Below are positions 1-35,031 of a DNA stretch of 35,031 nucleotides, piece by piece. The stretch is taken from positions 1 to 35,031 of the forward strand of contig JAQVEB010000004.1 in NCBI GenBank assembly GCA_028698105.1. Reading direction: 5' to 3'. This DNA is from Petrimonas sp. GTDB lineage: Bacteria > Bacteroidota > Bacteroidia > Bacteroidales > Dysgonomonadaceae. The first letter of the stretch is position 1. Each line of letters opens with the position of its first letter. The notes beneath the pieces are model-generated. The model saw nothing but the letters and a program-made list of their open reading frames with translations, was not told where the DNA came from and made no database searches. The translations under genes were made by a program, and so were the position numbers.

Positions 1-448
1 AGCTTTTCGATACTATCTTGATCAGGTTTTTGTACCCTTGCAAATTTTTTGCCAGCACGATCAGGTGCCATCCGCTACCGTCTATTTTGTCAGTTTGCTG
101 AAAACGGTCACGCCTCGCCAAATAGCATTCACAGCCTATTATCGGTTTAAAAAGTTTGGTCTTGGCTTCGTTTATCTTTTCGTCAAACTCAGAGATTTTA
201 TCCGATGCCTCCTCTTTCGCCGCTTTCTCTCTTTTCGCTTTGAGTTCCTTGATGGCGGCATTTACCGGCGCGTTCTTTTTCGATATGTAATTGATGAATT
301 CCTTAACGCCGTACATGGCTCCATGGTCGGTGAGGGCGATGGCTTTCATGCCATCGTTCACGGCTTTGTCCACCAGACGCTGAATGCTGGCTTGCCCGTC
401 GAGCAGGGAATATTGCGAGTGAACGTGTAAATGTATAAAAGGCTGCAT
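1..448 (-). CDS. dnaE: DNA polymerase III alpha subunit, N-terminal part (cut by window edge)
   Basis: This is the catalytic subunit of the replicative polymerase; only the first 149 codons lie in the window. The protein opens with the PHP-domain signature HLHVHSQYSLLDG (residues 6-18), followed by ALTDHGAMYG (38-47) and KPIIGCE (101-107), in the order expected for DnaE. Between the second and third motifs sits a highly charged Lys/Glu-rich stretch (about 62-98) that E. coli DnaE lacks; as far as I recall it is usual in Bacteroidota. The ATG at 448-446 follows an A-rich stretch and lies about 40 bases downstream of a TAnnTTTG box. The gene points out of the window, so its polymerase domains cannot be judged. 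Identification is firm from the PHP motifs. Confidence 0.95.
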   Translation of the reverse strand, partial: MQPFIHLHVHSQYSLLDGQASIQRLVDKAVNDGMKAIALTDHGAMYGVKEFINYISKKNAPVNAAIKELKAKREKAAKEEASDKISEFDEKINEAKTKLFKPIIGCECYLARRDRFQQTDKIDGSGWHLIVLAKNLQGYKNLIKIVSKS

Positions 449-485
449 TTCAGATTGATAGGATTTTTGTAACGTTAGATGCTGA

Positions 486-493
486 CAAATATA
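486..493 (-). promoter_or_regulatory. dnaE promoter, minus-7 box TATATTTG
   Basis: Read on the minus strand this is TATATTTG, an exact match to the Bacteroidota minus-7 consensus TAnnTTTG. It lies about 40 bases upstream of the dnaE ATG. No good TTTG minus-33 element was found at the usual distance. Confidence 0.55.
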
Positions 494-596
494 ACGAAAA
501 AAAAGGTTCTTTCGGGACGAAAGAGAAAGAAGTTATCAACCATGCTTTTTATCTATCGGAATGTGAGGATTTTTGTGAATGTTAAAGTTTTTGGGT

Positions 597-627
597 AAAA
601 AAACCGGCGAATTCGCATCCGCCGGTT
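597..627 (-). terminator. Intrinsic terminator of the minus-strand POT transporter
   Basis: An 8-bp perfect stem AACCGGCG/CGCCGGTT (602-609 with 620-627) closes a 10-base loop. On the minus strand it is followed by a run of seven T (603-597). It begins 25 bases after the transporter stop codon. The other flank is also T-rich on the plus strand, so it may work both ways. Confidence 0.85.
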
Positions 628-651
628 ATTTTTATCGTGAATAAGTTTGTT

Positions 652-2184
652 TTATTTTGAAACTCTTTCGAGCCATTTCAGCATGAAAAGCATCATAAAC
701 ATAGATATCACACAGGCTGTTACAAATATTAACCATGTTCCGGATATCGACATACTGGTGTAGAATATTGCCCCGATAAAGAGCAAACTGTTGCCGGCCG
801 CAGTTGCGCCCAACCATGCACCCTGCATAATACCCTGGTATTTCGGCGGTGCCACTTTGGAAACAAAGGAAATACCCAACGGGCTGATAAATAATTCTGC
901 TACGGTTAAAATAAAATACGTCCCGATCAACAACCATGGGGTTACACGTTCCGCATTGGAGAGCCCGCCCATCGCATCAACTTCCGTTTTGGAAGGCAAT
1001 CCGATTGAACCGAGAGACATAACGACGTAAGCCAGAGCAGCGATACCCATGCCAATGGCAATTTTTCGTGGCGTGGAAGGTTCTTTTCCTTTGGACCGCA
1101 ACCACCCGAAAAATCCCACAATAATGGGTGTTAAGAACACAACGAAGAACGGGTTTATGGATTGGAAAATTTCGGCGCCCTCCAGTGTGGTAAATCCTAA
1201 ATTCAGTTTAATCTGACTTAGGTCGGTATAGTCTTTGGCAAAGTAGGTGAGCGTCAGTCCATTTTGATGAAATGAGAACCAAAAGAAGATCACAACCGCA
1301 AACACGGCAAACAGGGCATACAGACGTTGTTTGATTTCCTCAACGCTCATATCGTCTTCCACAACACCATGAGCCGCGGCCGTTTTAATTTTCGGATCGG
1401 GGAAACGTTTCTTGTTAAATATATAGATGGCCAGCGAAATGAGCATGGCAAAAATGGCTACAGCGAAAGCGTAATGGAATCCGGTAACGAAAACGTTCAG
1501 GTATTCATTGCTGAACGCTGTCATATCCGTGCCGGTAAAACCCACGCGGGCAGCCAGATCCTGTAGCCGTGCGGCTCCTTCGGGTGTGATGGTGTTGCCC
1601 AAATGCTGATGCGCTAACGCGGGGAGGTCGGCATTGTAAGCGAATCCGTTTTTTTCGACCCACCAGTTTCTGACAGCTACGGCAAGAAAAGGCGCGAAAA
1701 TAGCGCCCACGTTTATGAACATATAAAACAACTGGAAACCGGAGTCGCGCATTTTGCTGTATTCCGGCGCGTCGTACATTTGACCCACCAACGCCTGTAA
1801 GTTCCCTTTAAACAGCCCGTTACCGAAAGCGATTGTAAACAGCCCCACACACGTGAGGATAAGTAACAGAGCGAATTTTCCGTGTGGTGCAGGGGTTGGT
1901 GTGGGAACGGCAATAATGAGGTAACCTAAAGCCATCAGTAATAATCCGGCTAAAATTGTTCCCTTGTAATTGCGTGTTCTATCGGCAATAAAGCCGCCTG
2001 CAAGGGCTAGCAGATAAATAGAGGCATAAAAAATAGAATAGATAATACCGGCGTTTGTTTCGTTTAGTCCGAATTTGGCCATAAGAAACAAGGAAAGAAT
2101 CGCCATCATGGTGTAAAACCCGAAGCGTTCGCCCATGTTGGCTAACGAAGCCGCCAGAAGTCCTTTGGGATGATTTTTAAACAT
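652..2184 (-). CDS. POT/PTR2-family proton-dependent oligopeptide transporter-like protein
   Basis: A 510-residue polytopic inner-membrane protein of the proton-coupled oligopeptide transporter family (MFS superfamily). The N-terminal NMGERFGFY (usual motif ExxERFxYY), the TM4 Lys motif GNGLFKGN and the TM7 region FWFSFHQ place it in the family. Two normally acidic positions are changed: the first Glu of ExxER is Asn, and the TM7 Glu (E310 in GkPOT) is His306. Proton coupling or substrate may therefore differ from classical di/tripeptide carriers. An upstream in-frame Met at 2226 lies inside or before the predicted promoter, so the ATG at 2184 is preferred; it starts MFKNHPKGL, parallel to the SHPKGLY start of the divergent paralogue. 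A strong terminator follows. The substrate is not shown by sequence. Confidence 0.85.
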   Translation of the reverse strand: MFKNHPKGLLAASLANMGERFGFYTMMAILSLFLMAKFGLNETNAGIIYSIFYASIYLLALAGGFIADRTRNYKGTILAGLLLMALGYLIIAVPTPTPAPHGKFALLLILTCVGLFTIAFGNGLFKGNLQALVGQMYDAPEYSKMRDSGFQLFYMFINVGAIFAPFLAVAVRNWWVEKNGFAYNADLPALAHQHLGNTITPEGAARLQDLAARVGFTGTDMTAFSNEYLNVFVTGFHYAFAVAIFAMLISLAIYIFNKKRFPDPKIKTAAAHGVVEDDMSVEEIKQRLYALFAVFAVVIFFWFSFHQNGLTLTYFAKDYTDLSQIKLNLGFTTLEGAEIFQSINPFFVVFLTPIIVGFFGWLRSKGKEPSTPRKIAIGMGIAALAYVVMSLGSIGLPSKTEVDAMGGLSNAERVTPWLLIGTYFILTVAELFISPLGISFVSKVAPPKYQGIMQGAWLGATAAGNSLLFIGAIFYTSMSISGTWLIFVTACVISMFMMLFMLKWLERVSK

Positions 2185-2223
2185 TGTGATAGATTTAAAT
2201 ATTACGTAAAATTTTTCAAGCCA

Positions 2224-2231
2224 CAAACATA
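2224..2231 (-). promoter_or_regulatory. Promoter of the minus-strand POT gene, minus-7 box TATGTTTG
   Basis: On the minus strand this reads TATGTTTG, an exact TAnnTTTG match about 40 bases upstream of the ATG at 2184. It overlaps the longer in-frame start at 2226 and so argues for the shorter protein. A TTTG upstream is only 12 bases away, shorter than the usual spacing. Confidence 0.55.
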
Positions 2232-2354
2232 CGTAAAAATCTTCAAATATCGGGTTTATACGTTAAAAAATTAACATTAGCTGGATTTTGCTTTTTTTAG
2301 GGGTGGCAGCGTTAACACCCTTACAATCCGAAAAACGAATAAACCCGTCAGAAG

Positions 2355-2385
2355 TTTCCGAAATCAAAGAAAAAAACTACTTTTG
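2355..2385 (+). promoter_or_regulatory. Promoter of the plus-strand POT gene
   Basis: TTTC at 2355-2358, a 19-base spacer, then TACTTTTG at 2378-2385 closely match the Bacteroidota pattern TTTG-N19-TAnnTTTG. The box lies 22 bases before the ATG at 2408 and inside the longer reading frame that begins at 2288, so it decides the start. Confidence 0.65.
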
Positions 2386-2407
2386 CGTATCAAAAAATCA
2401 AATCGTT

Positions 2408-3958
2408 ATGACTACAACCAAACAATCACACCCGAAAGGACTTTATTTTATTTTCGTGACCGGCATGGCCGAGCGTTTCGGGTATTACGGTATGCGCGCC
2501 ATCTTCGCGTTATACCTCATCAACGCGTTGATGTTCGATAAGGAACTTTCGTCCACCATTTACGGGAATTACACGGGGTTAGTGTATCTCACGCCCCTGA
2601 TCGGCGGCTACGTTGCCGACCGGTACTGGGGCATGCGAAAATCAATCTTCTGGGGAGCCGTGCTGATGGTTTTGGGACAGTTCCTGATGTTCCTGAGCGC
2701 GTGGAATTTTGAAAGTACCGAACTGGCCAAATGGCTGATGTTTGGCGGACTTGGTGCGCTGATATTCGGCAACGGTTTTTTTAAACCGAATATCTCCACA
2801 GCCGTGGGACAACTTTACGAGCCGGGCGACCGAAGGTTGGATTCCGCTTACACCATTTTTTACATGGGAGTGAACCTCGGCGCGTTTCTTGCACCGCTTC
2901 TCTGTGGTTATCTGGGCGATACCGGCAATCCTGCTGATTTTAAATGGGGATTTCTGGCTGCCACCGTCATGATGATCTTTTCCCTGATTTTGTATGCACT
3001 CAAAAAAGATACGTATCTGGTGAATCCGCAAGGGGAACCCATCGGTGTGAAACCGGCTATGAAGGAAGATATAGATAACGCACCGGCTTCTGCGGAGATG
3101 ATGGAGAAACCGAAAGCGAAACTTGATGTAAAACAAACGGTTATTTGGGGAGCGATAGGCGTTTTATTGTATGCCGTTTTCTACATGCTGGTGTTTAAAG
3201 GCGATGTGATCGGCTCGTTTATTTACACGGCGTGCATCGTGATCCCCGGTTACATCATTTCCAACAAATCGCTGACGAAAATTGAGCGCGACCGCATTTG
3301 GGTGATTTACATCATAGCCTTTTTCGTGATATTCTTTTGGTCGGCATTTGAACAGGCAGGCATCTCGCTCACTTACTTTGCCGAAGAGCAAACTAACCGT
3401 ACGATCTTCGGGAAAACCATTCCCACGAGCTGGTTTCAATCGCTCAACGCGATTTTTGTGGTGCTACTGGCGCCGTTGTTTTCCACCATGTGGTTGAAAC
3501 TCGGGCAAAAGAACATGGAACCCGCATCGCCAACCAAACAAGCCATCGGGTTGTTTTTGTTGTCGCTGGGTTATTTGTTGATCGCCTTCGGCGTAAAAGA
3601 TGTGGCTCCGGGTGTGAGGGTGAGCATGTTGTGGTTGGTGGGCCTGTATTTTATTCACACGATGGGAGAGCTCAGTTTATCGCCGATAGGCTTGTCCATG
3701 GTCAATAAGCTTTCTCCTGTCCGTTTTGCATCGCTGCTGATGGGGGTATGGTATTTGTCTATGGCTACTTCCAACAAACTTGCCGGAACGTTGAGCGCAT
3801 TGTATCCCGAAGCGGGAAAATCGAAATCTCTTTTCGGTTTCGAGATCGTGACTTTGCACGATTTTTTCATGATATTCGTGTTTATGGCGGCCATAGCTGC
3901 CGTTATCCTGTTCTTCCTGTCGAAAAGGCTGCAAAAATTGATGCATAATATAAGGTAA
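2408..3958 (+). CDS. POT/PTR2-family peptide:proton symporter
   Basis: A 516-residue member of the proton-coupled oligopeptide transporter family, expected to import di/tripeptides across the inner membrane. Visible landmarks are GMAERFGYYGMR near the N-terminus, GNGFFKPNIS around TM4 with the conserved Lys, and FWSAFEQAG in TM7 with Glu315, the residue matching GkPOT E310. The first Glu of the ExxERFxYY motif is Gly here. The paralogue on the other strand lacks the TM7 Glu, so the two divergent genes are probably not redundant. The reading frame is open from 2288, but the predicted promoter at 2355-2385 and the match to the paralogue's N-terminus favour the ATG at 2408. No clear terminator was seen before the aromatic leader. 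Confidence 0.88.
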   Translation: MTTTKQSHPKGLYFIFVTGMAERFGYYGMRAIFALYLINALMFDKELSSTIYGNYTGLVYLTPLIGGYVADRYWGMRKSIFWGAVLMVLGQFLMFLSAWNFESTELAKWLMFGGLGALIFGNGFFKPNISTAVGQLYEPGDRRLDSAYTIFYMGVNLGAFLAPLLCGYLGDTGNPADFKWGFLAATVMMIFSLILYALKKDTYLVNPQGEPIGVKPAMKEDIDNAPASAEMMEKPKAKLDVKQTVIWGAIGVLLYAVFYMLVFKGDVIGSFIYTACIVIPGYIISNKSLTKIERDRIWVIYIIAFFVIFFWSAFEQAGISLTYFAEEQTNRTIFGKTIPTSWFQSLNAIFVVLLAPLFSTMWLKLGQKNMEPASPTKQAIGLFLLSLGYLLIAFGVKDVAPGVRVSMLWLVGLYFIHTMGELSLSPIGLSMVNKLSPVRFASLLMGVWYLSMATSNKLAGTLSALYPEAGKSKSLFGFEIVTLHDFFMIFVFMAAIAAVILFFLSKRLQKLMHNIR

Positions 3959-4000
3959 AGCGTAAATTTCAGAAAATTTGCAATTTTTTCTTGCAGAAAT

Positions 4001-4030
4001 CTTGTTTTTACAGAAATTGTATTACATTTG
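4001..4030 (+). promoter_or_regulatory. Promoter of the aromatic amino acid operon
   Basis: CTTG at 4001-4004, an 18-base gap, then TACATTTG at 4023-4030, an exact TAnnTTTG minus-7 box. It lies 28 bases upstream of the leader peptide ATG at 4059, placing the transcript start just before the leader. Confidence 0.65.
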
Positions 4031-4058
4031 CACTCTCAATTCGTAGAAAACGAATAAA

Positions 4059-4115
4059 ATGATACATACAAATTTTGCATATTCTTTTTGGTTTTACTTT
4101 TACTTTAGTAGGTGA
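4059..4115 (+). CDS. Aromatic leader peptide controlling the Phe/Tyr operon
   Basis: An 18-codon reading frame, MIHTNFAYSFWFYFYFSR, ends at TGA 4113-4115. Nine of the 18 residues are aromatic (five Phe, three Tyr, one Trp), and seven of the eight residues 9-16 other than one Ser are aromatic. That density is typical of attenuation leader peptides such as PheL and TrpL. It starts 28 bases after an exact minus-7 box and sits between that promoter and a terminator in front of pheA. Two bases after the stop begins a segment that can base-pair with the terminator's 5' arm. A ribosome that finishes the peptide would cover that segment, while one stalled on the Phe/Tyr codons would leave it free. 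Function is inferred from this layout, with no homologue search. Confidence 0.85.
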   Translation: MIHTNFAYSFWFYFYFSR

Positions 4116-4116
4116 A

Positions 4117-4185
4117 GGCAGGATTTTATATGCAAACGGAAAGAAGATTAAAAAGTCATACGATATAAAAAAGTAAAATCCTGTC
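4117..4185 (+). promoter_or_regulatory. Antiterminator (pairs 4117-4128 with 4174-4185)
   Basis: GGCAGGATTTTA at 4117-4128 can form 12 pairs (one G-U) with TAAAATCCTGTC at 4174-4185. The second segment contains the 5' arm of the terminator, so the two hairpins exclude each other. The first segment is in effect a second copy of the terminator's 3' arm placed directly behind the leader stop codon. Confidence 0.8.
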
Positions 4186-4208
4186 GCTACAACGGCAGGA
4201 TTTTTTTT
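4175..4208 (+). terminator. Attenuator: intrinsic terminator before pheA
   Basis: The stem AAAATCCTGTCG (4175-4186) pairs with CGGCAGGATTTT (4193-4204) over 12 positions, one of them a wobble, around a 6-base loop, and runs into T through 4208. It lies 26 bases before the pheA start, inside the operon leader, so it can only be a regulated terminator for the downstream genes. Confidence 0.88.
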
Positions 4209-4234
4209 AGATAGATAACGAAGTTGAATTACAG

Positions 4235-5083
4235 ATGAAAAAAATAGCGATACAAGGCGGATTAGGCGCTTATCACGAGATTGCAGCGCGCGATTATTTC
4301 GAAGGCGAAGAACTGGAAATTGTGCCTTGCCTCACCTTTCGTGATATTTTTGCCGAGGCAAAAAAAGACCCGTCGCTCATTGGCGTTATGGCCATTGAAA
4401 ATACCATTGCCGGCGGGTTGTTGCAGAATCACGATCTGCTGAAGATGAATGATTTACAGATCGCGGGCGAATACAAACTGCGTATTTCACACTCGCTGGC
4501 TGTGCTGCCCAGGCAATCGCCGGAGGATATCAGGGAAGTGATGTCGCACCCCATGGCGCTGATGCAGTGTGAGGAGTACTTAGATACGTTGCCCGATATA
4601 AAAATTGTGGAACACGAAGACACCGCACTCGCCGCCAAAGAGATTCGCGACCGCGGATTGAAAGGCACAGCGGCGATTTGCAGCAGCCTCGCCGCTGAAA
4701 TATACGGGTTGGAAGTCCTTGCTTCGGAAATTGAGACGAACAAGCGGAATTTCACCCGTTTTTTAATTCTCGCCCAGGGCGATACGCTCAAAGAACTGCA
4801 AAAGAATAACCACATCAGCAAATCGTCGCTGGTTTTTGTGCTTCCGCACAAGGAGGGTAGTTTGTCGCAGGTGCTTTCGGTATTGTCGTTTTACGGCATC
4901 AACCTTACGCGCATACAATCGCTGCCCATCGTTGGGCGCGAGTGGGAATACCAGTTTTACATTGATCTTACGTTCGCCGATTACGACCGTTATCGTCAAT
5001 CCATTGACGCGATAATGCCACTGATTAGCGATTTAAAAATTCTGGGCGAATACAGGAAAGGAAAACAAACGATAGAAGAATAA
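4235..5083 (+). CDS. pheA: Prephenate dehydratase with C-terminal ACT domain
   Basis: A 282-residue monofunctional enzyme converting prephenate to phenylpyruvate, the committed step to Phe. Residues 1-180 form the dehydratase domain: AIQGGLGAYHE near the start, AIENTIAGG (53-61) and the active-site TRF (174-176) in KRNFTRFLIL. An ACT domain follows from about 197. In Phe-inhibited enzymes this carries an ESRP motif; here the matching stretch NLTRIQSLP has QSLP, so allosteric control by Phe may be weak or different. There is no chorismate mutase domain, which instead is fused to the DAHP synthase two genes downstream. It is the first structural gene behind the attenuator, and its stop lies 5 bases before the aminotransferase start. 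Confidence 0.95.
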   Translation: MKKIAIQGGLGAYHEIAARDYFEGEELEIVPCLTFRDIFAEAKKDPSLIGVMAIENTIAGGLLQNHDLLKMNDLQIAGEYKLRISHSLAVLPRQSPEDIREVMSHPMALMQCEEYLDTLPDIKIVEHEDTALAAKEIRDRGLKGTAAICSSLAAEIYGLEVLASEIETNKRNFTRFLILAQGDTLKELQKNNHISKSSLVFVLPHKEGSLSQVLSVLSFYGINLTRIQSLPIVGREWEYQFYIDLTFADYDRYRQSIDAIMPLISDLKILGEYRKGKQTIEE

Positions 5084-5088
5084 CGGAA

Positions 5089-6252
5089 ATGAGCATAGAA
5101 CCTGCCGAACATATAAAAAACGTGCCGGAATATTATTTTTCGGTAAAACTGGCCGAAGTGGCCAGAATGAATGCCGAAGGCAAAGATGTGATCAATCTGG
5201 GTGTGGGAAGCCCCGATCAGCCGCCATCGGAAGCCACGATTGAGGCGCTTTGCGAAAGCGCCCGAAAACCCGACACACACGGCTACCAGTCTTACACCGG
5301 AATTCCCGAGCTGCGCTGCGCTTTTGCCGGGTGGTATCAGAAATATTACAATGTAACGCTTTCGGAGAACGAAATCCTGCCTTTGATCGGTTCCAAGGAA
5401 GGCGTTCTGCACATTTCGCTCACTTTCTTGAACGTAGGCGACGGGGTTTTGGTGCCCAATCCCGGATACCCGACATATTCGTCGGTATCCTCTCTTATGC
5501 GGGCGCGGCTCATTCCATACGATTTGTTGGAAGAAAACGGCTGGCAACCCGATTTCGAAGCGCTGGAAAAAACGGACTTGTCCGGTGTTAAACTCATGTG
5601 GGTAAATTACCCCAATATGCCTACGGGCGCGAACGCTACAAAGGCATTGTTCGAGAAACTGGTTGCCTTCGGCAAGAAGCACAGCATCATCATTTGTCAC
5701 GACAACCCATACAGTTTCATCCTGAACAACAAACCGATGAGCATTCTTTCGGTGGAAGGCGCAAAAGACATCTGCATTGAGCTGAACTCCATGAGCAAGT
5801 CGCACAACATGCCCGGATGGCGCATGGGAGTGCTGGCCTCGAACGCGCAATTCGTGAAATGGGTGCTCACCGAAAAAAGCAATATAGACAGCGGCCAGTT
5901 CAAACCCATGCAACTGGCTACCGTGGCGGCGTTATCCAATCCGCCTGAGTGGTACGACGAAATGAATGCATTATACGCAGCCCGGCGCGCATGGGCCGAA
6001 AAGATCATGGATTTGCTCGGCTGCATGTACGATAAAAAGCAGGTTGGATTGTTCGTTTGGGCAAAAATTCCTGATACGGCGCCCGACAGCAAAGCATTTA
6101 TTGACGATATTTTATACAACGCGAACGTGTTTCTCACTCCCGGAGCCATTTTCGGTAGCAACGGCCAGCGATATATTCGTATCTCGTTGTGTGCGCCTGA
6201 AGAAAAACTTAAGGAAGCGTATGACAGGATTGAAAAAATGTTCAACGTTTAA
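5089..6252 (+). CDS. Class I/II PLP-dependent aminotransferase (probable aromatic or prephenate aminotransferase)
   Basis: A 387-residue fold-type I aminotransferase. The PLP lysine is K237 in SMSKSHNMPGWRMG, and GVGSPDQPP near the N-terminus plus the late RISLCAPEE also fit class I/II enzymes of the aspartate or LL-diaminopimelate aminotransferase type. Lying five bases behind pheA and ahead of DAHP synthase-chorismate mutase and tyrA, it most likely supplies the transamination step of Phe/Tyr synthesis, acting on phenylpyruvate and 4-hydroxyphenylpyruvate or directly on prephenate. The family assignment is firm; the substrate is inferred from operon context only. It falls under the same attenuator as pheA. 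Confidence 0.88.
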   Translation: MSIEPAEHIKNVPEYYFSVKLAEVARMNAEGKDVINLGVGSPDQPPSEATIEALCESARKPDTHGYQSYTGIPELRCAFAGWYQKYYNVTLSENEILPLIGSKEGVLHISLTFLNVGDGVLVPNPGYPTYSSVSSLMRARLIPYDLLEENGWQPDFEALEKTDLSGVKLMWVNYPNMPTGANATKALFEKLVAFGKKHSIIICHDNPYSFILNNKPMSILSVEGAKDICIELNSMSKSHNMPGWRMGVLASNAQFVKWVLTEKSNIDSGQFKPMQLATVAALSNPPEWYDEMNALYAARRAWAEKIMDLLGCMYDKKQVGLFVWAKIPDTAPDSKAFIDDILYNANVFLTPGAIFGSNGQRYIRISLCAPEEKLKEAYDRIEKMFNV

Positions 6253-6291
6253 GGTTCAAAGTTAAGAGTTCATGTTATTTGCGACTCAAAC

Positions 6292-6328
6292 ATTAACACC
6301 AAACGTCAAATTTTAAACATCAAATAAC
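6292..6328 (+). repeat. Degenerate CATCAAACGTC-type intergenic repeat, copy 1
   Basis: The spacer before the DAHP synthase gene is built from variants of a short unit (ACACCAAACGTCAAA, AAACATCAAATAACG). The same unit recurs, better preserved, at 7563-7640 before tyrA. It has no reading frame or strong structure. Confidence 0.5.
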
Positions 6329-6334
6329 GAAAAT

Positions 6335-7405
6335 ATGAATTTCGAATCAATTTTACTTCCCGGCATAGACCCTAAACGACCGTTGGTTATTTCGGGCCCC
6401 TGCAGCGCCGAGACCGAAGAACAAGTGATGGCTACGGCCACGCAAATAGCCGCAAACGGCATCAAGATATTTCGCGCCGGAGTATGGAAACCGCGCACCA
6501 AACCCGGCGGGTTCGAGGGCGTAGGCAGCGAGGCTCTTAAATGGTTGCAACGGGTGAAAAGAGAAACCGGCATGTACACGGCCGTAGAGGTGGCAACGGA
6601 GAAGCACGTCTATGAAGCCCTGAAGTTCGGGGTTGACATTCTGTGGATCGGCGCACGCACAACGGCCAACCCTTTTGCCGTGCAGGAAATTGCCGATACC
6701 TTACGCGGGGTGGACATTCCCGTGTTGATCAAAAATCCGGTAAACCCTGATGTGGAGCTGTGGGTGGGCGCGCTGGAGCGTCTTTACAATGCAGGGATTA
6801 CCCGATTGGGAGCTATCCATCGCGGTTTCAGCTCTGCCGATAAAAACGTGTACCGTAACATTCCGCAATGGCACATTCCCATTGAGTTGCGCCGCCGTTT
6901 TCGCGATTTGCCGTTGATCTGCGACCCGAGCCATATCGGCGGAAAGCGAAACCTGATACTGAAAATAAGCCAGCAGGCGATGGATTTGAATTTCGACGGC
7001 CTGATCATCGAGTCGCACATCGCTCCCGATGAGGCGTGGAGCGACAGCGCCCAACAGGTAACGCCCCTCGCGCTGAAAGAGATACTGGCATCGCTCATCA
7101 TCCGCGATACGGTGCAGACAACCGAAGACCTGTCGGTGCTACGCGGCCAGATTGACGAGATTGACAACAGCCTGCTCGAATTATTGTCCAAGCGCATGCG
7201 CGTGTCGCGCGAGATCGGGCAGTACAAGCTGGAGCACGGCATGCCGGTTCTGCAGACGGTGCGCTACGATGAAATTCTGAAAGATCGCGCCGAGCAGGGC
7301 GAAAAAATGGATATGTCGGGCGAATTCGTGAAAAAAGTGCTCGAAAATATCCACGAAGAATCCGTTCGCCAGCAGTTGGTGATCATGGAGAAAGCGGGAA
7401 AGTGA
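6335..7405 (+). CDS. Bifunctional 3-deoxy-7-phosphoheptulonate synthase / chorismate mutase
   Basis: A 356-residue fusion carrying the entry enzyme of the shikimate pathway (DAHP from PEP and erythrose 4-phosphate) and chorismate mutase (chorismate to prephenate). Residues 1-260 are a type I-beta DAHP synthase without the N-terminal regulatory extension: SGPCSAET (20-27, metal-binding Cys23), KPRTKPGGFEG (52-62), KNPVNPD, AIHRGFS and CDPSHIGGKRN. An AroQ-type mutase starts near 266 with VLRGQIDEIDN, then LLSKRM and IGQYKLEHG. The same DAHP synthase-mutase order is known from Prevotella and Porphyromonas, where the mutase domain takes part in allosteric control by prephenate. The 82-base gap before it contains decayed CATCAAA-type repeats and no promoter match. 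Confidence 0.95.
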   Translation: MNFESILLPGIDPKRPLVISGPCSAETEEQVMATATQIAANGIKIFRAGVWKPRTKPGGFEGVGSEALKWLQRVKRETGMYTAVEVATEKHVYEALKFGVDILWIGARTTANPFAVQEIADTLRGVDIPVLIKNPVNPDVELWVGALERLYNAGITRLGAIHRGFSSADKNVYRNIPQWHIPIELRRRFRDLPLICDPSHIGGKRNLILKISQQAMDLNFDGLIIESHIAPDEAWSDSAQQVTPLALKEILASLIIRDTVQTTEDLSVLRGQIDEIDNSLLELLSKRMRVSREIGQYKLEHGMPVLQTVRYDEILKDRAEQGEKMDMSGEFVKKVLENIHEESVRQQLVIMEKAGK

Positions 7406-7410
7406 AAGTT

Positions 7411-7460
7411 GAGACTTGGAGACTGGGAGACTGGGTGAGAGGAAGACTTGGAGAGGGAGA
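7411..7460 (+). repeat. G-rich GAGACTTGG/GAGACTGGG low-complexity repeat
   Basis: About 50 bases of imperfect tandem units of the type GAGACTTGGAGACTGGGAGA lie directly behind the DAHP synthase-mutase gene. A matching tract occurs at 11761-11829 and a shorter one at 10893-10911, both C-rich on the plus strand. All three are G-rich in the sense of the adjacent genes. Confidence 0.6.
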
Positions 7461-7462
7461 TG

Positions 7463-7502
7463 AGATTTTGTCATTTCGAACAAAGTGAGAAATCTATTGA
7501 TC
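7463..7502 (+). repeat. Interspersed repeat of GTCATTTCGAAC type
   Basis: The stretch starting GTCATTTCGAACAAAGTGAG at 7470 and running into AAATCT matches, from memory, a short repeat common between genes in Bacteroidota. AGATTT (7463-7468) and AAATCT (7490-7495) bound it as an inverted repeat. The identification as a repeat family was not searched. Confidence 0.45.
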
Positions 7503-7562
7503 GTCAGACAAGAGGAATTACAATAAAAAAGAGTCTAAAAGCGAAGCGTTTTTTCCTGAAAA

Positions 7563-7640
7563 ACATCAAACGTCGAACATCAAACGTCAAATGGAAGCGT
7601 AGCGGAAATTCCGCTCCGCGGGACATCAAACATCAAACAT
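7563..7640 (+). repeat. CATCAAACGTC-type repeat tract with an embedded palindrome
   Basis: Four or more units of AACATCAAACGTC and ACATCAAACATCAAAC precede tyrA. They are interrupted by a palindrome AGCGGAAATTCCGCT at 7601-7615, a 7-bp hairpin arm with a single central base. The tract resembles the spacer before the DAHP synthase gene. It holds no other gene. Confidence 0.6.
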
Positions 7641-7643
7641 TTT

Positions 7644-8417
7644 ATGAAAATACTAATTCTCGGCGCCGGAAAAATGGGATCGTTCTTCGCCGATGTGCTG
7701 AGTTTCGATCACGAAGTGGCCATTTTGGACACCGACCCACAAAAATTGCGGTTCACATACAATACGGAACGCATGACCGATCCGCAACAAGTGAAGGATT
7801 TCGCTCCCGAGCTGGTCATCAACGCCGTAACGCTCAAATATACCATCGAGGCGTTTAACCAGGTGTTGCCCTATTTGTCGCAAACATGTATTCTGAGCGA
7901 TATTGCTTCGGTAAAAACCGGACTCGAAGAGTTTTACCGCGAACGCACGCGCCCTTTCGTATCCACGCATCCCATGTTCGGGCCTACGTTTGCCAGCCTC
8001 AGCGACCTGAGTTCGCAGAGCGCGATCATCATTTCGGAATCGTCACATTTGGGGAAGGTATTTTTTCGCGATCTGTATCAGCGATTAAAACTTAATGTGT
8101 TTGAATACACGTTCCGGCAACACGACGAAACTATTGCCTATTCGCTTTCCATTCCGTTTGCCTCCACGCTGGTCTTCGCTTCGGTGATGAAACATCAGGA
8201 GGCGCCGGGAACTACCTTCAAAAAACACATGAACATTGCCCACGGGCTGCTCTCGGAAGACGATTTTCTCCTGACGGAGATTTTGTTCAACCCATATACG
8301 CCCGAACAACTGATGCTTATTCGTGAGAAACTAAAAGAATTATTGGCTATTATCGAAGACAAAGATTCGGAACGCATGAAAGGATTCCTCACGGAAGTGC
8401 GGAAAAATATTCAGTAA
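7644..8417 (+). CDS. tyrA: Prephenate dehydrogenase
   Basis: A 257-residue NAD(P)-dependent dehydrogenase that oxidatively decarboxylates prephenate to 4-hydroxyphenylpyruvate, the Tyr branch. The Rossmann glycine motif GAGKMG is at 7-12, and FVSTHPMFGPT (105-115) carries the conserved His expected at the active site. HDETIAYSLSIPFAST matches the helical C-terminal part. No ACT domain or mutase domain is attached, so feedback by Tyr would need another route. It is the last gene of the operon; the spacer before it is 238 bases of repeats, so it could be less tightly coupled than the first three genes. Start: ATG at 7644 directly gives the Rossmann strand MKILILGAG. Confidence 0.92.
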   Translation: MKILILGAGKMGSFFADVLSFDHEVAILDTDPQKLRFTYNTERMTDPQQVKDFAPELVINAVTLKYTIEAFNQVLPYLSQTCILSDIASVKTGLEEFYRERTRPFVSTHPMFGPTFASLSDLSSQSAIIISESSHLGKVFFRDLYQRLKLNVFEYTFRQHDETIAYSLSIPFASTLVFASVMKHQEAPGTTFKKHMNIAHGLLSEDDFLLTEILFNPYTPEQLMLIREKLKELLAIIEDKDSERMKGFLTEVRKNIQ

Positions 8418-8426
8418 CAACGGGAG

Positions 8427-8620
8427 ACGATGCCTTTGGCTTCGTTACCTACGATCCGCTCGCGCGAGTTTCCGAACTCGTGTGTTACGTAGCAAATTTG
8501 CAATTCGTGCGTTACGCAGTAAACGCTGCCTATGGCACACACCGATTAAAAATCGGCGCGGGCGGGGACTGCGAACCATTCTTAGCGTGAGTCTTTGAAT
8601 GGTTCAAGTTATAAACTTGC
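8427..8620. repeat. Hairpin-rich REP-like repeat block, left copy
   Basis: This block between tyrA and the AT-rich cassette is a chain of small hairpins: 8427-8445 (stem ACGATGCC), CGAGTT-TCCG-AACTCG, the palindrome GCAAATTTGC, CCGATT-AAA-AATCGG, GAACCATTC/GAATGGTTC (8573-8581 with 8597-8605), and CAAGTT-ATA-AACTTG (8605-8619). Positions 8456-8560 recur as 10738-10842 in the same orientation with 4 mismatches in 105 bases. The arrangement resembles REP/BIME elements mobilised by RAYT transposases; no such transposase gene is in the window. Apart from this, 8418-8640 holds no gene. Confidence 0.8.
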
Positions 8621-8640
8621 GGTGACAAATATAGATATAC

Positions 8641-8994
8641 TCATTGTATGTTTATTATTAATCCGATTAAAAATGAGATCAAATTACAAGTGAGAGAAAT
8701 TAAAAATGATTTCAATACATTGATTTTAAGAATTGCGTTAATTATAAATGTTTCCGCTAAAACGGCAAAAGATTCTCCAATTATGACATACCATATTTTT
8801 TGATCAATGTAAGTTGGAAGAACAAACCACAAATATGGCAAGGTTGCAAAACTGGCGATAAATGCGGTGCTGATCAATCGAGAAATAGAGATATCTTCAC
8901 TTTTTATGATTAGTCGAAAAAATAAGATCAATACAACCATTTCAATGGAAATAGTCAGAATTAAGCTTTTGATAAATAGAAATTCGTAATCCAT
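8641..8994 (-). CDS. Small integral membrane protein, four predicted helices, unknown function
   Basis: A 117-residue protein almost entirely of hydrophobic segments, with roughly four helices (about 7-27, 41-60, 66-87 and 94-115), separated by short charged loops and ending at the last helix. The pattern AETFIINAILKINVLKSFLISLTCN with LISFLIGLI resembles small membrane proteins seen as neighbours of transporter genes; I cannot name a family. It begins two bases after the stop of the MFS gene, so it is very likely co-translated with it, and it is the last gene of the three-gene cassette. The region is clearly more AT-rich than the flanking aromatic operon. Confidence 0.7.
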   Translation of the reverse strand: MDYEFLFIKSLILTISIEMVVLILFFRLIIKSEDISISRLISTAFIASFATLPYLWFVLPTYIDQKIWYVIIGESFAVLAETFIINAILKINVLKSFLISLTCNLISFLIGLIINIQ

Positions 8995-8996
8995 GA

Positions 8997-10049
8997 CTAT
9001 GCTTTTAGCATTTTTAGCTTACCCAAAAAAATCAAAGCTAAATACAAAATTATTGTGGATAATAAAATGAATGCGAATATCGTGAAATCATTTTCAAACC
9101 ATGTATTATTTCCGAGAATGGCCGGCAATGAACCAATAAAAATGGCAACCGTTGTTAATCCAAACGACAAGCCCTTTTTTTGAGGTAAGATATTAGAAAT
9201 TGCGATCAAAGTAACAGGCATTGTAAAATTGAAAGTAAATGCTCCAATTATTCCAAGGATTGGAATAAACGAATAAAATGAAAGCAATGGTATGGAGATC
9301 AACAATCCAACAATTCCGGTTTTTATCAAACCGTATTTATCTGCCAGAATACCACCAACTATTTTGCCGAAAAATAATGCTGCAATGAGTGTATAAAGCA
9401 AAAAATGATTTTGTTTCCACGGAAAATCTACCGATAATCCGATCAGTGAACGCACAGCAATCGGAATCATAATTAATACTATAAGAAAGATTCCGTAGCT
9501 TGAATGTATTTTCACTGAATTTTCTTTTTCTCTAATAAATTCCGGGGCATTGACAAAATAAATGAATCCACCTAAAAATAGGAGTATTATTGGAAACGTG
9601 AAAAGATGAATGCTCAATCTTGAAATAGATAAAAAGGATCCGATGGCTAGACCAATAGCTCCCGGAGCCACATAAATTCCCGAAAAAGTAGCCTTTTTAT
9701 CTTCCAACGATAAAACAAGACTTCCACCCCCAACATGGTATAACGCATTTCCTACACTAATGATTATTAAAGCGGCAAACAGATTGTTCCAAAATAAAAA
9801 AGATATGGCAACAAAGGTTAAGCCTACCATTGCCGCTAATTTTGGATTCAGAATTTTGTCTATCAATAGCCCAAACGGTGCCTGAAGCATAAATGCGACA
9901 GCATTATACGTCAACATTCCCAGGATAGCATTGTCGTTTAGTTCCAGAACACCCAATAACATGTAGGCACATGAGGCATCTACAACTAAGTGCGTAATAG
10001 CGTATAAAGAAATAAACGGCGTTACTTTAAAATGATTATTTGGATGCAT
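8997..10049 (-). CDS. MFS-type transporter
   Basis: A 350-residue, highly hydrophobic protein with about 11-12 helices. The stretch GNALYHVGGGSLVL after the fourth helix and APFGLLIDKILNPKLAA after the second resemble major facilitator proteins of the fosmidomycin-resistance (Fsr) type. An open frame extends to 10202, but the ATG at 10049 is preferred: it starts MHPNNHFKVTPF just before the first helix, and it overlaps the end of the upstream gene by 14 bases (ATG within the final codons of that gene), a typical coupling arrangement. The stop lies two bases before the 117-residue membrane protein. Substrate unknown. Confidence 0.75.
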   Translation of the reverse strand: MHPNNHFKVTPFISLYAITHLVVDASCAYMLLGVLELNDNAILGMLTYNAVAFMLQAPFGLLIDKILNPKLAAMVGLTFVAISFLFWNNLFAALIIISVGNALYHVGGGSLVLSLEDKKATFSGIYVAPGAIGLAIGSFLSISRLSIHLFTFPIILLFLGGFIYFVNAPEFIREKENSVKIHSSYGIFLIVLIMIPIAVRSLIGLSVDFPWKQNHFLLYTLIAALFFGKIVGGILADKYGLIKTGIVGLLISIPLLSFYSFIPILGIIGAFTFNFTMPVTLIAISNILPQKKGLSFGLTTVAIFIGSLPAILGNNTWFENDFTIFAFILLSTIILYLALIFLGKLKMLKA

Positions 10050-10584
10050 TTTCTGTTGAAACAGATATCGGTTTAAGCGGATCAACGGTTTCATCTGTAA
10101 AAAATTGAACGGAATCCGGGCGATCATTCTGGTATTTATACGACATTTTTGATTTATAAAGATAAAAGGTCGTACCGTCACGTCTGGCAAGATTAAAATC
10201 AATATAAACTGAACTATAAGTCGATGATTGAAAGGATTTCGTTTTAACTGTAAGATTCAATTTCTGAACATTTTTATCCGTCTTCCAGTCAATTAAGTCT
10301 AAATCTTTCATTCTTAAATAGTCCTTTTTCACAATATAAAGAGATAGAGGGCATGCTCGATTTACTTTTAGACAATTATTTGATTTAATCCGGTATGCTT
10401 TTTGTGACTTGGAGAATGTAAAACAATCGTTCACTCCAATTATGACGATATCTGGAAATTCATTCAAATTTTTTATTTTCACGCAAATCTTTGCCGGTTT
10501 GGAGTTAACAATTATAACATCTCCGTATAGTTTAGCTGCGAACAATGCCAATGAGATTAACAACAGGTATTTTAATTTTTTCAT
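10036..10584 (-). CDS. Secreted protein of unknown function
   Basis: A 182-residue protein with a clear signal peptide (MKKLKYLLLISLALFAAKLYG, cleavage near 21) and a beta-rich mature part containing KICVKIKNLNEFPDIVIIG and four Cys (about residues 34-79), which could form disulfides in the periplasm. I recall similar small secreted proteins with a CVKIxNLxEFPDI motif in other Bacteroidota but know of no function. It is the first gene of the cassette and its 3' end overlaps the MFS gene start by 14 bases. A minus-7 box (10651-10658) and an inverted repeat lie upstream. The start ATG at 10584 is the only one that gives the signal peptide. Confidence 0.75.
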   Translation of the reverse strand: MKKLKYLLLISLALFAAKLYGDVIIVNSKPAKICVKIKNLNEFPDIVIIGVNDCFTFSKSQKAYRIKSNNCLKVNRACPLSLYIVKKDYLRMKDLDLIDWKTDKNVQKLNLTVKTKSFQSSTYSSVYIDFNLARRDGTTFYLYKSKMSYKYQNDRPDSVQFFTDETVDPLKPISVSTENASK

Positions 10585-10650
10585 CGTATTGTATTTTTAT
10601 ATATATAATCAACTCAATAGATATTTGAATATGCCTAAGGGTTTCTTTGA

Positions 10651-10658
10651 CAAAAATA
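10651..10658 (-). promoter_or_regulatory. Promoter of the three-gene cassette, minus-7 box TATTTTTG
   Basis: On the minus strand this reads TATTTTTG, an exact TAnnTTTG match about 67 bases upstream of the 182-residue gene. The expected minus-33 position falls within the inverted repeat at 10670-10692. Confidence 0.5.
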
Positions 10659-10669
10659 ATTATTTTTTC

Positions 10670-10692
10670 TTACCTGTAGGTTTTTCAGGTAA
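10670..10692. promoter_or_regulatory. Operator-like inverted repeat TTACCTG-N9-CAGGTAA
   Basis: A perfect 7-bp inverted repeat with a 9-base spacer, 11 bases upstream of the minus-7 box and covering the minus-33 region. The geometry suits a dimeric repressor. No regulator gene is in the cassette, so the cognate protein is unknown. Confidence 0.45.
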
Positions 10693-10737
10693 AAGATTAT
10701 AAAAGTGGACACTTTCCCGTTTGAACTGGATTAGGCC

Positions 10738-10892
10738 CCGCTCGCGCGAGTTTCCGAACTCGTGTGTTGCGTAGCAAATTTGCAATTCGTGCGTTACGCA
10801 GTAAATGCTGCCTACGGCACACACCGATTACAAATCGGCGCGAGCAAGAAAGTTGGTTGATTATCAACTTCTAACGGAGGCAAAGCCTCCGT
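10738..10892. repeat. Hairpin-rich REP-like repeat block, right copy
   Basis: Positions 10738-10842 repeat 8456-8560 in direct orientation with four substitutions in 105 bases. Further hairpins follow: AAGTTG/CAACTT and ACGGAGGC-AAA-GCCTCCGT at 10874-10892. Together with 10585-10737 (promoter, inverted repeat, and a small palindrome AAAGTG-GA-CACTTT at 10702-10715), this fills the 327-base gap between the cassette and the cyclophilin gene. No gene was seen in it. Confidence 0.8.
10874..10892 (-). terminator. Stable hairpin downstream of the cyclophilin gene, possible terminator
   Basis: ACGGAGGC/GCCTCCGT forms an 8-bp stem with a 3-base loop, 20 bases after the stop codon on the minus strand. 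No T-run follows, so it may be a REP-like module protecting the 3' end rather than an intrinsic terminator. Confidence 0.4.
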
Positions 10893-10911
10893 CTCCCCAT
10901 CTCCCCGTCCT

Positions 10912-11721
10912 TTACTTCTCCACATACGCCCGAATGATCTTCGCATCCTTTTTCGGCCGTTCGCGCTGGTCGGTGGGCAGGGCGGCGATTTTGTCAATCA
11001 CATCCAGGCCCTCGATTACCTGTCCGTAAACGGTGTATTCGCCGTTAAGGCTCAGTACGCCCCCGTCGGTGGAGTAATCTTTTTTCTGCTCCGCAGGAAA
11101 GAAAAACTTGCCGGGCGCTTCGGCATACACCGAGTCCACGATGTGCAGCACCGAGTCGAGCAACGCGTTGAACGCGCGCGGATCGGATTCCTTTAGTTTC
11201 GCCAGTTCCTCTTTGTGCGGGAAGTAGTATGTGCGAATGATCTTATTCTTTATCGGAACGTTCACCGCCATTTCCATGCTATCTAAGCGGCCTTCGGTAA
11301 GCACTTTTCCCTGCACGATATAGAATTGCGACATATCGGATTTCTTCTGCGGGTTTTCGTTGTCGCCCCTTCGGGGAGCGGCAAGCGCGCCTTTGCGGTG
11401 ATAATGGTTATCGCGAAATTCCGGCAGTAACTGCATATCGGTGCGTCCGCCGCCGATTTGCGCGCCTGCCGGCGCATTGCGCGAATCTTGCGCTCCGCCC
11501 TGTATCATAAAATCTTTCACTACGCGGTGAAACAGCGTCCCATCGAAATAGCCTTTTTTCACCAGATTCAGAAAATAGGCGGAATGGTTGGGCGTGTCGT
11601 CGTACAGCATCACTTTCATATCGCCGTAGTTGGTAGATATGATTACATTCGGGTATTTCGTTTGTGCACTCGCAATAATTCCACCCGCAATAAAAACAAA
11701 TAATAGGATATATTTTTTCAT
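10912..11721 (-). CDS. Exported peptidyl-prolyl cis-trans isomerase (cyclophilin type)
   Basis: A 269-residue cyclophilin, expected to catalyse proline isomerisation in the periplasm during folding of exported proteins. Residues 1-20 are a signal peptide ending ASAQ. The catalytic core shows GTLFHRVVKDFMIQGG with the active-site Arg, SQFYIVQG, and near the C-terminus YTVYGQVIEGLDVIDKIA. Between the last two lies an insertion of about 75 residues, rich in charged residues, that ordinary bacterial cyclophilins lack; as far as I recall it is frequent in Bacteroidota. It follows the LptF/G-like gene by 108 bases of repeat sequence and is probably cotranscribed with tgt and that gene. Confidence 0.93.
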   Translation of the reverse strand: MKKYILLFVFIAGGIIASAQTKYPNVIISTNYGDMKVMLYDDTPNHSAYFLNLVKKGYFDGTLFHRVVKDFMIQGGAQDSRNAPAGAQIGGGRTDMQLLPEFRDNHYHRKGALAAPRRGDNENPQKKSDMSQFYIVQGKVLTEGRLDSMEMAVNVPIKNKIIRTYYFPHKEELAKLKESDPRAFNALLDSVLHIVDSVYAEAPGKFFFPAEQKKDYSTDGGVLSLNGEYTVYGQVIEGLDVIDKIAALPTDQRERPKKDAKIIRAYVEK

Positions 11722-11732
11722 CTCAACGGTCA

Positions 11733-11829
11733 GTAATTAGTAATTAATAATTGGTAATTTCCCTTCCCCAAGTCTCCCACTCACCAAGTCCCAAGTCACC
11801 CAGTCTCCTCGTCACTAAGTCTCCCCCTC
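11733..11829 (-). repeat. Intergenic AT-rich and C-rich low-complexity repeats
   Basis: The spacer between the permease and cyclophilin genes has two parts: TAATTAGTAATTAATAATTG-type units at 11733-11759 and a C-rich tract at 11761-11829 (AAGTCTCCCACTCACCAAGT and similar). Read in the gene direction (minus strand), the second is GAGACTTGG-type and equals the tract at 7411-7460. Confidence 0.6.
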
Positions 11830-12933
11830 TTAATCCGGCGCTCTCCGGTACAAATATACGGCAATCCCGATAAAGATCAAATTCGGAACCCATGCCGCGA
11901 TCATCGGACTCATCACACCCGAAACGGCGAACGAAGAACTGATGGTCATAAACAGGATGTACGCCATGCTCAGCGCCAGCCCGATTCCGATATTCAGCCC
12001 CATGCCTCCCTTCACTTTTCGTGCCGACAACGCCGCGCCGATAAGGGTGAGGATGAACGCCGAAAGCGCCGAAGCGATGCGCGTGTGATATTCGATCTGG
12101 AAAGGCTGGATATTGCCCATGCCGCGTTCTTTCTGGCTTTTGATGTGACGCCGCAGTTGAGGCGATGTCATCATTTGCTGGTCGGTTGCGGCAATGATAA
12201 AATCGTTGGGCACGATCTGCATCGTGGTGTCTATGGTGCTGCCGGTTTTTGTGGTTTCGCGAAGCCCGTCGAAATCGCGTATCTGATAATTTTGGATGGT
12301 CCAGTGGTAAACGGAATCGTAGCGGATGGACTGCGCCGTGAGCCGCGAAACCAGTTGCAGGCTGTCGAACTTATCAATAGAAAAGTTGTATCCGGTGTTG
12401 GAGGCGATATCGAAACTGCCGAAATAGGCTATCGTTCCCGGGGCGATCATAAACTGGATGTCGCTGTCGCCCACTTTTCGTTGCCGGGGATCAATGTATT
12501 TATTTTCGAATTCGATGCGCGTTTTGTTTGCCGGAGGAATGACGTATCCTCCTAACAAAAAAGCAATTACGGCGAGTATCAATGCCGAGATCATGTAGGG
12601 CTTCATCAACCGCTTAAAGCCGATACCGTTGGAGAGAATGGCGATAATTTCGGAATTGTTGGCCATTTTGGAGGTGAAAAAGATCACGGCAAGAAAAATG
12701 AACAACGGACTGAACAGGTTGGCGTAATACGGAATGAAATTGAAGTAGTAATTGAAAATGATTTCTTTGAGCGGCGCGCTGTTGCTCATGAATTTATCAA
12801 TTTTTTCATTGATGTCGAAAACAACCGCAATGGAAATGATGAGCGAGATCATGAAAATATACGTGCCCAGGAACTTTTTGATGATGTACCTGTCCAAACG
12901 CTGTAATGACCACAAATTTTTCTCTATTTTCAT
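11830..12933 (-). CDS. LptF/LptG (YjgP/YjgQ) family permease
   Basis: A 367-residue inner-membrane protein of the LptF/LptG family, which pairs with the LptB ATPase to extract lipopolysaccharide and hand it to the periplasmic bridge. The expected six-helix plan is visible: LDRYIIKKFLGTYIF at 13-27 leading into helix 1, two more helices by about 135, a periplasmic beta domain (about 140-285), and three helices from about 290. SEIIAILSNGIGFKRLMKPY (about 94-113) is the cytoplasmic segment typical of the family. Which of F or G it is cannot be settled alone. It starts 69 bases after tgt, a neighbour pairing that I recall as common in this phylum. Confidence 0.9.
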   Translation of the reverse strand: MKIEKNLWSLQRLDRYIIKKFLGTYIFMISLIISIAVVFDINEKIDKFMSNSAPLKEIIFNYYFNFIPYYANLFSPLFIFLAVIFFTSKMANNSEIIAILSNGIGFKRLMKPYMISALILAVIAFLLGGYVIPPANKTRIEFENKYIDPRQRKVGDSDIQFMIAPGTIAYFGSFDIASNTGYNFSIDKFDSLQLVSRLTAQSIRYDSVYHWTIQNYQIRDFDGLRETTKTGSTIDTTMQIVPNDFIIAATDQQMMTSPQLRRHIKSQKERGMGNIQPFQIEYHTRIASALSAFILTLIGAALSARKVKGGMGLNIGIGLALSMAYILFMTISSSFAVSGVMSPMIAAWVPNLIFIGIAVYLYRRAPD

Positions 12934-13002
12934 TTTCTAATTATTTCGGCTATTCACTTTTCATTGTTGCCTGAATCTGCTGTTTCACGAGTTGCCTTGC
13001 TC

Positions 13003-14133
13003 TTACAAGCGTCTGGTAACATTTTCGATCATCTTCGGTTTCCATACGGAAAAATCACCCGCGATAATGTGCTTTCGAGCCTCTTGCACCAGCCACACAT
13101 AAAACGCAAGGTTGTGTACAGATGCGATTTGCAACCCCAATATCTCGTTCACGTTGATCAGATGCCGCAAATATGCTTTGCTGTACAGTGTATCCACGAA
13201 TGAAGCGCCGTCAGCTTCGATAGGCGAAAAATCGTTTTTCCATTTTTCGTTGCGCATATTCAGCACGCCGTTTTTCGTGAAAATCTGTCCGTTACGGCCG
13301 TTGCGCGTGGGCATGATGCAATCGAACATATCCACGCCGCGCTCGATGGCTTCCAGCAGATTTTCCGGCTTGCCGACGCCCATCAGATAGCGCGGTTTGT
13401 CTTTCGGCAGAATCCCGTTTACCAGTTCCACCATTTCGTACATTTTCTCCGTGGGTTCGCCCACGGCCAGGCCGCCAATGGCGTTTCCGTCGGCGCCCTT
13501 CTCCGCCACATTTTCCGCCGCACGGCGACGAAGATCGGGATACACGCAGCCTTGCACGATAGGGAATAACGTCTGCCGGTAACCGTAAGCACCTTCTGTT
13601 TCGTTAAAACGCGTTATGCAGCGGTCGAGCCACAATTCGGTAAGGTTGAGCGATTTTTTCGCGTATGCGTAATCGGCATCGCCGGGCGTGCATTCATCGA
13701 ACGCCATCATAATATCGGCGCCGATGATGCGTTGTATGTCCACTGCCTTTTCCGGCGAGAAAAAATGTTTCGATCCGTCAATGTGCGAGCGGAATTCGGC
13801 GCCGGCTTCGGTCAGTTTCCGGTTCTCGGCCAGCGAAAACACCTGAAAACCACCGCTGTCGGTCAATATCGGTTTGTCCCAACTGTTAAACTTGTGCAAG
13901 CCACCGGCTTGCTGCAAAATTTCTAGTCCGGGCCGCAGGTAAAGGTGATAGGTGTTGCCGAGGATGATCTGGGCGCCGATATCGTCTTTTAGTTCACTCA
14001 TGTGCACCGCCTTCACACTTCCCACGGTTCCCACGGGCATAAAAACGGGCGTTTCTATCTGGCCGTGGTCGGTAGTGATCAGTCCTGCCCGTGCGTTCGA
14101 TTTCGGATCGGTATGTTGCAGTTGGAAATCCAA
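13003..14133 (-). CDS. tgt: tRNA-guanine transglycosylase, without the usual zinc cysteines
   Basis: A 376-residue enzyme exchanging G34 in GUN-anticodon tRNAs for preQ1 in queuosine synthesis. Family landmarks are LTDSGGFQVFSL, FDECTPGDADY, GGLAVGEP and the catalytic-Asp/recognition stretch FDCIMPTRNGRNG. The zinc site of E. coli Tgt (CxCxxC before YSRAYLHHL, then His) is not conserved: the matching stretch is ADGASFVDTLYSKAYLRHL, without Cys, though the later His in VHNL is present. The start is a TTG at 14133; no ATG lies between it and an upstream in-frame stop eight codons away, and starting here reproduces the MxFxLQxTDPKS opening I recall for relatives. An exact minus-7 box lies 30 bases upstream. 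Confidence 0.93.
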   Translation of the reverse strand: MDFQLQHTDPKSNARAGLITTDHGQIETPVFMPVGTVGSVKAVHMSELKDDIGAQIILGNTYHLYLRPGLEILQQAGGLHKFNSWDKPILTDSGGFQVFSLAENRKLTEAGAEFRSHIDGSKHFFSPEKAVDIQRIIGADIMMAFDECTPGDADYAYAKKSLNLTELWLDRCITRFNETEGAYGYRQTLFPIVQGCVYPDLRRRAAENVAEKGADGNAIGGLAVGEPTEKMYEMVELVNGILPKDKPRYLMGVGKPENLLEAIERGVDMFDCIMPTRNGRNGQIFTKNGVLNMRNEKWKNDFSPIEADGASFVDTLYSKAYLRHLINVNEILGLQIASVHNLAFYVWLVQEARKHIIAGDFSVWKPKMIENVTRRL

Positions 14134-14162
14134 AGATTCTTGTTTTCTTATTGTTTAGACCG

Positions 14163-14170
14163 CAAAGATA
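14163..14170 (-). promoter_or_regulatory. tgt promoter, minus-7 box TATCTTTG
   Basis: On the minus strand this reads TATCTTTG, an exact TAnnTTTG match 30 bases upstream of the TTG start of tgt. A TTTG lies 15 bases further upstream, shorter than the usual spacing. Confidence 0.55.
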
Positions 14171-14252
14171 AAATTTTTGTCGCTACAAACGGAGTTGTAG
14201 GGGTTTAAAAATAGTTAGCGCTCGCTCAAAGATGAATTATTGTCCCAAATAT

Positions 14253-14282
14253 GTTGGTTTTGCCTTTTTTTTCTTATTTTTG
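14253..14282 (+). promoter_or_regulatory. Promoter of the hybrid sensor/regulator gene
   Basis: GTTG at 14253-14256, an 18-base gap, and TATTTTTG at 14275-14282 (exact TAnnTTTG), 31 bases before the ATG at 14313. It is divergent from the tgt promoter. Confidence 0.55.
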
Positions 14283-14312
14283 TCTTGTGAATCAGTTCCA
14301 TGATACAGCAAA

Positions 14313-17204
14313 ATGATGTTGGAGCCCGATAGAAAAATCAATTGCGTCAATAACGGAAGGCATATTTTCACCGCAATATGCCCTGCGGGTTTTATATTCT
14401 TTTTTTTATGGTTCTCGATGAGTTGCGGTAAACAAGAAGTGCACCGTGCGACCGATAATTATTCCCGCAACGAGTTGGAGCAAAAAATTTCCGATTACGC
14501 TTTCCCCACCGATTCTATTCTGAAAATTCATGCCCAAAGCGAAAAAGACAAAAACGATATCAACATTGTCATCACCTGTAAAATACTGGGACAACGTTAT
14601 CGTGAGAACTCCGATTTCTCAAAAGCCATCGCGTTTCATCAACAGGGATTGAACGCAGCCTTACGGCTAAAAGATACATTGAATATCACGCAGTTATTGA
14701 ATCATCTGGGCACCGATTTCAGACGTGTAGGCGCGTTTCCCGAAGCTACCGATTATCATTTTCAGGCGTTGTATATGGCTGAATTATATTCCCAAAACGA
14801 TCAGTTCGTGGGACGAAAAAATAAAGTAATGGCGCTGAACGGTATCGGAAACGTGTATCTTTCGCTGAATAATTATAACGAAGCCGAGCAATATTTCCGG
14901 CAGGCTCTTGACGAGGAAAAAGCGCTGGGAAGCGCGCTGGGACAAGCGATTAATTACGCGAATATCGGCGCAGTTTTTCAAGCGAAGAATCAAAACGATT
15001 CCGCGATGCTGTATTACGGATATTCCATGGCGCAAAACATAAAAGCAAAATCGCAGTTGGGAGTGGGGTTGTGTCACATCCATTTCGGCGAAATTTATGA
15101 ACAACAGAAAGAATATGACAAGGCCGAGAACGAGTATCGCGCTGCTTACGATATCATGGAAAATATCTCCGATACGTGGCACTGGTTGGGCGCATGTTTA
15201 TCGCTCGGCAGGATCAATCTGTTGAAAAATAACACCAGAGACGCACAAAAATATATTGTTCTTGCAAAAACGGAAGCCGAAAAAATTAATTCTCCCGAAC
15301 AACTGGCGCAAGCGTATAATTTGATGTATCAATTATATGAACACCAGAGAAATTACTCCGGAGCGCTTGATATGTTCAAGCGAAGCAAAATGTATCAGGA
15401 TAGCGTCCAGAATTTGAGCAAGATCAATCAGGCGCTCGATATGCGGGTGAATTACGAACGCGAGAAAAGCACGTTGCGCATAGAGCAACTCAACGCGCAG
15501 AATCTGGTACAGAAACATGAGAAACGGATAATCATCATCGCATCAGTTGTGACCATTGTCCTGATGATCATGTTTTTGGCCGCACTGGCTTACGCATACG
15601 TGCTCCGCACCAGAAGAAATAAGATACTAAGAAACCTCGATAAAATGCGTTCGGATTTTTTTACGAACGTAACGCACGAATTCCGCACCCCGCTAACGAT
15701 TATTCTGGGACTTAGCTCACACATAAGGAAGCAAAAAGCAAGCATGAATTCCGAGTCGTTGTCGTATCTCAATGCCATTGAAAGACAGGGTAATAATCTG
15801 TTGCAACTGGTGAACCGGATGCTGAACATGGCGAAAATGGAAGCAGGCATTGAGGACCCGGAATGGAAAAACGGAAATATATCTGCTTATCTGCAAATGG
15901 TTGTAGAGGCATACCAATTGTATGCCCGGGAAAAAAACATCAACCTCAGTTTTTATGCCGATGAGCAAGTTCTTGATATTGACTTTGTTCCGCATTATGT
16001 GGATGAGATCATCCAAAATCTTTTATCGAACGCCATAAAGTACACTCCTGCCGGTGGTAAGATATCGCTTTCCGTTGCCGCCCGAAAAAACAAAGAAGCG
16101 GTCATAAAGGTAACGGATACAGGGAAAGGGATATCGGAAGAAGATTTGGCAAGAATATTCGAGCCTTTTTATCAGTGTTCCGATCTGGACGCAAATATCG
16201 GGAGCGGAATCGGACTGCATTACGCAAAGCAACTGGCGGAAAGAATGCACGGCAAAATTTTCGCGGAGAGTAAAGTTGGCGAAGGGTCGGTTTTCACGCT
16301 TATTCTTCCTGTAAAACAGCAGGTCGAAACCGTTTTTCCCGTACTGAAAATGGATGAAATTTTCAAATCGTTTCAATTTGCGAAAACCAAAGAGTTGCAG
16401 GAACTCGATCGTATGCTGGAGAAACAGGAAGAACTGCCGGATGCCGATATGGCAACCACTATTCTGCTTGTTGAGGACAACAACGACGTAGTGCTGTACA
16501 TCAAAGCCCTGTTGCCGGTTGGTTACCGGCTGGTTCATGCAAAGGACGGGCAACAGGGAATGGATATGGCTCAGGAGCTTGTCCCCGATCTGATCATTAC
16601 CGATGTGATGATGCCCTTAAAAGATGGATTTAGTCTTTGTCGCGACATCAAATCGTCGGAGTTGTTGAACCACATCCCCGTTATCATCCTCACGGCAAAA
16701 ACCGCAACGGAAGATCAGCTCACCGGCTTGGAATGCGGTGCCGATGCGTTTCTGAAGAAACCGTTTAATCCCGATGAATTGTTAATCCGCATTCAAAAAT
16801 TACTGGAGAGCCGGCGTTTGCTGAAGGAAAAATACCTTCGCTCCGTGCTAAAAGGCGAGAAAAAGATGGAAAAAGACGTGAATTTGGATTTTCTGCAACG
16901 CGTTACGGATATTGTTTACCGCGAAATGCAAAATTCCGATTTCTCTCCATCGCTGCTTGCCGACAAGCTTTGCTTAAGTCTTTCGCAACTAAACCGGAAA
17001 ATGACGGCCGTTTCCGGCTACAACCCATCTTCCTATATTCTGAAAATGCGCATAAATAAAGCAAAGAAGAAGCTTGCGCAGGAAGATATTCCTATCAGCG
17101 AGGTTGCCGATCAATGTGGATTTTACGATCTGGCTTACTTTTCGCGCACTTTTAAGAAACAAACGGGGTTCACGCCATCGCAATATCGGCGAAGGCCGGC
17201 GTGA
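14313..17204 (+). CDS. Hybrid two-component system protein: TPR sensor, histidine kinase, receiver, AraC output
   Basis: A 963-residue one-protein signalling system. An N-terminal hydrophobic segment ends in SMSCGK (Cys38, lipobox-like), followed by TPR repeats to about 390 (for example ALNGIGNVYLSLNNYNEAEQ), a transmembrane helix near 408-433, HisKA with His455 in THEFRTPL, a HATPase with NLLSNAIKYTP, DTGKGISEED and GSGIGLHYA, a receiver with Asp764 in ITDVMMP, and a C-terminal AraC-type HTH (about 860-963) with CGFYDLAYFSRTFKKQTGF. The Bacteroidota hybrid regulators best known to me sense polysaccharides with beta-propellers; this one uses TPRs, so the signal is unclear. It lies directly upstream of, and co-directional with, the HU gene and surface cluster, making that cluster a possible target. 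Confidence 0.93.
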   Translation: MMLEPDRKINCVNNGRHIFTAICPAGFIFFFLWFSMSCGKQEVHRATDNYSRNELEQKISDYAFPTDSILKIHAQSEKDKNDINIVITCKILGQRYRENSDFSKAIAFHQQGLNAALRLKDTLNITQLLNHLGTDFRRVGAFPEATDYHFQALYMAELYSQNDQFVGRKNKVMALNGIGNVYLSLNNYNEAEQYFRQALDEEKALGSALGQAINYANIGAVFQAKNQNDSAMLYYGYSMAQNIKAKSQLGVGLCHIHFGEIYEQQKEYDKAENEYRAAYDIMENISDTWHWLGACLSLGRINLLKNNTRDAQKYIVLAKTEAEKINSPEQLAQAYNLMYQLYEHQRNYSGALDMFKRSKMYQDSVQNLSKINQALDMRVNYEREKSTLRIEQLNAQNLVQKHEKRIIIIASVVTIVLMIMFLAALAYAYVLRTRRNKILRNLDKMRSDFFTNVTHEFRTPLTIILGLSSHIRKQKASMNSESLSYLNAIERQGNNLLQLVNRMLNMAKMEAGIEDPEWKNGNISAYLQMVVEAYQLYAREKNINLSFYADEQVLDIDFVPHYVDEIIQNLLSNAIKYTPAGGKISLSVAARKNKEAVIKVTDTGKGISEEDLARIFEPFYQCSDLDANIGSGIGLHYAKQLAERMHGKIFAESKVGEGSVFTLILPVKQQVETVFPVLKMDEIFKSFQFAKTKELQELDRMLEKQEELPDADMATTILLVEDNNDVVLYIKALLPVGYRLVHAKDGQQGMDMAQELVPDLIITDVMMPLKDGFSLCRDIKSSELLNHIPVIILTAKTATEDQLTGLECGADAFLKKPFNPDELLIRIQKLLESRRLLKEKYLRSVLKGEKKMEKDVNLDFLQRVTDIVYREMQNSDFSPSLLADKLCLSLSQLNRKMTAVSGYNPSSYILKMRINKAKKKLAQEDIPISEVADQCGFYDLAYFSRTFKKQTGFTPSQYRRRPA

Positions 17205-17208
17205 TATT

Positions 17209-17216
17209 TATATTTG
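17209..17216 (+). promoter_or_regulatory. Possible promoter box TATATTTG behind the regulator gene
   Basis: An exact TAnnTTTG match starting five bases after the regulator stop codon. If used, it would give a leader of about 270 bases before the HU gene, containing both inverted repeats at 17284-17312 and 17346-17377. No minus-33 match was found, and in AT-rich spacers such a box can occur by chance. Confidence 0.3.
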
Positions 17217-17283
17217 TTTTCGTCTGTATATCAGATGATTACTTTATCCCGATGCACATATAATACAAATCACATAAAAAGTT

Positions 17284-17312
17284 AACGCAAAGATACTACA
17301 AAGACTTGCGTT
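17284..17312 (+). terminator. Inverted repeat AACGCAA/TTGCGTT, possible terminator of the regulator gene
   Basis: A 7-bp perfect stem (17284-17290 with 17306-17312) around a 15-base loop. A run of seven T occurs about 18 bases later, too far for a classical intrinsic terminator. The 17205-17496 spacer otherwise holds only the second inverted repeat and no gene. Confidence 0.3.
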
Positions 17313-17345
17313 ATAAATACAACCATTTTTTTGTTGAATGAAATA

Positions 17346-17377
17346 ATTTTACGATCGAGAAATCGAGCGCGTAAAAT
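17346..17377. promoter_or_regulatory. Operator-like inverted repeat upstream of the HU gene
   Basis: ATTTTACG (17346-17353) and CGTAAAAT (17370-17377) form a perfect 8-bp inverted repeat; the 16-base centre contains ATCGAG twice. It could be a binding site for the AraC-type output of the adjacent regulator or an RNA hairpin. Confidence 0.4.
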
Positions 17378-17496
17378 GTTTCATTGTGTACTGTTTTTTC
17401 CTCATTTCTAACGGGAAATTAACACATGCCGTTTTAAGTCACGATTACTGCATGTCTCATTTTATCGTTGAAAAACTTAACTTAAACACTACCGGT

Positions 17497-17874
17497 ATGA
17501 GATACAAATTAGTTGAAAAAGGAAATCCTGCCAGGCGCAACAGCCCTAAAAAATGGTATGCCATTTTGACAAATGAAGGCACGCTAAGTTCTCTTTCTTT
17601 AATCAAAAAAACAGCAAAATACACACAGATAAACAAAACAGATGTTGCAAAAGTCATCCAGGTTTTGCTCCGTGAAACAGCGGATCATCTACTAAAAGGA
17701 TACAGCATTAAATTGAAGGATTTCGGAACATTCCGTTTATCGGTTTCAAGCGATGGAGTAACTCATCCCCAACAATTTACATCGGATAACATCCGTGAAG
17801 TGCGTGTCATTTTCACTCCGGATAAAACGCTCAAAGAAAAAATGGAACACGAGAAAAAAAGAACAGAGAGATAA
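17497..17874 (+). CDS. HU/IHF-family (DNABII) DNA-binding protein, Bacteroidota type
   Basis: A 125-residue nucleoid-type protein. After MRYKLVEKGNPARRNSPKKW, the opening typical of the HU-like proteins I know from Bacteroidota, come the helical dimer region (DVAKVIQVLLRETADHLLKG) and the beta-arm core KLKDFGTFRLSVSSDGV. The tail is rich in Lys/Glu. It bends or coats DNA; the precise role is open. The frame is open back to 17386, but the ATG at 17497 is chosen because it begins exactly at the conserved MRYK. It is the first gene of the co-directional stretch that continues to the window end, though whether it belongs functionally to the surface cluster is uncertain. Confidence 0.85.
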   Translation: MRYKLVEKGNPARRNSPKKWYAILTNEGTLSSLSLIKKTAKYTQINKTDVAKVIQVLLRETADHLLKGYSIKLKDFGTFRLSVSSDGVTHPQQFTSDNIREVRVIFTPDKTLKEKMEHEKKRTER

Positions 17875-17979
17875 TTTTCCTCACTATGGGTTATCACAGA
17901 ATAAATTCTTAACAATTAAAATAACAGGGATGCAGAAAACTGAACAGAGTATGCGAAAACAAATAAAAATCAATAAATT

Positions 17980-19584
17980 ATGCCAACATTAACAGAAGAA
18001 GCCAGATCAAACTCATTAATGAGTATGCTGCTTAAGCAAGTGTATGACACCGTTACGAACGGCGGTGATCCCGATTCCATCGGGCCAAACGATTTTATTG
18101 CATTTGATCCCGTGGGGATTGTGTTGACGGAAGACACCTTCGATTTTGCACTCAAAGGGCTTTTCGGTTTTGCTCCTTCTCCGAAACCGGAGCTCGACAA
18201 GGACGGAAACCCCATTTTGGATAAAAACGGAAATCCGGTTGTGGATTTGGAAGGTTACAAAAACTTATTGGCCGAAAACAAATTCCGACGTTATTTGCAA
18301 ATGGAGCAATTCGCCGCGATGGTGGATGCGGTTAATTCCGGCATTCCACCCATGGTGGAAGGGAAAAACGGCCGGCAGATCACTATTTTCAACGATTCCT
18401 CGAAACGGGTATCCAAAATCTACGAAGATTTGTTGCAGTGGTCGGTTGTGGTTGACACACCAATGGACCCGAAAGTTGAAAAGAAATTGGACAAGATGCG
18501 GAATAAGCTCTTTAAGATCAAAAAAATAAAGAATCCCGATTTTGATGAAGCCGCGCCGATTGACGAAATGAATCAGCCGGAGATCATTCATACGTTCGTA
18601 TCGCCCATGTACGCTAAATATGTGGAGTACGAAATGAAATACTACGATGTAGTGGACAAGAACAATGAGATCAGAACGGCGGCCGATAATGGCGACCCCG
18701 ATGCCATGGCGCAGCTCTCCATTGACGGCAAAAACATGAAAAAACGCGAAGATTCCGCCCTCCGGGCATGGCAATCGCTCGGATACAAAGAAGCCGTGGA
18801 GCGCATCCAAAACTACCTGAGCGAAATTGAAGAAAAACACATGCTGGTTATCAAAAAGCGGTTGCAATCGGAATTCCGCAACAGCCAGCGCACCCGTATT
18901 CTGGATTACACCAATTACTCGCCCACAATCCCCATTCCCGCCGGAGCACTGAAAGAAGCATCAAAATGGCCCACCCTCACATTAAGTGAGCGCGAAGTGC
19001 ACTCCGACTATTCAAACACCATTCACAAATGGGGCGCAGCCCTGGGATTCAGCCTTGGTATATTCTCAATCGGTGCAAGCGGCAGTGGATCACATCAACG
19101 CACGAAGTCCAACATTGACCTGAGCAATCTCACCATTTCGTTTAAAATCGGGAAAGTGCGCGTTGAACGCGGCTGGTTTAACGAAGCGTTCGTAGAATCA
19201 AAATACTGGAAACTGCACGAAAACTCTCCGCAGGTATTGAACGGCGATATCATTAGCGACGGACAGGGAAAAGGACTGATGCCTTCCATCGTTACCGAGT
19301 TGATCATTGCCAAAGACGTGTATATGAATTTTGGCGACAGCAAAAGCAGCTACGAGTTTGCGAGAGATACCGTAAATGCCGGCGGTGGAATTGGAATTGG
19401 TCCTTTTGTGATCGGCGGTCGTTACGGTTACGATCATCAGGAGTCGCATAGCGACTATTCATTCAAAGGCAAGGGGTTGTTTTCGCCTTGCACGTATATC
19501 ATCGGCTACAAATGCCATGTGATCCCCAAATCGCCCGATCCGAACCCATCCATCACAAAATGGACGGATGGCAAAACAGAATAA
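17980..19584 (+). CDS. Uncharacterised 534-residue protein with RGWF module, no signal peptide
   Basis: I do not recognise a named family. The N-terminal half is mostly helical and charged, with LDKDGNPILDKNGNPVVDLEG near 70-90 and a long helical part (about 165-305). The C-terminal half (about 330-534) looks beta-rich and Gly/Ser-rich: WGAALGFSLGIFSIGASGSG, then VRVERGWFNEAFVESKYW, SIVTELIIAKDVYMNF, GGGIGIGPFVIGGRYGYD, and a closing IIGYKCHVIPKSPDPNPSI. The glycine-rich alternating segments could be amphipathic hairpins, as in pore formers, but that is inference. The next gene repeats the RGWF and LLIKN elements, so the two are related. No Sec signal or membrane helix was seen. It begins 105 bases after the HU gene, with an A-rich start region. 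Confidence 0.8.
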   Translation: MPTLTEEARSNSLMSMLLKQVYDTVTNGGDPDSIGPNDFIAFDPVGIVLTEDTFDFALKGLFGFAPSPKPELDKDGNPILDKNGNPVVDLEGYKNLLAENKFRRYLQMEQFAAMVDAVNSGIPPMVEGKNGRQITIFNDSSKRVSKIYEDLLQWSVVVDTPMDPKVEKKLDKMRNKLFKIKKIKNPDFDEAAPIDEMNQPEIIHTFVSPMYAKYVEYEMKYYDVVDKNNEIRTAADNGDPDAMAQLSIDGKNMKKREDSALRAWQSLGYKEAVERIQNYLSEIEEKHMLVIKKRLQSEFRNSQRTRILDYTNYSPTIPIPAGALKEASKWPTLTLSEREVHSDYSNTIHKWGAALGFSLGIFSIGASGSGSHQRTKSNIDLSNLTISFKIGKVRVERGWFNEAFVESKYWKLHENSPQVLNGDIISDGQGKGLMPSIVTELIIAKDVYMNFGDSKSSYEFARDTVNAGGGIGIGPFVIGGRYGYDHQESHSDYSFKGKGLFSPCTYIIGYKCHVIPKSPDPNPSITKWTDGKTE

Positions 19585-19597
19585 TTCATAAACTCCC

Positions 19598-19634
19598 GAA
19601 GGCGTGTGGTGCACTCAGGCGCATCCACGCCTTC
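19598..19634 (+). promoter_or_regulatory. Intercistronic hairpin between the two RGWF genes
   Basis: GAAGGCGTG (19598-19606) and CACGCCTTC (19626-19634) form a perfect 9-bp stem around a 19-base loop that can partly pair inside. It fills most of the 69-base gap and ends 20 bases before the next ATG. No T-run follows, so an RNA-processing or translation-control role is more likely than termination. Confidence 0.5.
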
Positions 19635-19653
19635 ATCAAACAACAGGATTCCG

Positions 19654-21438
19654 ATGAAGTACTATATCGCGTTGTATCAAAAGTTGAAAGATATTTATTT
19701 TTCGCAGAGCTCCCGGGCCGGCGATCTGGTTTTAATATGTCCTTCGCTCCGTTTATACGAAATGGATGATTTGCAGTTGCTTAAGCCGCAAAGTTTGATC
19801 GGCGATCTTTCAAAAGTTCCCGACTCCATACTCAAGAAACAGCAGGTTTCTTATGAGTTAAACTCCATTCCCAACTCCGATGAATACTGGGATTTGAATC
19901 CCAATAACACGCTGTTCGACGCGTATCGCGAAATACTGAATTACGCCACGGTGAAAGAATTGGCTCAGGGTCTCGATGCCGTAGTTAATGCCGATTATCC
20001 GAAACTGATCACAAACGGAAAAGAAACGCCGGAGTATAAAGCTTACAAGAAGCAGATGAATTTGTATGTCGCGCAAACCGAAAAGATTGCCGAACATCTG
20101 GCTTTGTTCGACGAATTGGACACCGATGAAGAAAAGCAAAACTGGACTGCTCAGCTTGCGGTGTTGAAATCGAAAAAAGATCAGGCATTGGCCGAATGGG
20201 GTATAAAAGGGTATAAAACGATGATTGAAGAAGCGCTTGAAGCCGTCAATAAATTATCGGAAGCCGATAAATTTCTCGACCTGTTCCGATCGGTAAAAAA
20301 CAACTTCGATGCTGCCGAAAAAACCGATGTAACTGCGCTTTCGGCTATTCACGATATCAATTTCATCCCGTACGATTTTATGGAAAACGAATCGGGTTGG
20401 ACGTATCTTTTTCTCGATAAAAACGGACTTGAATCTCTTTTTGCGACCGCAAAAAACAATGCCCGCCACTTGCCCGAAGAAATTCTGGATATTGAGTACG
20501 ACGAGAAATATATTGACAGCATTGAATTCGATTACGCTTTCGTACACCTGAAGAGAGGTTGGTTCAACAAACAGATTTTCAATTCCGGTTATTTTCAATG
20601 GAAGGAATCGCAACCGATTTCGGATGGAGAAACGGTTTCGACGGATTTCAAACTGCCCGCATTCCCAAAAACTATGCTCCTGATCAAGAACCTCAAAATC
20701 AACCTAAACGATGCAGTTTCAGAATCACAGGTAAACAGCCAGGATCAGATCATTCATTTTGGGCCAATGATTTTGAAACAACAGCTTTTCGTGAACAAAA
20801 GCACCAATCGAAAATTCCTGAAAACGGTCACCAATAAAGACATCATTAAATCGGATCAAATGAACTACATGATCCGCAAGGCCGAAGAAACCGAAACCGT
20901 TTCGCAACCGGTAAAGGCTAAGGAAGGGATTACCGTTGGAGGTAACACGATAAAAATACCCTTAACCCGGAATATTCTGTTGCGGAATAAAATATTTGAA
21001 CGCAAGGAAAATCAGCCGGTTACGGTAGGCCAATTGCGCGAAAAGAAATTAGTGGCCTCGCAACTGGCGTTTAAAAGAGGCGACATTTTTGCCAAAATTG
21101 ATGTGAAAGTCCCTTCCACGGTAGCCAGAATTTTTTTCAATATTACAGACAGTAATTCGCGAAAAGGGATTTATAAATGTGCCCTTTCCATAAAAGGGAA
21201 AGACAACAACCGGGTTATAGAAATTGAAACCGACGAAAACGGCCAGATATCGGCTTCGGTTCCTGTCGGAAATTACGACCTCGAAGCCAGAATTGACGGT
21301 TACCAAATATTAAACAAAAGCTTTGCAGTTCAAAACACAAATCCGCTCACCCTTTCGTATGCGATGAACAGGGAAGAAATTAAATTCAAATCGTTCTTCC
21401 TTATCGGAATGGTTTGCGAGCGAATACCAAAAATATAA
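19654..21438 (+). CDS. Uncharacterised 594-residue protein with RGWF module and C-terminal carboxypeptidase-regulatory-like domain
   Basis: Related in part to the preceding protein: after a helical, charged region (about 100-225), FVHLKRGWFNKQIFNSGYF and FPKTMLLIKNLKINL parallel VRVERGWFNEAFVESKYW and SIVTELIIAKDVYMNF there. The C-terminus (about 480-575) looks like a transthyretin/carboxypeptidase-regulatory-like beta-sandwich: RKGIYKCALSIKG, IETDENGQISASVPVGNYDL, EARIDGYQIL. No signal peptide or membrane helix is visible. An upstream in-frame GTG at 19606 would start inside the intercistronic hairpin, so the ATG at 19654 (MKYYIALYQKLKDIY) is preferred. The stop is 26 bases before the muramidase gene. 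Function unknown; the shared module and adjacency suggest the two proteins act together. Confidence 0.78.
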   Translation: MKYYIALYQKLKDIYFSQSSRAGDLVLICPSLRLYEMDDLQLLKPQSLIGDLSKVPDSILKKQQVSYELNSIPNSDEYWDLNPNNTLFDAYREILNYATVKELAQGLDAVVNADYPKLITNGKETPEYKAYKKQMNLYVAQTEKIAEHLALFDELDTDEEKQNWTAQLAVLKSKKDQALAEWGIKGYKTMIEEALEAVNKLSEADKFLDLFRSVKNNFDAAEKTDVTALSAIHDINFIPYDFMENESGWTYLFLDKNGLESLFATAKNNARHLPEEILDIEYDEKYIDSIEFDYAFVHLKRGWFNKQIFNSGYFQWKESQPISDGETVSTDFKLPAFPKTMLLIKNLKINLNDAVSESQVNSQDQIIHFGPMILKQQLFVNKSTNRKFLKTVTNKDIIKSDQMNYMIRKAEETETVSQPVKAKEGITVGGNTIKIPLTRNILLRNKIFERKENQPVTVGQLREKKLVASQLAFKRGDIFAKIDVKVPSTVARIFFNITDSNSRKGIYKCALSIKGKDNNRVIEIETDENGQISASVPVGNYDLEARIDGYQILNKSFAVQNTNPLTLSYAMNREEIKFKSFFLIGMVCERIPKI

Positions 21439-21464
21439 TTCACCGATAAATCCCACATTACAAA

Positions 21465-22289
21465 ATGAGAACATTGCGTTATTATACAAAAGCTTCGGAA
21501 GTTGCCACATTATGTGAAATGTTGTACAAACTCGGCTACAACGTAAAAATATCAGACTCCTTCACGCTCGAAGTGGATGCGGCCGTAAAGCAGTTCCAAC
21601 GCAACAACAATTTGGTCGTTGATGGAATTGTGGGCCCCAAAACATGGCAAAAACTGTATGAAAAATGCCCCCAGATCACCCAACAAAACGACAAGCTTTT
21701 ATCGGAGGCCGATTTAATTGATTTCGCAAATCAATTCGGACTGGAATTGGCGCTGGTGAAGGCGGTAAACGAGATCGAGAGCGGCGGAAAAGGATTCCTG
21801 ATCAATGGAAAACCGGTGATTTTGTTTGAAGGACATGTTTTTTGGAGGGAACTGCAAAAAAGAGGCATCAATCCCCGGATGTATGCAACCGAATATAACC
21901 GAGACGTGCTTTATGAAACATGGACGAGGAGCTATTATCTGGGAGGCATACGGGAGTACGACCGGTTGAATAAAGCCATCAGCATACTCAACACGGAAAG
22001 TGCGAAGGAAGCAGCCCTCTCGTCGGCTTCGTGGGGCGCCTTCCAGATCATGGGATTTAACGCGAAAAATCTCGGCTACCCCAGTGTGGATGACTTTGAG
22101 GCGAAAATGAATCTGCACGAAAGAGAACATTTGCGCGCTTTTGGCCGGTTCCTGCAGGTAAACGGACTTATTCCGCTGCTAGCGGCAAAACAATGGGCGC
22201 GCTTTGCCGAAAGATACAATGGAAAAGGCTACAAAGCCAATCAATACGATGTGAAATTAGAGAAAGCGTATCAGAAATACAAACGTTAA
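21465..22289 (+). CDS. N-acetylmuramidase with N-terminal peptidoglycan-binding domain (phage-endolysin type)
   Basis: A 274-residue peptidoglycan hydrolase. Residues 8-66 form a PG_binding_1 domain (AVKQFQRNNNLVVDGIVGPKTW). From about 78 the N-acetylmuramidase (DUF3380-type) domain follows, with VNEIESGGKGF (101-111), which probably contains the catalytic Glu, then ILFEGHVFW and SSASWGAFQIMGFNAKNLGY. Such enzymes cut the MurNAc-GlcNAc bond and are common as phage endolysins. There is no signal peptide, yet several downstream genes encode exported proteins; the enzyme must reach the wall by a holin-like, lytic or device-borne route, or act only on lysis. The gene fits tightly behind the 594-residue protein gene. 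Confidence 0.9.
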   Translation: MRTLRYYTKASEVATLCEMLYKLGYNVKISDSFTLEVDAAVKQFQRNNNLVVDGIVGPKTWQKLYEKCPQITQQNDKLLSEADLIDFANQFGLELALVKAVNEIESGGKGFLINGKPVILFEGHVFWRELQKRGINPRMYATEYNRDVLYETWTRSYYLGGIREYDRLNKAISILNTESAKEAALSSASWGAFQIMGFNAKNLGYPSVDDFEAKMNLHEREHLRAFGRFLQVNGLIPLLAAKQWARFAERYNGKGYKANQYDVKLEKAYQKYKR

Positions 22290-22353
22290 GCAAGAGCCGC
22301 AAGAAGAGGCTCGAAAAAAATGAAAATATTAATGATAAAACAACTCAATTGAA

Positions 22354-23031
22354 ATGAAAACAAAAAAAATTTATGGGGTGATCGCAGCAACAATCGCTCT
22401 TTTTTTCGCCTGCGAAAAAGATGGAATAACAGTCACCCCGATCAAAAATTTCATCTCGGAAGGAAATGTTGACGGGTATATCGAGAATTTAACAACCCCC
22501 GTAGTACATGATTATTATTCGGCTCCCCAGGGCAAATCGCTTTGCGTCGGATGGAACGGTAACGGATATAGTATGCGCGGCTTCCTGAGTTTCAACATCG
22601 CCGAAATCATGCCGGCTTCGGGTAAAGAATTGATTATTGACGATGCCGTGCTGCAAGTTTATGAGTCAAACACAAACATGCACCCTTTCGATGGTTCAGG
22701 TACGCGGGTAGTAAATTGTTATTTGGTGGATTATGGCACGTTGGATAAAACCGATTACAACCAGGCATCGCTTGCCGATTGCGGTATTATTGCAACCTGG
22801 GGATATAATGTGTTGGAAGAACATGCGTTGAAAGTAACAACGCCCGTGAATAATTTTATAAAAGCAAATCCAACCGGTAGCAAAATTCAGTTCCGTTTGC
22901 AGTTTGTGCCCGACGGAAATGTTCAAACGCCATCACCACTCACAAATTCCATGTGGCTTATTTTTTCGGGCGACGAAACCGGCAAATCGGACTATCGTCC
23001 GAAACTGACGATAAAATATCATTATAGGTAA
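22354..23031 (+). CDS. Lipoprotein with DNRLRE-like beta domain
   Basis: A 225-residue lipoprotein. The signal peptide ends in the lipobox ALFFAC with Cys20, followed by EKDG, a Lys/acidic stretch like the export signal that sends Bacteroidota lipoproteins to the outer surface. The mature part resembles DNRLRE-type domains of cell-surface proteins: RGFLSFNIAEI, then LIIDDAVLQVYE, and a closing DYRPKLTIKYHY. It is likely surface-exposed and beta-sandwich in fold; no catalytic motif was seen. The 64-base gap before it contains a small 5-bp hairpin. The gene is followed after 55 bases by the barrel gene. Domain naming is from memory and not searched. Confidence 0.75.
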   Translation: MKTKKIYGVIAATIALFFACEKDGITVTPIKNFISEGNVDGYIENLTTPVVHDYYSAPQGKSLCVGWNGNGYSMRGFLSFNIAEIMPASGKELIIDDAVLQVYESNTNMHPFDGSGTRVVNCYLVDYGTLDKTDYNQASLADCGIIATWGYNVLEEHALKVTTPVNNFIKANPTGSKIQFRLQFVPDGNVQTPSPLTNSMWLIFSGDETGKSDYRPKLTIKYHYR

Positions 23032-23086
23032 CAGAAAATTTCCGGATCATTTAGCGCTTTTCTATTTAACTCAAAAACGGAAAGAT

Positions 23087-24778
23087 ATGAAAACCGTAAA
23101 AAATTATAAGATTCTATATCTGATGCTGTTTTTTGCGTTGACAAACGGAGTCTTTGCACAGGACTTATCTAATTTAAAGAATGAAAAACCTGTTGTTGTT
23201 AATGGTAGCATTGGGTTAAATACATCTTTTTACGATGTTTCGGGTATTCCTGCAAGGCAAACGCCGTTTGCTTACGGTATAAATGCCAACGCCACCTTAA
23301 CGGTGTACGGTATTAGTATGCCGTTTTCCTTCACGTGGTATAGCAACGATAAAGCGGGATTTAACCAACCTTTCAATCAATTTGGTATTAGTCCGACTTA
23401 TAAATGGCTGACCGTGCACTTGGGGTATCGAAACGTCTCTTTTTCAGAATTTACGTTGAACGGATATACCTTTCTTGGGGCCAGTGTTGAAGCGCGCCCC
23501 GGGAAATTCCGACTGGGCGCCGTTTATGGCAAATTCAACCAAAATTCCCAATTCGATTTAGCAATGGCAGACAGCATCCCGAAACTTACACGAACGGGTT
23601 GGGCTGCAAAAATCGGGTATGGAACCGACAACCGTTTCGTGGATGTTTCATTGCTGCGCATTGGCGATAAGCCGAAAAATTTCACGGATAGTCTGGCAAA
23701 ATCAGGACAACCCACACCTGCCCAAAATCTGGCAGTGGGTTTAACGTCGAGGTTTGCGATTACCCCGAAACTGATTTTTAATTTCGATGGGTCCATGAGT
23801 TTTTTTACCGATAACCGGACAATTGCCAAATCAGATTCGCTCGCCAATGGCTTACTCCGTTTTGCCGGTAATTTCATAACGGTAAATAACACCAGCGAAT
23901 ACCACAAAGCCATCAAAACCGGATTGAGTTACCGTTTTTCGCAAACCGTTATTTCAGGCTTTGAATATCGCCGTATAGATCCGGGCTTTCAATCCATGGG
24001 AAGTTATTTTTTTAACGACGACGTGGAGATGTTTACGTTTAATCAAACGGCTTCTTTCCTGGAAAATAAAATCAACGCTCGCGGCTCGCTGGGTTTTCAA
24101 CGCGATAATTTGAACGAAACCAAAAAAAGTACGGCAAAACGCGTTATTGGTTCGTTATCGGGTAATTACAATATAAATGAACATTGGGGAATAGATGCAT
24201 CTTACAGTAACTTTTCTACCAATCAGCGTGCGTTTAAAACGGCACAAAACGATAGTTTAATGATCTATCAGGTAAATCACAACATGATGTTGATGCCTCG
24301 CTTCATGATAACATCCGAAACCGCCTCGCACATGATAATGCTTAATCTCAACTGGATGAAGCTGGACGACAGAAATAAGCAAACGCAGGATCAAACAAAT
24401 ACCGATACGTACGTTGCTATGTTAATGTACAATCTTGGACTTCCGAAAATAAAACTAAACATTACTTCCGGAGTGAATTATACCAATATGGTCAATAAAA
24501 ACTACAACAATAAGTTAATGGGGGCAACACTTAATCTGGCAAAAACATTTTTGGAAGATAAGTTGTCTCTTAACTTAAACAACTCTTTTATGATCAATAA
24601 GATAAATAGCGATAATGGGACGGTTTTGAATCTCGGACTAACGATGAACTATCGTTTTCTACCAAAGCATGGCGTTACGCTAAACTTTAATATGATAAAC
24701 AATACGTTTTCCAATTCAACCACCGTTCCGTCATTTAACGAATTTAGAGGAGATATAGGTTATGTTTTCACATTCTAA
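23087..24778 (+). CDS. Outer-membrane beta-barrel protein
   Basis: A 563-residue exported protein with a signal peptide (about 1-24, ending VFAQ). The remainder is a long run of alternating amphipathic strands such as PTYKWLTVHLGYRNVSF, KLIFNFDGSMSFF and GVTLNFNMINNTF, ending GDIGYVFTF with a terminal Phe, the usual barrel-assembly signal. The number of strands cannot be counted reliably; the length would suit roughly 20 or more. No plug or TonB box was recognised, so it does not look like SusC. Its last 17 bases overlap the start of the 1978-residue protein gene, which suggests translational coupling and possibly a partnership in which the barrel anchors or exports its neighbour. Confidence 0.82.
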   Translation: MKTVKNYKILYLMLFFALTNGVFAQDLSNLKNEKPVVVNGSIGLNTSFYDVSGIPARQTPFAYGINANATLTVYGISMPFSFTWYSNDKAGFNQPFNQFGISPTYKWLTVHLGYRNVSFSEFTLNGYTFLGASVEARPGKFRLGAVYGKFNQNSQFDLAMADSIPKLTRTGWAAKIGYGTDNRFVDVSLLRIGDKPKNFTDSLAKSGQPTPAQNLAVGLTSRFAITPKLIFNFDGSMSFFTDNRTIAKSDSLANGLLRFAGNFITVNNTSEYHKAIKTGLSYRFSQTVISGFEYRRIDPGFQSMGSYFFNDDVEMFTFNQTASFLENKINARGSLGFQRDNLNETKKSTAKRVIGSLSGNYNINEHWGIDASYSNFSTNQRAFKTAQNDSLMIYQVNHNMMLMPRFMITSETASHMIMLNLNWMKLDDRNKQTQDQTNTDTYVAMLMYNLGLPKIKLNITSGVNYTNMVNKNYNNKLMGATLNLAKTFLEDKLSLNLNNSFMINKINSDNGTVLNLGLTMNYRFLPKHGVTLNFNMINNTFSNSTTVPSFNEFRGDIGYVFTF

Positions 24779-27700
24779 AAAAATAAATATTCAACGACTA
24801 TTGATCGTGTTGATAGGGTTGGCGGCATTTTGCAACATGCGGGCACAAATAACACAAACCGTTTCCGTAATGCCTCCTTATTCCAACAAATTATCGGATT
24901 ACATAGCGTCGCCGGGTAAAATCAACAGTATTATAAAATGTTCAGGCTTCGACAAAGTTGAATTCAGAATATTTATTCGCGGTACGATAATGAGTACGGA
25001 TGAATCCATAATTATCCGTACCAAAAACGACTATAAACCCGCCACGCCTATAATTATCAAAGGGACATTAACCCCAGACGGAGCTCCGATATTTATGCCT
25101 TACATGCTTACATACAGCAATATTCTTCAGATATTTAACCAGCAGCAATTGGAATATCTGGGAGTTACCCGTGAGCAGGTGGCACAACAGGGACTTCCTG
25201 AAAACACTTATCAAATTTGTTTTTCTATTTACGACTATGAAACAGGAAGGCCTTTTTCAAGTGCATCAGTTTGTAGCAACGTTTTCACCGTTTCATCGGT
25301 TGAAGCGCCCATGATTATTAGTCCGATCAATCGCATTTCACTTAGCGAGCCGGAAACCAAAAATGTGGTTTTCACGTGGACGCGCCCTGCCGGAGCTCCT
25401 GTCAGTACACAATATAAACTCAAGATAATTCAATTAAACAATGAGAACACCAATTATCAGGATTTTATAAGATCGGCCGGTTATCCTACTTTTTTTGAAA
25501 CGACCGTTACGGGAAATACATATCTCTATTCTGCTGCCAATCCACAGTTTACCCCCGGTAAAACCTATGCTTTTGTGGTTTCAGCCATTGACCCTGCCGG
25601 AGGAACTGCCTTTCGGAACAAAGGTTTCAGCGAAGTAAATGTGTTCACTTACCAGCCCGATGAACAAAAAGCCATGAGTGGTAGCTTGCCTGGCGGGGTA
25701 AATACCGGTCAGCCGAAAATAAATTTTAATCTGGACAAAAAAATTACGCCTGTAGCCTTATCTCTCACTACGTTAAAAGGAACGCTGGTATATAAATACA
25801 AAAACGGCAATAAAAAATATCCGCTATCTAAGGCGAAAATTAAATTGATCACCAAATACATTGTGAAATATGCCGATGGAAGTATTAATGAAGAGATGAC
25901 CCGAAAAAACATATCTACCGGTAATTATATAGACGGAAAAGAGATTGCCGTGACAACAACCGGCGATAACGGCATTTTTTCGTTTACCTTCTTATCCAAT
26001 AGCAAGGGTGAGCCACTGGCCGATACGGATTGTTCCGTTAAAGTTGCCGACTTAAACCAACCTGCTAACACAACAAATGAAGTTTTTCTGGCCGATTTGT
26101 CATCTCACACAAAGCGAGGAGGTCCCATGCCCGATGATGCACCTGCAATCATTACCAGTGGCGGAGAAAATTCCTGTAAATTGTATCTTGCTTATGCCAT
26201 AGAAATAGAAGGGGAACATTCCCGGTATTACCTAAATCCTGATCAGGAAACACGATTTTTTTTCGAGGCAAAAGGTGGAGAACCTAATGATGTTGGAGAA
26301 GTTATTTCGTTGGTTAAAACGGTAGATGTGAAAGTAAAAGTAAAATCGGGAAAAAGCGATTTGGCCATTAATTCAAGTCAGGAATTAGCCAACATGAACG
26401 TTTTCGTGTTTCGAAAGATAAATTTCGATTATCCACCCATATTTCCCGCCGCCGATGTAACACCCGACAAGGAAGATAACTTTCCGGCGCCGGTAGCTTC
26501 CATGGAATGCGTAGGCAAGGGATTAACCGATCAAAACGGGGTGGCAAAAATTTCTTCGTTGGTGTTTAACGATAACCCAACGTATCAGTACTATCTTTAT
26601 GTCAATAATTCACAAAATTACAATTACGAAACAGATGCACCCATTTGCATAGATTTTGCCGAATTGGTTGCTCCTAAGACAACATCTCCAAACGGACAAC
26701 CTAATTTTATTGATCAATCAACCCCCGGATATGAAACGATGAGGAACATGCGGTCGTCCTTCAGTTATTTTTCGCCAAGTTACAGCAGTATCATAAACGG
26801 ATACGATTATATGGTGGAACTGAAAACACGGTTTCCGTCGCTGCGTATTATTTTGCAGGAAACCGATGGACTGAAAAAACTCGACCAATCGGCGCAAGTA
26901 ACACTTAAAGAAAAATATTCCAACGGAAATGCGGTCTTTGCACCCAATATGTTTCAGGGTGTGCAGGGAGAATTGATATTGTCTAAACCTATGGCGTATT
27001 ACGATAAAGGAACCTACGAACTCAACAACTTAGGATTGGAATTGCATGATGCCAAAACAATCGTAGGCCCTGAACGCACCGTAACCGTAAAAACAGCAGG
27101 TTTTGCCGATACCACTTTCGTGGTAAAAAACGGACAAGGGCTTAAAATGGGCGAACGGTATCAAATGATCATAACCATGCGCTACGGGGCAACGTTCAGC
27201 GGTCGTGTTATAGATGCCGAAACACGAGAACCACTGCCAAATGCAGCATTGAAAATTTTGGGAGAAATGTCCAAAGTTACCACAACCAATACTCAGGGAG
27301 ACTTTTCGGTTGAAACACGTAAATTAAATTCAATGCGTTCCGTAGAAATTTCGCATGGAGGATATATAACCGATACGGTGCAGGTAAAATTGGACAAAGA
27401 TAAAAATCAGTACTACTTCGAATTGTACCGCAAAGCCCGACGGCTTCGTGTAATCGTATGGGGCAAAAATGATTATGCCGAAGGCATAGAAGTTTCATTG
27501 CCGGATGTGCCGGGAAGTTGGAAAACAGACTACAATAAAGCGCCCGGTTCACAGTTGTTATCCGAAAAAATGAGTGGTGCGTCGCCAATAATAGCCACTA
27601 TTACAACGGGCGTTGTGGCGCAAAAAATGAAAACGCTGCCGGTCACACTTCCTTCATCCGCCCCATCATCAAAAACCACTAAACTTGGCGCATCAAAAAC

Positions 27701-30698
27701 AAACATATCCGCTGCCTCAAATCAAAGCACTCTCCAGAGCGGAATAACGCTCGTTAACGCCACTTACAAAGAAATAACGGGAAGCGATGGTATAGCCGAT
27801 TTCTCTTTTGCCGGTGGACAGAGTGACCGTTTCAAAGTGGTTATCGCCAACTCGGCCAATTCTGCGGATAATTATCCGAGAATTATTAAGGAAGTAGATA
27901 TCCCTTATTCCAAAGATTATATGGGAACCCTTTTACAGGTGGTTTTGGAGGAAGGTGGATGTCTATCGGGAGTTGTGTATGTAGGTGAGTCTAATAATAA
28001 ACCACTACCCGGCATTGATGTTACAGCCACAATTAGCGGACAAACGGAAAAGTACAAAATAGAAACCAAAACGGATGTAAACGGAAAATATACGTTGCGG
28101 AATTTGCCCGTTAATAAGGCCTTTAAGCTACAGGTAAGCTCCACGAAAGCGGGAAACAATTTTGTCGGGTATCAAAACGATCAATACATGCTCTCAAAAT
28201 CTGGCACGGAATGCCAAAATCAGGATTTTCACATGAAAACCGTTGATGGCGCAGATGTTACTACGTTTCTCGGTTTTCCTTTTGCCGCCACCGATTTTAA
28301 GGAGTTATCCGGTGATAAAATATCGCTTTCAGGAACAATAACCCTGCCTGCAAACAAATATTTTGGTGAACAAATTATTGATGTTTCTAACGTGGAAATG
28401 AAGAAAAGCGGTAGGAGCAATGCGAATGGAGATGCCTTATTAATACCGGTTACGTTACCTTTTGTAACCGATAAGAATGAGATAACCATCACTATGCCGG
28501 GTAATTACAATGCGCTTGTTAGCGATGCTTCAGGATTGAAATTAGATGTGTTTGATGCTAATCAGATACAAGGCGAGATGAAAGCCCGTGTTCAGATAAA
28601 TCAAACGAATAACAGCAGTTTGAATGGTAATTTCGGAGGTTATGGTTATAGTTTACCCGATTTGTATTTGACACAAACGCCAGGCGCCACAAACACAAAT
28701 ATACCGATTTTCAGAAGTTCGGGTGATATTGGTTCTTCAACCATCGGGATCAACGGACTCTATTTGTCCGACGGGGAAAATGAAACATTAACATACAGCA
28801 TAGACGGATTTGAAAATAAAGCGATTACACAGCCTGATAAATCATTCTTCGATAAAAACGGATTAACACTGCAAACAAAGTTAAAGGCTGCCATTGCCAA
28901 CCTGAACCCCACAAACGTTGAATTGGATGCTGGTACCATCAATATTTCCAAACAAGGGCTGAAAACCGTCAATCAAAAACCTTTCAGTGTGAATATGGGA
29001 AAATGGATGCTGAAATGCAACAATTGGACGATAACAAACGAGGGTGTTAATGTGGCCGATGCAACACTTTCCACCGGTGTGGATGTAAAAATCGAAAACT
29101 TAAAATTTACGTCGCAAGCGCTCGTAACCGATAAGGCGGTTGTTCATTTGGAAAAAGTGAAACTGCTTGGCGTAAAAGATTTAATCATAAATTCTCAACA
29201 GAAAGGATTGACATATAAGTATCTGCACGACGGAGTTTCGGGCTGGAGTTTATATGCAACACCCGGTGCAGGGCAAACTACCGTAGCTACACTGGATGGA
29301 TTGCCGGGATTAAATCCGGGTGAAAAAATCGAGTTTCTGACCGTGGACTTCAATAGCGAAGGCGAAAGCACACTGGCACTCAACAGCCATAAATTCAGAA
29401 TATACAACATTGTGGATTTCACACCTTATCCTTCCACCATGATGTATGTTACGCCAACTTCGTTGAAACTGCAGGGAACGTACGATTTCGGCATACCGGA
29501 ATACATAAAACCGTCGGGAGCCATGGGATTTTTCAAAGAAGGCAATAACATCGTTTTCGATATGATGGATATGGATGCGTTTCGCTTCACGCATCAGAAT
29601 GTTCATTATAATCTCACCAATGATTACATCCTTTCTAACGGGTTATTCATTGCAAAAGGCACCGTTGAGGAACCTGGGAATTTACCTGAATTGAATGTAA
29701 CGATGAGCCATACGAATACCGAAACCAAAATAGATATAGACAAAGGACAAAAATTGCCGATGGGTACGGGCAAGGAACTGGCAAATCTGGTGGGTGGCAA
29801 CAAAGTAGTTAACCAAGCGTGGGATGTGCTGCGTTTTGTAGGCGATGTAAAGGGATTGAATAACATTGCCCCGGGACAAAAAATGAATTTCGAAGTGAAA
29901 GGGGCGGTACAAGCCACCGGACAACAGATAAACGTGAGCGATATCCCTTCGTTTCCCGGTTTGAGCATAACGTATGACTTGCCCAATGCACGTTTTATCG
30001 GAAGCGCGCCGTTGGATATGAATTTAGGCGGCTTAAAGCTACAGGGCAATGTAAATACGTTGATGGACAGTCAGGGATGGTTATTTAATGCAAGCGGGCT
30101 GGTCGAAATTCCGGGAATAGGCGGAGCAAATCTTTACGGATTGTTCGGTAATTACACAAATATGCCGCCCGAAGTGTCTAGTACCATCGGAAGCGCCGTT
30201 TGCCTGCCAAACGGGTTTAATACAAACCTGAAAGGATTTTTCCTGTCGGCGGGACTCACCAAACAAATTTTGCCTAAAATAGATCACAATTATGGTATCG
30301 TTTCGGTAACGGCCGGCGTGGACGTGAGTGTAAATGCCCGGACGTATATGGTATTCGGACAAGGAACAACATTCGGGTTGGGTATTCTTGCCGAAGGGCA
30401 CGCTTATTTGGGCGGATCATGTCCGGCCACGTGTACTTCGGCAAATGCTGACGCCGTGTTGCAATTGGGAATTAGCGGGGATTACAATACCCAATCGCAT
30501 TTTTACAATATTGATGGATGTTCAAGCTTGAATTTGAAAATATCTGCCAGCCAGTGTGTCCCGGTCTTGGTTGGTTGTGGTCCTTGTGTATCCGTTAACC
30601 TTGCCGATTTTACTATCGGTGCATCGGTTCATTTGGATAATACCAACGGTTTTTCGATGGGAATTACTACTCAAAGCTGTGATCAACAATGTAAATGA
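24762..30698 (+). CDS. Giant exported multidomain protein, Cys-rich C-terminus
   Basis: A 1978-residue protein with a signal peptide (1-29, ending NMRAQ). Order: an N-terminal region starting VMPPYSNKLSDY that resembles, from memory, Bacteroidota TANFOR-type proteins; an FN3-like part (about 185-300, VVFTWTRPAGAP); carboxypeptidase-regulatory-like beta-sandwiches near 335-420, 808-870 (FSGRVIDAETREPLPNAALK) and 1064-1125 (LSGVVYVGESNNKPLPGIDV); then a long beta-rich region with repeated short strands; and a final segment of about 95 residues with eight Cys (from GGSCPATC to SCDQQCK) that may be disulfide-knotted. No type IX sorting tail or LPxTG was seen. It starts inside the barrel gene behind GGAGA. 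Probably a surface or adhesin-like structural protein; function unknown. Confidence 0.82.
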   Translation: MFSHSKKINIQRLLIVLIGLAAFCNMRAQITQTVSVMPPYSNKLSDYIASPGKINSIIKCSGFDKVEFRIFIRGTIMSTDESIIIRTKNDYKPATPIIIKGTLTPDGAPIFMPYMLTYSNILQIFNQQQLEYLGVTREQVAQQGLPENTYQICFSIYDYETGRPFSSASVCSNVFTVSSVEAPMIISPINRISLSEPETKNVVFTWTRPAGAPVSTQYKLKIIQLNNENTNYQDFIRSAGYPTFFETTVTGNTYLYSAANPQFTPGKTYAFVVSAIDPAGGTAFRNKGFSEVNVFTYQPDEQKAMSGSLPGGVNTGQPKINFNLDKKITPVALSLTTLKGTLVYKYKNGNKKYPLSKAKIKLITKYIVKYADGSINEEMTRKNISTGNYIDGKEIAVTTTGDNGIFSFTFLSNSKGEPLADTDCSVKVADLNQPANTTNEVFLADLSSHTKRGGPMPDDAPAIITSGGENSCKLYLAYAIEIEGEHSRYYLNPDQETRFFFEAKGGEPNDVGEVISLVKTVDVKVKVKSGKSDLAINSSQELANMNVFVFRKINFDYPPIFPAADVTPDKEDNFPAPVASMECVGKGLTDQNGVAKISSLVFNDNPTYQYYLYVNNSQNYNYETDAPICIDFAELVAPKTTSPNGQPNFIDQSTPGYETMRNMRSSFSYFSPSYSSIINGYDYMVELKTRFPSLRIILQETDGLKKLDQSAQVTLKEKYSNGNAVFAPNMFQGVQGELILSKPMAYYDKGTYELNNLGLELHDAKTIVGPERTVTVKTAGFADTTFVVKNGQGLKMGERYQMIITMRYGATFSGRVIDAETREPLPNAALKILGEMSKVTTTNTQGDFSVETRKLNSMRSVEISHGGYITDTVQVKLDKDKNQYYFELYRKARRLRVIVWGKNDYAEGIEVSLPDVPGSWKTDYNKAPGSQLLSEKMSGASPIIATITTGVVAQKMKTLPVTLPSSAPSSKTTKLGASKTNISAASNQSTLQSGITLVNATYKEITGSDGIADFSFAGGQSDRFKVVIANSANSADNYPRIIKEVDIPYSKDYMGTLLQVVLEEGGCLSGVVYVGESNNKPLPGIDVTATISGQTEKYKIETKTDVNGKYTLRNLPVNKAFKLQVSSTKAGNNFVGYQNDQYMLSKSGTECQNQDFHMKTVDGADVTTFLGFPFAATDFKELSGDKISLSGTITLPANKYFGEQIIDVSNVEMKKSGRSNANGDALLIPVTLPFVTDKNEITITMPGNYNALVSDASGLKLDVFDANQIQGEMKARVQINQTNNSSLNGNFGGYGYSLPDLYLTQTPGATNTNIPIFRSSGDIGSSTIGINGLYLSDGENETLTYSIDGFENKAITQPDKSFFDKNGLTLQTKLKAAIANLNPTNVELDAGTINISKQGLKTVNQKPFSVNMGKWMLKCNNWTITNEGVNVADATLSTGVDVKIENLKFTSQALVTDKAVVHLEKVKLLGVKDLIINSQQKGLTYKYLHDGVSGWSLYATPGAGQTTVATLDGLPGLNPGEKIEFLTVDFNSEGESTLALNSHKFRIYNIVDFTPYPSTMMYVTPTSLKLQGTYDFGIPEYIKPSGAMGFFKEGNNIVFDMMDMDAFRFTHQNVHYNLTNDYILSNGLFIAKGTVEEPGNLPELNVTMSHTNTETKIDIDKGQKLPMGTGKELANLVGGNKVVNQAWDVLRFVGDVKGLNNIAPGQKMNFEVKGAVQATGQQINVSDIPSFPGLSITYDLPNARFIGSAPLDMNLGGLKLQGNVNTLMDSQGWLFNASGLVEIPGIGGANLYGLFGNYTNMPPEVSSTIGSAVCLPNGFNTNLKGFFLSAGLTKQILPKIDHNYGIVSVTAGVDVSVNARTYMVFGQGTTFGLGILAEGHAYLGGSCPATCTSANADAVLQLGISGDYNTQSHFYNIDGCSSLNLKISASQCVPVLVGCGPCVSVNLADFTIGASVHLDNTNGFSMGITTQSCDQQCK

Positions 30699-30725
30699 CT
30701 CCGACAACAGAAAAAATAAAGTGAT

Positions 30726-32738
30726 ATGAAAAATTCAATCATACATCAACGATTCTTGTTCAGAATAAGCATCGTACTTGTTTTGAGCTTGTCCATAACT
30801 GCATCTCTGTTTGCGCAGAGAGAAACAGAAATGGCAGTACCTGCTCCCAAAGGAATTCTGATATTTACGGGAATGGAGCTGGCAAACGGAAACAAAGTGG
30901 ACAGCTACACCGTGGAACGCTCTTACGACAAACGTCAATGGGAAAATTTAACCGAACAGAAATCGCCCGTAGGTTGGGAAACATTTCAGGCCAATATAGA
31001 AAAATGGAAACCCGATTTTGGGTTTCAAGGACTTCCCAAAACCGATGAGTTGCGGAAACTGTGGCAAAAATGCGAAACGGCAAACGTTATCGACAGTATG
31101 GGATATTGGGCAAATGCAACTATCATTCGTTTGGCAGCTGGTATCGCGTTTTACGACCAGACAGCCGCAAAGGACAAAAAAGTGTGGTATAGGGTGAAAG
31201 CGTTGAAAAACGGCAAAGCCGTTTCAGAAAACATTTCCATACCGGTTCAGCATCCGTTCGTCCCACAGTACGACGCCATCACATTGAACGATAAAAACGT
31301 GGATAAAACCGTTTTCTATCTTAAATGGCAATCGGAAGGCAGCAATTCTGCGCCGTATTTTGGTATCCGGTATTACGAAGATGGACAGTTAAAACAAGCA
31401 CGCGGATCGCTCGCCAATTATAATATTGGCGCCGTCAAGTATTACATCTTTCAGGACTCCACCCGGTATTTAAAATCAGACCGTCAGTATTTCCTAAATC
31501 CGCTTGACGTGTACGGAAATCCCGGCCCGGCAACCGCTATTGTGTTAGTTTCGGCTCTGTCGGTTAATAAAACTTTCTTTCAGCGAACCAAAGCGGTTAC
31601 CGATCCCAAAGGTTTTGGCGTGATATTGAGTTGGCGGCTACAGAACACGAAACTCCTGACCGGATTGAAAATCTACAGAAGCGATTCATTCGACCAAAAG
31701 GAATACGAATTGGCAGCCACCATTCCGGCAACGGATACTACGTACATTGACCGAAAAATTGTTCCTGACAAAATGTATTACTACTATTTGGAAACCGTGA
31801 GTGCTCAGAACGATTTGCCACAGCAAAGCAACATTTTTTTCAATGCGGCTTACGATAAGCTGAAACCTGTTCCTCCAAGCACCAGTCAGGTGAAGGATAA
31901 GAAAAAAGGGGTGACCGTCAATATAAAGGCTACAGAAATGAACTTGTCAGGTGTGAAAATATACCGCAGCGACGGATTTTCTCCGAAACTTTATCCCATT
32001 ACCGACATTCTCAAATTAACTAACAACGAAGTCACTTACACCGATACCAGTAGTGTTTTAACCGGTGAACGAACCTTTTTGTACGCTGCTACAGCAGTTA
32101 ACACAAGTTCTGAAGAAAGTGCTTTTTCCGATACCATTACCGTTCATCCGGATATAAAAACCGTACCGCCGTCGCCCAACCGGTTATCGGTTTACGAAGA
32201 ATACAACACGGTCAATCTTGTTTGGGAAGATGTGAAAATAAGGTATCGGGGAACTCAAGGCTATAACGTGTATCGTCGTGATTTACCGAACGGGAAATTC
32301 ACACTCTTGCAGCCAAAAGACAGTGTGGTGCGCATTCCGATGTTTACCGACAAATCCGTACAACCCGGCAAAAACTACGAGTATGCCATACAAACTGTGG
32401 ACGATTTGCGTGGTATGAGCGAGTCGATGGCATTATTTCCTATAGTCGTAAAACAAATTCAATTACCCATTCCTTCGAACATTTGGCTGACGCAAAACGA
32501 TGGTAAAGTTATCGTGCAATGGTCAGAAATGATGGATACCAAGGAGCTAAAAGTGAATCTATATCGCTATCAGCGGGGCGGGAAACCTCAATTGTTGAAA
32601 ACATTCCTGCCCAATGAGCGGAAATTTGAAGACTCGAAAGTGAAAAAAGGCGATTTGTACTTCTATTACACCACTTTCGCCGATGATAAGAAAAACGAAA
32701 GTGCCCGCTCACAGGAAGCGGAAATTCGGGTAGAATAA
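30726..32738 (+). CDS. Exported protein with several fibronectin type III-like domains
   Basis: A 670-residue protein with a signal peptide (about 1-30, ending SLFAQ). The mature part contains repeated FN3-like beta-sandwiches: GVILSWRLQNTKLLTGLKIY, LSGVKIYRSDGF, VNLVWEDVKIRYRGTQGYNV and KVIVQWSEMMDTKELKVNLY each match the typical W/Y pattern, with KIYRSD occurring twice. An N-terminal region (about 30-190) is different and contains a helical stretch around TDELRKLWQKCET. No catalytic motif or anchoring signal was recognised. It begins 27 bases after the giant protein gene and likely shares its transcript; FN3 chains usually serve as spacers or binding modules in surface proteins. Confidence 0.8.
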   Translation: MKNSIIHQRFLFRISIVLVLSLSITASLFAQRETEMAVPAPKGILIFTGMELANGNKVDSYTVERSYDKRQWENLTEQKSPVGWETFQANIEKWKPDFGFQGLPKTDELRKLWQKCETANVIDSMGYWANATIIRLAAGIAFYDQTAAKDKKVWYRVKALKNGKAVSENISIPVQHPFVPQYDAITLNDKNVDKTVFYLKWQSEGSNSAPYFGIRYYEDGQLKQARGSLANYNIGAVKYYIFQDSTRYLKSDRQYFLNPLDVYGNPGPATAIVLVSALSVNKTFFQRTKAVTDPKGFGVILSWRLQNTKLLTGLKIYRSDSFDQKEYELAATIPATDTTYIDRKIVPDKMYYYYLETVSAQNDLPQQSNIFFNAAYDKLKPVPPSTSQVKDKKKGVTVNIKATEMNLSGVKIYRSDGFSPKLYPITDILKLTNNEVTYTDTSSVLTGERTFLYAATAVNTSSEESAFSDTITVHPDIKTVPPSPNRLSVYEEYNTVNLVWEDVKIRYRGTQGYNVYRRDLPNGKFTLLQPKDSVVRIPMFTDKSVQPGKNYEYAIQTVDDLRGMSESMALFPIVVKQIQLPIPSNIWLTQNDGKVIVQWSEMMDTKELKVNLYRYQRGGKPQLLKTFLPNERKFEDSKVKKGDLYFYYTTFADDKKNESARSQEAEIRVE

Positions 32739-32877
32739 CAAATAAGGGATAAAGATTTTTTATCAATCTGACGATACAAAACCAGAGAGACGTCTTTAGG
32801 TTCCCCTTAATATTCAAGTTGCCTGCAATAAGCGGCAGATTAAAATGAAAATAAATAGAATTTAAAAAAAAGAAAAC

Positions 32878-33570
32878 ATGAAAACAAAAAAAATGAAACC
32901 TCAAACCATTTTGTATTTGTTCGTTGCTTTGTTGTTTTTTGCATACTCATGCAATGGAAACAAGCAAGAAAAGGAAACAAAAGTCACTGAGCCGGCAACG
33001 GAAGTGTTGAACCCAACTACGGGTTCTTATAAAATTGAATACAACACGCTAACGCAGGTTGAGGGAATGGAAATGAAAGGACGCGTTCTGCAGTGGATTG
33101 ATCTGAAAAACAAACGGTTCCGTATGGAAATGGAGAACGAAATGGGCCTGACAAGCAATAAGCAGGTAATGAAATCGCTACTTATCGGAAACGACGAATG
33201 GACGTGGGTTATTGATTTATCTTCCAATACGGGCCTGAAATTCAATAGTGCGTCGTATGACGATAATCCGCTGCAAAAGATCAAAAATGAAGATGAAACC
33301 GATTTCGAAGAGGCCATCAAAAACGAGAACGGGAAAATTGTAGGAACAGAAATATTGTTGGGGAAAAAATGCACGGTTGTGAGTTTACCATTAAGTCACG
33401 GCGAAAATCGTTCAACCATGAAAGCATGGTATTATCACGGCATCCCGTTGAAAATAGTCGCACCGTTTTATACGATGGAAGCTACATCATTTGAGGAGAA
33501 TGTGGAAATACCCGAAGAAAATTTAAAAGTTCCCGATAACATTACCTTTATGGAAATGCCGGATATGTAA
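32878..33570 (+). CDS. Lipoprotein of unknown function
   Basis: A 230-residue lipoprotein: a signal peptide with the lipobox FAYSC (Cys25), a Lys/Glu/Thr linker (KQEKETKVTEPATEV), then a beta-rich domain with SYKIEYNTLTQVEGMEMKG, VLQWIDLKNKRFRME and GTEILLGKKCTVVSLPLSHG. The pattern of strands with a K(T/N)RFRME-like element recalls periplasmic domains that monitor or bind lipid-like ligands (DUF4412/LolA-like), but that is only a resemblance. A second Met lies at codon 6; the first, directly behind an A-rich stretch, was chosen. The 139-base gap before it contains no TAnnTTTG box and no recognised terminator, so it probably belongs to the same transcript. Confidence 0.75.
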   Translation: MKTKKMKPQTILYLFVALLFFAYSCNGNKQEKETKVTEPATEVLNPTTGSYKIEYNTLTQVEGMEMKGRVLQWIDLKNKRFRMEMENEMGLTSNKQVMKSLLIGNDEWTWVIDLSSNTGLKFNSASYDDNPLQKIKNEDETDFEEAIKNENGKIVGTEILLGKKCTVVSLPLSHGENRSTMKAWYYHGIPLKIVAPFYTMEATSFEENVEIPEENLKVPDNITFMEMPDM

Positions 33571-33596
33571 AAATGTTTAATTCAAAAAATGTAACA

Positions 33597-35031
33597 ATGA
33601 AACAAAGAATTATTATTTCAGTGCTATTCCTGTTTTTTGCCGGATTTTTTGCAAACAGCCAGCAAATTATCTCTCCCATCACACAATCGGATGGAGTGAT
33701 TACCGTCAAAGAATTGCAGCAAGCCAAAATGGCTAACAAAACGGTTAATCCGGTGGCGCTGAAAGCCATACAACAGGGAGAAAAGAAAGGCGAGTTCCAG
33801 AACGTGAATTACACACTGGCTGCCAATGTAAAACGGCTTACAACGGACGAAAAAAATCAACTAATCATTCAAAAAGACGGCATTCTCAACATCAATAAAC
33901 CGGCGGAAAGTTTTGTGCCATCGCCTGATGTCATTTATTTGGACGATGAAAGCGATTTGGTTTTTCAATCCGTTCAAGCCGATGAAGATAAGATGATTAT
34001 GGTTCGCCCGAAAATGTATGAGATCTTTGAAAACATCGAAATTCCGCTTCAAGAAGTGAAGATGACTTTGGCAAACACATCCGAAACCGCTCCCGGAATG
34101 CAGACAACTTCTACCGGAAGCGGCGATAATTATGCCGTGCATCTGCAATTCGACAGCATCACTTACACATTGGACAGCACAAAAACATCCAAATTTACCG
34201 TAACGCTCATCGGGGAAGTTTCGCTCACCAATCCGCGTGTAGAAGGTCGTTACTCCAAAAACGGCGGTTACAGCCTGATTTTCAAAACCGAAGAACGTGT
34301 GAGCTTGCGAGCCCGGACGAACGTGAAAGTTTCCAAAGAGAAAAAAGTGTTGCTTTGGGGTACGGAAATTCCCGTAAAAGATATCGGGAAATGCGAGTTG
34401 GGTGTGTTTGCCGTGGTGAGCGTGAGCGGCGAAGTTACGCTTGTGGTGGATGTGCAGCAAGGCGTAGATGTTGGGCTGGGAGCCCGGGGCGGAACATGCT
34501 ATTACATTCCCACCAGCATTCATAACGCATCGTATTTCAACCAATTCTGCGAAGTGGGTTACGAACTAAAAGCGAAAATGCAGGCATTTGCCGGTGTACA
34601 GTGCAGCGCCAAACTCAAATTCAAATCGTACGATGTACTGGATGTGTACGTGAAAGGCGGGATGGAGGGAACCGTTGAATCGGATATGAAAACGCTTTCG
34701 GCTGATGTTGGCGTACGTTTCAAAGCAGGCGGAAAAATTGTTTCCAAGAAATTCACGCTCGTGGATGAATACTTCTCGCTGTGGAAGTTGCAACAACCCG
34801 ATATGGCAGGTTACAAAATGGATGTACATGAAGTGTGCGCCTTGGGCGATTACGTGGTGGGCGAAATTCAAAAAACCGAAGACGGAAACAATTATGTTCC
34901 TTACAACGGCGCCCTGAAAGTGGTGGTTCAGCACCCTAACGGTTCACAGAACAAATTTGACGGTCAGTGTACTGCCGACGGCTTGTTCCTTGTGAAAAAC
35001 GTCCCGCTGCGCAAAGGCGATAAAGTAGCCA
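33597..35031 (+). CDS. Exported protein of unknown function, cut by window edge
   Basis: The first 478 codons are present and the gene continues beyond the window. A signal peptide (about 1-23, ending ANSQ) precedes a beta-rich protein. Alternating-strand segments such as VVSVSGEVTLVVDVQQGVDV and MEGTVESDMKTLSADVGVRF recall the late region of the 1978-residue protein. Near the edge, GALKVVVQHPNGS and CTADGLFLVKNVPLRKGD look like another carboxypeptidase-regulatory-like sandwich. Cys residues are spaced through the second half (in KCELG, GTCYY, FCEVG, VQCSA, EVCAL, GQCTA). It starts 26 bases after the lipoprotein stop. The ATG at 33597 gives the signal peptide. No family name can be assigned. 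Confidence 0.8.
   Translation, partial: MKQRIIISVLFLFFAGFFANSQQIISPITQSDGVITVKELQQAKMANKTVNPVALKAIQQGEKKGEFQNVNYTLAANVKRLTTDEKNQLIIQKDGILNINKPAESFVPSPDVIYLDDESDLVFQSVQADEDKMIMVRPKMYEIFENIEIPLQEVKMTLANTSETAPGMQTTSTGSGDNYAVHLQFDSITYTLDSTKTSKFTVTLIGEVSLTNPRVEGRYSKNGGYSLIFKTEERVSLRARTNVKVSKEKKVLLWGTEIPVKDIGKCELGVFAVVSVSGEVTLVVDVQQGVDVGLGARGGTCYYIPTSIHNASYFNQFCEVGYELKAKMQAFAGVQCSAKLKFKSYDVLDVYVKGGMEGTVESDMKTLSADVGVRFKAGGKIVSKKFTLVDEYFSLWKLQQPDMAGYKMDVHEVCALGDYVVGEIQKTEDGNNYVPYNGALKVVVQHPNGSQNKFDGQCTADGLFLVKNVPLRKGDKVA

Follow-up and report, generated by a model that had tools for sequence, protein, structure and literature searches.

Leader peptides rich in Phe and Tyr and mutually exclusive hairpins point to ribosome-mediated attenuation ahead of pheA in Bacteroidales

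The pheA (pheL) and pheST attenuators of enterobacteria combine a Phe-rich leader peptide with alternative 1:2, 2:3 and 3:4 hairpins, and pheL controls prephenate dehydratase. Single leaders that sense more than one amino acid are also established, among them thrL and ilv. Attenuators of Bacteroidetes/Chlorobi are reportedly mentioned by Vitreschak in 2004. In 2010, prior to the Firmicutes case presented in the same paper, leader-peptide systems were stated to be known only from Proteobacteria and Actinobacteria (PMC2965389). Short open reading frames (ORFs) reminiscent of leader peptides were later described in Bacteroides thetaiotaomicron (PMC7366714, 2020). A 2021 article on Flavobacterium psychrophilum reports strong clues for leader-peptide attenuation upstream of amino-acid operons; the structured 5′ elements that it names ahead of pheA and hisG are shared among Flavobacteriaceae and have no entry in Rfam (PMC9723704). 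In the openly readable literature searched, no Phe/Tyr leader attenuator in Bacteroidota was found. A preliminary description of the present locus had been aware of no described case of this kind in the phylum; this holds for a Phe/Tyr attenuator in the literature searched, but has to be qualified by the clues in F. psychrophilum. The general type is already known; new here are its anatomy in detail, the predicted control of an entire pathway by both Phe and Tyr, and the breadth of its occurrence.

The window, the whole stretch of DNA that was analysed, comprises 35,031 nucleotides of a Petrimonas sp. contig (JAQVEB010000004.1). Directly upstream of the attenuator it carries two divergent genes for POT-family oligopeptide:H+ symporters (TIGR00924), at 652-2226 on the minus strand and 2288-3958 on the plus strand. 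The elements of the leader region are as follows.

4023-4030, plus strand: Bacteroidota-type −7 promoter element TACATTTG (consensus TAnnTTTG), from its sequence and the motif in relatives
4059-4115, plus strand: leader peptide ORF MIHTNFAYSFWFYFYFSR with its stop codon, read from the sequence and from orthologues in relatives
4074-4082, plus strand: segment 1, outer arm of the 1:2 hairpin, TTTGCATAT, codons Phe-Ala-Tyr, from folding and covariation
4117-4128, plus strand: segment 2, the antiterminator strand, GGCAGGATTTTA, immediately 3′ of the leader stop, from its pairing with 4174-4185
4128-4136, plus strand: segment 1′, 3′ arm of the 1:2 outer stem, ATATGCAAA, from folding and covariation
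4174-4185, plus strand: segment 3, TAAAATCCTGTC, common to antiterminator (2:3) and terminator (3:4), from covariation of both stems
4175-4210, plus strand: intrinsic terminator with stem 4175-4186 : 4193-4204, a loop of 6 and a U-tract, from folding, a terminator scan and covariation

Read directly from the window, the leader ORF starts at an ATG (4059-4061), extends over 18 codons to 4112 and ends at a TGA (4113-4115). It holds five Phe, three Tyr and one Trp codons, exactly as given in the preliminary description, which had also noted a promoter box upstream, now placed at 4023-4030. The control codons are F6, Y8, F10, F12, Y13, F14, Y15 and F16, and W11 is lineage-specific. The promoter box lies 36 nt before the ATG; 85 of 88 loci have a TAnnTTTG box 5′ of their leader, and the commonest spacing to the ATG is again exactly 36 nt.

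Two mutually exclusive structures involve segment 3. The antiterminator (4117-4128 : 4174-4185) consists of 12 base pairs, and the stretch able to form it folds with z = −3.1 against dinucleotide-preserving shuffles. The terminator (z = −5.4 by the same measure) is the top terminator of the scan and lies 26 nt before pheA, which starts at 4235. Both had been proposed in the preliminary description, and both covary among relatives (see below). A third structure, absent from that description, appears when the leader is folded up to 4140, as a single long hairpin from 4074 to 4136 (−19.3 kcal/mol, z = −4.5). Its outer stem joins 4074-4082 to 4128-4136 (TTTGCATAT with ATATGCAAA), and further in, the control codons pair with segment 2 and the region of the stop. 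This hairpin corresponds to the 1:2 structure known from classical attenuators and is the decisive competitor, since the antiterminator strand is hidden within it. The interleaved order of the segments also raised the possibility of a pseudoknot between 1:1′ and 2:3, but the simpler nested 1:2 hairpin accounts for the fold.

PheA searches yielded 22 loci with enough upstream sequence from 31 relatives, and 78 Bacteroidales loci from named GTDB contigs, the two sets overlapping in part; the named set includes Proteiniphilum, Seramator, Petrimonas, Fermentimonas, Dysgonomonas, Paludibacter, Parabacteroides, Tannerella, Bacteroides and others. The preliminary description had suggested aligning this region and had taken relatives devoid of leader ORF or stems as evidence against its reading. 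An F/Y-rich leader with a terminator precedes pheA at 77 of the 78 named loci and at all 22 loci of the relatives. Conservation extends to the leader codons and their spacing, to both the antiterminator and the terminator, and to the promoter and the genes downstream. The one exception is locus L087 (Barb4), with no leader in the 300 nt upstream of pheA. The leaders lie mostly 130-300 nt 5′ of pheA and have cores such as FAYSFxFYFYFx(K/R) and FTYFYFYFYF. Over both strands of all 80 named Bacteroidales loci (493 kb), 72 of the 73 short ORFs with such F/Y content are pheA leaders, and the leader ORF ahead of pheA is not due to chance. Its conservation suggests that the leader is translated. In almost all loci the distance from the last control codon to the start of segment 2 is 8-12 nt, which is the footprint required for it to be free when a ribosome stalls and masked when the ribosome is at the stop.

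That a metabolite- or tRNA-binding riboswitch of T-box-like kind acts here, with the ORF incidental, would fit a structured 5′ leader with a terminator and an antiterminator. The conserved element, however, is an F/Y-rich ORF at fixed spacing to the antiterminator, with the conserved positions falling on codons, and Rfam gives no T-box or riboswitch match at the gathering or a relaxed threshold; a riboswitch is extremely improbable. No RNA family matches the window at the Rfam gathering score. Sub-threshold hits to Thr_leader (25.7, gathering score 55, relaxed scan) and to Phe_leader (RF01859; 21.1 bits, gathering score 55) were rejected, as was a single, implausible sub-threshold miRNA match at another locus (L070) in the relaxed scan.

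Covariation was assessed on an alignment of 41 diverse loci, with shuffles and slid registers as controls. The antiterminator is paired in 84.4% of cells (at most 47% when slid) with 54 two-sided changes (24 in shuffles), the terminator in 93.9% (about 55% slid) with 59 (15), and the 1:2 outer stem in 87.0% (at most 53% slid) with 28 (11). The compensatory changes that the preliminary description had proposed to look for in the 2:3 and 3:4 stems are thus present, and the 1:2 stem has them too; for example, a leader Ala→Thr replacement (GCA→ACA) is mirrored by TGCAA→TGTAA 3′ of the stop. Tolerance of U-G/U-A preserves the inner pairs of the 1:2 hairpin, which show no covariation of their own. 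An additional pairing named earlier, TTTTACTTTT with AAAAGTAAAA (4092-4101 : 4169-4178), is present as text and finds no comparative support: across the 41 aligned loci it is paired in 67.1% of cells, as against 67.7% in shuffles, with no two-sided change.

Switching was computed by partition-function folding with segment 3 just transcribed, a ribosome footprint of 30 nt and the kinetic order being assumed. In the Petrimonas leader the probability of the 2:3 pairing is 0.10 for free RNA, 0.00 with a ribosome at the stop, and 0.98-0.99 with a ribosome on any of the seven codons tested (6, 8, 11, 13, 14, 15 and 16). Across 87 loci the medians are 0.63 for free RNA, 0.96 with a ribosome stalled on the last control codon and 0.00 with it at the stop; values exceed 0.8 when stalled in 80 of 87 loci and fall below 0.3 at the stop in 80 of 87. 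As modelled, the ribosome-free default varies among species, and the stalled and completed states appear uniform. For the full-length transcript the terminator is favoured in every ribosome state, so that the decision must be co-transcriptional, as in known attenuators.

Taken with the conservation and covariation, the computed co-transcriptional switch bears out the earlier reading of this layout as classical translation-coupled attenuation. With high confidence, grounded in sequence comparison and folding models, we assign the element to the classical trp/pheA type of ribosome-mediated transcription attenuator, one that would sense the supply of Phe and Tyr. Transcription would start near 4036, and the leader would be translated without a Shine-Dalgarno sequence. 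With charged tRNA-Phe and tRNA-Tyr plentiful, the ribosome would reach the stop at 4113 and cover segment 2 (4117-4128); segments 3 and 4 would then pair, and RNA polymerase would halt at the U-tract, near 4205-4212. With tRNA-Phe or tRNA-Tyr scarce, the ribosome would stall between F6 and F16, open the 1:2 hairpin and expose segment 2, which would pair with segment 3 ahead of segment 4 synthesis and let transcription proceed into pheA and the aminotransferase, DAHP synthase-chorismate mutase and tyrA genes. If the leader were not translated, the 1:2 hairpin would form and the terminator would win. In this scheme we infer where transcription begins, that amino-acid supply is what the element responds to, that ribosome and polymerase are coupled, and that read-through reaches all four genes.

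Which amino acids would be sensed can be judged from the 88 leaders, every one of which contains both Phe and Tyr (means of 6.0 and 3.6), with at least two Tyr codons in all. Trp occurs in 21 of 88, mostly in a Proteiniphilum-like subgroup that includes the leader of the window, and was rejected as a general signal on that count. The earlier proposal that one leader senses several aromatic amino acids therefore appears to stand for Phe and Tyr, with codons for both in 88 of 88, but not for Trp; judged by codon content, the conserved sensor is one of Phe plus Tyr, and Trp sensing seems not to be conserved. The folding model predicts that a stall at the Trp codon of the window's own leader should antiterminate too. 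In the last FYF of the leaders, Phe is encoded by TTT in 171 of 174 cases and Tyr by TAC in 81 of 87, as against 59% and 41% in the pheA genes. So nearly fixed a choice means that RNA pairing or codon speed constrains the leader as well, and the TAC bias could also be read as a nucleotide-level constraint under which Phe alone is sensed and the Tyr codons just break up a poly-U run prone to slippage or early termination. E. coli pheL, with Phe codons only, would be in keeping with such a sensor. Against it stand the number of Tyr codons in every leader, the Tyr made by the operon besides Phe, and divergent class- and phylum-level leaders that retain Tyr at shifting positions (YYFGYFYYF, STYYYFYYP before tyrA and YFYFYFYFF). 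A Phe-only sensor is therefore unlikely, and dual sensing of Phe and Tyr is the reading followed here.

The genes placed under control form a set for Phe and Tyr synthesis.

4235-5083, plus strand: pheA, prephenate dehydratase (PF00800, 7.9e-55)
5089-6252, plus strand: PLP aminotransferase, likely to be the set's aromatic or aspartate aminotransferase (aminotransferase families at E 1e-117, below equivalog cut-offs; synteny)
6335-7405, plus strand: DAHP synthase fused to chorismate mutase (PF00793, 2.3e-36; PF01817, 3.3e-24)
7644-8417, plus strand: tyrA, prephenate dehydrogenase (PF02153, 5.5e-9; prephenate dehydrogenase NCBIfam matches)

This order is retained in nearly all Bacteroidales loci of sufficient length. 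The intergenic gaps of about 82 nt before the third gene and about 238 nt before the fourth leave space for other promoters, and a plus-strand scan of these two larger gaps detected no terminator-like site. Read-through probably takes in all four genes jointly. Elsewhere in the window, a run of large proteins encoded on the plus strand (17980-33570) has no Pfam family or only CarboxypepD_reg domains; amid it lies an N-acetylmuramidase with a peptidoglycan-binding domain (21465-22289).

A variant of the leader is found in Bacteroides (L082, L085, L088-L093, L095, L096, L099, L100, L102 and L104), where the stop codon lies about ten codons further 3′ and the peptide ends in FYFYFSNKVEREFVCIK. 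With this shift the antiterminator strand becomes translated (KVEREFVCIK), and the control codons have their complement in the added codons AAAGTAGAG. In L091 the whole 1:2 hairpin still forms on folding. In L082, L088, L095, L100 and L104 the model still gives 2:3 with a ribosome at the stop, segment 2 being unmasked, and a simple folding model thus leaves termination incompletely explained in some Bacteroides species.

At class level, 21 of the 29 loci read carry an F/Y-rich leader and terminator directly ahead of pheA; in two further genomes (L123 and L124) the attenuator precedes a DAHP synthase-chorismate mutase (DAHPS-CM) gene about 4 kb upstream of pheA. A covariance model built from Bacteroidales only, run under strict filters, matched 54 of 297 genomes of the phylum. 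Among 29 phylum-level loci inspected, 25 precede pheA, DAHPS-CM, DAHPS or tyrA, and Pfam confirmed one DAHPS-CM, one DAHPS and one tyrA among the downstream genes. In other classes of the phylum, F/Y-rich leaders precede a prephenate dehydrogenase gene (L204) and the gene of a ferredoxin-domain DAHP synthase (L199). All of these are genes of the same pathway, which was counted in favour of an attenuator. The remaining four loci (L209-L212) are unrelated to it and were set aside as false positives of the covariance model at E near 1e-5.

Family and RNA-model searches of the Petrimonas genome itself revealed two further leaders. A His leader (MFHHHHHFHTCLQAR; L139/L182, contig C264) with a terminator lies directly before hisG, and a Trp leader (MDHLFTNGYWWRRLQLFQS; L180, contig C159:6524-6663) with a terminator before trpB was found with the RNA model of the pheA leader. 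Like the Phe/Tyr leader, each combines a short ORF with repeated cognate codons, a terminator and a biosynthetic gene, whereas the control codons are those for His or Trp. His leaders were present in all 12 Bacteroidia genomes checked (this genome and 11 others), and in about half of the same 12 a Trp or Val/Leu leader precedes trpE or ilvD. In other Bacteroidia, Trp-rich (WWWH) leaders with terminators precede trpE (L148, L150, L153 and L156), and Val/Leu/Ile-rich leaders with terminators precede ilvD (L165, L168, L169, L170 and L172).

These counterparts before matching operons also bear on the idea that leader and terminator are real but act by translation-independent premature termination, as a stable small RNA or as a small protein. 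The peptide itself is conserved, and a short 5′ transcript some 175 nt in length, which such an element would yield, is expected in any case. The conservation of the peptide, however, is already explained by control codons and base pairing, and translation-independent action would leave no role for segment 2 and the competing antiterminator, which makes it very improbable. Under ribosome-mediated attenuation, the presence of the Phe/Tyr device before the same genes in nearly all Bacteroidales suggests that the classic enterobacterial mechanism is general in this phylum too. Leader-peptide attenuation is probably a phylum-wide control of amino-acid operons in Bacteroidota (Phe/Tyr, His, Trp and Val/Leu), providing natural switches that would imply tight coupling of transcription and translation.

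For aromatic amino-acid synthesis in a phylum with dominant gut commensals (Bacteroides and Parabacteroides), the attenuator supplies a regulatory RNA that is precisely defined and open to testing, and an Rfam family for it has so far been lacking. A working attenuator needs the ribosome to match the pace of RNA polymerase, and these leaders offer a direct test of transcription-translation coupling in Bacteroidota; if they function throughout the phylum, coupling would be tight where ribosomes largely ignore Shine-Dalgarno sequences. They would also offer natural amino-acid-tuned expression switches for organisms with few known riboregulators, and the architecture shared by the His, Trp and Val/Leu leaders suggests a whole unannotated regulon.

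Among described systems, the pheA element of F. psychrophilum shares gene and phylum with the attenuator of the window, as far as the excerpts of PMC9723704 show; these excerpts present neither a leader sequence nor alternative pairing or covariation, and conservation is mentioned only within Flavobacteriaceae. The thrL and ilv leaders resemble it in sensing several amino acids each and differ in the amino acids sensed and in the operon. With the enterobacterial pheL type it has in common a leader peptide rich in Phe, the 1:2, 2:3 and 3:4 hairpins and a prephenate dehydratase gene downstream, without sequence relationship to Phe_leader (RF01859). Unlike enterobacterial pheL, the Petrimonas leader carries both Phe and Tyr codons, stands before a four-gene Phe/Tyr set, lacks an evident Shine-Dalgarno sequence and is preceded by a promoter of the Bacteroidota type.
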